Shown here: in pieces, positions 1-64,000 of the stretch
Layout of the letters: each line of letters begins with the position of its first letter
How positions within the stretch are numbered: the stretch's first letter is position 1
Assembly: GCA_028641055.1 (NCBI GenBank)
Contig: CM054062.1
Span: forward strand, 21,460,536-21,524,535
DNA from: Alopecurus myosuroides
Lineage: Eukaryota > Streptophyta > Magnoliopsida > Poales > Poaceae
Reading direction: 5' to 3'
DNA length: 64,000 nucleotides
Made by a program: the position numbers and the translations under genes
Notes under the pieces: generated by a model
The model's input: the letters and a program-made list of their open reading frames with translations, nothing else
Databases searched by the model: none
Told to the model about the DNA's origin: nothing

Positions 1-405
1 GCCACTTTAGTGCGAGTCACATCGAGCTTAAGTAAGAATAGTCAAGAAATTTTGGCTCCTTTGTCCGGTTATAAGATTGCAGCCGTACTCCTCTTGCGAG
101 TAGTCGGCCCTTATAACTCATAGGCATCAAGGCCGGGCCTTTTGGGTTTGTGACTGTGCTTTTCAAGCAACCAGCCCCCAAGACCTATATATATGCAACA
201 TACTTGATGATACTGATGTACTGGTAGCAGTGAATACTACTTACTTGTGATCGAAGCAAATGTCATAATAAGACTTGATAACCATCTCTTTTACTGGTAC
301 GAAAAAATTTGGGTCAGCAGGCCGCCTCATTAAAAACCTTCCAGTCCCCTTAGGTACCCTGGGTAGGAAAAGAGCGCGTCTGAAACCTGCTGCCTGTTAC
401 ATTGT
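1..405. other. E1 spacer between gag and the convergent aORF
   Basis: There is no coding sequence here. The segment is colinear with 14400-14800 of E5 and, in reverse orientation, with 26690-27120 of E6. It contains an imperfect inverted repeat: arms GTTATAAG near 68-75 and CTTATAAC near 111-118. It also holds the conserved block around 315-385 that directly follows the gag/pol stop in all three elements. Its role is not known; transcripts from the two strands would meet here. Confidence 0.6.
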
Positions 406-3400
406 TTAGTTCTTCTTGGGAGTCGGTCCTGGGCTGACGCGACCGATGCACACTCTCCATTTGTTGGACTTTTTCATGATGAGTACTGGGTCTGCTAGCC
501 AATCCGGGTGAGGTGTTCCCATAACGCGGCTAGCCGTGAACGGTGGTGTGGTTTCTTCTCCTATGCCAGATTGTTTAGAGGGATCGTTCTTGATGAAAGC
601 CACCATCTTGGCATCTTGCTCGGACCTGGGTCTTGCTTTTTCTCCTTCAGTGCTCGGCCTTTTTGAGGTGGTCCTGTCCTCCGGGTCTGCTTGAGACCGG
701 TAATGTTTGAGTTCCTCTTTTCTACAGGCTTGCTCGGCCATTGCCGCGTCTCCTTCATCGCATTCAGCTGCTATAACTCGGTTTCCATGTATGGTAATGG
801 TCTGCTTAGGACCCGGAATTTTTAATTGCAGGTACACATAACATGGCCTCGCCATGAATTTAGCATAAGCCGGCCTTCCAAACAGCGCGTGATACGGACT
901 GCGCAACTTAACCACCTCGAAAGTAAGCCACTCAACTCGATAATTGTCCTTTGATTCCCCAAAAGCTACTTCCAATGCGATTTTTCCCTCGGGGCATGCT
1001 GAGTGACCCGGTACTATGCCATGGAAAACTGTCGTACTTTTTTTGGAGCTGAGATTCCTTGAGACCCATGCGTAGAAAGGTTTCCCAGTACAGGATATTG
1101 ATGCTGCTTCCTCCATCCATCAGGACCTTCTTCAGCTCGTACCCATTGACCTGTGGTGCAACTACTAATGCTAAGACTCCCGGGTGTTCTACTCTTTCCG
1201 GGTGATCTCTTCTGCTCCATGTTATATCTTGTTCTGACCACCTCAAATATCTCGGGATAGCCTAAGAGATTGAGTTGACCGCTTGCTTTAGTATCTTTTT
1301 ATCCTTGTTGGAACCTCCTGTAGTATGCACGTGATATTGACCCAACTATTTGGGGTTGGCCTGGAAACCTCCAGCTCCCCCTTGATTGTTGCCCTGATTT
1401 CCGGCTGCCGAGTTACCGGCTGGGGGTGGGCCGTTGCCCGGGTTTCCACCCTGACCCGGTCCTCCTCCCCGACCCGCACCTCGCATGGCTCTGTTTACTT
1501 CCTCGTTCTTCCACCTTTGTAAGTCGGCGCATTGCTCCAAGGAGTGATTAGCCGGCTTGCCGTTCCTGCTGTGCTTTGGGCATGCCATTCTAAAGATGTC
1601 CCAACTGTTACCTGGCCTTGGAGGCCCTTGATAGTGTCCTCCATTGTGATTTCCAGTGTTAAAATTCCCTTCAGATCTGGGTCTCGAAGACCCGGCCTCT
1701 GTGTTGGCGACAAACTCGGAGCCTCCTTCAAACGGGCGCTTGTTCTGGCTATTTCCGTTATTACCCGGTGCTGATCCATTGCCGGTTCTTCCGCTATTAC
1801 TTGTGTTTGCTTTTGCCTTCTTGTCATCAACTTCCTCCTCTGTAGTATCTGTTGCAGCGTGTTTGTTGCACGCATCCATCAATTCTCCCATTGTAACCTC
1901 CGACGCATTCCGACTGGATTTCATGCGAGTTAACTTTTGCACTAAAGGTATATACTTGCATGTTTTTGCCATAGCTTGTAGTGCATCCTTGGGCTGAATA
2001 TCTGTGGACGAGTGAAGTATCTCCATAACCCGGCGCACCCAACTGCGCGCCGACTCTCCCTTCTTCTGGACGCATCGCTCTAGATCATCAATAGTGAACA
2101 ATTTTCTGCACGTCCCATGAAAGTGCTTGACAAACGCGGTCTTCAATTCCTCCCAGGACTTGATCGATCTTTCCGGCAAATTGGTGAACCATAACTTTGC
2201 TGCTCCTTCTGACATCATCAAGTACATGAACTTGGCTTGGAGATTCTCGGATGCGTTGCGAATCGACATTGCCATCTCATAACTGCTTAGCCATGTTTCT
2301 GGATCCATAGTTGGCTCGTAATTCACTACTTTTCCTGGCTCTTTGAATTTTTCCGGGTAAGGTTCAGCTCTGATATTGTCCGAGAGACACTTGGGTCCTG
2401 CAAGAATGGTCGAGGCCAGCCTTGCTCGAGAAACGTGTGATCCAGCAGGGGGCTTAGCTGGGCGCGGCGCTGCAGGTAGTCCATGCGCTGCAGACCCGGC
2501 CCCGGCCCTTCGAGCCCTGGAACTGTCCACAACAGCATGTGTTGCTGATGCTGCCTGAACGCGGGGAGGAGGCGGCATTTGCTGCTGCTCTTCCCTCCGC
2601 CGTGCTGAACTTGTTTGGATATTCCCTTGTTGCTGACTGGCGTATGGCGTCCCGTGCATCCCACTTCTATGATCCGGATAATTGGCTTGCTGCGCCACCG
2701 CGGTGTGCAACAGATCGATTGCTTACCGGGTCTTCTCTGCATGGGGCGACTCTCCCACGGGGATTTGATTCAATGCGAGTGTTGCCGCATACACGTTGTC
2801 CATGGGATTGTTGTAGTGACCTGCTGGTGTGCGAAATCGTGATGGTGGCGGTGGTGGTAGATCGTTGCCGGTTGTGACTCTAGTCTGTGGTAGGGGTAAC
2901 CCGGCCCGCTCATTTGTCGGATGTGCCCCCGCTGTTGCCGGTTGGGGTGCGGTTCCCTGGTTCACCACTGGTATCGGTTGATCCTGAGGTGTGATAAATA
3001 AAGCAGCCGGATTAATAACCCCACCCGTTGCTGGTAACCTAGTTTGATGCCTTTGATGTACTCTAGATGTTTCCTCTCGGAGCCGAGTTTCCAGCGCATC
3101 CAGCTCACGTTGCCGTGTGGCCATCCCTTGCCTTTCTGCTTCTACTTGCCTTCTTTGCTGTTCCAACGCACGACGAGCCACATCCAGATCCCTGACACGT
3201 TCTGCTGCGTTTTCTGGAGTGATAACCGTAGCAAGAACCGTGGGGTCTAGGATCAGATTATTATCGAATAAGGCCGGGTGACGCGGGTTCGAAGGACCCG
3301 CCCCTGGTGTCCGGTTTCCCAGGAATCCGAACGTATTTGCGTGCAACTCCTCGTCTGCTGCGCGGCTGGTCACTGATGCCGATTCTCCATCAACCCGAGC

Positions 3401-3946
3401 CAGAACCGGGTTTCCGTTAGCCGCGCCCTGCTGCTGGGCCAATGCCTGAGCCGCCCCGACTGCTGCCGCGGTTGCGTTCTCTTGGTTGAGGTTGGCCGCG
3501 GGAGCCGTGTAGACCGCAACTCGGCGTACGATGCTTGGTGTGAATTCATGTTGTTCTTCTTCGCTGTTATTCTCCTCATACCGGTTCTCCAGCAGATCCC
3601 TGATAGACTTGGTATCATCCTCTCCACCGACCTGGTCACGCGGGGTCCATGCTGGCTCCTCCGGCTGTTCCCCCTTCGTGATGGGTTCTTCTATCTGATC
3701 TGTTGTTCCAATTGATTCTTCTCTATCTGATTGGATATAGGTAGCCTCCCCTGACACAGAATCAGATCCAAAATTGTCAGGGATCGAACCGGAAGTACAT
3801 ACCATACCAATGAAGACGCTGATCCGGCCGATTGTCACGACAGATCCGGATTCGAGGTGATCCGACTCTGGCCCCCAGCCGGAATCGTCCACCATCTTCT
3901 CTCCTTCGTGGTCGACGTAGATCTCGCCTATGACGAGATTCTCCAT
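406..3946 (-). pseudogene. E1 gag-protease, disabled
   Basis: This is a gag and aspartic-protease polyprotein of about 1180 codons, colinear with the intact one in E5. The start is taken at the ATG at 3946-3944, which matches the E5 start. Gag proper covers 3946-1350, including the capsid region around 2350-2050 and a C-X2-H-X8-H-X4-C putative zinc-binding motif near 1580-1530. The protease motif DGGSS follows near 1100-1115, and the frame ends in a short RT remnant (HPDWLADPV) at about 490-515. Breaks: TAA at 2723-2725, where E5 has CAA; TAG at 1346-1348; TAG near 1266; and a frameshift in the T-run at about 1036-1043. Function would be capsid formation and polyprotein processing; this copy cannot make it. 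Confidence 0.85.
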
Positions 3947-3989
3947 GTTCTTCCGAGCTTCTCCCGTGATGTAAACACCTTTGGACGCA

Positions 3990-4008
3990 GGCCCCACGGT
4001 GGGCGCCA
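3990..4008 (-). other. E1 primer-binding site
   Basis: The minus-strand sequence TGGCGCCCACCGTGGGGCC lies two bases inside the 5' LTR end. The same 19-mer is found in E5 and E6, at the position where a tRNA 3' end primes minus-strand synthesis. I do not assign the tRNA. Confidence 0.8.
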
Positions 4009-4010
4009 AC

Positions 4011-4487
4011 TGTCGTGGGATAATCACGGCAGACGTTACCGGGGGTAACTGATCTTGGGGCAAGACGACACAGGCATTTGGGAGAGGGTTTAGCTCAGAG
4101 GAAAACATGATGGTAATCGATCTGGTAGCCGGCCATCAAAGTCGCCGAGTCTCCGATCTTAATATAATAACTCAACTCTCGGGTTACACTGGATGCTCGA
4201 TTTCAAGCAATATTGCTAGGGTTCTTAGATCTCCCCAAACTAGACGTAGGGGTCGGTTTATAAAGCACCGTACCCTCCTGACTTGCCCTCCAAGGCGCAC
4301 TCTGAATCCTACCCGGACACTGCTTACATACCCTAGCTTTCTTTACCGCAACCCACAATCCGGGTTACGAGGCCTGCAAACTTTGGGCCTTCCAGAAGTT
4401 TCATTATCCTTAGCCGGATCCTGCGCCGTGTCCCTTGGGCCGGGTTACACCTTGGAGTTGGCCTACCGGGTTATTATCCCTCCATCA
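4011..4487 (-). repeat. E1 5' LTR
   Basis: A 477-bp LTR starting TGATGGAGGG and ending CCCACGACA on the minus strand, so it has TG...CA ends. It is related to the E5 LTR (476 bp) and E6 LTR (463 bp) but clearly diverged from both. The pairing LTR is outside the window. Confidence 0.85.
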
Positions 4488-4640
4488 GTCGGGGTAACAA
4501 TTTCAGAGGAAATCAAATTTTCTGACCAAACAGCCTTGCACAGGCCCAACAGGCTCTGAAAGGACCATGCCTCTGACACAGCAAAAATGGAAAGTTAGCA
4601 AATCATTCTTGGGAAAATTGTTTCATCATGTAGGGTTTAA
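4488..4640. other. Unassigned junction between E1 and E2
   Basis: This is about 150 bp between the E1 LTR and the first recognisable gag sequence of E2. I see no ORF, repeat or motif in it. It could be decayed E2 gag. Confidence 0.4.
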
Positions 4641-6193
4641 GACCTAGTGGAAATAATAACTACGGACCAGGAGACAATGGAGGTGGCAACCCAGGTAACA
4701 TGGGCGGTGGACATCCGGGACCTAGCAATTCTGGACCTGGAAATCATAATCAGGGTCATCATGGTCAGGGTAACTAGGGAACTAACCAAGGTGCCAGTCA
4801 CGAAGGAGGAAATTCTGATTTTTAAACAAATCCGAAGCAATTAAGCTCCGACCAATATCATGTATTTACTACCAGTTCAATTAGGAGAGAATGAAAGGTG
4901 CAGAAGCGTGTAGTCAACACAGTATCTCCTGCTGTCCCTAGGTGGCTCAATTGGTCAGAACAACCCATAAATTGGAGTCGGGCAGATCATCCTCCACGAG
5001 TAGATACCAAGAGGTGTGGCTCTAGTTGTGGATCCACAAGTTGGAGAATATAAATTAGACAAAGTGTTGATGGATGGAGGAAGCAGTATAAACATACTTT
5101 ACTATGATACATTCAAGAGGATGAACCTGCAAGAGAAACAACTTCAGCCATCATCAACTGTTTTCATGGGATCGACGTCTCAAAGAAGCAGCTGATGCAT
5201 TGTCTCGTCTAGGTTCCCGGGAAAAAAAGTTCCACCCAACGTGTTTCTGGATGAAATTCATAGCCCGTCAGTTAAAATTCCAACAGAGGAAGACCTGGCA
5301 AACCCAGATCCGGAGTCAGAATTGGTAGCCGCCCTGCGTACAATCCCAGAGTGGACTGAACCATACCCGGCGTATCTTATGAGGGGTGAGCTCCCGCAGG
5401 ACGAGGTTATCGCTCGTCGGGTTATAAGAAGGTCGAAGTCATGTACGATTATCAATGGTGACTTATATAAGCGAAGCGCGACTGGAATCTTTTAGAGATG
5501 TGTCTCTCCGGAAAAAGGGTGTCAGATTTTAAAAGAAATCCACTCAAGAGATTGCGGCCACCATGCAAGTTCCAGAACTTTGGTCAATAAGGCTTTCAGA
5601 AATGGAGTTTTCTGGTTAACTGCATATGCTGATAAAGAACAAATAGTAAGAACGTGCGAAGGATGTCAGAGATATGCAAGGCAGGATCACATGCCAGCTC
5701 AGGATCAGCGCATGATTCCCATAACTTGGCCTTTTGCAGTCTAGGGGCTTGACATGATAGGACCTTTCAAAAATTCGTATGATAAGAAGACTCATCTATT
5801 GGTGGCAGTTGACAAGTTTACAAAGTGGGTAGAAGCAGAACCAAACTGTAAATGTGAAGCGGTTACAATAGTCAAGTTCTTAAAAAAGCTGATTTTCAGA
5901 TTTGGTTACCCACATAGCATTATAACAGACAATGGGACAAATTTTTAAGAGGGAGCAATGCAGATATTTTGTGAACATAACCATATATGGCTTGACCTTG
6001 CTTCAGTGGCACATCCACAGTCTGATAGACTAGCAGGGCGAGCTAACCAGGAATTACTAAAAGGTATCGAACCTAGGCTCCATGTCCCATTAGAAAAAAC
6101 GGCTGGGTGTTGGCTCGAAGAGTTACCTGCTGTTTTATGGAGCATAAGAACTACCCCAAACAGATCAACAGGTTACACACCGTTTTTTCTGGT
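4641..6193 (+). pseudogene. E2: decayed plus-strand Tat gag-pol fragment
   Basis: The order is: a Gly/Asn-rich gag C-terminus (4645-4780); aspartic protease around DGGSS (5073-5090); an abrupt join at about 5170-5180 to the C-terminal end of RNase H (EAADALSRLG); then the integrase zinc-finger region (5440-5690) and integrase core (5745-6190), with both aspartates (LDMIGPF and TDNGTNF) visible. The third catalytic residue is not recognisable; the equivalent site reads DRLAGRAN. RT and most of RNase H, about 2 kb in E6, are deleted. There are many stops, for example TAG at 5493-5495 and TAA at 5946-5948. The right end stops inside integrase and is joined directly to aORF sequence of E3. Its own LTRs are not present. 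Confidence 0.8.
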
Positions 6194-8061
6194 AGTACTG
6201 CTTTGGAGTTCTTCTCCCCCAGAGCCGGGGAACGAGTCCTTCTCACCTCGCACATTTCTAGAGGTATGGGAATTCCGCCTTCCGCCTTCTTCCTTGGAGT
6301 CCTCAGCCATTATAACATCTAGCCTCACAACCTACCACCGAATTCCATTCTTTACCTAGCCGGCTTCCAGGCCCTTTTTGAAGGGTATTTAGGAATAACG
6401 CCTAGATTAGATTTCTGGTAGTATTGCTTTGGAATCAAGCGAAACCCCGCAGAGTGCGCTCTTCCAACTTGTGGAACCATATCTTTCACCCTGCGTAGAT
6501 TCAGGGAAGATTGGTTCCCGAAGATAAAAACGTCGGAATCCGTCAAATTCTGGACGGTTTCCTTTTTCTATCATCAAGATATCCCATTTCCTGGAAAGGA
6601 AACCGGGGTTTCACCATTTGTCAATGCCGCCGCTACTCCCCAAGATAACTGGGCTGCAGAAGCAACGCATACCTTGCCAGACGATTTGATGAAAATCAAA
6701 CAGCGCATCGCCAAGCTCACCTCCTCAAAACATCCTCTTACCGGAACCGACACAGTATTGTGCTGGTTCAGAAGACGGATTCAACCTCTTGCGCATCGAA
6801 CCCGGCTTCTATGCGAATACAATGGTCTAGAAGACAAGATGAGGGGAACGGAGAAGGCTTTCACGAAAAGGGACTTCAAAAAGCGGGTCAATCTTTTGGT
6901 TGCCACTCCCGACCAGTATGAAGAAAGTCGAGAGATGTATCATGAAGGGAACAAGATTCCAAAGGTATGTTCTTTTCTCTTTGGACAATTTTCTCGGATT
7001 TTTGTCTTTCTCTGTTTTCTTAACTTAGTCGGATATTTGGCCATTTCCATAGTTCGATGACCTCACGGAAAAGGATCTTGCAACTGACACTGAACTTGAC
7101 GAAGTGCACGCCAAGTTTTACGGTGGTCGGAAGCGTAAGAGGCCGACAACCACTGAAGAGGTGGTGGATCTTGACGGCGTTCCCGTCGCTACATCCAGGT
7201 AATTCTCTGGGTATTTCGTACCTTTGCCTGATTTTTGTTGCATAAGCTGTTTTGGTTTCTCGGAATATTGATTTCTCGGTTTTCCTTCTTCCTCCTTTCC
7301 CCTTCAGCCTTGCTCCAACCTCTTTAAAATCGAAGAAGCTGAAGAAGCATAAGGCCACTATCGGCAAGGGGGAGCCATCTCCTGCTGCATCTCCCTCTAC
7401 CCCTGTCACTCTTAGGGGAGAAGATCAGTCTGCAAAGCCAGTGGAATACCCACTGCCGACCAGCCAGCCCATTGCATCCGAGATGGATGCGAGGGAAAGG
7501 GCGGAGCCGGATATGGGCGGTCCTTCTCGTACACCTGAGAAGGAACCCATTCCTACTTTTAATAGAGAATTCAAGGTAACGGAAGAACCATTTGACGAAC
7601 TCGGATATATTCGTCCATGGGCTACCAAGTCCTTCGCTCCTGCTCCTCTGATCCGACCTTGGCCGCAAGGCGGACTAATTGTAAGGAATAACTTCGTATT
7701 TTCACCTCAGCAGGTCATCCAGGACGGCCCTCACCATGTTGGGATTCTTTTTGCAGAGTATGCAAAAGAATTCAACGAAAACTTGTTAGATTTGCAACGA
7801 ATGAGCCAGGTAATATCTCTAGCCCCCAAGCAATAAGTCAAATGCATTCTTTTGCCTTAATGCATTTTTCACTTTTATGCTTGTTTTTAACTTAAGCATT
7901 TTTGTCTCCTTTCCGTGTTTCAGCAAACTGCTGAGAACATCAACATGGAGGTTTTCCACAAACTTACCATCAAGAACAAGGAGGTGAAATCCCTTCTTTT
8001 GATTCTTGAGGGTAAGGAGGCAGAACTGGCATCCACTCAGCAGCAGCTGAAGGAATCAGCA
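6194..8061 (+). pseudogene. E3 aORF (plant gypsy-type additional ORF), truncated at both ends
   Basis: This is a spliced plus-strand gene opposite to E3 gag-pol. The N-terminal domain (6200-6650; GMGIPPSAFFLGVLSHYNI) resembles the 'putative gypsy type transposon' domain of the PF04195 kind. Exons, joined by GT-AG and in frame: to 6964; 7053-7199 (acidic); 7308-7809 (Lys/Pro-rich, then a folded-looking segment); 7924 onward (coiled-coil-like, rich in Lys, Glu, Gln). One visible stop (TAG at 6358-6360) and a frame change near 6320 interrupt the first exon. The 5' end is lost at the E2 junction and the 3' end at E4. The molecular function of this protein class is not established. Confidence 0.7.
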
Positions 8062-8135
8062 GGTACCAACCGGGACCAAAGGGGGTACCTCTAGTCCCGG
8101 TTGGTGGCACGGGCCGGGACTAGAGGCCCATTTGT
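8062..8135. repeat. E4 left subterminal repeats
   Basis: Alternating inverted copies of a motif like CCAACCGGGACCAAAGG, TAGTCCCGGTTGG and GCCGGGACTAGAGG occur within 74 bp. They begin directly after aORF coding sequence of E3. Confidence 0.6.
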
Positions 8136-8659
8136 ATAAATATCTCGGCCCTCTCTCCAGGCCGAGCAACCACACTCGGGGCCGACCGAGCCTAGGCGAA
8201 GCCCTGCCGGCGGCGGGAATGGACATGAAGATCCCGCCGGCGGGGATGAACTAGGACGTAGATTTGGCCGAGGATGAGTTTTGGGAATGCATTCATATAT
8301 TGAAAAGGTCCGAAGACCGGTGCTTACATTGGGGGGATGGCGCCGGCCTAGGTACTATAGGTGGCCGGGGGCGCGCCGGCGCCGGCCTAGTCCTCCTCGT
8401 CGGAGGAGATGCAGTGGTAGGGAGGCTGCTGCCACAGGTGGGCAGGCACCTGGGGGGCGCCCACCGGTGACTGCGGAGGCATCTGGGGCTGAGGAGGCAT
8501 CGGGGGCGCGCCCTCCGGCGGCGGCGGCAGCTCCTGAGTCGACCACACTCGCCACCGGTCCAGGCCAAGGTCATGACGTAGTTGAGGCCCGGGGGCAGCG
8601 GCTGTGGATCCGGCTGGTTCTCCGACGCCTCCATGGCGGCGTTCATCGTCTGTCACCAC

Positions 8660-8882
8660 GGCTGCGGCGGTGGAGGGGGAGGCTTCACGTCGGCGTCGCC
8701 GGCCGCACTGGCCAAGACCTGCTCCCACCACTTAATCTTGTCCTCGACGAGGGAGCGGCGGGAGGCCTCGTAGGCGGCTCCAATCCGGCCTGCAGCTCGG
8801 GGTCCTCCTCGTCGTAGAGGATGTCCTCCTCGAACCACAGCTCCGGCTCGCTGCCGGGCAGCGGCGCCGGGTACGTCTCGAC
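8660..8882 (-). pseudogene. E4 internal coding sequence, 3' part
   Basis: This is the continuation of the minus-strand frame at 18874-19164 once E5 is removed. The first codon after the target site reads V, followed by ETYPAPLPGSEPELWFEED. A frame change near 8770 is needed to reach the second block (AAYEASRRSLVEDKIKWWEQ), which stops at about 8660. I do not know the protein; similar acidic Trp-containing segments are common in grass DNA transposons. The E5 insertion splits this frame. Confidence 0.5.
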
Positions 8883-8887
8883 GCTGG
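8883..8887. other. E5 target-site duplication, left
   Basis: GCTGG directly precedes the E5 LTR. The same five bases follow the other LTR at 18874-18878. Confidence 0.95.
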
Positions 8888-9363
8888 TGTCGTGGGATAA
8901 TCACGGCAGATGTTACCAAGGGTAACTGATCTTGGGGCAAGTCGACACAGGCGTTCGGGAGAGGGTTTAGCTCAAGGGAAGACATGGTATAACTTGATCT
9001 GACAGCCGGTAATCGAAGTCGCCGGATCTCTATTCTCGATACAATAACCCGATTAGGGTTTACACTGGATACTTGATACCACACGATATTGCTAGGGCTC
9101 TTAGATCTCTCTCTCAATCTATACCCGGGGGTCGGTTTATATAGTACCCGTACCCCCTAACTTACTTTACAAGGCACACCCGGGTCCTACCCATACACGG
9201 CGTGCTAACCCTAATTTTCCTTTACAATATCCATAATCCGGGCCATTAGGCCCACGAGCCTGGGCCTCCTCGAACATCTCTACCACAGCCGGATCCTGTA
9301 TACCATCCTTTGGGCCGGGTTATCCCCCGGAGCCTGGCATACCGGGTTAGCATCCCCCCGTCA
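8888..9363 (-). repeat. E5 3' LTR
   Basis: 476 bp, minus-strand ends TGACGGGG and CCCACGACA. It is identical to 18398-18873 except for one base. A TATATAAA box lies on the minus strand at 9136-9143. Confidence 0.95.
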
Positions 9364-9380
9364 GTAGTCCCCAGAATAGC
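9364..9380 (-). other. E5 polypurine tract
   Basis: The minus-strand 17-mer GCTATTCTGGGGACTAC abuts the 3' LTR. E6 has the identical 17-mer at 32011-32027. This is the plus-strand priming site. Confidence 0.85.
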
Positions 9381-9747
9381 CTGGGCTTCACGGATCTCCT
9401 TGAAGCGCTTGCTATTCCTGAAAAGATATCAATCACACGGGCACATGGAAACCGGGTTAAGATGTTTCAACATTCAGCTAGGCCTTGCTCCTTGGTGGCC
9501 ATGCGATAATTCAGGTTTCTCCCTCCAAACACCTTGGTTCAAACTTCTGGGTCCAAATCATAGTAGCAACGCCAAGATCCTATGCTTGACAGTTAACCCC
9601 ATCATCGCGGGACAAATCCCCTTCTTTCTTTATCCGGATGCTTTACTCAATACTGGGCGCATATCTCGCAGGAACTTTAAATAAATAGCCGTTTTACCCC
9701 CACAATTCCCGGCCTCCACTCACCGAACCGGGCTTATCCAGTCGCAC

Positions 9748-10533
9748 TATAAAAAAGCTCCTTAGGAGTGACTCGAACCCTAACGGCTCGTTTCCCCCAC
9801 TCCATTTCTTTCTCCCCTTGAGCTCTCTTTCTTCCTGAGCGCCACCACGGACCTTCCACGCACGTCACCGGAACCCATTGCCCGAAGGCTACGCTCCGCC
9901 ACCGGTCACTCCGCGCCGCCGCCAAGATCCGCCGGCAAATTCTCATCCGGCCCACCAAGAACCGCGAAAGGACACCAGGCCTGCGCCATCTGCCTCCGCA
10001 AGGCCTCCCTCGGATCTCCTCCGGTAAGCCTTTTGCGTTCATCAACTTTCCCTCGCAACCTCTGATTTTTTTCCTCAGATTAGATCTAGATCCGTCCGCC
10101 TCAGATTTCTTGGCTAGACCGGATTAGGCTACCCATAGTCTCTTTTAGTTCGCACAAAGTACAAAGCACATACTCCAACCAACTCGCCTACTGCCCACAA
10201 TCATTACCCTCGCCACAAATTTGAAAATAAAACTTCCAATCTAAGCTCGTACTGCCCAAGATTTCCGCCTCTGCATCAATCACTCGGCTGGACTGCTTCT
10301 TTTTAATCCCCTTTATTCACGTTTGGCGCTTAAGCCACTGCCCATTGTTTTCAAAAGGCTTCTTTACCATTTAGACCCCATAAATTTCTCCATAATACGC
10401 GATACCCGGAACTTCCGAGCTTGATTCTACGAGCTAACACCCGGATCTCCTGCCATACCTCAATACCATCCAGCTGATACTTGATCGTTTCGTAACTTCC
10501 ATGTCTTAATCTTCTTCTTATTTGGTGCCTTGC
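9748..10533 (+). promoter_or_regulatory. E5 aORF promoter region, 5' leader and leader intron
   Basis: TATAAAAAA at 9748-9756 is followed by a CT-rich leader. A likely splice donor (CCG before GTAAGCC) lies at 10023/10024 and an acceptor (CCTTGCAG) ends at 10533, giving a leader intron of about 510 bp. The aORF start codon follows 11 bases later. E6 has the same arrangement on its minus strand: TATA box at 31633-31640 and donor near 31364. The transcription start is not visible from sequence; this is inference from motif spacing and from the conserved arrangement. Confidence 0.6.
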
Positions 10534-10544
10534 AGGTCAACCAC

Positions 10545-13500
10545 ATGGCTCCCAAGAAACAGGTGAAAACCCCAACCAAGGCTAAAGCCACCAACACCAT
10601 TTCCGCCAACTGGGGGCGGTCTATGGTCACGAAGGCCAAGTTGGAGGAGCTAGTGGAGCTGGGAGTTCTCCCTCCTCAGGAGAATATCCAATGGAGGGTG
10701 CCGGGTAAGGAGACCCGGCCCACCCCTACAAAAGACGAGGTAATCTGCTTCGTGGAACATGTGACCCGGGGTTTTCGCCCACCCGGTCATCCTTTTTTCC
10801 GTGACATTCTTAGTCACTATGGCCTTCGCGTCTTCGACATCGGGCCCAATTCCGTGCTAAATATTACCCACTTTATTGTCCTTTCTGAATCCTATCTATG
10901 CACTCCACCAAACCTAGCTCTTTTTATCGAGCTTTATCAATGCAAACCATGCCGCGAAAGCGGTGATGGGGCGCTTCTCACTTGCGGCGGGGTTTCGATC
11001 CAGCGCCGCAAGAACTCTCTGATGCCATCCCTCACCCTTAATTCTCATGTCAAACACTGGCAGCTTTCTTATTTCTACTGCCAGGACACTTCCCCATCCG
11101 GCCAAAAGAAACTGCCGGGTTATTCTGATGGTCTTCTTGACATCTCTGATAAATTTAGTGCCTTTGCCCCTGACTCAGATAGGGAGGCAATCCAACCTCT
11201 GCTAGCCAAACTCGCCACTCTTAGAGCCCAGGGCCTCATTGGGCTCAACCTAGTGAAGACCTGGGTCGACTTCAGAATTCAACCCAACTCCATCCGCACA
11301 AAGCTGATGTGCGAGTATTCTGGGGAACCTTCTGATCCACTACGATACTCTGACAACATCTTCGCAGCCGGCGACACTCTCAAGACCATCAAGGGTTTTC
11401 TTACGGAAAAGCTCGAGGTAATCCGGAACATATCCGGGTTAGAGCCCTTCACACTTGAAAACCCGGCCCCCCAGGTAAAAACCCGACTCTGACGCCTTTA
11501 CTTTCGCTCTTTCCACTTGATGCAACTGATAACCCGTACTTTAACGCCTTTCAGGATGATGACGACTTTTGGAACACCAATACCCCCCCTAGCTCCGAAG
11601 GTCCAGAGGAGCAAGAAGCTGTTCACTCAGACGAAGGTACTCTTTGAGTTTTACTTGATTCGTTTGGACTCACCGTAACCCCTTTATTTCCAACCGTAAT
11701 CTTGATGACATTCAGAACAAGAAGATGACGAGGAAGAAGATTCGGACGGCAAGGTAGAATCCGCCAGTGATGAGGAAGAACCGGAGCCGGCAACCAAAGC
11801 CGGATCTAAAAGAAAAGCTCAAGGAGCCACCTCCAAGGTTTCATCCCCCTTCACACATTCAATTTGTATTACCGTAATGATATTCTTGAACCTTTCTTGA
11901 CGTTATTCCACTGGTCAATCTTGAAGGGGTCGCCCATGCCTAAGCGCAGGTCGACTCGAAATCACCCGGGTAACGACGCCCTTAACCCGGGTTCTTCACC
12001 GCTCCCCACTCGGCAAGCTGGTACTTGCTCTATCTTTTCTTGGTTAGCACGGTTTCCTCGAAGCATTCTCGCATAATATTTAACTTGACATTTTCCAGCC
12101 TCCCCCGGGTCTGACGATGGATTTCCTTGTGACTTTGCGGTGAATGCCGGGTAAAATCCCCTTCCAGATACTTTCCGGTACTTCGTCATCTTTTCCTGAC
12201 TGCATATTTAGCTGCTTTGTGATAACATCTACAGGGCCACGGTCGTTGTCAGCGATCAAGAGGATTCGGAAGATAAGGGCCCGGGTAAGGGGAACCCGGC
12301 TGATAAAACTGCAACCGCGTCTGGCGATGAAGAACAAACATCGCCGACTAAACCGGACCAGCAGGAAACCGAATATCCAATTGCTTCTCATGCCAGCAAG
12401 AGAAAGACCACCGCCTTAGGTGCAGAAGGAGTGTCGGATTCCAACGTGCAAATGACCCGGGTTCCACCTCCTTCTAAGAAGAAAACCTCTTCTAGGAAAT
12501 TCCAAGGACCCGGGTCTTCTGACACGAATAAAGATACTTTCGAACAATTGATGGACAAGCTTCTCACCATGAAGGCTTCGGAGAGCGAGACTTTAGAGCG
12601 CATGGCTGCAGAGCACCAGGTAAGAGCGCTTGTTATCTTATATTCCCTATCTAGTCCCCAAGTTCCGAGTATAACTTGCAAAAGTTATGCTTGGTACTTC
12701 TCACCATATTTTTCTTGCCATAACACTCAGCTGGTTCTTGCACCCTTTTACACTTACAGGCACAGGTAACTCGGTCTGATGAAACCTTGCTGAAGACTGA
12801 ACAGCTCCTTCTTGCCGAGATAAAACGACGAGAAATCCTTGAGGGTAATATGAAAACTTTGAAGAAGGATGTCTCCAAATACAAGGAGAAGTGCCTCGCC
12901 GCTCAGGCCGATTTGAAGAAGTTATCGGATCAAGTCTCCGATACTTATCAGATCTTACTTAGTAAGTGTTTGCCTGCCGACTAAGTTTTTGCCTGCCGCC
13001 TAATTTTTGCCTGCCGACTAATTTCATACCCGGCTGCTACTGATATGTTCTTGCTTCTGTTTCCACTATAGGTGCGAACCTTGCAGCTCCAGAGGAAGAT
13101 GCTATTGTCAAGGTTAGGACCCTGAAGACTGTGCTCCGGACTTTCTTTGCCGGCACAAAATTTATATTGAATGCCATTAATTGGCCCACGGAAGCCTATC
13201 CGGGTGAAGAGAACCTTGTCCAAGCCTGCTCCACTGTACCCGGCTGGATTGAACTCTGGAAGCGTTCGTCCTGCCGTACTGGTATAGTGCGGGCTTTGAC
13301 CTTGGCCAAAGCCTACTTTCCGAAGCTTGACCCGGCGAAGATAATCTCCGGGTTTCCTGAGTTCAAGGCGGATGGCGCCAAATTTACGCCTAAGGATTTC
13401 AAGGCCATTCAGTCGGCAGTGCGCCCCTCTACCACCACTCTAGCCGATAGCTTGAACCTTAATACACTAATGACTGCGTATGACGCTGATGACAAGATTA

Positions 13501-13739
13501 TCACAGAGGAAGCACCCCCGCCCTTTGACCTCTTGGAGAAGTGGGCTGATTACTCAGCTAAGAAGAAGGAGGCAACTGCGAAGAGGGAGGCCGACTTAAA
13601 ATCAGGGCCATCCGCCTCTACACCGTCCGTCCTTCCTCCTATCCGCCCTGGCGCGGTGAGTCCGGGTGGCTCTGCCAAAAAAGCTAAGAAGCAGGTACAT
13701 GAGCAAGACCCGGAAGATCGCGCTCAGGAGGCCGAGTAG
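10545..13739 (+). CDS. E5 aORF: intact eight-exon additional ORF, PF04195-type
   Basis: Exons by GT-AG borders: 10545-11474, 11555-11636, 11716-11837, 11927-12020, 12099-12150, 12235-12619, 12760-12961, 13072-13739. The lengths sum to 2,535 bases, exactly divisible by three, and give 844 residues with no internal stop. Residues 1-310 hold the N-terminal domain of the plant 'putative gypsy type transposon' kind (for example FVEHVTRGFRPPGHPFF). Residues 311-380 are Asp/Glu-rich, 381-520 are Lys/Pro/Ser-rich and disordered-looking, 525-622 look coiled-coil, and 623-844 form a second conserved domain also found in E6 and E7. The start ATG is the first after the leader-intron acceptor. It is transcribed opposite to gag. 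Tat-lineage elements are known to carry extra ORFs; function is unknown. Confidence 0.8.
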
Positions 13740-14802
13740 AGTAAGGATGTCATAATACCTTAGTCACATGGGACCTTTTTGTTTGAGCTATTTTATTCTG
13801 TTAATGGTGCGCCTGTGCACTTCTGATACCGATGCAAAAACTTGTAATATACTTCTATTTGGTGATATATTTTCGCGGCTTTCCCAGCCTTTTGATAATC
13901 GTACTTTTTGCTGTTCTTCTGAACTTGTTCTTGATACCCATCTCTCTTTTTAGCTCCCTTCATAAGACTCGTTTTTTCCGAGACCAGGGGCTTTGATAAG
14001 TGAAATTCCCTTGAAATTCCCAAGACTCGGATGATAGGGCCGTTTTGAACCTTGGTATCAAAGTGGTTTGTTTCTGTTGCGAAGTCCCCAGTCCCCATGA
14101 CCCAAAGGACGAGTCATGGGGGTGTGGCCTTTCTCAGAGGACAAATCATTCCCTACCAAGGCAAAACCCTAAAACCATCTCATGTAAATACTGAAGTTAT
14201 GCTTGATAATCACTGAGTTTCCGGCTTATCAGCCTTGTACTCTGCATAAACTTGTGGTTTAGATGACCCTTTTTACTATCTTATACTATAAGCCGGCTTT
14301 CGCGTGGATACCATGTTGTTACATCTGTATGAAAACAGAGTCAGGCGAGTCCCATTGGGCTTCACGGCTGATTGTAATCATAAGCGAACGAATCATGCCA
14401 CTTTTAGTGCGAGTCACATCGAGCTTAAGTAAGAAAAGTCAAGAAAAGTTGGCTCCTCTGCCCAGTCATAAGATTGCAGCCGTACCCGTTTGCGAGTAGT
14501 CGGCCCTTACAACTTATAGACACCAATGCCGGGTCATTTGGGTTAGCGGCTGGTTACTTGGGCAACCAACCCCCCAAGACCTACATGCACTCGATGCTTT
14601 TGATGATGATACTGAATTACTGATGTCGTATGGATACTACTTACTTGTGATAAAGGCGAAAAGACATAGGACTTGATAACCATCTCTTTATTGATACCAG
14701 AAATTTTGGGTCAGCAGGCCGCCTCATTAAAAACCTTCCAGTCCCCTTAGGTACCCTGGGTAGGAAAAGAGCGCGTCTGAAACCTGCCGCCCGTTACATT
14801 AC
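13740..14802. other. E5 convergent spacer
   Basis: Non-coding stretch where the aORF (plus) and gag (minus) ends meet. Colinear with E1 1-405 and with E6 26573-27800. It contains an AATAAA poly(A)-like signal for the minus strand near 14685-14695 (also present in E6), an imperfect hairpin near 14464-14515, and the post-pol block at 14700-14790. No ORF of note is seen. Confidence 0.6.
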
Positions 14803-17800
14803 TCAGTTCTTTGCAAGCACTGGTCCTGATCCGGCTTGACCAATGCACATCCTCCATAAGTTGGACTTTTTCCTGATGAGTACCGGGTTTGCCAGCCAAC
14901 CCGGGTGGGGTGTCTCCATGACTTTGCTGGTTGTGGGCGGCCGTGTAACTTCTTCCTTTACAGCAGACTGCTTGGAAGAGTCAACTTCGATTAAGGCCAC
15001 CATTTTAGCATCTTGCGTTACCTTGGACTTTGCTTTTTCGCCTTCAGTATTTGGCTTCTTTGATGTAGTTCTGTCCTCCGGGTCTGCTTGAGACCGATAG
15101 TGCTTGAGTTCTTCCTTTCTGCAAGCTTGCTCGGCCATTGCTGCATCTCCTTCGTCGCATTCAGCGGCTATGTCTCGATTTCCGTGTATGGTTATAGTCT
15201 TCTTGGGACCCGGGATTTTTAGCTGTAGATATACATAACACGGCCTAGCCATGAATTTGGCATAAGCCGGCCTTCCAAACAGCGCGTGATAGGGGCTGCG
15301 TAATTTCACTACCTCAAAGGTGAGCCACTCAATTCGATAGTTATCCTTTGATTCTCCGAAAGCTACCTCCAATGCGATTTTTCCCTCGGGGCATGCTGAA
15401 TGACCCGGCACTATTCCATGAAAAACTGTTGAGCTTTTTTGCAGTTGAGATTCCTTGAGACCCATGCGTAGGAAGGTTTCCCAATACAGTATATTGATGC
15501 TGCTTCCACCATCCATTAAAACCTTCTTTAGTTCGTACCCATTAACTTGCGGTGCGACTACTAGTGCCAAGACTCCTGGGTGTTCCACTCTTTCTGGGTG
15601 ATCCCTTCTGCTCCATGTTACCTCTTGTTCTGACCATCTCAAGTATCTCGGAACGGCTAACGAAACTGAGTTGACTGCTTGCTTCAGTATCTTTTTGTCC
15701 TTGTTAGATCCTCCTGTGGTATGCACATGATATTGACCCAATTGTTTGGGGTTAGCCTGGAAGCCTCCTGCCCCCCCTTGGTTATTACCTTGATTTCCAG
15801 CCGCCGGGTTACCAGCTGGGGGTGGGCCGTTGCCCGGGTTTGCCCCTGGACCCGGTCCTCCTCCCCGCCCTGCACCTCGCATAGCTCTGTGCACCTCCTC
15901 ATTTTTCCATCTTTGCAAATCGGCGCATTGTTCTAGGGAGTGGTTAGCTGGCCTGCCATTCCTGCTGTGCTTCGGACATGCCATTCTGAATATGTCCCAA
16001 TTGTTACCCGGCCTTGGTGGACCTTGATAGTTTCCTCCATGGTGGTTACCTCCGTTGAAATTTCCTTCTGCTCTTGGCCTTGAAGACCCGGCTTCGGTGT
16101 TAGCGACAAACTCGGAGCCTCCTTCGAAGGGACGCTTGTTCTGAATATTTCCATTGTTTCCTGACGCTGTTCCGTTGCCGGTTCTTCCATTACCGCTTGT
16201 GTTTGCCTTTGTCTTCTTGTCATCAGCTTCTTCTTCTGTGGTATCTGTCGCAGCGTGTTTGTTGCACGCATCCATCAATTCTCCCATTGTGACTTCTGAC
16301 GCATTTCGGCTGGACTTCATGCGAGTTAACTTTTGCACTAAGGGTATATACTTGCATGTTTTTGCCATGGCTTGTAGTACATCCTTGGGCTGGATGTCTG
16401 TGGATGAGTGAAGTATCTCCATAACCCGGCGCACCCAACTGCGCGCCGATTCTCCCTTCTTTTGGACGCATCGCTCTAGATCATCAATGGTGAATAATTT
16501 CCTGCAGGTCCCGTGAAAGTGCTTGATAAACGCGGTCTTCAATTCCTCCCAAGACTTGATCGATCCCTCTGGTAGATTGGTGAACCACAATTTTGCTGCT
16601 CCTTCAGACATCATCAGATACATGAATTTGGCTTGGAGGTTCTCGGACGCGTTGCGGATTGACATTGCCATCTCGTAACTGCTTAGCCACGTTTCGGGAT
16701 CCATGGTTGGCTCATAATTCACTACTTTCCCTGGCTCTTTAAACTTTTCCGGGTAAGGTTCAGCTCTAATATTGTCCGAGAGACACTTGGGCCCCGCAAG
16801 AATGATTGAAGCCGGCCTTGCCCTGGAAACGTGTGATGCCGCGGGGGGCGCGTCTGGGCGCTGTGCTGCGGGAGGTCCATGCGCTGCAGACCCGGCCGCG
16901 GCCCTCCGAGCCCTAGAACTGTCCACGACGGCCTGTGCTGCTGATACTGCCTGAGCGCGGGGAGGAGGTGGCATTTGCTGCTGCTCTTCCCTCTGCCGCG
17001 CCGAACTCGTTTGTAAATTCCCTTGCTGCTGGCTGACATATGGCGTCCCGTGCATTCCGCTTCTGTGATCCGGGTAATTGGCTTGCTGCGCCACCGCAGT
17101 GTGCAACAGCTCGATGGCTTGCCGAGTCTTCTCTGCATGGGGCGACTCTCCCACAGGTATTTGATTCAAAGCGAGTGTCGCCGCATATACGTTGTCCATA
17201 GGATTGTTGTAGTGGCCGGCTGGCGTGCGGAATCGTGATGGTGGCGGTGGCAGTAGATCGTTGCCGGTTGTGACTCTAGTTTGCGGTGGGGGTAACCCGG
17301 TCCGTTCATTCGCCGGATGTGTCGCTGCTGTTGTCTGTTGGGGTGCGGTTCCCTGGTTCACCACTGGTATCGGTTGGTCCTGAGGCGTGATGAACAAATT
17401 AGCCGGATTAATAACCCCGCCTGTTGCTGGCAACCTGGTGTGGTGCCTTTGATGTATCCTGGACGTTTCCTCTCGAAGCCGGGTTTCCAACGCGTCTAGC
17501 TCGCGCCGTCGGGTGGCCATCCCCTGTCTATCTGCTTCCACTTGCCTTCTTTGCTGTTCCAATGCACGACGCGCCACGTCCAGATCTCTAACACGCTCTG
17601 CCGCGTTTTCTGGGGTGATAACAGTGGCGAGGACTGTAGGATCCAAAATCAAATTATTATCGAACAGGGCCGGGTGACGCGGATTCGAGGGACCCGCCCC
17701 TGGTGTCCGATTGGCTTGAAACCCGAACATGTTGGCGTGTTGCTCCTCATCTGCTGCGCGACTGGTGACCGATGCTGACTCTCCATCGACCCGGGCCAAG

Positions 17801-18333
17801 ACCGGGTCTCCTTTAACCGCGCCCTGTTGCTGGGCCACTGCCTGAGCCGCCCCGACTGGTGCCGCGGCTGTGTTTCCTTGGTTGGCCGCGGGGGCTGCAT
17901 AGACTGCAACTCGGCGCGCGATATCCGGTGTAAATTCAGGCTGTTCCTCCTCACCGTTCTCCTCATACCGGTTTTCCAGTAGATCCAGGATAGACCCGGT
18001 GTCATCTTCTCCTTGGATCCGGTCGCGTGGGGTCCATGCCGGCTCCTCCGGCTGTTCCCACTCCGCGATGGGTTCTTCTGCCGGATATGTCGTTCCCGTT
18101 GATTCTTCATCATCTGATCGGATAGACGTGGCTTTTCCTGGCATAGAATCAGATCCAACGTTGTCAGGGACCGAATTGGAAGCACATACCATACCGATGA
18201 AGACGTTGATCCGACCGATTGTTACGACGGATCCGGTTTCGAGGTGATCCGACTCCGGCCCCCAGCCGGAATCGTCCACCACCTTTTCTCCTTCGTGGTC
18301 GATGTAGATCTCGCCGATGACAAGATTCTCCAT
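14803..18333 (-). CDS. E5 gag-protease polyprotein, intact; pol deleted
   Basis: One open frame of about 1,176 residues from the ATG at 18333-18331. The frame stays open upstream into the LTR, but this is the first ATG after the primer-binding site. Order: acidic leader; Gln-rich central part; capsid-like region about 16,770-16,400 (SWEELKTAFIKHFHGTCRKL); a C-X2-H-X8-H-X4-C putative zinc-binding motif at about 15,975-15,920; a Gly/Asn/Pro-rich tail; aspartic protease with DGGSS at 15502-15516; then an RT remnant (WLANPVLIRKKSN) and 15 unrelated residues. Compared with E6, about 85 residues before the RT remnant are replaced by about 15, and everything after WRMCI to the end of integrase is missing. 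Gag would assemble virus-like particles in the cytoplasm and protease would process it. Confidence 0.9.
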   Translation of the reverse strand: MENLVIGEIYIDHEGEKVVDDSGWGPESDHLETGSVVTIGRINVFIGMVCASNSVPDNVGSDSMPGKATSIRSDDEESTGTTYPAEEPIAEWEQPEEPAWTPRDRIQGEDDTGSILDLLENRYEENGEEEQPEFTPDIARRVAVYAAPAANQGNTAAAPVGAAQAVAQQQGAVKGDPVLARVDGESASVTSRAADEEQHANMFGFQANRTPGAGPSNPRHPALFDNNLILDPTVLATVITPENAAERVRDLDVARRALEQQRRQVEADRQGMATRRRELDALETRLREETSRIHQRHHTRLPATGGVINPANLFITPQDQPIPVVNQGTAPQQTTAATHPANERTGLPPPQTRVTTGNDLLPPPPSRFRTPAGHYNNPMDNVYAATLALNQIPVGESPHAEKTRQAIELLHTAVAQQANYPDHRSGMHGTPYVSQQQGNLQTSSARQREEQQQMPPPPRAQAVSAAQAVVDSSRARRAAAGSAAHGPPAAQRPDAPPAASHVSRARPASIILAGPKCLSDNIRAEPYPEKFKEPGKVVNYEPTMDPETWLSSYEMAMSIRNASENLQAKFMYLMMSEGAAKLWFTNLPEGSIKSWEELKTAFIKHFHGTCRKLFTIDDLERCVQKKGESARSWVRRVMEILHSSTDIQPKDVLQAMAKTCKYIPLVQKLTRMKSSRNASEVTMGELMDACNKHAATDTTEEEADDKKTKANTSGNGRTGNGTASGNNGNIQNKRPFEGGSEFVANTEAGSSRPRAEGNFNGGNHHGGNYQGPPRPGNNWDIFRMACPKHSRNGRPANHSLEQCADLQRWKNEEVHRAMRGAGRGGGPGPGANPGNGPPPAGNPAAGNQGNNQGGAGGFQANPKQLGQYHVHTTGGSNKDKKILKQAVNSVSLAVPRYLRWSEQEVTWSRRDHPERVEHPGVLALVVAPQVNGYELKKVLMDGGSSINILYWETFLRMGLKESQLQKSSTVFHGIVPGHSACPEGKIALEVAFGESKDNYRIEWLTFEVVKLRSPYHALFGRPAYAKFMARPCYVYLQLKIPGPKKTITIHGNRDIAAECDEGDAAMAEQACRKEELKHYRSQADPEDRTTSKKPNTEGEKAKSKVTQDAKMVALIEVDSSKQSAVKEEVTRPPTTSKVMETPHPGWLANPVLIRKKSNLWRMCIGQAGSGPVLAKN

Positions 18334-18376
18334 GCCCTTCCGAGCTTCTCCCGTGATGTAAACACCTTTGGACGCA

Positions 18377-18395
18377 GGCCCCACGGTGGGCGCCA
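18377..18395 (-). other. E5 primer-binding site
   Basis: TGGCGCCCACCGTGGGGCC on the minus strand, two bases from the 5' LTR end; identical in E1 and E6. Confidence 0.85.
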
Positions 18396-18397
18396 AC

Positions 18398-18873
18398 TGT
18401 CGTGGGATAATCACGGCAGATGTTACCAAGGGTAACTGATCTTGGGGCAAGTCGACACAGGCGTTCGGGAGATGGTTTAGCTCAAGGGAAGACATGGTAT
18501 AACTTGATCTGACAGCCGGTAATCGAAGTCGCCGGATCTCTATTCTCGATACAATAACCCGATTAGGGTTTACACTGGATACTTGATACCACACGATATT
18601 GCTAGGGCTCTTAGATCTCTCTCTCAATCTATACCCGGGGGTCGGTTTATATAGTACCCGTACCCCCTAACTTACTTTACAAGGCACACCCGGGTCCTAC
18701 CCATACACGGCGTGCTAACCCTAATTTTCCTTTACAATATCCATAATCCGGGCCATTAGGCCCACGAGCCTGGGCCTCCTCGAACATCTCTACCACAGCC
18801 GGATCCTGTATACCATCCTTTGGGCCGGGTTATCCCCCGGAGCCTGGCATACCGGGTTAGCATCCCCCCGTCA
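18398..18873 (-). repeat. E5 5' LTR with promoter
   Basis: 476 bp with TG...CA ends. On the minus strand TATATAAA (18646-18653) is a likely TATA box for the genomic RNA. One-base difference from the 3' LTR. Confidence 0.95.
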
Positions 18874-19420
18874 GCTGGGTTCCTCCGGGGGCGTGGGGAA
18901 GTAGGAGCGGCGGCGCTGTTCGTGCTCCTGCTGGAACCATACGTTCCAGTTCGGGGAGCTCCGCGCGTAGGCGCGGTCCCTAAGGAGGTGGGCCGGCAGG
19001 AGCGCGCGCCGACAATCTATCTCCTCGCGGGCGCCTTCATTGGTCGGGGGCGGCGGCACCGGGATCCTCTGGGGGCTGAGGTGCCAGCTGTCCGGGAGGT
19101 GGATGTCCGGCCAGAAGACCGGCGTGGCGTGGTCCCAGTGCCACGTCGTCTCCTCCTTCTGCACGTAGCGGCGGAGCCTCTTGCTTGGCGCGGCGCGAGG
19201 CGGCGGGTTGCGCGCTGCCGGAGGTGGTGCGGGGACGCGCGGGCCGCCCCCGATCTGGATGCCGCCCGGTTCGTAGCCGAACGCCTCCTGCGGCGGCGGG
19301 GAACGACGGCGCCTCTCTGGCCAGCGCCGCTGGAGGAGCCGGCCTCGTGCTCATTCTTGGCGCGCTTGAACCAGCAGCGGGGCGACATGGCTAGGGTTCG
19401 TGCTGGGAGCGGGATGTGCG
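18874..19420 (-). pseudogene. E4 internal coding sequence, 5' part
   Basis: GC-rich minus-strand coding-like sequence. A start at about 19389 (MSPRCWFKRAKNEHEAG) leads through an Arg-rich stretch; after frame changes a block about 19164-18874 reads WHWDHATPVFWPDIHLPDSW and ends at the E5 target site. Joined to 8882 and below, the frame continues without a break, so E5 landed inside a coding frame. The protein is not identified. The extreme GC content makes several frames look open, so boundaries are uncertain. The five bases 18874-18878 (GCTGG) are the right-hand E5 target duplication. Confidence 0.5.
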
Positions 19421-19464
19421 GGGTGTACGGGGGGCGGGGGCCCTTTAAAAAGGACCTGGGCGGG

Positions 19465-19469
19465 GTTGG
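19465..19469. other. E6 target-site duplication, left
   Basis: GTTGG before the E6 5' LTR, repeated at 32492-32496 directly after the 3' LTR. Confidence 0.9.
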
Positions 19470-19932
19470 TGATGGAGGGATGATTACCCGGTAGGCTAAC
19501 ACCAAGGTGAAACCCGGCCCAAAGGTAATCATACAAGACCCGACTCAAGGAAGAGGAGCTTCTAGCAGGCCCAAGAAGGAGCGTAGTCCTTGTAACCCGG
19601 CCCTTGGGGTTACCGTTAGGAAGCTTAGGGTTATGTGCGGTTTCCGGGTAGGATTCCGAGTATGCCTTGTATAGGAAGCCAGGGAGCCGGGTAAGATATA
19701 AGCCGGCTCCTAGGGTTAGAAAAAGGGAGCTTTACCAGATATTCGAGTATCCTTATAACACAAGAGCTGATAGTTGTACCCTAGATTGGAGACTCGGCGA
19801 CTTGATTGCCAGAGCTACCAGATCGATTGATAGCATGATTTCCCCTGAGCTAAACCCTCTCCCAAACACCAGAGTCGAATTGCCCCAAGATAAGTTACCC
19901 CTGGTAACGTCTGCCGTGATTATCCCACGACA
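19470..19932 (+). repeat. E6 5' LTR
   Basis: 463 bp, begins TGATGGAGGG and ends CCCACGACA. Paired with 32028-32491. Confidence 0.95.
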
Positions 19933-19934
19933 GT

Positions 19935-19953
19935 TGGCGCCCACCGTGGGGCC
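19935..19953 (+). other. E6 primer-binding site
   Basis: TGGCGCCCACCGTGGGGCC two bases after the 5' LTR; same sequence as in E1 and E5. Confidence 0.85.
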
Positions 19954-19996
19954 TACGTCAACGGGTGTTTACATCACGGGAGAAGCTCGGGAAAGC

Positions 19997-22700
19997 ATGA
20001 AGAACCTCTTCGTCGGCGAGATCTACACCAACCCCAAAGGAGAGAAGATGGTAGACGACTTTGGTTGGGGACCAGAGTTGGATCTGCTAGAAGCCGTATC
20101 TATAGTCACGATCGGCCGGGTCAACGTCTTCGTCGGCATGGTACGTACGTCCGGTTCAATTCCTGATGATATTGAGTATGATTCTGTGTCAGGAGAAGCG
20201 ACCTGCGTTCAATCGGACGGAGAAGAATCGTTCGGGACGACATATCCGGTAGAAGAGCCCACCACGAAGAGGGAACAGCCGGAGGAGCCGGTATGGACCC
20301 CGCGTGGCCGGGTCAGAAGAGAAGATGATACTGAGTCTATCCTGCACCTGCTGGAAGATCGATACGAGGAGGATAGCTGTGATGAGGAAGAATACGAGTC
20401 TTCGCCAGGCATTGCGCGCCAGGTCGCGGTCTACACAGCCCCTGCAACCAATCTTAATCAGGGAGATGTGACGACGGCCGCGGCTGGAGCGGCGTGAGCG
20501 CTGGCCCAGCAGCAAGTTCCGGCTGATGGAAACCCGGTTATAGCGCGGGTTGACGGAGAGTCGGCTTCAGTCACCAGCCGTACCGGGGAGAGCGAGCGGC
20601 AGAGAAACATGTTTGGGTTTATGGCAGACAGAACACCAGGAGCGGGACCTTCGAATCCGCGAAACCCGGCTCTATTCAACAACAACCTGATCTTAGATCC
20701 CATGGTGCTGGCAACGGTGATAACCCCGGAAAACGCGACAGATCGCGCCCGAGATCTGGATGTAGCTCGCCGTGCGTTGGACCAGCAAAGGAGAGATGTT
20801 GAAGCTGAGAAACAAGGGATAGCCGCGCGCCAGCGCGAGCTGGAAGAGTTGGAGAACCGGCTGCAGGTTCAGTCGACCAGGATTTACAATCAGAGGCACC
20901 AGACGAGATTACCGGCTACAGGTGGAAACCTCCAACCAGCCGCACTGTTTATTACCCCTCAGGATCAACCAATTCCGGCTATGAATCAGGAAACCGGACA
21001 TCAAGCTGCAACCCTGGGAGGACAGCCGGCAAACGTGCAAGCCGGGTTACCCACGTTGCAAACAGGAATCGCCACTGGCAATGCAGCACCACCACCACCA
21101 CCGCCACGATTTCATACTCCACCAGGTCACTTCAGCAACCCCATGGATAACGTGTATGTAGCAACATTGGCACTTGATCGCATCCCCGTAGGAGAGTCAC
21201 CCCATGCAGCGGAGACCCGGCGGGCAGTAGACTTGCTGCGCACGGCAATAGTTCAGCAGGCCAATTACCCGGATAACAGGAGTGGAATGCACGGAACACC
21301 ATATGTAAGCCGGCAGAACGGAAATACCGGCAATATCCAGTCGATTTTGGCGCGGCGGAGGGTAGAGCAGCAGCAAATGCCGCCTCCTCCCCGTAGGCCA
21401 GCAACGCCTGCGGCATCAGCGGCGCAAGCCATTGTGGACAGTTCCCAAGCCAGGCGAGCAGCAGCCGGGTCTGTGGTACGGGGACCGGTAGCGGTTGCGC
21501 CTCACGTCGTACCTGCTGCGGCATCACACGGTTCCCGAGTGAGGCCAGTACAGACAAACCTCGCCGGGCCTAAGTGTTTTTCAGACACCATCAGGGCCGA
21601 GCCTTACCCGGATAAGTTCAAGGAACCGGGTAAGGTGGTTAATTATGAGCCGACCATGGATCCAGAAACCTGGTTGAGCAGTTATGAGATGGCCATGTCG
21701 ATCCGCAACGCATCTGAGAATCTTCAAGCCAAATTCATGTACCTAATGATGTCAGAGGGAGCAGCAAAGTTATGGTTCAATAACCTACCCGAGAAATCCG
21801 TCAATTCATGGGGTGAGCTGGAAACTGCCTTTATCAAGCACTTTCATGGAACATGCAGGAAGTTGTTTACGATTGATGATTTAGAGCGATGTGTCCAGAA
21901 GAAGCGAGAGTCGGCACACAGTTGAGTGGGCCGCGTTATGGAAATTCTCCACTCGTCCACTGATATCCAGCCAAAGGATGCGTTACAAGCTATGGCAAAA
22001 ACATGCAAGTACATACCCTTAGTGCAAAAACTGACACGCCTGAAGTCTAGCCGGCACGCTTCAGAGGTTACAATGGGAGAGTTGATGGACGCATGCAACA
22101 AGCACGCCGCCACAGATACCACAGAGGAGGATGTCGATGATAAGAAAGCAAAAGCCAACGCAGGTAATAATGGAAGACCCGGCAATGGAGCTGCACCGGG
22201 TAATAATGGAGGAAATAATGGAAACAACCAGCACAAGCGCCCATATGAAGGAAACTCCGAGTTTGTCGCCAATACAGAAGCTGGGTTTGCGAGACACAGA
22301 GCTGAGGGAAATTTCAACGGAGGAAACTTCAATGGAGGAAATTATCAAGGACCACCAAGGCCGGCTAATCATATAGAGGCCTTCAGGATGCCCTGTCCGC
22401 GTCATAGCAGGAACGGCAGGTCGGCTAATCATTCATTGGAGCAGTGCGTAGATTTACAGAGATGGAAGAACGAGGAAATACAGAAGGCCATGCGAGGCGC
22501 AGGCCGGGGAGCAGGACCGGGTCCGGGCGGAAACCCGGGCAATGGCCCACCCCCGGCTGGCAACGCATGAGGTGGTAATCCGGGTAACAATCAAGGAGGC
22601 GCTGGAGGTTTCCAAGCCAACCCCAAGCAGCTAGGGCAGTACCACGTCCATACTACGGGGACTTCCAATAAAGATAGAAAGATACTCAAAAGAGCAGTAA
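19997..22700 (+). pseudogene. E6 gag, interrupted by three stops
   Basis: Colinear with E5 gag; start ATG at 19997 by that alignment. Acidic leader (to 20490), Arg/Glu-rich helical part (20700-20910), Pro/Gln-rich segment, capsid-like region (21640-21900), C-X2-H-X8-H-X4-C motif near 22390-22445 and Gly/Asn-rich tail. In-frame TGA stops lie at 20495, 21923 and 22568. At 21923 a Trp codon (TGG in E5) has become TGA. The frame resumes after each stop, so these are point defects rather than rearrangements. Confidence 0.9.
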
Positions 22701-22729
22701 ACTCGGTTTCTTCAGCTGTTCCGAGATAC

Positions 22730-25435
22730 TTGAGATGGTCAGACCAAGAGGTCACATGGAGCAGGAGGGATCACCCGGAAAAAATAGAACATCCGGGTGT
22801 GCTGGCTTTGGTAGTTGCACCACAGGTCAATGGTTACGAGCTGAAAAAGGTTCTGATGGACGGTGGGAGTAGCATCAATATCTTATATTGGGAAACTTTC
22901 CTACGCATGGGGCTCAAGGAGTCTTAGTTGTAGAAAAGTTCTACAGTTTTTCATGGGATCGTGCCAGGTCATTCGGCGAGCCCAGAAGGAAAGATCACAC
23001 TAGAGGTTGCTTTTGGAGAATCGAAGGACAATTTCCGAGTGGAGTGGCTCACGTTCGAGGTGGTAAAATTGCGCAGTCCTTATCACGCACTGTTCGGAAG
23101 GCCGACTTACGCCAAGTTCATGGACAGGCCGTGTTACGTGTACCTACAACTAAAAATCCCGGGTCCCAAGCGAACCATTACTATACACGGCAACTGGGTT
23201 ATAGCAGCTGAGTGTGACGAAGGAGACGCGGCAATGGCAGAACAGGCGTGCAGGAAGGAAGAGCTCAAGTATTACCGGTCTCAGGTAGACCCGGATGATA
23301 GAACAACATTGAAAAGACCGAATACGGAAGATGAGAGAGCAAAATTCAATGCAGCACATGACACAAAGATGGTGGCTTTTGTCGAAGGCGATCCCTCCAA
23401 GCAATTTGCTATAGGATCTAACCTGGATAGTAAGCAGGAAGAAGCACTTATTGAGTTTATTCGTCGTAATCAAGATGTTTTCGCTTGGATGCCTAGCGAT
23501 ATGCCGGGTATCCCGACCGAGTTGGCTGAGCACAGTTTGCATGTTGATCCCAAGTCTCCGCCCGTGAAACAGGGCTTGAGAAAGATGAACGAGGAACGAA
23601 GAAAGGCTATAGGAGCAGAGATTGCTCGGCTCCTTGCAGCCGGCTTTATCATCGAGGTTTTTCACCCGGATTGGTTGGCAAATCCGGTTCTGGTGATGAA
23701 AAAGAGCAACGAGTGGAGGATGTGCATAGATTACACGAGTCTCAACAAACATTGCCCAAAGGATCCGTTTGCCCTTCCAAGGATAGATCAGATTATAGAC
23801 GTAGTGGCTGGAAGTGACCTGTTGTGTTTCTTGGATGCCTATTCCGGGTATCACCAGATCAAGCTCAAGAAGGAAGATTGGGAGAAAAAATATGTCATAA
23901 CCCCCTTTGGAGCTTTCTGTTACAAAACCATGACTTTTGGGCTAAAGAACGTTGGCGCAACATACCAACGGTGCATTCAGAAGTGTTTTGAGGATCAGAT
24001 TAGACGCAACGTCCATGCTTATGTTGATGACGTGGTGATTAAAACCAGAAAGGCAGAAACATTCATTGATGACCTAAAGGAAACGTTCAGATATTTGAGA
24101 AGATATCAGATGAAGCTTAACCCCACAAAGTGCGTGTTCGGAGTTCCAGCAGGAAAGTTACTCGGTTTCATTGTTTCCGAGAGAGGAATTGAGGCAAACC
24201 CGAACAAGATTAAAGCTATTGAGAATCTGAAAAATCCGGAAGGCCTGAAGCATGTTCAAAAACTTATAGGATGTGTAGCAGCATTAAGCCGGTTTATATC
24301 CAGGCTTGGAGAGAAGGCAATACCTTTATACCGGCTCTTGAGGAAAACCGACAAATTTGTTTGGGACGAAGAGGCGGACGAGGCGTTCGAAGCTCTGAAA
24401 AAACAATTATCTGAGGCACCGATTCTGGCGGCACGGGGTCCTAAAGAGCCCATGTTGTTATACGTTGCGGTCGGGCCCCGGGCGGTTAGCGCCGTGGTTG
24501 TTGTCGAGCGCAAAGAGGATGGAAAGGATCACCCGGTACAAAGGCTGGTTTATTATGTGAGCGAAGTACTATCGGAAGCAAAGCAGCGTTACCCACATTG
24601 GCAAAAATTAGTTTTCGGGGTCTTCATGGCTAGCCGGAAATTGAAACCATATTTTCAGGAACACCCCATAACAGTGGTTAGCTCCATACCAATGGCAGAT
24701 ATTATCAGAAATTCAGACGCGACAGGTAGAATAGCCAAGTGGGCCATTGAGATGGGAGATTATCACATCAACTACGAGCCCAGGTCTGCAATCAAATCTC
24801 AAGCTTTAGCTGATTTTATCAATGATTGGACTCACACAAGCATGCCCACAATGATGCCAAGTTCCGAGTCTTGGGTGATGCACTTTGATGTTTCTAAGCA
24901 GTACGAGGGGTCAAGAGCTGGGGTGGTGCTCACATCACCCAAAGGCGACAAACTGAGATACGGGTTGCAGATTCACTTTGATTGCTCCAACAATGTGGCA
25001 GAGTATGAGGCATTATTACATGGATTGAGAATAGCAAAGGAGATGAACATTAGGCGAATACGGTGCTATGGAGACTCGGATCTCGTGGTACAGCAGGTCT
25101 CAGGAACTTGGGATAGAAAAGATGCGACAATGGCAGCATATCGCAGAGAGGTAGACAGGGTTGCCGGGTCCTGTTCCGGGTATGAGGTGGAGCATATTGA
25201 CAGGCGAAAGAATGAGGCAGCAGATGCGCTCGCAAGACTCGGCTCTCGCAGAGAGCCGGTTCCACCCAATGTTTTCCTGGACGAGTTATGGCGACCATCT
25301 GTTAAAACCGAGTCTGAGGAAGAGGTGGCTAACCAAGACCCGGATTTGGAGCTGGTGGCCACAATACGTGATGTTCCCGAGTGGACAGAGCCGTTTTTGG
25401 CCTACCTATCACGGGGCGAGTTACCACCACAGTAG
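22730..25435 (+). pseudogene. E6 protease, reverse transcriptase and two RNase H domains
   Basis: The protease begins about 22795, with DGGSS at 22858-22874. Two TAG codons at 22924-22932 stand where E5 has two CAG codons. From 22961 an open run of 824 codons follows. In it: RT about residues 200-400 with LDAYSGYHQI (291-300) and the catalytic YVDD (354-357); a connection or first RNase H region about 480-580; and a second RNase H about 638-763, with AEYEAL (680-685), GDSDL (704-708) and EAADALA (752-758). The first catalytic Asp of the second RNase H sits in FDVSK, where E3 has FDGSK. The run ends at TAG 25433. RT makes DNA from the element RNA in the particle; RNase H removes RNA. Confidence 0.9.
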
Positions 25436-26572
25436 GTTGTAGCAAGGCAAATTCTGAGACGAGCAAAAGGCTATTCTATTATCAATGTGGAGTTGTATAA
25501 AAGAAGTGCAGCGGGAGTCTTTTTGCGCTGTGTGGCACCAGAAGAAGACCGGCAGATATTGAAGGAGATCCATGAAGGTGATTGTGGGCATCATGCCTCC
25601 ACAAGATCCCTTGTGGCCAAAGCATATCGACACGGTTTCTTTTGGCTCACGGCCTTAGCGGACGCAGAGCGCTTGGTGGAAAGGTGCGATGGATGTCAAA
25701 GGTACGCTCGCCAAACCCATGTGCCGGCTATGGAGTTGCAAACAATCCCGCTGACCTGACCGTTTGCTGTTTGGGGTATGGATATGGTGGGCCCCTTCCA
25801 CATGTCACCATGCAAAAAGACTCATCTTTTGGTAGCTATTGATAAGTTTACTAAGTGGGTTGAAGTTATGCCAGTTACTACTTGCGAAGCAATCACAACA
25901 GTCAAGTTCCTGAAAAGGATCATCTACCGGTTTGGATACCATCACAGCATAATAACAGACAATGGAACCAACATGTCCTTAGGTGAGATGGAGAAATTTT
26001 GTGGGAACAATGGTATCCGGCTTGACATAGCCTCGGTAGCCCATCCACAAGCTAATGGACAGGTGGAGAGGGCAAATTAGGAGTTACTTCGTGGGTTAAA
26101 ACCACGGCTGCGAGTCCTGTGCATCAGAGCTGCTGGAGTATGGGTAGAAGAGCTACCATCAGTAGTTTGGGGAATTAACACTACACCTAACAGATCTACT
26201 CAGATGACCCTGTTTTTCATGGTTTATGGTGCAGAGGCAGTGTTGCCGAGTGACATTATTCATGACTCGCCCCGAGTGTCGGCTTATGTCGAGGTGGAGA
26301 ATGAGAAGACCCGGCAGGATGCCGTGGATATGCTAGAAGAACACAGGGAGCAAGCCTTGGAGAGGTCAGCCATATATCAGCAAGATTTGAGGAGATACCA
26401 TAGTCGGCGAGTCAAAACCCGGGTCTTCCAGGAGGGGGGCCTGGTATTGCGCTTGGTACAATCAAAGGAAGGAAAGCACAAGTTATCTCCACCATGGGAA
26501 GGACCATTGATCATAAGCCGGAACCTGCACAATGGATCATATTACCTAGTAGATGCAAGATACTGTCAATGA
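25436..26572 (+). pseudogene. E6 integrase, interrupted by stops
   Basis: N-terminal zinc-finger region (HEGDCGHHA ... RCDGCQRYAR, 25570-25710), then core with Asp in MDMVGPF (25778-25798), Asp in TDNGTN (about 25960), Glu in GQVERAN (about 26060-26080), and a C-terminal region ending at TGA 26570-26572. Breaks: TGA at 25757 (probably from TGG) and TAG at 26078 (from CAG). Residues of the D,D,E triad are all visible, so catalytic design was intact before the stops. Integrase would join the cDNA to the chromosome in the nucleus. Confidence 0.9.
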
Positions 26573-27809
26573 CACCGCCCACACCACTTCATCTATGCAA
26601 GAGAGGGAAAGACCGTGGAACGTGGCTCATCTACGTCCCTACTACACCTAGCATAGGCCAGGTTTACAAGTGAATTACACGATGTAACAGGCAGCAGGTT
26701 TCAGACGCACTCTTTTCCTATCCAGGGTACCTAAGGGGACTGGAGGGTTTTTAATGAGGCGGCTTGCTGACCTAACTTTTCTCATATCAATAAAGAGATG
26801 GTTAAACTATGATATTGCTTCTTTCTTATTTATTTCTGTTAAGTTTTTGTCCTTCTATTTTTTACCTCTGTTTTTTACTTTACCAGGTAGGTATTATGTG
26901 TTTGCTTATAGTACATTAGTTTTATATTTTCTCCTATATTGTATATATAGGTCTTGGGGGCTGATTGCTTGAATAGCACAGTTACAAACTCGAAGACCCG
27001 GCCACGATGCCATTAAGTTATAAGGACCGATTACTTGCAATAAGTACGGTTACAATCTTATAACCGGACAATAGAGCCAAATTTTCTTGATTTCTCTTGT
27101 TTAAGCTTGATGCGACTCGCAAAAATGTGGCATGCTTTGCTAACGTGTAATCACAATCAGTCATGATGCCCAATGGGACTTGCCTGACCTTGTTTTTATA
27201 AAGTTATAGCAACATTGAATATCCACGCGAAAGCCGGCTTACAACAAAGAGGATCAAAAGGGTCATCTAAACCACAAGTTGTGCAGAGTACAAGGTTAAC
27301 AGCCAGAAACTCACAACATATTAAGCATAACTTTAAACCTACGTGAGCAACTCTATGTTTTGGGCCTTAGTAAAAACAATTTGCTTTCTTGAAAACTACA
27401 AATCCCTAGACTCGGAAATTCGGGTCTTGGGGACTTCGGAATTTGAGAAAAGCAAAAAATTGTTTACGTATTAAGCTTAAAAACCCAAAACTCCGAGTCT
27501 TGGGGACTTGGGGACTTAAGAAATAAAAGTCCACTTGGTCAAAAACCCCGAGACCCGGAAACCGAGTCTCACAGAAGGAAGAAGATAAAAGATCGGCAAA
27601 ATAGCAAAAGAGGTTCAAAACTGCAAAATATCATATCAAAGCGAGGGGCCAGAAGGGCCACCAAAAGCTATTAAGGTTTAAACGTATTACAAACCGAGGA
27701 AATTGTATCGAAAAGTGCACAGGCGCACTATTAAAAGAATAATTGTATCAGGCATATTACATAATGCCTATTAGCCGAATAAGTGTTTGAGGCGATAAAT
27801 AGTGAAACT
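26573..27809. other. E6 convergent spacer
   Basis: Non-coding. A block at about 26690-26770 right after pol matches E5 and E1 closely. An AATAAA signal lies near 26790. A hairpin at 27017-27064 has perfect 8-base ends (GTTATAAG / CTTATAAC) and further pairing inside. A segment about 27100-27250 is conserved with E5 in reverse orientation (CCAATGGGACT / AGTCCCATTGG). Two short repeats near 27410-27580 carry 'tcttggggacttgg'-type motifs. Confidence 0.6.
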
Positions 27810-30800
27810 TTACTCGGCATTCATAGCCGAGTCATCAACGTTATCCTTGGCGGCCGGGTCAGTGGAATGCTCATCGGTGGTCTTCTCCGCTCTCCCGTCC
27901 GGGTTAGCCGCAGTATCGGCACGGGCTGGAGGAGGGACAACCGGAGTAGAGGAGGAAGGCACAGTATCGGCCTCAGCTTTCTTCTTGGCAGCTTCTTCCT
28001 TCCACCGTTCTAGCATGTCAAAGGGCTTAGGGAGGTCTGATTGAACCGACTTGTCATTAGCATCATAGGGTGGAGTGATCTTGCTTACATCCAGTTTGTC
28101 GGCTATCAAGCTTGCCGAGTGACGCACCTGAGCGTGAATGGTCTTGTAATCCTTGCCAGTGAACTTGGACCCGTCATTGTTGAACTCGGGAAACCCGCCC
28201 ACGAGTTTTGCCGGCTCAAGCCTAGGAAAATAGGCCTTGGCCAGAGCGAGCCCGTGGGTTACCCCAATCCGGCACGATGAACGCTTCCAGTTGTCGATCC
28301 AGGCGGGAATGGTAGAACATGCTTCAAGCATATCATTCAAACCACAATAACCCTCACCCGGCCACTTCACAGCCTCCAAAATCCACTTGGTGCCGATAGT
28401 GAATTGAAGGATTACAGCCTTCAACGTCTTCAACTTCTCAACATCATCTTCATCTGGGGCTACCTCATCCGGACCTGCAAAGTAACAGAAAAGTTAAAGC
28501 ACTGAGATCCGGGTTATACACCTTATGGAATGAGAAATCCGGGTTATAATCGGTAAGTTAATTTTTACCAAGTAGAGTGCGTTAAGTATCGGCAATCTGG
28601 GCTGAAATTTTCTTCAGCGTACCCTCGGCAGTTTGGGACCTTTTCTTGTACTTTCTCACTTCTTTGTCAAGGTTTTTCACCTCAACTTCTAGCTCTTCAC
28701 GTAACTTTGTCTCGACCTCAAGGAGCTTGTTGGTTTTTTCCAACATCTACTCAGACCGGGCCACGTGTGCCTGTGAAAAAGAAAAGGAACAGTCAGTCTG
28801 ATACATGATATAACCGGGTATGGTAAATTATGTAGCTATGAAAGTACCGAGCAAACTTTGCATAGTTCACTCGGAACTTGGGGACTAGATGAATATACAA
28901 GCAACATAGATTAAGTTACCTGGTGCTCAGCTGCCATGGCTTCTAGAATATCCCTTTCATTGGTCTTCAGGGAGAAGAGCGCATCTAGCATTCCTTCAAA
29001 GTTCAGATCGCCGAGTCTTGGCCTGGAGGAGCTGGGGTTATTACTCGGAGGCGGGGTCCTTTCTTGCTTAGGGGAGTGGACCCGGGTTTCCTGGGTGTTA
29101 GGAGTGGGGTCACCCATCCGTGATCCCAGGAACTCGATGTCCCCGTCACCCGGCAGCGGAAACTCGGCTTCCTGCCCCACCGGGTCCCTCAGCAAACCTT
29201 CCTGTTCTTCTTCTGCACCGCCAGCCGCGGGCTGCACAACAACCTCCGGCTCTTCCATAGCCGGGTTATCCACATCCATGTCCTCAGGCTCACTGATGGT
29301 GACCTTGGCCCTGAGAAAGAGAAAGAAACAGTCAGTATAGGGTGAATGAAAGATATGGAAAAAACTAGTGTATCAAATAGCAAGAAAGGTAAGTTACCCG
29401 GTGTTCACGAAGAAATCTGCCCGGAGATCGTTGCTAGACCCGGAAGAAGCTGATAAGGAGTTGGAAAGTGAGACCCTAAGTTGGACGGCTAACAGATGGT
29501 TTGGAGATGGAAATTTCCGAGGGATATAAGATGAATAAGTTTGGGGAATACCGGCTCGGCGGACGGGGGATGAAGGTATGCCCGGGTGAAGAGGATCGTC
29601 ACCCGGAGAGTTCCGGGTTACCCTACGTTTGACTGGGACAGGTTCCTTCAAGTTTGATGAATCGAGTAAGTGTTGGTTAAGTTCGCACATGTTAGCGTAC
29701 GAGTATGGTTTGGAGGCAACAGAGGAATAAGGCACCTTGAAGACAACTCCTCGGGTCCTCCTCTTTGCTCCAACCTCTACCTCCGGCTCAGACTCGCTTT
29801 CGTCCGACTGTGTGTCCTACTTATCCTCTAGTTCTGGCAAACAAGATGCATTGTTCGAAAGGGGGAAAAGTTGGTCTAAGTAAGTTAACAAAGAAATTAC
29901 ATGAAAAAGATTCGGATTTTACCTTCATCGGAATCAACCGGCTCCTCGTCTTCTTCCGAGTTTTCGGAAGGGGGAGGAGTAACTATCTTCCAGAGTGCGT
30001 CATCTTCCTGAGAAGAAAACATCATGACAAGGGTTAGTAAATGTACATAAGGAATATTAGTCGAATGAAGGGATAATATCCGGGTCTTACTGGAGGAGCC
30101 GGATTATCTCGCGTGACGGGGGTTAAGCCCGGCTATATTCTTGATAGCGTCGAGTTTCTCGGCTAAGAAGGTCTTCATGAGCTTGTTTATGTCGCCAGCT
30201 GGGTAATTTTTCTCCGAGTATCGGTGAGAGTAGGTAAGATGTCCGGATTACTGGCACATAAGTTTTGTCCGGGTGCTGTTAGGCTGAATCTGGCAACTCA
30301 CCCAGGGTTTTAATCAGATTGAGCCCTAGGAGACCTTGGGCCGAGAGTACAGCAAGTTTATTGTGGAGAGGCTGGATAGACTGCCTCTCGGCCTCAGAAG
30401 CGAAAGAGCTGAGATTATCGGAAAGATTAAGGAGATCATCGGTGAAACCCGGCAGTGGCTTTTCGCCGACTAAAGAGGTGTCTTGGCAATAAAAATAAGT
30501 TTTCTGCCAGTGTTTGACGTGCGAACTGAGGCTCAGAGTCGGCATGAGAGAATTTTTCCGCCTCTGGATGGAGACTCCTCCACAGACTAGGAAGGCCCCA
30601 TCGCCGCTCTCTCGGCACGGCTTACATTGGAAAAGTTCAAGGAACAGAGCTAGATTTGGAGGAACGCATAGATACGATTCACATAAAACTATGAAGTGAG
30701 TGATATTAAGCATGGAGTTGGGGCCAATGTCGAATACCCGGAGCTTGTAGTGGTCCAGGAGCTCACGGAAGAAAGGGTGACCCGGGGGGGCGGAAACCCC

Positions 30801-31038
30801 GGGTCACGTTTTCGACAAAAACCACCACCTCGTCAAGACCCGGAGTAGGTCGAGTCTCCTCTCCAGGTACCCTCCAGTGGATCTCCTCCCTAGTGGGCAA
30901 AACACCCGACTCTGAAAGCTCGTCAAGCTTAGCTTTTGTAACAGTCCACCTCGCCCAGTTGGCGGAGATCGATTGACTCGGCTTTTGCTTGTTGGCCGGG
31001 TGTTTTCCCTTCAGCTTAGCACTGGCCTTAGGAGCCAT
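27810..31038 (-). pseudogene. E6 aORF, frameshifted
   Basis: Minus-strand counterpart of the E5 aORF. The start at 31038 (MAPKASAKLKGKH) aligns with the E5 start. The N-terminal domain spans 31038-30095, with a frameshift near 30775 (a G-run) and another near 30300. Further exons: about 30010-29920 (acidic), 29735-29400, 29279-28911 (ends EAMAAEHQ, as in E5), a coiled-coil-like exon about 28780-28590 with a TAG near 28750, and the last exon about 28465-27810 with the second conserved domain. Exon order and phases follow E5. The frameshifts make it non-functional. Confidence 0.75.
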
Positions 31039-31632
31039 AGGTGAAGATCTAAAAAAGAGACAAATACAGAGTATGAATAACGAGAGACCCGGAGATTACA
31101 GTTATCCGACTTAGCGAGAAGTGCTTGCAAAAAATTTAGCAGATTGGATCTAGTAAAAAACATATAGAGGGAAAATTCACGATTGCAAATGGTGAAGATA
31201 TGCTGAGAGGCGCACGCTTGGATCTAATTAAGTGCTAGCCGTGGAAAAAGGAAGATTAGGGCATATCTAGATAACGAGGAATGGTGGAGAATTTGAAGAA
31301 GAGATTAGATCCAATCTATTTGCGAGAAATTAGAATCTGGATCTAAAGGATTAAGGGACTTACCGGTTGAATCGAGATGGGAGCGCGGCGGCGGCGGATG
31401 GCTCGACGGCGGCGGCTCCTTGGGCTCTCCGGTGGAGATCGACGGCAGCGTCGTGGGTACGGGCATGGCGGCCAGACGGCGGCGGCGCGGTTCCAGCGGT
31501 GTTCCCGTGGCCGGCGGCGTGGCTCTGTTAAGGATGGGCTCGAGCTCGATCTCGTAGGTGCCAAGATGGAATGGAGACGAAAGGTTAGGGAGAGGAATGT
31601 CTAGTGGATCTAAAGGGTGACCCCTGGGTACC

Positions 31633-31640
31633 TATTTATA
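31633..31640 (-). promoter_or_regulatory. E6 aORF TATA box
   Basis: TATAAATA on the minus strand, about 600 bp upstream of the aORF start and followed by a GC-rich leader and a donor-like site (CCG before GTAAGT) near 31364. It mirrors the E5 arrangement at 9748. Confidence 0.5.
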
Positions 31641-32010
31641 GGAGTGGGGGGAAAATGCCCTAGGCCTGGGCAGCAAGTGCCAAATTTTCGGAAAAGGGGT
31701 TATTCGGCCCGGATATTTTGGGATAAGCATTATAGCGCCCGTTGCAGAATATCCGGAAGGGATTGAAATGGATTGCGAGCGTGATATTCGGACTGATTGG
31801 CAACGGTGCGAATCCGGGTCTTGTCACGTTTTCCTCGGAGTGTTGACCCGGGAAAATGATGTTTGACTCGGAAAAGCCGGGTTATTATATGGACCGCCTA
31901 CAGAGCAAGACCTAGCTATTATCAAAGCATTCTAACCCGGTAATGAATTTGCATGATTATTGTTTTGCAGGGAATAGCGTGCGCTTCATGGTTGATCCTA
32001 CGAAGCCCAA

Positions 32011-32027
32011 GCTATTCTGGGGACTAC
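32011..32027 (+). other. E6 polypurine tract
   Basis: GCTATTCTGGGGACTAC directly before the 3' LTR; identical to the E5 tract. Confidence 0.85.
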
Positions 32028-32491
32028 TGATGGATGGATGATAACCCGGTAGGCTAACACCAAGGTGAAACCCGGCCCAAAGGTAATCGTACAAGACCCG
32101 GCTCAAGGAAGAGGAGCTTCTAGCAGGCCCAAGAAGGAGCGTAGGCCTGGTAGCCCGGCCCTTGGGGTTACAGTTAGGAAGCTTAGGGTTATGTGCGGTT
32201 TCCGGGTAGGATTCCGAGTATGCCTTGTATAGGAAGCCAGGGAGCCGGGTAAGATATAGGCCGGCTCCTAGGGTTAGAAAAAGGGAGCTTTACTAGATAT
32301 TCGAGTATCCTTGTAACACAAGAGCTGATAGTTGTAACCCTAGATTGTAGACTTGGCGACTTGATTTCCAGAGCTACCAGATCGATTGATAGCATGATTT
32401 CCCCTGAGCTAAACCCTCTCCCAAACACCAGAGTCGAATTGCCCCACGATAAGTTACCCCTGGTAACGTCTGCCGTGATTATCCCATGACA
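32028..32491 (+). repeat. E6 3' LTR
   Basis: 464 bp, begins TGATGGATGG and ends CCCATGACA. About 16 substitutions and one indel against 19470-19932. The duplicated target GTTGG follows at 32492-32496. Confidence 0.95.
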
Positions 32492-32496
32492 GTTGG

Positions 32497-33155
32497 CATG
32501 CCAACCGGCGGCGAGAACGTGGCGGTGGTTGCAGGCGGCCATGAATGCACGGGGAGGAAGCCGAGGCATGGCATGACCGTTCGTGGCCACGCGTGGGGAA
32601 GTGGAGGCGCGGGGAAGCCGAGGCGGCCGCTGGGTCGCTGGCCAGTGTGGCTGCGGTTATGGTCTTCCTTAAAGACGTGGGGACGTGGACGCGGGCGAGC
32701 CAACCACTAGGTCGCCGGCCAGTGGCCCGTTTGACCCCGCGTGGCCAGTGGGCCCTTTGACCGAATGTGGCCAGTGGGCTTAATTAAAGACGTGGGCCAG
32801 TGGGCCCTTTGACCAAATGTGGCCAGTGGGCTTAATTAAAAACGTGGTCCAGTGGACGCGGTTGGGGAAGGGGAGGCCGGTTGGGGATTACGAGGCAGGC
32901 ATCGTAAATTTGCAAAAAAAAAAGCGAAAAAAAACCCCTGCGCGGCACAGAAAGTGGCCAAACTACTGCTTTTTCAGAGGAGGCATTCATCTCGGTTCCT
33001 AACACGAACCGGGACTAACTCCCCTTGCCAGGTTCGCCACGTGGTCAGTCCCATTTGTCCCGGGTCCTGGCGCAATCGGTACCAATGGGGGAGGTGCATT
33101 TGTCCCGGCTGACCCATCCCGGTTGCACAACCGGGACAAATGGGCCTTACCAACC
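32497..33155. repeat. E4 right part with tandem repeat and subterminal repeats
   Basis: GC-rich at first, with no recognisable protein. Two 52-bp tandem copies lie at 32750-32801 and 32802-32853 (GGGCCCTTTGACC ... TTAATTAAA ... GGCCAGT), with partial copies to the left. Poly-A-like runs stand near 32912-32936. From 32990 to 33155 there are inverted motifs of the CCCGGTT / AACCGGGAC kind, matching the left end of E4. The last clear motif ends near 33155. Confidence 0.6.
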
Positions 33156-33164
33156 ATATGGTGA

Positions 33165-33243
33165 ACGTCTCCATCTTCTGTTCGGAGGAAGCTATTCCGG
33201 AAATTCCCGAGGAATCCAGCAGCGAAGACGACTCGGATGCCTG
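33165..33243 (+). pseudogene. E3 aORF tail
   Basis: A short acidic C-terminus (SEEAIPEIPEESSSEDDSDA, then TGA) right after E4. It stands in the position expected for the end of the E3 aORF, convergent with E3 pol. The domain that should precede it is missing. Confidence 0.5.
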
Positions 33244-33983
33244 AAGGAAGCTGCCTGGTCCTGGGTAGGAGATAGGAAATAGAAGAATTACTGATCTTAC
33301 AATGTAAACTTATTGTAATGATTTCTATTCTTTTGTATAAACAAGTACTCCGCCTATTGCAGTAATATTATTTAATCTTTGCAAGTTTTCCGGGTTTTAT
33401 TCCTTTATCTTCTAAGTTCTCTAGTTTATATGCTTTAACTGTCCTTAGTGTTTGAAATGGCTCGATAGTATTTTAATCTTCATGCCAAGTGACTGGGTAT
33501 AACCAATCAGTCAAAACTCGGAACATGGATTATACTAAAGGCATTTTTACTTACTATCTTCAGTGACACAACATAAAAACAATCAGATAATACTTAGAGA
33601 ACAATAAGGAATTTTTTTTTTAATGAAACTCAGGCACACAGGCACAATCTGGGTTTCCTTAAGCCTTTTTAGGCTGAAAATCATTCAATTTTTTAACACC
33701 GAGCACGCAGGCACAATTCGGGTTAACATTGAGTATTTTGAAAGATCATTGGGAAATAGATGAGACGGAATTATGCTTTATACTATAATAAACATGTAAA
33801 AAACATAGATGTACAAATTCGACAACTTTATTTCATGATCTCAAAGATGTTTACATAGAAATTGAACTAAGTATAGAAGGGACGTAACTGCTGGATGCTA
33901 CAGGGTCTTTTGGTCTCCCCTAGTTCGTCATCTATCTTTCTCTTTCTTTTGCGATTCGGCTTTTTGGGATCATCTTCCGTGTC
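33244..33983. other. E3 convergent spacer
   Basis: AT-rich, non-coding. Two similar segments at 33630-33665 and 33700-33730 share 'cacgcaggcacaat(t/c)' wording, an imperfect direct repeat. There is no sequence match by eye to the E5/E6 spacer. Confidence 0.5.
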
Positions 33984-34860
33984 TCAAATATCTACAAGAT
34001 AGTATGATCCATTTTTCATAGCCTTGCTGATGACAAATGGTCCTTCCCAAACTGGGGCCAATTTGTTCTTTCTTTGTTGTACCAATCTTAGCACTAAGTC
34101 ACCTTCTTTAAAAGAACGATGTGTGATTTTTCGACTATGGTAACGTCGTAAACCTCGCTGATAAATTGCAGATCTTTGAAGCACAATTTCTTGTTCTTCC
34201 TCTAGGAGATCGACGGCATCCCGTCGTGCGCTTTCGGCATCCGAGTCATCGAAAGCCTGCACTCTTGGGCTATCACAGATCATGTCCGTTGGAAGGACTG
34301 CTTCCGTGCCGTAAACTAGGAAAAACGGGGTTTGCCCTGTTGACCTGTTTGGCGTCGTTCGAATACTCCAAAGCATAGAGGGTAACTCTTCCACCCATGC
34401 TCCAGCTGCTCTATGGAGAGGAGATTCGAGTCTTGGGCGTATTCCTTGCAGGATGGAACTATTCATTCTTTCAACCTGCCCATTGGATTGCGGGTGTGCC
34501 ACAGATGCAAGATCTATGCGTATTCCCGTTGGTCGACAATATTTTGCCAACTCTCCAATAGAGAAATTTGTCCCGTTGTCGGTTATTATGCTGTGTGGAA
34601 TGACGTATCTCATGACTACGTCAATGATGAAATTTCTTGCAGTTACACCGTCAAGCTTTTTGATGGGTTTTGCCTCCACCCACCTGGTATACTTATCCAC
34701 TGCAACGAGAAGATGTGTAAGTCCACCTCTTGCAGTTTTGAATGGTCCCATCATATCTAGCCCGCAGACTGCGGACGGCCATGTAATAGGGATAGTTTTG
34801 AGTGCTTGGGCTGGCATACTTGTCTGCTTGGCCTAATACTGACATCTGACACATGTATTG
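33984..34860 (-). pseudogene. E3 integrase
   Basis: A 277-codon open stretch from 34817 holds the integrase core and C-terminus: Asp in LDMMGPF, Asp in TDNGTNFS, Glu in GQVERMN, then a region ending in SYYLVDI. Upstream the zinc-finger part continues but has a TAG near 34838 after CVRCQY. This segment left of about 34764 is present only once. Confidence 0.85.
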
Positions 34861-35009
34861 ACTATGTGTTCGGCGTCTGTCTTGGTTGTTAGCAAGAAAA
34901 ACCCTGCATGGAATGCTTTCTTAACTATGCTTTTTGATTGAGCATGATGTCCGCAATCTCCATCATGGATTTCTTGCAGAATTTCTCGGCCTTCTTCTGG
35001 CGAAATACA

Positions 35010-37090
35010 TCACAAAAAAATTCTGGTAGTGCTGCGTTTATACAGGCAACCATTGATTACCGTGTATCCTTTGCATCGACGTTTTCTTTGTCTTTGCAAG
35101 ACCTCGTCTGCTCCATCAGGGTACTTCTGATCTACTAAGAAGTTTAGATATGGAATTGTCCAATCCGGGTTAACGAGCAGGACTTCGATTGACTCGGAAA
35201 CTAGAGGATAGTCGACATCTCCACCTTTTATGGATGGTTCATGCAAATGTTGGACAAACACACCTGGTGGTAGGGTTTTCATTCTTTCCGAGCCCATGCG
35301 GGCTAATGCGTCCGCGTTTCAATTTTCTTCCCTTTTGACATGAAGTACTTCAAATCCAGGAAGCAAATTGCAAACTCGTCCACCATTCTCCATTATTCGG
35401 CCATGATGGGGCTTTTAGCGTCCCATGTTTGGTTGAGCTGATGTTGTACCAAATCTGAGTCACCATAGCATAAGATGCGTTTGACACCTATTTCTTTTTC
35501 AATATGCAAGCAATGAAGCAAAGCTTCGTATTCTGCCACATTATTGCTGGCGTTGAAGTGTATTTGTAATACATACTCCACTGTGTCTGCCTTGGGGGAT
35601 TTTAGGACTACACCAGCTACAGCGCCTTCCTTCATCTTGGATCCATCAAAGTGCATAACCTAGTATTATGACTCCGGCATTGGTGTATTTTCCATTGCTT
35701 CTGTCCAATCAGCGACGAAATCTGCCAACACCTGGGATTTTAGTGTCGTCCGGGGTTGGTACTTAATGTCGAACGCATCCAACTCGATGCCCCATTTGGC
35801 TACTCGGCCTGTTGCGTCTGCATTGTTGATTATATCCCCTAGTGGTGCTTTACATATCACTGTTATGGAAGTAGTGACGTAGTTTTCGAGATGCGAACAA
35901 TTTGCCATACGCCAGTTTTTGATAGTGCGGGTATCTTTGCTTGGACTCTGAAAAAACTTCACTTACATAATACACCGGATGTTGATCTGGTATGGTTTGC
36001 TCGTCTTTCCGCCTTTCCACATCCATCACTGCGCTGATAACCCTGTTTGTTGCTGTGAGGTACAATAACATGGGTTCTTCGTCTTTTGGTGATGCCAAAA
36101 TCGGAGCTTTCATCAAGGTTTCTTTTAACTGGGTTAATGCTGCATCCGCCTCTTCTGTCCACACAAATTTGTCGGATTTCTTCAACAATTTGTATAATGG
36201 CAGAGCTTTGTCTCCTAGCCGGCTTATAAACCTGCTGATGGCAGCTGCGGAAGCCATCAATCTTTGTACATCTTTTAAGCACGTAGGCCTTGAGATGTTT
36301 AGGATTGCCTTGATCTTTTCCGGGTTTACATATATTCCTTTGTGAGAAACGATGAAACCCAGAAGTTTTCCTGAGGGAACCCCGAATACGCACTTCAATG
36401 GATTCAACTTCATTTTATAAGTGCGCAAATATTCGAAGGTTTCTCACAAATCGTCAAGGAGCGTGTCCTTTTCCTTGGGAACGACGGCAATGTCGTCCAC
36501 GTAAACGTGAACATTTTTGCCAATCTGACTATGCAAACATCGTTGCATGCAACGGTGGTAAGTTGCGCCTGCGTTCTTCAGGACAAAATGCATGGTTATC
36601 TAGTAGTATGTTCCATATGGGGTTATGAAGGAGGTTTTGATTTGATCTTCTTCCTTCATACGTATTTGATGGTACTCGGAGTAAGCATCCAAAAAGCATA
36701 AAAGCTCGGAGCCAGCAGTGGCATCTATTATTTGATCGATTCGCGGTAACGCAAATCTATCTTTTGGACACAACTTGTTCAGGCCGGTGTAATCTATACA
36801 CATCCTAAGAACAGTACTATCTTTCTTCGGGACTAATACTGGTTTGATGACCATTCACTATGTATAACTTCCCGGATAAAATCAGCTACCAATAGCCGGA
36901 TAATTTCCTTGCCAATAGCCTTTCGTCTTCTTCCGTCAAATTGACGGAGACTTTGTTTGACGGGTTTAGATCCTGGAATTACCTTGAGTTGGTGCTCAGC
37001 AAGTTCCCTGGGTACACCTGGCATGTCCGTTGGACACCATACGAAAATATCCCAGTTCTCACGGAGGAACTTGATGAGCTCGCTTTCCTA
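35010..37090 (-). pseudogene. E3 RT and RNase H, copy 1
   Basis: RT: CIDYTGLNKLCPKDRFALPR, LDAYSEYHQI (about 36690-36720) and YVDD (about 36490-36500). The connection region follows at 36428-35870, then the second RNase H at 35656-35393 with FDGSK, AEYEAL and GDSDL. Stops shared with copy 2 include TAG near 36600 and TGA near 36446, so E3 was already dead before duplication. Copy 1 alone has an 11-bp deletion near 35867 that shifts frame. Confidence 0.9.
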
Positions 37091-40000
37091 TTTGTTGGTC
37101 ATGCTAGTTCCCACTACGACAAACTTTGTCGGATCTTTGGGATCTAGGATAACCTGTCTGGTATTCTCGGAAGCTTTGAAGATGTCTGCCGGCTTCCGGC
37201 TTTCTTTTCCTGCCGGCATTTCTGTTGGCGATATTTCTTTTGCCAGCTCCTTCAGTTCTTCCTTTGCTATCACCTTTTCTGCACAGAGGGCGTTTTCCTT
37301 TTCCTGCTCGTTTGCCAATTTGAAGTCTCCCTTTATGGTGATTACTCCTCCTTTTGGCCCTGGCATCTTCAGCTTGTTATAGATATAACATGATCTTGCC
37401 ATGAACTTGACGAAAGCTGGACGTCTGAGTATTGCGTGATACACGCTTTCAAACGGCACAACCTCGAAGGATACTTTTTTCCCGACGAAAATGTTCTTGC
37501 TCTCCAAAGGTTACGTCTAGGGAAATTTCTCCTAGGGATCGTGCTTGCATGCCAGGGACGATGCCGTGAAAACGTATGTTTCTATGATTGAGCTGGGTCT
37601 CGGAGATTCGCAGATGCTTCAATGTATCCAGGTACATTATATTGATGTTGGATCCTCCATCCATCAACACTCTTTTTAGCCTAGCGTTTTGAACAATAGG
37701 ACTTACTACTAGAGCTTGCGTGCCGGGTTCTGGGATATTTCCGGGATGATCAGACTGATCCCAGGTAATCGGTGTATTTGAGTACTTCAAGAATTTCGGG
37801 GTTGGTGGGACAACCGCGTTTATTTCTCGAAGTGTTCTCTTTGCCACCGTTGCTGAGGGAGTTGCCAAAAAAGTTAAGTTGCATTCTCCGTCAACCCTCG
37901 GAAACTTAGGCTCGCCTTTTCGCTGTTGGTCCTGGATTTTTTCATCAGTGTTCGATTTACTGTCTTCTTTTTCAGCTTCTGGCTTTTTCTTGGAGAATTT
38001 CCTCTTGGAACTCTTCCCTTTGCTTCCGGATCCTGCACTGCCTTTCATATGCTTATTGAGCCGGCGTTGTGCGTTAGTATGGGTGGGTTTCCCGAATTGC
38101 GATTGGTGGACACAGTTTTCCGACTTGATTCTTTCCCACTCTTCTTTTGAGTAGGCGATCGGTTGTGTGCTTCGTCCTTTCCATTTGCTCCCACTTTCTC
38201 TTCCAAAGGCTATGTTAACTTCTTTGGGCTTTTGCTGTACTTCTGGAGTTGCTTTTTTCTTAGGACGAGGGGTCTTTTTGGCTTGAATCAAAGTGTCGAT
38301 ATTTCCACCTCTCGCTCTGATGTCGTCTTCGGCCGTTGCGTGCTCATTTGAGGTTGTAAGCATAGATCCGAGATCTTTGTGCTTTTTTGAATTGATCATG
38401 AACGGTACGAGTCCAGGATTTAAGCCGTTGAAAAAATTATGCATTGCTTGTACGTCAGTTACTCCAGAGCAGCTGTTTTTCATTGCAGTCCACCTTGAGA
38501 TAAAGTCCACGTATGGCTCATCTTCAAACTGGATGCAGCGGTTTAGCTGGTTGATGCTGTTGGGGTGCTTGTACGTTCCCCAAAAATGCTGAGTAAAAAC
38601 TCTAGCCATATCATCCCAGCTACCGACAGTTCTTGACGGAAGCCCGTTGATCCAATCTCTGGCTCCATCCAGTAACATAAGGGGGAGAAATTTTACTGCC
38701 TCTAAGTGTGTCCCATTGTTAATCTGGACGGCTGTGTAATAGTCTGAGAGCCAGGTATCCGGGTTTGTGCTACCGGTATATTTTTGATATGTTGGACCAA
38801 CTTTGGCGAAGCCAGAATGTAGAGTTATTCTTCAGATCCTGTCGGTGAAACACTGAGGTCCGAAGTATGGATCATCTCTTTCCGCTCTATCGATGTGTGC
38901 GGAGTATCTACCGGCTGAATGGATAGAAGGGGATCTACTCCTTTCTTTTCCATTGTTGCGTGAGCATGCTTTTTCGGTACTGCCTCTGTTTCCTCTGTTA
39001 TTATTCCCTTTGGGATAAGGTGGAGTTCTACTCTTGTGTCTTTCCTCATTCTTAGGGGGTGTACGGGATCTCTCACGCTTGTGAGGAATGCCATGTCTTC
39101 CGGCTTTCTCAGCAGGGCGTCTCGGAGGCGGCATTGCTTTTCCATCCTTCCGGTTTCGTTCCTCCCGATCTCGGGGATTAATTCCATCCTTCGGCAGATG
39201 GGATGCGGTTCTGGACGCTGCATCCTTATTATCAGGTTTTTTCTTGTCCTTTCTCGGATCTCCTTTCTTCTCTTTCGAATTACTTGAATCTCCAGGTTCT
39301 TCAGGTCCAGGTGCTCCAGCGGCGCAAGTAGCTGTTTTGCATAGGGCTGAGTTGTCATGCAACTTCCCTGATCTTGCTTGTCCTTGCTGTTGCTGTTGCA
39401 GTGCCTTTCCTAAGAAAGAATACACCCCTTGAAGTTTTTCGCCATTGGAGTACATTTCATTGTTGAGGATGGCGAACACGGCTTCCGCGTTTTTTACTGC
39501 CATTTTGTATAAAGGTTCGCCCCTGGCATCTATGCCGTTTACTTACTTTTGCCAGGCCGGGTTTTGAAACCGTTCCTTTGGCGGTAGTACTTCCGGTCTT
39601 TCGATGCCGGGTAACCATGTAGGTTTAATGCCAGGTCTATTCCTTCTCTCATACTCCTCGATTTCTTCCTGCTTTAACTTAATGTCCGCTTGGGTTTTCT
39701 GAAGATGTTCTCGAGTTCTGAATAGATGTTGCTGTTGCCGTTGGAGAGCTTGTCTCCTGGCTTCCAGCACTTTCAGGGGGTTCGTGGGTTCCAACTGGTG
39801 TTTGAAGTAGATCATGTTCTTCCTGTTCTGACATTGGCGGGACAGAGATTTCCTTCGCTTTCTTCTCCGTAGGCTTTACTCCACTTCATCCTCCTTCTTC
39901 CGGGTTTTTTTGGCTGGGTCAGCCAGCTTTTTCTTCCGGAGCTTGTGCTGGAGTTTCTTGGAAGCTTTGTGTTTTTTCTTGGAACAGGGAGGTTTTTTTA

Positions 40001-40701
40001 CTAGGTTCGTCCTCTGTCAATTCTTTGACATCCGGGTAGGTTGGAGTGGTTTCCCCCTCTTCTCTTTCCTCATCTGGCGGAGGTGTTCTAGGGCTTTCCT
40101 GACTTTCGGCATCCGTGTTTTCAGCTGGTTTTGCCATTAGTACTTCGTGGAACCCCTCTTGAAAGGATTTGACCTTTCTTTCGAAAGCGTCTTCATCTTC
40201 GTCTTCGGAATCGAACTGGTCCGATCCGGGTTCCTATTCTAATCTCGACTCAATGGCGGCTAACACAGAATCATCTTCTGAGTTCGTCGTCAGATTGACG
40301 GATGTCGGATCTTCCACTTCTATTGTGGGACTGTTGTCTTCTGCCTTTTCCACAGGATTGCTTTCGTCCGTGCTTTCGGCGATCTTGGATTGCACCATAC
40401 CGAGAAAGTGCGATTCAGCATGATATCGGCGATCTGAACAAAATCGGGCCTCATAGTCTTCTTCGACTGGGTATAGGGAGGGTAGGATAAATTTGCTTCC
40501 ACCACAGAATCCCATTACCTCTGCAGTTAATCCGATAAAGATGTTTGCAGATCCAATCGGTAAAACGCAGGCACTTACCAGATGATTCCGTGCTGGCATG
40601 TACGATCCGTTGTCGAGGAAGCGCCCAACGTCGTTGTCGAATTCTAGGCTTCCGACAGTTATGGCACTACCAATTCCGCCGAGTATCCCCGATCAAAACA
40701 T
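37091..40701 (-). pseudogene. E3 gag-protease, copy 1
   Basis: The start ATG at 40701 is followed at once by a TGA; copy 2 has CGA there. Leader (40690-40234), a coiled-coil-like Gln/Glu-rich part (39815-39543, RQALQRQQQHLFRTRE), an Arg/Lys/Ser-rich part (39503-38832), capsid-like region (38678-38400, SWDDMARVFTQHFWGTYK), Lys-rich tail, and protease with DGGSN at about 37660. Different from E5/E6 gag in sequence but of the same plan. Several frame changes separate the blocks. Confidence 0.85.
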
Positions 40702-40717
40702 AACGCCTGACGTCGCT

Positions 40718-40736
40718 GGCCCCAAGGTGGGCTCCA
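40718..40736 (-). other. E3 primer-binding site, copy 1
   Basis: TGGAGCCCACCTTGGGGCC on the minus strand. Copy 2 reads TGGCGCC at the same place, so copy 1 carries a later change. Confidence 0.75.
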
Positions 40737-40738
40737 AC

Positions 40739-41249
40739 TGTCGAGACATCGTAGTAGAATTCATAGACGGGGGTGCCATGAGACTACTGATAGAGATGTG
40801 GGGGGACGTGGTAGTATGACGAACAATGACACCAAGGTTTTACCCAGGTTCGGTATGTCGCAACTTGGCGGCGTTCCTACTCCTGCAATCTCACTAAATC
40901 AGGGATGAAGCCTGAAGTATACAAAGTACAATGTGAGTTAGGTTTAGCTACTCGACAAGGATCAACCTCTCGGCGAGTTAGCTTCTAGCTTACTGTTCTC
41001 TCTCTTTCTTATCTCCCGTCCGGCTTTATATAATAGCCGAGTTAGGGATTACAGAAAAGGAAACCTAGAAGACTACGGTAAGTTCTAACTTGGAAGGCAA
41101 GAATCCACATTCTACTCCAAGCCGTACCACGTGGGCCGTGGTCCGGGTTCTTCTAGAATTCGTTTTCTGCGCGTCAGCTTACTGGGCCGCCTAATGGACC
41201 GTAATCCATTACCATTCAGGCCACCCTGGTAATCTGGCACTTTAGGACA
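40739..41249 (-). repeat. E3 5' LTR, copy 1
   Basis: 511 bp. Minus-strand ends are TGTCCTAAAG and CTCGACA. TATATAAA lies on the minus strand at 41025-41032. The E3 3' LTR is absent from the window. Confidence 0.85.
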
Positions 41250-42111
41250 CCATCTGATATACCCCTAAATGGGATATATCCGACACCGGGTGATCTTCAT
41301 CATCCACTTGGACATTTTCTGCTTCCTCAAGATCAGCAGCCAAAACGTACTTCCACTCCAGCTGAGCCAAAGCACCATTGGTATTCTCCGGTTCATATAA
41401 AGGGCGGGGTGGAGCAGAAACCGAAGGAGTAATGAAGTGAGGCGCACCAGATGAAGAGGCTACGGAAAGCCGGCTCTTCTGCGGATCTTGGCGGACATCA
41501 CCTACAATTTGAGGAGAGAAAGGCATTTTGCGCTGACCCGAGGAAGCGTAACTCGGACAGAGTTCCTTCAGCTTCACTTTTTCTGCAATGGTGCAAGCTT
41601 GGAACCGGCACTCCTTCTGGATCTTGGCAAAGTCCTTCCTCTCATATTTGGTCTTGTCCGCCCGATACTCTAGGAAACCTTTCACAAGGAGATCTAGATT
41701 AACTTCCGGGTGATAAGCTTTGTCCAGGGACATGACCTTGATGGCTCCACGACAGCAAGCTGACATTTTGTGTTCCTCTATCCATTGTGGAACTTGAGTT
41801 ATTTCCACAAGCATCTCATGGAGTCTCTTGGGGGGGTTGTCCCAGTTCCTGACGGCCTTAATGCATTCTCCTCCTCCAACATAAAGTTGTCGGATCAAGG
41901 TGAATAGAGCCTTCAGTTTCAGGAAAGGAAGCTGGAGGTTATTGCCATGCATTCTACCTGCAAGTTACAAGAACATTTTGATCAGAAACAGGATAATTAT
42001 AATAAGGCAAAGGAGATAATGAACCGGAAAGGCAGGACATAAAAATGAGGCATGTGGAGCAAACTTACCAAACACATTGCAGGTGATCTCTCCTAGAAGG
42101 TCCTTCACCTT

Positions 42112-45100
42112 TTTTTTTTGACACCATTACTGTGGGGGAAACCCCCACAGCCCCCCATTTATTAAATAAATAGAAAAAAAGTTATTTACAAATGTACAAT
42201 ATGTACAAGAAAATTATGGGAGTGAATTAATCCATGATGTCAAAAAAACAGAGTCTGCACTCTTCACCCTGTACTTAAGCAGAGTGACTTCCTGTATAAA
42301 CAGGGCCTTCCAACCTCTGAAAGTTGGCTTGATGTTCTTGAAGATCCATCCATTCCTTTGCTTCCAGATGCACCAGCAAGCCAGGATCACAATCTCCACA
42401 AAACAAGAACCAGCAAAATGCTTTCTGGCATACATGATAGCATAAGATGGTGTGCCAGGTATCCAAGGAATCTGCAAGTAATTCCAAATCCTTGTACTGA
42501 ATGTACAATTGAAAAATAAGTGTCTCCAATCCTCAAGAACATGGTCAGGGCACAGGACACAATCAGATGAAGAATTAATGGTCCAATGTCGTCGAATTAA
42601 CATGTCCCTGGTATTAATTCTATCATGCAGGATAAGCCAAGCAAAAAATCTATGCTTAGATTGACACTTGCTCCTCCAAATTGCAAAAGAAATTGGATCA
42701 TCAGGGACATCAGAAAAATGGTGTTTATAAAATGAGCTAGGACGTAATCTGCCACTAGAATGTGGGCTCTTCCATTGATCTGTAATATCAAGTTGCAATT
42801 GAAAATGACCAATCATGCCTTTCAATAACCTAAGCTCTTCATATGCTTGAACTGACAGGGGTAAAGCAAAGTTCTGGAGACAATCTGTGCCAAGCAGGAA
42901 ATCATTTACAGACTGAAATTTGTCTTTGGCAAAAGAAAAAAGTCTTGGGAAGGTTATCTTAAGAGGTTGAGGCTGCCATTTGTCTTCCCAAAACAATATT
43001 GTGAAACCATTGCCCACACAGCATGTAGTGTAGTTCCTGTAACTCCCAGATAATGCCAATATATTTTTCCACCAGAAAGAACCAGACTCAACCACAGCAT
43101 GAGGAACAGCCTTATAATAGTAAGCATCAGTAACAAGTTGCACCCAAGGCAAGGCTTCCTGATTATAAAGTTTATCAAGATGTTTTAATAAAAGGGCAGA
43201 GTTCTGGATTTTCAAGTTAATTACTCCCAGCCCTCCCTTTTTCTTTGGTTTGCACACCATATGCCAAGCTGCAAGTGATTGAGCTTTTTCCTTTCCTCTT
43301 TTACTCCACAAGCAATGCTTTCTTGCTCTGTCAATAACCTCAATGACACCAGTAGGAATAACAAGAGAAAGCATATAATAGGTTGGCAAGGATGATAACA
43401 CAGAATTCACTAGCACCAGTCTATCTCCATATGACAAAAAAGAGGAGGTGGCAGAAAGTCTCCTTTCAACTCTATCAATCAAAGGAGAGAAATCCTTGAT
43501 AGAGGGTTTAGTGGTACCCATAGGCAAGCCTAGGTAAGTGAAAGGCATAGACCCAGTTTTGCATTGGAAAAGTTCAGCCAGAGCATTAGCTTCCTCATCA
43601 GTTAAGTTGATAGGAATTATAGATGATTTATGAAAATTGATTTTCAGGCCTGTAAAAGCAGCATAGGTGTTGAGAATATCCTTGAAAACATCCAGGTCTT
43701 TGGCACATGCTGGAAGCACCACAATAGTATCATCAGCATACTGAATTATAGGAAAATCTTTACGGACTGGGATAGGAGAGGAAAGTAGACCATCAGAGTA
43801 CGCTTTGTTTACTAAACTCTGTAATAAATCAGCTCCTTCAACAAAAAGAAGTGGAGACAAAGGATCTCCCTGTCTAACTCCTCTTTTGCAATGAAATTTC
43901 TTCCCAGGTATTCCATTGAGTAGAACAGAAGAAAAACCTGATGCTAAAATTTCTCTTACCCAATTGAGGAATAAATCTGGAAACCCCTTAAATTTTAGGA
44001 CTTGTATAATGGCATCATGGTCCAAAGTGTCAAAGGCTTTTTCAAAGTCAATCTTGAGAACCACAATTTTTCTTTTGGACTGTTGACACTGATGCAGAAA
44101 CTCAAAAGACCAAGCAAGGCAATCCTGGATGGTTCTTCCCTTAATAAAACCATATTGGTTATCATGAATTGTATCACAAATCACATTTTGCAACCTATTA
44201 GCAATAAGCTTGGTGACAAATTTGAGACAAGTATTAGTCAATGAGATAGGTCTGAAATCATTGACAGTTTCAGGAGAGTTTGATTTTGGGATAAGAGTGA
44301 TGTATGATTCATTAATACTTTGTAGAGATAAATTCCCTGAATGGAAATCATGGCAGAGCTTTGTGAAATCTTCCTTTAACACCTCCCAGCATTTTTTAAC
44401 AAAGAGTCCATTGAAACCATCAGGGCCTGGTGCTCTATCAGTCTTAAGGGATTTCATAACTGAAGTAATCTCTTCTGTAGTAAAAGGCTCAACCAAGCAA
44501 TGTAAACTAACAGTTGGATGTAGGATATTGGAGAGATCTAAAAGTTGTGATGTGACAGAGGAGACTCCCATTCTGTTCTTGAAACAAGTCCAAAAGGCAG
44601 CTGCCTTGTGATGATGATCTATTAAAGATACACCTTCCTCGTTTTTAATTTCAGCTATAGTGTTAAATCTATAACGCTCTGTAGCTTTAGCATGGAAAAA
44701 TTTAGTATTTTCACCACCAAGTTGCACCCAACGGATGGTGCATCTATTCTTCCAATATGCAGACTGAGATAACAGCAACTTTTGCAAGTGAGCTTTAACA
44801 ATGTTTCTGAAATTGAATTCAGGTCTACTGAGGTTTCTCTCCTCCTCCAGAGTATCCAAGATTAAAATCACCTTATTGCATTTAGCAATTAATAGCTTCA
44901 AGCTTGAAAGATTTCTACCCCATCTCTTGAGCTCATGTCTGATGTTTTTTAATTTAGCAGTAATAGTGGCCGCTATGTTATTCTTCCTAACAGGCCACTT
45001 CCAGACTCTAGCAATAAGATCCATAAAACCAGGTTGATGTATCCAGTGATTTTCAAATCGAAAAATCTGAGCTTTAGGAATGTTGGTGGATATGGAGATA

Positions 45101-45717
45101 ACACATGGCACATGATCAGATGTTGACTTAGCCAAGGGCATAACCAAAGTGTTAGGAAAGTTCAAAGTCCACCAAGTGCTAGTAAAGAACCAATCAAGTT
45201 GCTCAAGCAAAGGTTGATCTTGCATATTAGACCAAGTAAAGGATCTACCTTTTAAAGGCAATTCAATCAGGCCTAGATGACTAATAATTTCATTGAAAAT
45301 GAATATATCATTCATATCAGCTCCAGGTTTGTTCCTGTTCTCCACTGATCTAATAAAATTAAAATCTCCCACTATCAACCAATTTTCATAAGTAGGAATT
45401 GATAAATCAAAAAGCCATTGAACAAAGAAGTCCCTGTCAGGGCCACTACAGGGACCATAAACAGTAACCAAAGTCCATGCAGAGAGATTATGTTTTGAGG
45501 TAAAATTAATCTGAATGGCAGACTTGAAACAATCAATCAATTCTCCATCAAAAATGGAGCTATTCCATAGAACAATAATTCCACCAGAAGCTCCCACAGA
45601 AGGAGAGAAGACAAATTTGTCAAACCTTTTTGGACAAAAGGATCTAATAAAACTGTGATCAAAACTTTCACACTTAGTTTCTTGCAGGCAGATAACTGCA
45701 CATTGGCTCTCTTCAAT
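42112..45717 (-). mobile_element. E8: 5'-truncated L1-type LINE
   Basis: Present in copy 1 of the tandem duplication and absent at the matching site of copy 2 (about 53999-54001), which gives a clean empty site. On the minus strand it ends in a run of about ten A (T-run 42110-42119). At most two bases (AA/TT) are repeated at the borders, so there is no normal target-site duplication. The 5' end lies within the endonuclease domain; ORF1 is missing. Confidence 0.9.
42214..45717 (-). CDS. LINE ORF2-like endonuclease-reverse transcriptase, open
   Basis: A single frame of about 1,167 codons without a stop. Its first eight residues in the open frame (up to 45741) come from the flanking E7 sequence; LINE sequence starts at IEESQCAV. 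The endonuclease domain (residues 10-230) lacks its first strand but keeps LQETK, GDFNF and SDH. RT covers about residues 440-760, with APGPDGF, GRTIQD and the catalytic YADD at 668-671 (43729-43740). The C-terminal zinc-binding RT-associated region (about 1010-1110) has SKHRFFAWLILHDR and CVLC. It would nick and reverse-transcribe at the target. The lack of stops suggests recent insertion, but it has no promoter of its own. Confidence 0.9.
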   Translation of the reverse strand: MEESQCAVICLQETKCESFDHSFIRSFCPKRFDKFVFSPSVGASGGIIVLWNSSIFDGELIDCFKSAIQINFTSKHNLSAWTLVTVYGPCSGPDRDFFVQWLFDLSIPTYENWLIVGDFNFIRSVENRNKPGADMNDIFIFNEIISHLGLIELPLKGRSFTWSNMQDQPLLEQLDWFFTSTWWTLNFPNTLVMPLAKSTSDHVPCVISISTNIPKAQIFRFENHWIHQPGFMDLIARVWKWPVRKNNIAATITAKLKNIRHELKRWGRNLSSLKLLIAKCNKVILILDTLEEERNLSRPEFNFRNIVKAHLQKLLLSQSAYWKNRCTIRWVQLGGENTKFFHAKATERYRFNTIAEIKNEEGVSLIDHHHKAAAFWTCFKNRMGVSSVTSQLLDLSNILHPTVSLHCLVEPFTTEEITSVMKSLKTDRAPGPDGFNGLFVKKCWEVLKEDFTKLCHDFHSGNLSLQSINESYITLIPKSNSPETVNDFRPISLTNTCLKFVTKLIANRLQNVICDTIHDNQYGFIKGRTIQDCLAWSFEFLHQCQQSKRKIVVLKIDFEKAFDTLDHDAIIQVLKFKGFPDLFLNWVREILASGFSSVLLNGIPGKKFHCKRGVRQGDPLSPLLFVEGADLLQSLVNKAYSDGLLSSPIPVRKDFPIIQYADDTIVVLPACAKDLDVFKDILNTYAAFTGLKINFHKSSIIPINLTDEEANALAELFQCKTGSMPFTYLGLPMGTTKPSIKDFSPLIDRVERRLSATSSFLSYGDRLVLVNSVLSSLPTYYMLSLVIPTGVIEVIDRARKHCLWSKRGKEKAQSLAAWHMVCKPKKKGGLGVINLKIQNSALLLKHLDKLYNQEALPWVQLVTDAYYYKAVPHAVVESGSFWWKNILALSGSYRNYTTCCVGNGFTILFWEDKWQPQPLKITFPRLFSFAKDKFQSVNDFLLGTDCLQNFALPLSVQAYEELRLLKGMIGHFQLQLDITDQWKSPHSSGRLRPSSFYKHHFSDVPDDPISFAIWRSKCQSKHRFFAWLILHDRINTRDMLIRRHWTINSSSDCVLCPDHVLEDWRHLFFNCTFSTRIWNYLQIPWIPGTPSYAIMYARKHFAGSCFVEIVILACWCIWKQRNGWIFKNIKPTFRGWKALFIQEVTLLKYRVKSADSVFLTSWINSLP

Positions 45718-46356
45718 TGGTAAAGCTGCTCCGGGTTTCATCTAGCTCCTTCTCAGCATTTTCTGCTCTTGCAATAAGAGCCTTTTCCCGGTTCTCAAAA
45801 TCCTGCTGGAGAACAGACCAAGTTTTTGCTGCCTCAATAACTTGATCCTCCAGCTCTTTCTACCGGGTCCTGTCCTCTTCAGTTTTCTGAGCCTCTTGTG
45901 CTAGCAGGCTCTTCAAATTTTAAATCTCCTTTTGCGAGGAAGATTCAAGACTCTGCAGAATTATTGGTTGCATAAAAACAAGTTATCATTGGGTTCCAGT
46001 TATAACTTGAGGAAAGTCTGTCTTATAAAAATATAACCCGGAAAATTAAGAGCTTGCAAGGACTATTAGCCTATTCCAGGTAATATTTTGAAGTCCCGAG
46101 TAGCCGCAGGCTGACAAACCGGCACTTGGGGGCTACACTATTTCAGATTCAAAAAGTGGGTTATAAGTTATGATTAAGTCTCGGGTAGCTGCAGGCTTGC
46201 AACCCGACACTTGGGGGCTACACTATTTCAGCTTAAATATCAAAGGTTAAGTATAAAAGCAGAACAAGTCCCGGTTCACAATAAATTTGTAAACCGGCCC
46301 TTGGGGGCTACAGCTTTCCAGTTCAAAACATTCAATAATAAATCTTCAATTTCATG

Positions 46357-46731
46357 TTATAGATATAAACTGGAAGATTCAGGGCTATAGGTTATGTGTG
46401 TCAAGGTTACCTCATATCTCTTCTTTAGAAATTCTATAATCCCATCTGCGCGGCGCCGGTTCTCAGACAATTCCTGAGCCAGTGTATCAAAATCCTGGCC
46501 TTCGATATTCAGGTTGGAGGGAGCCATCTTTTCCTCTGGCTTTTCCTTCAAATCCTCTGTGACTTTGGAAAGCATAGTGGAGGGTCCAACAGCCTGGGCA
46601 GCTTGGGAGCCGGTTATGACTACATCCGGGTCAGAAACAACCCCAGACTGTGAACGGCCATGTAATAGGGATAGTTTTGAGTGCTTGGGCTGGCATACTT
46701 GTCTGCTTGGCCTAATACTGACATCTGACAC
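46357..46731 (-). other. Chimeric ORF across the duplication junction
   Basis: A 124-codon frame whose first about 30 residues come from the E3 integrase region (second copy) read in a foreign frame and whose remainder is the E7 aORF exon (VSDPDVVITGSQAA ... FLKKRYE). Created by the junction at about 46642. There is no evidence that it is expressed. Confidence 0.6.
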
Positions 46732-49097
46732 ATGTATTGACTATGTGTTCGGCGTCTGTCTTGGTTGTTAGCAAGAAAAACCCTGCATGGAATGCTTTCT
46801 TAACTATGCTTTTTGATTGAGCATGATGTCCGCAATCTCCATCATGGATTTCTTGCAGAATTTCTCGGCCTTCTTCTGGCGAAATACATCACAGAAAAAT
46901 TCTGGTAGTGCTGCGTTTATACAGGCAACCATTGATTACCGTGTATCCTTTGCATCGACGTTTTCTTTGTCTTTGCAAGACCTCGTCTGCTCCATCAGGG
47001 TACTTCTGATCTACTAAGAATTTTAGATATGGAATTGTCCAATCCGGGTTAACGAGCAGGACTTTGATTGACTCGGAAACTAGAGGATAGTCGACATCTC
47101 CACCTTTTATGGATGGTTCATGCAAATGTTGGACAAACACACCGGGTGGTAGGGTTTTCATTCATTCCGAGCCCATACGGGCTAATGCGTCCGCGTTTCA
47201 ATTTTCTTCCCTTTTGACATGAAGTACTTCAAATCCAGGAAGCAAATTGCAAACTCGTCCACCGTTCTCCATTATTCGGCCATGATGGGGCTTTTAGCGT
47301 CCCATGTTTGGTTGAGCTGATGTTGTACCAAATCTGAGTCACCATAGCATAAGATGCGTTTGACACCTATTTCTTTTTCAATATGCAAGCAATGAAGCAA
47401 AGCTTCGTGTTCTGCCACATTATTGCTGGCGTTGAAGTGTATTTGTAATACATACTCCACTGTGTCTGCCTTGGGGGATTTTAGGACTACACCAGCTCCA
47501 GCGCCTTCCTTCATCTTGGATCCATCAAAGTGCATAACCTAGTATTCCGACTCCGGCATTGGTGTATTTTCCATTGCTTCTGTCCAATCAGCGACGAAAT
47601 CTGCCAACACCTGGGATTTTAGTGTCGTCCGGGGTTGGTACTTAATGTCGAACGCATCCAACTCGATGCCCCATTTGGCTACTCGGCCTGTTGCGTCTGC
47701 ATTGTTGATTATATCCCCTAGTGGTGCTTTACATATCACTGTTATGGAATGTCCTTGGAAGTAGTGACGTAGTTTTCGAGATGCGAACAATTTGCCATAC
47801 GCCAGTTTTTGATAGTGCGGGTATCTTTGCTTGGACTCTGGAAAAACTTCACTTACATAATACACCGGATGTTGATCTGGTATGGTTTGCTCGTCTTTCC
47901 GCCTTTCCACATCCATCACTGCGCTGATAACCCTGTTTGTTGCTGTGAGGTACAATAACATGGGTTCTTCGTCTTTTGGTGATGCCAAAATCGGAGCTTT
48001 CATCAAGGTTTCTTTTAACTGGGTTAATGCTGCATCCGCCTCTTCTGTCCACACAAATTTGTCGGATTTCTTCAACAATTTGTATAATGGCAGAGCTTTG
48101 TCTCCTAGCCGGCTTATAAACCTGCTGATGGCAGCTGCGGAAGCCATCAATCTTTGTACATCTTTTAAGCACGTAGGCCTTGAGATGTTTAGGATTGCCT
48201 TGATCTTTTCCGGGTTTACATATATTCCTTTGTGAGAAACGATGAAACCCAGAAGTTTTCCTGAGGGAACCCCGAATACGCACTTCAATGGATTCAACTT
48301 CATTTTATAAGTGCGCAAATATTCGAAGGTTTCTCACAAATCGTCAAGGAGCGTGTCCTTTTCCTTGGGAACGACGGCAATGTCGTCCACGTAAACGTGA
48401 ACATTTTTGCCAATCTGACTATGCAAACATCGTTGCATGCAACGGTGGTAAGTTGCGCCTGCGTTCTTCAGGCCAAAATGCATGGTTATCTAGTAGTATG
48501 TTCCATATGGGGTTATGAAGGAGGTTTTGATTTGATCTTCTTCCTTCATACGTATTTGATGGTACTCGGAGTAAGCATCCAAAAAGCATAAAAGCTCGGA
48601 GCCAGCAGTGGCATCTATTATTTGATCGATTCGCGGTAACGCAAATCTATCTTTTGGACACAACTTGTTCAGGCCGGTGTAATCTATACACATCCTAAGA
48701 ACAGTACTATCTTTCTTCGGGACTAATACTGGTTTGATGACCATTCACTATGTATAACTTCCCGGATAAAATCAGCTACCAATAGCCGGATAATTTCCTT
48801 GCCAATAGCCTTTCGTCTTCTTCCGTCAAATTGATGGAGACTTTGTTTGACGGGTTTAGATCCTGGAATTACCTTGAGTTGGTGCTCAGCAAGTTCCCTG
48901 GGTACACCTGGCATGTCCGTTGGACACCATGCGAAAATATCCCAGTTCTCACGGAGGAACTTGATGAGCTCGCTTTCCTATTTGTTGGTCATGCTAGTTC
49001 CCACTACGACAAACTTTGTCGGATCTTTGGGATCTAGGATAACCTGTCTGGTATTCTCGGAAGCTTTGAAGCTGTCTGCCGGCTTCCGGCTTTCTTT
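46643..49097 (-). pseudogene. E3 RT-RNase H, copy 2
   Basis: The same domains as copy 1, but the integrase core is missing because the duplication starts inside it. The connection region is complete (48318-47539; no 11-bp deletion). YVDD lies near 48380-48392, the second RNase H at 47535-47272. It keeps the TAG near 48490 and TGA near 48336 shared with copy 1. FGLKN is intact near 48470, where copy 1 has FVLKN. Confidence 0.9.
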
Positions 49098-52000
49098 TCA
49101 TGCCGGCATTTCTGTTGGCGATATTTCTTTTGCCAGCTCCTTCAGTTCTTCCTTTGCTATCACCTTTTCTGCACAGAGGGCGTTTTCCTTTTCCTGCTCG
49201 TTTGCCAATTTGAAGTCTCCCTTTATGGTGATTACTCCTCCTTTTGGCCCTGGCATCTTCAGCTTGTTATAGATATAACATGATCTTGCCATGAACTTGG
49301 CGAAAGCTGGACGTCCGAGTATTGCGTGATACACGCTTTCGAACGGCACAACCTCGAAGGATACTTTTTCCCGACGAAAATGTTCTTTCTCTCCAAAGGT
49401 TACGTCTAGGGAAATTTCTCCTAGGGATCGTGCTTGCATGCCAGGGACGATGCCGTGAAAACATATGTTTCTATGATTGAGCTGGGTCTCGGAGATTCGC
49501 AGATGCTTCAATGTATCCAGGTACATTATATTGATGTTGGATCCTCCATCCATCAACACTCTTTTTAGCCTAGTGTTTTGAACAATAGGACTTACTACTA
49601 GAGCTTGCGTGCCGGGTTCTGGGATATTTCCGGGATGATCAGACTGATCCCAGGTAATCGGTGTATTTGAGTACTTCAAGAATTTCGGGGTTGGTGGGAC
49701 AACCGCGTTTATTTCTTGAAGTGTTCTCTTTGCCACCTTTGCTGAGGGAGTTGCCAAAAAAGTTAAGTTGCATTATCCGTCAACCCTCGGAAACTTAGGC
49801 TCGCCTTTTCGCTGTTGGTCCTGGATTTTTTCATCAGTGTTCGATTTACTGTCTTCTTTTTCAGCTTCTGGCTTTTTCTAGGAGAATTTCCTCTTGGAAC
49901 TCTTCCCTTTGCTTCCGGATCCTGCACTGCCTTTCATATGCTTATTGAGCCGGCGTTGTGCGTTAGTATGGGTGGGTTTCCCGAATTGCGATTGGTGGAC
50001 ACAGTTTTCCGACTTGATTCTTTCCCACTCTTCTTTTGAGTAGGCGATCGGTTGTGTGCTTCGTCCTTTCCATTTGCTCCCACTTTCTCTTCCAAAGGCT
50101 ATGTTAACTTCTTTGGGCTTTTGCTGTACTTCTGGAGTTGCTTTTTTCTCAGGACGAGGGGTCTTTTTGGCTTGAATCAAAGTGTCGATATTTCCACCTC
50201 TCGCTCTGATGTCGTCTTCGGCCGTTGCGTGCTCATTTGAGGTTGTAAGCATAGATCCGAGATCTTTGTGATTTTTTGAATTGATCATGAACGGTACGAG
50301 TCCAGGATTTAAGCCGTTGAAAAAATTATGCATTGCTTGTACGTCAGTTACTCCAGAGCAGCTGTTTTTCATTGCAGACCACCTTGAGATAAAGTCCACG
50401 TATGGCTCATCTTCAAACTGGATGCAGCGGTTTAGCTGGTTGATGCTGTTGGGGTGCTTGTACGTTCCCCAAAAATGCTGAGTAAAAACTCTAGCCATAT
50501 CATCCCAACTACCGACAGTTCTTGACGGAAGCCCGTTGATCCAATCTCTGGCTCCATCCAGTAACATAAGGGGGAGAAATTTTACTGCCTCTAAGTGTGT
50601 CCCATTGTTAATCTGGACGGCTGTGTAATAGTCTGAGAGCCAGGTATCCGGGTTTGTGCTACCGGTATATTTTTGATATGTTGGACCAACTTTGGCGAAG
50701 CCAGAATGTAGAGTTATTCTTCAGATCCTGTCGGTGAAACACTGAGGTCCGAAGTATGGATCATCTCTTTCCGCTCTATCGATGTGTGCGGAGTATCTAC
50801 CGGCTGAATGGATAGAAGGGGATCTACTCCTTTCTTTTCCATTGTTGCGTGAGCATGCTTTTTCGGGACTGCCTCTGTTTCCTCTGTTATTATTCCCTTT
50901 GGGATAAGGTGGAGTTCTACTCTTGTGTCTTTCCTCATTCTTAGGGGGTGTACGGGATCTCTCACGCTTGTGAGGAATGCCATGTCTTCCGGCTTTCTCA
51001 GCAGGGCGTCTCGGAGGCGGCATTGCTTTTCCATCCTTCCGGTTTCGTTCCTCCCGATCTCGGGATTAATTCCATCTTTCGGCAGATGGGATGCGGTTCT
51101 GGACGCTGCATCCTTATTATCAGGTTTTTTCTTGTCCTTTCTCGGATCTCCTTTCTTCTCTTTCGAATTACTTGAATCTCCAGGTTCTTCAGGTCCAGGT
51201 GCTCCAGCGGCGCAAGTAGCTGTTTTGCATAGGGCTGAGTTGTCATGCAACTTCCCTGATCTTGCTTGTCCTTGCTGTTGCTGTTGCAGTGCCTTTCCTA
51301 AGAAAGAATACACCCCTTGAAGTTTTTCGCCATTGGAGTACATTTCATTGTTGAGGATGGCGAACACGGCTTCCGCGTTTTTTGCTGCCGTTTTGTATAA
51401 AGGTTCGCCCCTGGCATCTATGCCGTTTACTTACTTTTGCCAGGCCGGGTTTTGAAACCGTTCCTTTGGCGGTAGTACTTCCGGTCTTTCGATGCCGGGT
51501 AACCATGTAGGTTTAATGCCAGGTCTAATCCTTCTCTCATACTCCTCGATTTCTTCCTGCTTTAACTTAATGTCCGCTTGGGTTTTCTGAAGATGTTCTC
51601 GAGTTCTGAATAGATGTTGCTGTTGCCGTTGGAGAGCTTGTCTCCTGGCTTCCAGCACTTTCAGGGGGTTCGTGGGTTCCCACTGGTGTTTGAAGTAGAT
51701 CCTGTTCTTCCTGTTCTGACATTGGCGGGACAGAGATTTCCTTCGCTTTCTTCTCCGTAGGCTTAACTCCACTTCATCCTCCTTCTTCCGGGTTTTTTTG
51801 GCTGGGTCAGCCAGTTTTTTCTTCCGGAGCTTGTACTGGAGTTTCTTGGAAGCTTTGTGTTTTTTCTAGGAACAGGGAGGTTTTTTACTAGGTTCGTCCT
51901 CTGTCAATTCTTTGACATCCGGGTAAGTTGGAGTGGTTTCCCCCTCTTCTCTTTCCTCATCTGGCGGAGGTGTTCTAGGGCTTTCCTGACTTTCGGCATC

Positions 52001-52588
52001 CGTGTTTTTAGCTGGTTTTGCCATTAGTACTTCGTGGAACCCCTCTTGAAAGGATTTGACCTTTCTTTCGAAAGCGTCTTCATCTTCGTCTTCGGAATCG
52101 AACTGGTCCGATCCGGGTTCCTATTCTAATCTCGACTCAATGGCGGCTAACACGGAATCATCTTATGAGTTCGTCGTCAGATTAACGGCTGTCGGATCTT
52201 CCACTTCTATTGTGGGACTGTTGTCTTCTGCCTTTTCCACAGGATTGCTTTCGTCCGTGCTTTCGGCGATCTCGGATTGCACCATACCGATAAAGTGCGA
52301 TTCAGCATGATATCGGCGATCTGAGCAAAATCGGGCGTCATAGTCTTCTTCGACTGGGTATAGGGCGGGTAGAATAAATTTGCTTCCACCACAGAATCCC
52401 ATTACCTCTGCAGTTAATCCGATAAAGATGTTTGCAGATCCAATCGGTAAAACGCAGGCACTTACCAGATGATTCCGTGCTGGCATGTACGATCCGTTGT
52501 CGAGGAAGCGCCCAACGTCGTTGTCGAATTCTAGGCTGCCGACAGTTATGGCACTACCAATTCCGCCGAGTATCCCCGATCGAAACAT
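49098..52588 (-). pseudogene. E3 gag-protease, copy 2
   Basis: The start at 52588 reads MFRSGILGG, with the second-codon stop of copy 1 absent. Leader to 52163, Gln-rich helical part (51772-51431), Arg/Ser-rich part (51367-50714), capsid-like region (50567-50290), protease with DGGSN at about 49550 and C-terminus at 49098. Copy-specific damage: a 1-bp deletion near 51061 and a TAG near 49878, in place of the Lys-rich continuation in copy 1. Confidence 0.85.
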
Positions 52589-52604
52589 AACGCCTGACGT
52601 CGCT

Positions 52605-52623
52605 GGCCCCAAGGTGGGCGCCA
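52605..52623 (-). other. E3 primer-binding site, copy 2
   Basis: TGGCGCCCACCTTGGGGCC, two bases from the LTR. It differs at one base from the E1/E5/E6 site. Confidence 0.8.
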
Positions 52624-52625
52624 AC

Positions 52626-53137
52626 TGTCGAGACATCGTAGTAGAATTCATAGACGGGGGGTGCCATGAGACTACTGATAGAGATGTGGGGGGACGTGGT
52701 AGTATGACGAACAATGACACCAAGGTTTTACCCAGGTTCAGTATGTCGCAACTAGGTGGCGTTTCTACTCCTGCAATCTCACTAAATCAGGGCTGAAGCC
52801 TGAAGTATACAAAGTACAATGTGAGTTAGGTTTAGCTACTCGACAAGGATCAACCTCTCGGCGAGTTAGCTTCTAGCTTATTGTTCTCTCTCTTTCTTAT
52901 CTCCCGTCCGGCTTTATATAATAGCCGAGTTAGGGATTACAGAAAAGGAAACCTAGAAGACTACGATAAGTTCTAACTTGGAAGGCAAGAATCCACCTTC
53001 TACTCCAAGCCGTACCACGTGGGCCGTGGTTCGGGTTCTTCTAGAATTCGTCTTCTGCGCGTCAGCTTACTGGGCCGCCTAATGGACCGTAATCCATTAC
53101 CATTCAGGCCACCCTGGTTATCTGGCACTTTAGGACA
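52626..53137 (-). repeat. E3 5' LTR, copy 2
   Basis: 512 bp; about 12 differences by eye from 40739-41249. Flanked right by the same E7 aORF sequence, so this is a segmental copy and not an independent insertion or an LTR pair. Confidence 0.9.
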
Positions 53138-55619
53138 CCATCTGATATACCCCTAAATGGGATATATCCGACACCGGGTGATCTTCATCATCCAATTGGA
53201 CATTTTCTGCTTCCTCAAGATCAGCAGCCGAAACGTACTTCCACTCCAGCTGAGCCAAAGCCTCATTGGTATTCTCCGGTTCATATAAAGGGCGGGGTGG
53301 AGCAGAAACCGAAGGAGTAATGGAGTGAGGCGCACCAGATGAAGAGGCTACAGAAAGCCGGCTCTTCTGCGGATCTTGGCGGACATCACCTGCAATTTGA
53401 GGAGAGAAAGGCATTTTGCGCTGACCCGAGGAAGCGTAACTCGGACAGAGTTCCTTCAGCTTCACTTTTTCTGCAATGGTGCAAGCTTGGAACCGGCACT
53501 CCTTCTTAATCTTGGCAAAGTCCTTCCTCTCATATTTGGTCTTGTCCGCCCGATACTCTGGGAAACCTTTCACAAGGAGATCTAGATTAACTTCCGGGTG
53601 ATAAGCTTTGTCCAGGGACATGACCTTGATGGCTCCACGACAGCAAGCTGACATTTTGTGTTCCTCTATCCATTGTGGAACTTGAGTTATTTCCACAAGC
53701 ATCTCATGGAGTCTCTTGGGGGGGTTGTCCCAGTTCCTGACGGCCTTAATGCATTCTCCTCCTCCAACATAAAGTTGTCGGATCAAGGTGAATAGAGCCT
53801 TCAGTTTCAGGAAAGGAAGCTGGAGGTTATTGCCATGCATTCTACCTGCAAGTTACAAGAACATTTTGATCAGAAACAGGATAATTATAATAAGGCAAAG
53901 GAGATAATGAACCGGAAAGGCAGGACATAAAAATGAGGCATGTGGAGCAAACTTACCAAACACATTGCAGGTGATCTCTCCTAGAAGGTCCTTCACCTTG
54001 GTAAAGCTGCTCCGGGTTTCATCTAGCTCCTTCTCAGCATTTTCTGCTCTTGCAATAAGAGCCTTTTCCCGGTTCTCAAAATCCTGCTGGAGAATAGACC
54101 AAGTTTTTGCTGCCTCAATAACTTGATCCTCCAGCTCTTTCTACCGGGTCCTGTCCTCTTCAGTTTTCTGAGCCTCTTGTGCTAGCAGGCTCTTCAAATT
54201 TTAAATCTCCTTTTGCGAGGAAGATTCAAGACTCTGCAGAATTATTGGTTGCATAAAAACAAGTTATCATCGGGTTCCAGTTATAACTTGAGGAAAGTCT
54301 GTCTTATAAAAATATAACCCGGAAAATTAAGAGCTTGCAAGGACTATTAGCCTATTCCAGGTAATATTTTGAAGTCCCGAGTAGCCGCAGGCTGACAAAC
54401 CGGCACTTGGGGGCTACACTATTTCAGATTCAAAAAGTGGGTTATAAGTTATGATTAAGTCTCGGGTAGCTGCAGGCTTGCAACCCGACACTTGGGGGCT
54501 ACACTATTTCAGCTTAAATATCAAAGGTTAAGTATAAAAGCAGAACAAGTCCCGGTTCACAATAAATTTGTAAACCGGCCCTTGGGGGCTACACCTTTCC
54601 AGTTCAAAACATTCAATAATAAATCTTCAATTTCATGTTATAGATATAAACTGGAAGATTCAGGGCTATAGGTTATGTGTGTCAAGGTTACCTCATATCT
54701 CTTCTTTAGAAATTCTATAATCCCATCTGCGCGGCGCCGGTTCTCAGACAATTCCTGAGCCAGTGTATCAAAATCCTGGCCTTCGATATTCAGGTTGGAG
54801 GGAGCCGTCTTTTCCTCTGGCTTTTCCTTCAAATCCTCTGTGACTTTGGAAAGCATAGTGGAGGGTCCAACATCCTGGGCAGCTTGGGAGCCGGTTATGA
54901 CTACATCCGGGTCAGAAACAACCATATCTTCAACCGGAGGATCATTATCCGGTGTGTTATCAACCGGATTCACCTCTTGTTTAGTATCTTCAACCATATC
55001 ATCAACATGACCTGGTGATCGAGCAGCCGGTTCATCCTCTTCTTCTCTAAAGACCTTCTCCTCAAGATTCGCAGCAGGAGCAACAGTTGAGACGGGGTTA
55101 ACTTTCAACACAGCTTGGGCTCTGCAAAGAAAAGAGAATCATAAGCCGGATTTCATAACTTAATATTGGTAGTGATGAACAAAACGTTGTAAAGCTAGCT
55201 TACCCAGAGTTAATGGAAAACTCGCTAGCCCCGCTAAAATGGGATGAGTCGGAATTGGGAGAATCTGAATGAAAAGGACGATTCAGGTCAGGCCTGATTT
55301 TTCTGGCCAAAGGATGTGAAGGGGTAGGCGAAACTCGAGCCTTGGAGACCCGGCAGAGAGGAGTTTTCTCAGGCAAACCTTCTTCTAACACACTTGACCC
55401 GGAGCTCCGGGTCCTCCTTCTCTTGCTGGCCTCTTCGTCGTCCTGCGTGTTCTCTATATGTGAGGATGGGTTCAAGCGGTGTTTGGACAGTCTAGAGATA
55501 GCCACCTTTGCAACGGCTTTCCGGGTCCTCTTACTGCTTGCGGGAGATTCTGTCTCAGCCACCACATTAGAACCAGTGATGGGAGTGGTGGGAATGAGAT
55601 CCGGAGCGTTCTGATCCGG
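53138..55619 (-). pseudogene. E7 aORF, copy 2 and unduplicated 5' part
   Basis: Last exon 53840-53138; coiled-coil-like exon about 54,210-53,960 with TAA and TAG stops shared with copy 1; exon about 55,111-54,695 (acidic, VEDTKQEVNPVDNTPDND, ends FLKKRYE); exon about 55,619-55,203 (basic, SKHRLNPSSHIENTQDDEEA). Introns have GT-AG borders. The N-terminal domain is lost where E9 begins at 55625. The C-terminal domain is clearly related to E5 residues 623-844. Confidence 0.7.
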
Positions 55620-55624
55620 AGCGG

Positions 55625-57020
55625 TGATGTTTACGCACGCTTCTATTCTTCTAGACAGTGTTGGTGCAGAGGTTTGTAGAACAGTAGCAGGTTTCCCTTA
55701 AGTGGATTACCCAAGGTTTATCGAACTCAGGGAGGTAGAGGTCAAATATATCCCTCTCAAGCAACCCTGCAATCAAGATACAAGAAGTCTCTTGTGTCCG
55801 CAACACACCCAATATACTTGTCAGGTATATAGGTGCAATAGTTCGGCGAAGAGAGAGTAAAATACAAGTAGTATGGATGATTATAATTTATAATAACAAT
55901 CTGAAATAAAAATGGCAGCAAGCAAACATGTAGCAGAAAAGGCGGAAAACGGTGTTTCAATGCTTGGAAATAAGGCATAGGGCTCCTACTTTCACTAGTG
56001 GACACTCTCAACAATGCTCACATAATTGAATGCATAAATATCATCTCTTCACTTGCTACTCCGAACCACTCTCCGGTCGAATAACGAACACTAATTATTG
56101 CGCAGGGCTTTAACAGCACTCCTCAAGTCTATATTCCCTCTCTAGGGCACCCCAATGTCACTACGAGCGCCATAAATTAGTACTAAACAAACGCCACAAT
56201 TTCATAGGTTCACTTTCCAACACAAGATATAAATATCATGCTAACCCACACGGAGCACACACTATCACATTTTCCCTGTGATCAAAGTGTTTACGGAGAT
56301 TAAAAAACCACTTGAGTAGCATAACAGCTGAAGATCAATCTACATATTCAACTAGATTACAAAGCTCATGATCACATAAAGAACACACCATGGGTGAGAG
56401 AGATGAACCACATAGCTACCGGTAGAGCCCTCAACCCCGAGGGAGAACTACTCCCTCCTCATCATAGTAGACAGCAACGGCGATGGAGATGGCGGTGGAG
56501 TCGATGGAGATGGCTTCCAGGGGCACTTCCCCGTCCCGGCAGGGTGCCAGAACAGAGATCTGTCCCCCAAAACTTGTCGGCAGCGGAGCTACGGATGTAT
56601 TTTGTGTAAAAGGTCAATTCTCCTAGGGTTTATGTATCGGGGAGTATATATAGGCGAAAGGGCAATGTCGGGGGGGTGGCCAGGGGGCCCACACCACCTT
56701 GTGGCGCGGCCAGGGGGACCCACGCCAGCCCTTGGTGTGGCCACCCTATGGCCCCCCTCCCAGGCTCTTCGGGACTTCTGGATGCTTTCGGGACTTCTAA
56801 GACTTCTGGCTTTGGAATCTTCCAACTCTGAGAATATTTCTAGAACAACTTTTCTGAAAATAAAAACAACATAAAACAGGAACTGGCTCTGTGGCATCTT
56901 GTCAATAGGTTAGTCCTGGGCAATCGATAAAAATGACATAAAGTGTAAGGAAAACATGTGGGGAACAACATCAAAACAACATGGAACATCAGAAATTAAC
57001 GATACATTTATGAAGGATCA
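55625..57020 (-). repeat. E9 3' LTR
   Basis: 1,396 bp; minus-strand start TGATCCTTCATAAATG, end GCGTAAACATCA. It is an inverted homologue of E10. GC-rich patches at 56440-56590 and 56660-56770 open long frames on both strands, but these match the LTR of E10 and are not genes. Confidence 0.85.
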
Positions 57021-57036
57021 AGCATCCCCAAGCTTA
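57021..57036 (-). other. E9 polypurine tract
   Basis: Minus-strand TAAGCTTGGGGATGCT immediately before the 3' LTR. Confidence 0.7.
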
Positions 57037-57061
57037 GTTCCTACTCGTCCTCGAGTAGGTA

Positions 57062-58454
57062 TGATACGTCTCCAACGTATCTATAATTATTATGCCAGTT
57101 GCTACATGTTTTCTCCCTTATTTATGTCATTTTTATCGATTTTCCGGACTAACCTATTGACAAGATGCCACAGAGCGAGTTCCCTATTTTCTGCTGCTTT
57201 TAGTTTCAGTAAAGTTGTTCTGAAAATATTTTTGGAATTGGCAAATTCGAAAGCCAGAAGTCCTAAAAGTCCCGGAAGCATCCAGAAGTCCCGAAGAGCC
57301 CCGGAGGGGGCCACAGGGTGGCCACACCATGGGGTGGCACGGGTCAACCTCTGGACGCGCCACCTAGGGGTGTGGGCCCCCTGGCCACCTCCTGGCATCG
57401 CCCTTTCGCCCATATATACTCCCAGAGGCATAAACCCTAGGGGAATCGACCTTTTCCACAAAATACATCGGTAGCTCCGCCGCCGCCGCCGACAAGTTTT
57501 GGGGGACAAATCTCTGTTCTGGCACCGTGCCGGGTCGGGGAAGTGCCCCGGGAAGCCATCTCCTTCGACTCCACCGCCATCTACATCTCCGTTGCTGTCT
57601 CCTATGATGAGGAGGGAGTAGTTCTCCCCCGGGGCTGAGGGATCTACCGGTAGCTATGTGGTTCATCTCTCTCTCCCATGGTGTGATATTTATGTGATCA
57701 TGAGCTTTGTAATCAACTTGAATATGTAGATTGACCTTCATCTGTTATGCTACTCAAGTGGTTTTGTTATTTCCGTAAACACTTTGATCACGTGGCAAAG
57801 GTGACAGTGTGTGCACCGTGTGGTTTAGCATGATATTTATATCTTGTGTTGGAAGGTGAACCTATGAAATTGTGACGTTTGTTTAGTACTAATTTATGGC
57901 GCTCGTAGTGCCATTGGGGTGCCCTAGAGAGGGAATATAGACTTGAGGAGTGTTGTTAAAGCCCTACGCAATGATTAGTGTTCGTTATTCGACCGGAGAG
58001 TGGTTCGGAGTAGCATAGTGAAGAGATGATATTTATGCATTCAGTTATGTGAGCATTGTTGAGAGTGTCCACTAGTGAAAGTAGGAGCCCTAGGCCATAT
58101 TTCCAAGCATTGAAACACCGTTTTCGGCCTGTTCTGCTACATGTTTGCTTGCTGCCATTTTTATTTCAGATTGCTATTATCACTTATACACATCCATATT
58201 ACTTGCATTTTACTCTCTCTTTGCCGAACTAGTGCACCTATACAACTGACAATTGCATTAGGTATGTTGGGGACACAAGAGACTTCTTGTATCTTGATTG
58301 CAGGGTTGCCTGAGAGGGATATCTTTGACCTCTACCTCCGTGAGTCCGATAAACCTTGGGTGATCCACGTAAGGGAAACTTGCTACTGTTCTACAAACCT
58401 CTGCACTTGGAGGCCCAACACTGTCTACAAGAATAGAAGCGTGCGTAGACATCA
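57062..58454 (+). repeat. E10: solo LTR of an Athila-lineage element
   Basis: 1,393 bp, starts TGATACGTCTCCAACG and ends GTAGACATCA. AGGTA stands directly before (57057-57061) and after (58455-58459), a perfect 5-bp target duplication. No primer-binding site or internal sequence follows. It is therefore a solo LTR left by recombination between the two LTRs of one element. It lies in opposite orientation to the E9 LTR, with 41 bp between them. Confidence 0.9.
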
Positions 58455-58459
58455 AGGTA

Positions 58460-61050
58460 AACGATAAAACAATAATTTCTTAGGTGACATGCTGCGTACA
58501 AACATAATCTTGATCATAAAAATGTAAAGGCATGTGTAAGCTGAGATCATAGAACTTCAAATACAAACATGATAAATAGAACTTTAATAATAAAGCATAG
58601 CAATCACTTTTCATCATGAACAATATCTCATACAAAGGATCATGAATAATAATAATGCAAAGAAAGATAAACGTTTGTTTCAGGTATAGAGAAAGCATGA
58701 CAAAGTTAGTCCTTAAGAGTGGGGAAAAACATAAATGTTAGCACACCTTCAAAGTCCATGAGGAAGATTAGAGAAAATAATTTTAGAACAAATGATATCA
58801 CATCATGAAGCAATTATTGATGTTTATGGGACAAATGCACATAGAACTCAGAATGGAAAAAATGTTATCTCAACTGTGCATAAAGTTACAAGATAGAGAC
58901 TCAACATAAAAGTAAAAGAAAGGCCCTCCGCAGAGGGAAGCAGGGATCACTCATGTGCTAGAGCTTTTTATTTGATTAAACAGAGGTATTTAAAGTTTGA
59001 CACTCCTCCCATCCAACTTTCACAAACCATGGCTAACTGAATCCTAGGGTTCCTACCAACAATCACATATCGCGGAGGAGTGTCCATATTTTGGGAGATG
59101 TATGCTAATGTCAACAAATGGTAAACATAAATAGAGTACGTCACAAGCCAAATGGATTCACAAGAGCGGCTCCCATGTGAAGAACGCATCTGGGTAGAAG
59201 GTCATCTCTCTTTCTCTTTTGTTTACACAATTTATGCTTTGACTGATAAGTCAGGGGCAAAAAATAGTGATGAGATTTTGTGTGTATTAATTTGGGGCTG
59301 GGCACCCCACTGCCAGCTCTTCTATCATTTGGATAAGCGGATGAAGCCACTAGTCCAGGGTGTGAAATCCAATCAACAAGTGAGATAAAGATTCTCTATT
59401 GACGTCCTCATGAGTAAAAATAGGAACATAAAGGAGTAGTTTTGAAGGTTTTAAAGGTAACGCATGAGCAATTTACTTGGAGTGGCAGTTAAATACCACA
59501 TGTAGGTAGGTATGGTGGACACAATGGAAAATACTTTGGTTTAAGGGAGTTGGATGCACGAGTAGAGCTCATAATCAGTATAGGTGGAGGCTAGCAAAAG
59601 ACTGTGAGCGACAAATCGATAGAGCATAAGAGCCATAATCATGCATAGCGACATAAACATGGTGTGAGCATGCGCCAAGTCAACCAAATAAAACATTCGA
59701 AAGAGAATACCATAAATTTATGCTTCCTTGTGACAAGAACAACTCATGAATCTTTCAATGGCATATTAAACACTCTCAGCTATTTGAGGCTATTCATGAT
59801 AATCAACATCACAAGGCTTTAGAACTAAAGAACATTTATCATGGCATGAAAAAGTTCTAGCAACAGTCTATACAAGCTTCTACTTGCACCATTAAAAATT
59901 CTACTTCAAGCAGCAGTTTCTTTTCCCAACAAGCACCATACAAGATATGTTTTAACAAAAATAATCTACATGATACAGCAAGAAAACATGAGAGCACTCA
60001 CATAAAACTACTAAAACTAACATCTCTGAATAAGAGATGCATGAAAACAAAGGTTAAACGCAGTACTAGCAAAAAAGTGAACACTCACAGAACAATAAGA
60101 ATGATAACTAGAGTGTTCTAAGCAATGAAAATGGAGCGTGCCTCTCTCCCACACAAGTGTGATAAGAACCAACCATTATTACAGCAAATAAAACCAAAAA
60201 AACTGAAAACAAAAATAAAATACGCTCCAAGTAAACCACATAAGATGTGACTGAATAAAAATATAGTTTCACTAGAAGTGATCTGATAATTTGTCGATGA
60301 AGAAGGGGATGCCTTGGGCATCCCCAAGATTAGACACTTGTGTCTTCTAGAATTTGCTGGGATGTACCACCGGGGAATCCCCAAGCTTAGGCTCTTCAAT
60401 CTTCTTGATCACATCATATTATCCTCTTCTCTCGACCCTTGAAAACTTCCTTCACACCAAACTTCTCACAATCTTCATTAGCAACGTTAGTGCAATCGAA
60501 ATAATAAATTCACATGGTTCAGTTTCAACACAATCCTAACACTAATAAACACATTAGCTACTTTCACAACTTATTTTAAAAACTCTTTTTCTCAAAATAA
60601 CACCAAAAGAAAGAGATTAAGAGGCAAATGCAATTATTGGCACAAATCTGTCAAAACAGAAGAGCATGTAAAGTTCGATTTTTTCGAAAATCTTATGTTG
60701 CTCAAATAACAAAGTGGTCAGCCAAGAAAAGTTGCGTATATAACCTAGGATTAAGCACAAAAAAAACTCAGGCCATTTTGAGTTTTCTGTGATTTTATAC
60801 GATTTTAAAAGTGGACAGCAGAAATCTGTTTTCCTGCGCAGAAATCCAAAATATAGCCTCAACTTTCCACTAGAGGCTTTACTTGGCTCAACAAAAACAC
60901 AAACGAAAAGATACAGCGGGGTTGCTAAGGAAGTAGACAACACCCTGGAGCAAAGCACACAAAAGAAAACGAAGGAAAACAGGTTGAAAATAGAGAAATA
61001 AAACAGGTTGTCTCCCGGTAGCGCTTTTCTTTAAAGCCTTTTCAGCTAGG
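58460..61050 (-). other. E9 internal untranslated region
   Basis: AT-rich, 2.6 kb, no ORF over about 110 codons and none with a recognisable motif. A perfect inverted repeat GGGGATGCC-TTG-GGCATCCCC lies at 60307-60327, and a second CCCCAAGCTTAG motif near 60380. This kind of long non-coding 3' region is usual in Athila-lineage elements. Confidence 0.6.
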
Positions 61051-62581
61051 TGATACGTCCATTTTGCATCACTATTTTATATCATATTTTTTTGTTATTC
61101 ATGGATATATTTCATGTTATGATGCATATCTTATGTTATTTTATCTTATTTTGCATGTTTTATAATTTTTGGAGAATAAACATCGTCGAGATACCATATT
61201 TCATGGGACCAGAAATCTGATGGAAAAAGCACCGTCGAGATACCATATTTCAGAAGATCAGAAACAGAAGGGGGACATAGGAGGTTTCCTAAAAGTTTAG
61301 AGGAGGAACTCAGCCAGAAGGAGAGCCGGAGGGGGGCCACTAGGGGCCCACACCTAGGGGTGGCGCGCCCCCTGGCCGCACGACCTAGGGGTGTGGCCAC
61401 CCTGGCCCACCTCCGTGGGTCATCTTTGGTGTGCATGGCCTCGTGGGAACCCTAAGCCTCATTCCATCCTCGAAGAATTATTCCGCCGCCGCTGCGGGGC
61501 GGAAAACACCCAAGAGAGAAAAGCTCTCTGGCAGGGAGAAATCTGCCAGGGAAATTCCTCTCCGGAGAGGGGAAATCACCGCCATCGTCACCGTCATCGC
61601 TCCGAGCATTATCAAGATCGTCATCATCATTTTCATCACCACAAGCACCATCACCCTCATCATCCACCGTCAGCCCTCTATAATAATTAGGGGCCTCTAT
61701 CGTTGTTTTGCATTATATCTCTCTCCCGGTGTGGTTTACTTGTTAGTAGTTGATGATTGTGAGATTTATCGGTGTTTGCACTTTATGACCAGATTGTTAT
61801 CATCCATTATATCACCTCTGATTATGATCCATATGATGTCTTGTGAGTATTTCGTGTTGTTCTTGAGGACATGGGAGAAGTCAAGTTGTTAGTAGTGAAG
61901 TAATGTTGAATAATATTCAAAGTTCGATATTTAAGTTGTGGTGTTGTTCTTCTAGTGTTGTCATGTGAACGTCGACTACATGATACTTCGCCATTTATGG
62001 GCCTAGGGGAATGCATCGTGTATTTGGCTACTAATTGTGGGGTTGCCGGAGTGACAAAAACCTAAACCCCCTTTAGGAAACCATTACACGAGAGAGCGTA
62101 GGATCTCGGAGTTTAAAATGGTGGTTAGATTTATTTCTTAATTAATTTCTTGTAGTTGCGGCTGCTTGCAAGGGGTATAATCACAAGTATGTATTAGTAT
62201 TGGATGGGACGGTACATTAGCATAGGTTCACCCACACAACACTTATTAAAATAACGAACATTATTCAGCTGCATGGAACAAAAGCACTTGATAGAAACCT
62301 CTCGTGTGTCCTCGAGAACGTTTGTTAATCATAAGTAAACTCACCAGCTTGTCCTTTGCTGAAGAAAGGATTGGGCCACTTGCTGCAATTATTACTACTG
62401 CATTTTATTTACTCGCACTTTATTTATCTGCAATATCAAAAACCCCTACAAATCTATTTTCTAGTATTTACAGTTATTCCTTCATCGAAACTGCTTGTCA
62501 ACACCTTCCGCTCCTTGTTGGGTTCGACACTCTTATTTATCGAAAGTACTACGATACACCTCCCATACTTGTGGGTCATCA
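61051..62581 (+). repeat. E11 5' LTR
   Basis: 1,531 bp, starts TGATACGTCCATTTTGCATC and ends GTGGGTCATCA. It is a different subfamily from E9 and E10. It includes a (CAT/CAC)-rich trinucleotide stretch at about 61578-61672. The upstream open frame from 62304 is LTR read-through and not coding. Confidence 0.85.
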
Positions 62582-62592
62582 AGACTATTTTC

Positions 62593-62610
62593 TGGCGCCG
62601 TTGCCGGGGA
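62593..62610 (+). other. E11 primer-binding site
   Basis: TGGCGCCGTTGCCGGGGA, 11 bases after the LTR end. From knowledge of Athila-type elements this matches a tRNA-Asp 3' end. Confidence 0.85.
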
Positions 62611-62696
62611 GTGAAGCGCTATTGGGAAGTGGAATTGATAAAGGAAGCTTATGCTATAAGTGTTGTTTTTATTTCTGTCTACTGCTTTATTACACT

Positions 62697-63782
62697 ATGT
62701 TTCGAACTCCTTTTGATTCCTTATTTGCGGGCACTGCTGCCACTGCTAGGGTAGTAAGTGACCCACCGCCTGATGATTTGGATCCTTATAAAATACCTAT
62801 AAAGATTGTTAAACATGTTATGGATAACTGCTATTCAGGTGATGGAAATGTCCATCCTGGTGATCATTTGCTCTTTTTATATGAATTATGCGAGTTGTTC
62901 AAGTGTGCAGGTATTACAATGAGCCAAGTGAAGAGGAAATTATTCTCTATATCATTGACTAGCCGAGCCTCTGAATGGTTCAAGCTGCTGAAAAATAGCC
63001 AGACTATTGAATGGGAGGAAATTGTACCTCTCTTTTATTCTAAATTTTATCCTCCCAGTGAAATCCGTACAGATCGGAATTATATATATAATTTTTGGCC
63101 TTATGACGGAGAGAGTATTGCCCAAGCATGGGAGATATTGAAGTTACTAATTCTTAAATGCCCCATTCATGAGCTCCCTAGTAATATCGTTCTTAATAAT
63201 TTTTATGCAAGGCTTCCTCTTAATTATAAGGATTTATTGGATGCTTCTTGTTCTAGATCATTTATACGTATGAAGGATGAAGCTAAATGGTATCTTCTTG
63301 ACCGTATTCAAGAAAACACTGAAGCATGGGAGAATGACAAAGGTAGAAAGTCAGGTATAGATTATGACTATGAATGCATTAAAACCTTTATGTCATCTGA
63401 GGATTTTCATAATGTTAGTGTTGTTTATGGTCTTGATTCTCATGTTGCTGCAAACTTGTATAAGACTTTTGCTTGTTACATTGATATTCCTAAAAATGAA
63501 TGGTATAAGTACCATGCACCTTACAAAGATACTATTAATTGTGTTCCTGCTAGAGATATAGAGGTTCATACTGTTGATTCTATTGTGCCTAAACCTTATA
63601 TTGAGAAAATGCCTTTCCCTGCTAAGGTAAAAGAACACTCTATGTTAGCTAGTGTGATTAATAAAAGTGCAAAGAAACTTTTAGAACCCGAGGAACAAAT
63701 AACTGTAGATCCTACAGTAGCAATATATAGTAAAGGACCTTGTTTCTTCAAATGTAGAAGAGGGACACATTATGTTTTATGA
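62697..63782 (+). CDS. E11 gag
   Basis: About 361 codons from the first ATG after the primer-binding site (MFRTPFDSLFAG). The Athila-type capsid region (residues about 40-220) contains FSISLTSRASEWFKLL and a pattern of Trp/Tyr/Leu residues typical of the retrotransposon gag domain. The C-terminal part reads toward protease (EEQITVDPTVAIYSKGP). The frame ends early: near 63765 an extra base shifts it to RGTHYVL and stop. It would form the virus-like particle in the cytoplasm. Confidence 0.8.
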   Translation: MFRTPFDSLFAGTAATARVVSDPPPDDLDPYKIPIKIVKHVMDNCYSGDGNVHPGDHLLFLYELCELFKCAGITMSQVKRKLFSISLTSRASEWFKLLKNSQTIEWEEIVPLFYSKFYPPSEIRTDRNYIYNFWPYDGESIAQAWEILKLLILKCPIHELPSNIVLNNFYARLPLNYKDLLDASCSRSFIRMKDEAKWYLLDRIQENTEAWENDKGRKSGIDYDYECIKTFMSSEDFHNVSVVYGLDSHVAANLYKTFACYIDIPKNEWYKYHAPYKDTINCVPARDIEVHTVDSIVPKPYIEKMPFPAKVKEHSMLASVINKSAKKLLEPEEQITVDPTVAIYSKGPCFFKCRRGTHYVL

Positions 63783-63999
63783 AGATGCTTCTAATATTGT
63801 CTCTCATCCTAGTAAATCTAGGAAACCTAGTGTTCCTGTGCTATCTGTTAGGATAGTTGATCATTGTTATTATGGTTTGTGTGATATTAGTGCTAGTTCT
63901 AGTGCTATTCCTTATGAGCTTTATAAAGAAATCATGCATGCAATTGGTTCTTGTGAACTAGAAGACATTGATGTGATTATTCAACTTTCTAATAGGGAA
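63766..63999 (+). pseudogene. E11 gag end and protease start, shifted frame
   Basis: In the next frame the expected continuation (HIMFYEDASNIVSHPSKSRK) runs open to the window edge. It includes a protease-like stretch with CDISAS where Athila proteases usually read CD(L/I)GAS. A one-base insertion near 63765 separates it from gag. The element is otherwise well preserved here. Confidence 0.7.
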
Positions 64000-64000
64000 A

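Follow-up and report, generated by a model that had tools for sequence, protein, structure and literature searches.

An antisense TRP28 gene model with eight exons in a pol-deleted LTR retrotransposon of Alopecurus myosuroides

Element E5 and its antisense gene

In a 64,000-nucleotide stretch of the Alopecurus myosuroides genome (contig CM054062.1, hereafter the window), an LTR retrotransposon, E5, occupies positions 8888-18873 on the minus strand. E5 is young: its two LTRs (3' LTR 8888-9363, 5' LTR 18398-18873, both minus) form a nearly identical direct repeat with one difference in 477 columns (476 positions), and the TG...CA ends set the inner border of the 3' LTR at 9363. The element is flanked by the 5-bp target site duplication GCTGG (8883-8887 and 18874-18878), the length given for the Retand lineage. 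Duplications of 5 bp are common among plant LTR elements, so GCTGG is not specific to that lineage.

An open reading frame at 14803-18396 (minus) encodes gag (PF03732), the only family in it above the Pfam cut-off, and ends in a short RT stub, recognised from the tail of the frame and its homology to the related element E6. The Pfam search of this frame returned no protease family; a DGGSS-type motif seen by eye marks what I take to be a protease part. The rest of pol after the stub is missing, the DNA matches between E5 and E6 ending at 23413 and restarting at 26682-26804 (window positions within E6). Being without RNase H, integrase and nearly all of RT, E5 is not autonomous. This loss was absent from the preliminary description of the locus.

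On the opposite strand to gag, a frame at 10545-13739 (plus) joins eight exons, 2535 nt in all, into 844 codons and a stop. Exon 1 (10545-11474, residues 1-310) contains a Transposase_28 domain at residues 67-134 (PF04195, E 1.3e-19), exon 2 (11555-11636) an unstable C run at 11583-11589, and exon 4 (11927-12020) the basic cluster PKRRSTR at residues 383-389; exon 3 (11716-11837) is acidic. Exons 5 (12099-12150) and 6 (12235-12619) are followed by exon 7 (12760-12961), which looks coiled-coil-like by eye, and by exon 8 (13072-13739), with a conserved C-terminal part and the stop codon. As first described, all seven introns are bounded by GT-AG, the phases join exactly and the 844 codons are open, which the exon coordinates confirm. 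Taken alone, an open frame with GT-AG borders is weak support; the strong and decisive evidence comes from comparison, by which the predicted eight-exon model is confirmed. Maximum-coding splice threading was rejected as a guide, as it chose weak splice sites and favoured a different, six-exon model on this stretch (threader score 2385 for the real stretch and 2255 for the eight-exon model; 30 dinucleotide shuffles reached at most 1824).

The TATA box and leader intron proposed earlier upstream of the gene are both found. TATAAA at 9748-9753 (plus), 384 nt from the 3' LTR, is the sole such motif in the 1300 nt of internal sequence next to this LTR; the same holds in E6, at 387 nt. The candidate leader intron (about 10024-10535, plus) has a GTAAG donor 660 nt from the 3' LTR (664 nt in E6) and a TTGCAG acceptor directly before the ATG, while the one ATG present in the leader exon of E6 counts against the model. 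The conserved position of the TATA box points to a putative promoter belonging to the gene itself.

The predicted protein reaches 70.6 bits against PF04195 (Transposase_28, TRP28; cut-off 26.2) and is, by its sequence, the TRP28 antisense accessory ORF (aORF-3R) known from the Retand lineage. The earlier view of an unknown kind of gene is thus not borne out, as TRP28 antisense ORFs are described for that lineage (PMC11963269) and Grande gene23 is reported to have a promoter of its own (PMC7264820). Searches with the whole protein and with residues 20-310 found two proteins each, three altogether; residues 540-800 found nothing at E 0.001, and a viral contig scan gave no relative of the protein. 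P0001, a predicted protein of Alopecurus aequalis, gives an alignment that continues across the sites of introns 1, 2 and 7 and matches exon 7; it is without counterparts of exons 4-6 and of part of exon 1, and a gap opens a few residues past intron 2. Structure models of two segments, residues 1-310 and the last 221 residues, built on six-row alignments, were unusable (mean pLDDT 46.8 and 47.7).

Conservation among related elements and copies

E6 (19470-32507, plus; LTRs 95.8% identical) carries RT, two RNase H-type domains and integrase domains in a pol broken by stops, in the Pfam order RVT_1, RT_RNaseH, RVT_3, then Integrase_H2C2 and rve. A second RNase H (aRH) between RNase H and integrase distinguishes the Ogre/Retand group (PMC6317226); RVT_3 of E6 is presumably this domain, found here in E6 only, its region in E5 having been lost with the pol deletion. 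The antisense gene of E6 (27811-31038, minus) was said to follow the same plan, and it does have the same seven introns; the copy has however decayed, with six in-frame stops and several frameshifts. All seven GT and AG pairs align between E5 and E6, the donor of intron 1 with a gap; identity is 61.5% in exons (1524/2478), 52% in introns (327/629) and 40% upstream (313/776). Among three E6-type copies, the acceptor AG is lost in one of 21 introns.

Third codon positions are the fastest evolving in each of the eight exons, with the weakest excess in exon 6. They differ at 474 of 826 sites, versus 272 and 208 differences at the other two positions (chi2 197, p 1.6e-43), whereas introns with carried-over phase show no such pattern (p 0.78). 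The dN/dS of the antisense frame between E5 and E6 is about 0.21 (bootstrap 0.14-0.26), a rough value, as dS is saturated; that of gag is lower (0.088). For the antisense gene, dN/dS falls with distance, from 0.62 at dS 0.09 through 0.26 at dS 0.40 to 0.21 at dS 1.8, as expected from constraint in active lineages combined with neutral decay in dead copies.

The other elements of the preliminary description, E3 and E7, were like E6 identified here by homology. That both terminal domains of the protein recur in all three is borne out for E6; elsewhere the matches are partial and their plan differs from the E5 gene, with an N-terminal-type fragment at 6215-6889 fused to a truncated integrase-type stretch, and a C-terminal-type ORF on the sense strand at 53133-53852 and 41245-41964. 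Of E1 (1-4489, minus), another element sharing the pol deletion of E5, the 5' part lies in the window; it matches 14397-18874 in one alignment of 4506 columns at 83.5% and has the same ORF tail. Between these two pol-deleted elements, the gag ORF has a dN/dS of 0.094 at dS 0.65.

The sample of relatives from the same genome consists of the 20 copies heading the list of exact pattern matches and is thus not random; one truncated fragment (L047) was excluded before counting, leaving 19. GT-AG is kept in 132 of 133 introns. The 357 classified exonic variants, which leave aside one shared stop-codon variant, comprise 149 nonsynonymous, 208 synonymous and no stop changes, where intron rates predict 375, 173 and 20, respectively. 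Relative to expectation, the nonsynonymous/synonymous ratio is 0.45 in exons 2-6 and 0.39 in exons 7-8, again with no stops. Neutral evolution of the frame between copies, named beforehand as what would speak against the gene, is thus not what is observed. Shared and singleton variants do not differ in this ratio (p 0.91), a contrast that is uninformative.

The frame is fully open in only seven of the 19 relatives, with an exonic frameshift in the other 12. The C run in exon 2 counts six instead of seven C in 11 copies, one of which lost a further C nearby while another carries an additional 1-nt deletion in exon 1; one other relative has several indels in exon 1. The loss in the C run could be slippage, assembly error or decay. 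In ten of the short-run copies the substitutions still suggest constraint (84 nonsynonymous and 107 synonymous changes, no stops). For intron 6, the only one tested, the 3.57 Gb genome contains 763 intron-bearing and no spliced borders, in line with the earlier suggestion that the introns survive retrotransposition.

Proposed role and alternatives

I consider it very likely that this is a TRP28 accessory gene of a Retand-type Ty3/gypsy element, with its own TATA promoter, spliced by the host, encoding a nuclear protein and residing in an element that borrows pol. Transcription by host RNA polymerase II would begin at the TATA promoter on the inner side of the 3' LTR and run antisense to the genomic RNA; the host spliceosome would then excise the leader intron and the seven coding introns. 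These would persist through retrotransposition because in the packaged RNA they are present as the reverse complement alone, a form to which splicing is blind. Judging by the literature and by its basic clusters, the 844-aa protein is probably nuclear and would work on the DNA or RNA of the element itself, as a transcription, targeting or import factor. E5, having kept this gene and gag, would depend on autonomous relatives resembling E6 for its RT, RNase H and integrase.

Alternatively, the gene could consist of exon 1 only, as one TRP28 ORF no longer than 335 aa, with the remainder decayed or non-coding and the splice model over-fitted. The ORF-finder survey of the lineage does record single ORFs (PMC11963269), GT-AG threads are easily found and the threader favours other exons. 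However, exons 2-8 each show the third-position excess in the modelled phase, the seven introns are conserved amid 52% background identity, the variants of exons 2-6 and 7-8 are constrained alike, and P0001 spans three exon borders, which leaves this reading quite improbable. I regard a primary role of the antisense unit as RNA, triggering dsRNA/siRNA or interfering with the sense transcript while the protein is secondary, as unlikely: it is suggested in a review for antisense aORFs (PMC7264820) and the unit is convergent with gag, but it is the codons that are selected, while introns and leader show no codon pattern and diverge more.

Host genes, too, have introns and promoters of their own, and the antisense gene may stem from an ancient capture. 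Its recent capture by one element is very hard to sustain, as first-look candidates for TRP28 number 57,073 in this genome (all 150 scored lie above the cut-off), the gene has a homologous position in E5 and E6, and TRP28 is reported from flowering-plant proteins only, with no similarity outside transposable elements (PMC11963269). A once-real gene could also have become a relic, the E5 subfamily spreading without need of it and the constraint being inherited from autonomous ancestors. The frameshifts in 12 of the 19 sampled relatives and the reliance of E5 on other elements for pol favour this; the synonymous bias and lack of stops among variants of the sampled subfamily (pol deletion itself read in E5 and E1), and the low dN/dS of gag between these two, speak against it, and I give it little credence.

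Beyond the accessory-gene explanation itself, I tentatively propose, as a possibility I would not favour, a helper-dependent subfamily that discarded RNase H, integrase and all but a stub of RT, while gag and the complete intron-bearing antisense gene are held under selection. TRP28 would then act in cis, or on the nucleic acid of its own family only, for what the pol of a partner cannot supply, and the antisense introns would restrict the protein to a dedicated nuclear antisense transcript, never the genomic RNA. If the commonest extra gene of the lineage is indeed a multi-exon antisense gene, ORF surveys caught only its longest exons and cut the protein short. The full protein, including the second conserved part at its C-terminus, would be a direct handle on the role of TRP28, and the pol-less subfamily would show, by natural reduction, which functions an element cannot obtain from others.

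Known systems

TRP28 antisense aORFs, as in E5, are known from the Retand lineage (Tat), RIRE2 and Retand included (PMC11963269, PMC6317226), and occur in 97% of recently active Retand clusters, some clusters being without coding domains (PMC11963269). As both the TRP28 family and an own promoter were already reported, neither is new. The Retand survey applied ORF Finder to RT-containing elements only and recorded single ORFs, and the word 'intron' does not occur in its text, whereas E5 has eight exons, conserved introns and only an RT stub. TRP28 antisense genes with introns were not found described in the literature searched, which was covered in part. Within that literature, the same holds for the multi-exon structure and for its retention beside gag in a subfamily that lacks integrase, RNase H and most of RT.

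Grande gene23 of maize, an antisense accessory gene with its own upstream promoter and a nuclear protein (PMC7264820), resembles the E5 gene model by description; the promoter and nuclear product are those reported for gene23. LTR retrotransposons of plants are described as mostly devoid of introns (PMC12786077), Ogre and EVADE being the exceptions (PMC12786077, PMC6317226); E5 resembles these two in containing introns. Their introns, however, lie on the sense strand and serve expression of the sense RNA, while those of E5 are antisense and invisible to sense splicing. Like the GAG-only non-autonomous TR-GAG elements, E5 lost pol and kept gag, but unlike them it also kept the antisense gene and the protease-like part. 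HBZ of HTLV-1 and other retroviral antisense genes (cited in PMC11963269) likewise give a nuclear product from the antisense strand of an LTR element, a likeness for which no homology is claimed; in contrast to the HBZ type, the putative antisense promoter of E5 lies in the internal region and not in the LTR.

The antisense gene of E5 and its counterpart in E6

E5, the LTR retrotransposon that carries the antisense gene, is complete (8888-18873) and flanked on both sides by GCTGG, and its two LTRs (8888-9363 and 18398-18873) differ at a single position. Since gag (14803-18396, PF03732) lies on the minus strand, E5 has a minus-strand genomic RNA, and the LTR at 8888-9363 is the 3' one. The antisense gene (10545-13739) is located between this LTR and gag on the plus strand, opposite to the genomic RNA; its eight exons give 2535 nt, i.e. 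844 codons and a stop, and its seven introns, of 78-140 nt, are all GT-AG. Taken alone this splice model proves little, because GT and AG are ubiquitous and threading for maximum coding length yields a model other than the eight-exon one. The threading score of the real stretch is 2385 versus a maximum of 1824 over 30 dinucleotide shuffles, all of which it beats.

The neighbouring related element E6 lies on the plus strand at 19470-32507, its two LTRs sharing 95.8% identity. It has a homologous antisense gene on the minus strand (31038-27811). In the alignment of the two genes all seven donors and acceptors match up, with a one-base gap after the GT of the intron 1 donor, so that the intact eight-exon GT-AG frame proposed in the preliminary description is borne out: it is open in E5, and its introns are aligned in E6. 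Identity is 61.5% in exons (1524/2478), 52% in introns (327/629) and 40% in the upstream part (313/776). Substitutions at codon positions 1, 2 and 3 number 272, 208 and 474, of 826 each, and the third position is the most substituted in all eight exons, even if the excess is weak in exon 6 (57, 49 and 62 of about 124). Pooled over all exons this bias is pronounced (chi2 197, p 1.6e-43), whereas it is absent from the introns when the exon phase is carried into them (p 0.78). The dN/dS of the antisense gene is 0.21 (bootstrap 0.14-0.26) at a saturated dS of 1.8, and that of the gag ORF in the same pair is 0.088, so the antisense gene evolves faster than gag. Neutral evolution of the frame between copies, for which a dN/dS check had been suggested, is argued against by this 0.21 and by the fastest third position. 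The earlier statement that E6 shows the same plan is only partly correct: all seven intron borders coincide, but the copy is dead, with 6 in-frame stops and several frameshifts.

Despite the low upstream identity, the layout there is kept. Counted inward from the 3' LTR, TATAAA is at 384 nt in E5 and at 387 nt in E6, and GTAAG, the sole one within the first 1300 nt, follows at 660 and 664, respectively, as donor of a leader intron that ends just upstream of the ATG in both elements. Between TATA and this donor there is no ATG in E5 and one in E6. The TATA box and leader intron described previously are thus present in both elements at near-equal offsets, and the region is promoter-like by sequence. 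Downstream of the stop, GTGCGCCTGTGCACTT (13807-13822, plus; 27713-27728, minus) is identical in E5 and E6 where the 3' region has otherwise diverged, and is perhaps a 3'-end signal.

Relatives and introns across the genome

In the window's genome (3.57 Gb, 3,227 contigs), a 30-nt pattern over the exon 6/intron 6 border matches 763 times at ≤3 mismatches, and the reversed control of that pattern has no match in the same search. The first 20 listed were sampled, all exact matches and hence a non-random set biased to close relatives; excluding one truncated fragment leaves 19 relatives, in which GT-AG is kept in 132 of 133 introns. With E5 as a twentieth row, the 357 classified exonic variants comprise 149 nonsynonymous, 208 synonymous and no stops, versus the 375, 173 and 20, respectively, that follow from intron rates when sequence context is ignored. 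The contrast in nonsynonymous to synonymous variants between shared and singleton ones says nothing in this set. For the three E6-type copies, dN/dS is 0.62 at dS 0.09 (E6 vs L077), 0.26 at dS 0.40 (E6 vs L076) and 0.28 at dS 0.38 (L076 vs L077), and about 0.21 against E5; both borders are kept in 20 of their 21 introns. This series fits constraint in active lineages together with decay of dead copies.

A start-to-stop open frame is found in 7 of the 19 relatives. Eleven have six C instead of seven in the exon 2 run at 11583-11589. Among these eleven, one lost another C close by, and a different one carries a second 1-nt deletion, located in exon 1. One further relative shows several indels in exon 1. 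The most distant relative, L053 (94.8% identical), has an open frame and no long C run at this site. As substitutions in the short-run copies still look constrained (84 nonsynonymous, 107 synonymous, no stops, in ten copies with E5 as eleventh row), the loss of the C looks recent, recurrent or technical; a run so often short in an otherwise constrained frame could be a slippage hot spot or an assembly error.

The antisense introns are unrecognisable in the genomic RNA and would thereby be kept through retrotransposition. The exon 6 borders in the genome agree with this, being intron-bearing in 763 cases versus 0 spliced exon 6-7 junctions, which upholds the proposed survival of introns for intron 6, the one counted. 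The lack of spliced exon 6-7 junctions also means that the search did not reveal any processed copy of the antisense mRNA, so direct proof of splicing is not available from the genome. An annotated protein predicted in Alopecurus aequalis (P0001, 506 aa) aligns without gaps where introns 1 and 7 lie; it also spans the site of intron 2, a gap beginning a few residues further on. Exons 4-6 and part of exon 1 have no equivalent in P0001.

A subfamily without pol and other features

Homology between E5 and E6 ends at E6 position 23413 and picks up again at 26682-26804, and the gag ORF of E5 terminates in an RT stub. E6 carries the domains missing from E5, namely RT, two RNase H-type domains, Integrase_H2C2 and rve; stops break its integrase frame, so this copy itself is no working helper. 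E1, at the left end of the window (1-4489), has the same junction as E5, in a single continuous match at 83.5%, and the same ORF tail. Its gag ORF, with 4 stops, gives a dN/dS of 0.094 at dS 0.65 against E5, so the pol-less form is old and gag remained under selection. The main survey in PMC11963269, as outlined there, takes RT sequences as its starting point and so would miss such a subfamily.

Another gypsy-type element has a sense ORF of 240 aa (53133-53852 and 41245-41964, minus), located after the 5' LTR and ahead of gag. This ORF shares about 27% identity with the C-terminal part of the antisense protein and represents the same domain in opposite orientation. The internal regions 34762-42111 and 46641-53999 are 98.7% identical; LTR-like direct repeats (45717-46642, 53998-54923) accompany the right one, and no such repeats turned up beside the left one. 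An open LINE-type frame of 1175 aa (42217-45741, minus; endonuclease, RT, zf-RVT) has its poly-A-like end at 42112, exactly where the left region ends. At 5745-6889 (plus), an integrase-type fragment, identified visually and from its similarity to E6, is fused to a TRP28-type (Transposase_28) fragment of the same orientation; both are truncated where joined, which looks like an aberrant rearrangement. First-look TRP28 candidates in the genome number 57,073, of which 150 were scored; high-scoring matches that have long open frames (L002, L003, L005, L006, L007 and others) cluster at 541.7-543.7 Mb of G000:C1, where they may represent a local array or host genes.

Comparison with known elements

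The protein of the antisense gene contains PF04195, the TRP28 domain, and the gene occupies the position that antisense TRP28 ORFs have in elements of the Retand lineage, where they are reported in 97% of recently active clusters (PMC11963269). The family is therefore already known; its multi-exon structure is, as far as my searches go, undescribed. Structure models of the protein were too poor for use. It would most likely be a nuclear regulator or targeting factor, given its basic clusters (e.g. 383-389), acidic middle and conserved C-terminal part, and the reported nuclear site of the product of Grande gene23, a gene described with its own promoter in PMC7264820. The same review calls for examining antisense and spliced transcripts, and Ogre and EVADE are singled out as notable exceptions with introns in a review of December 2025 (PMC12786077). 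As described for Ogre and Retand in PMC6317226, the RNase H and integrase of E6 are separated by an additional domain of the RNase H type.
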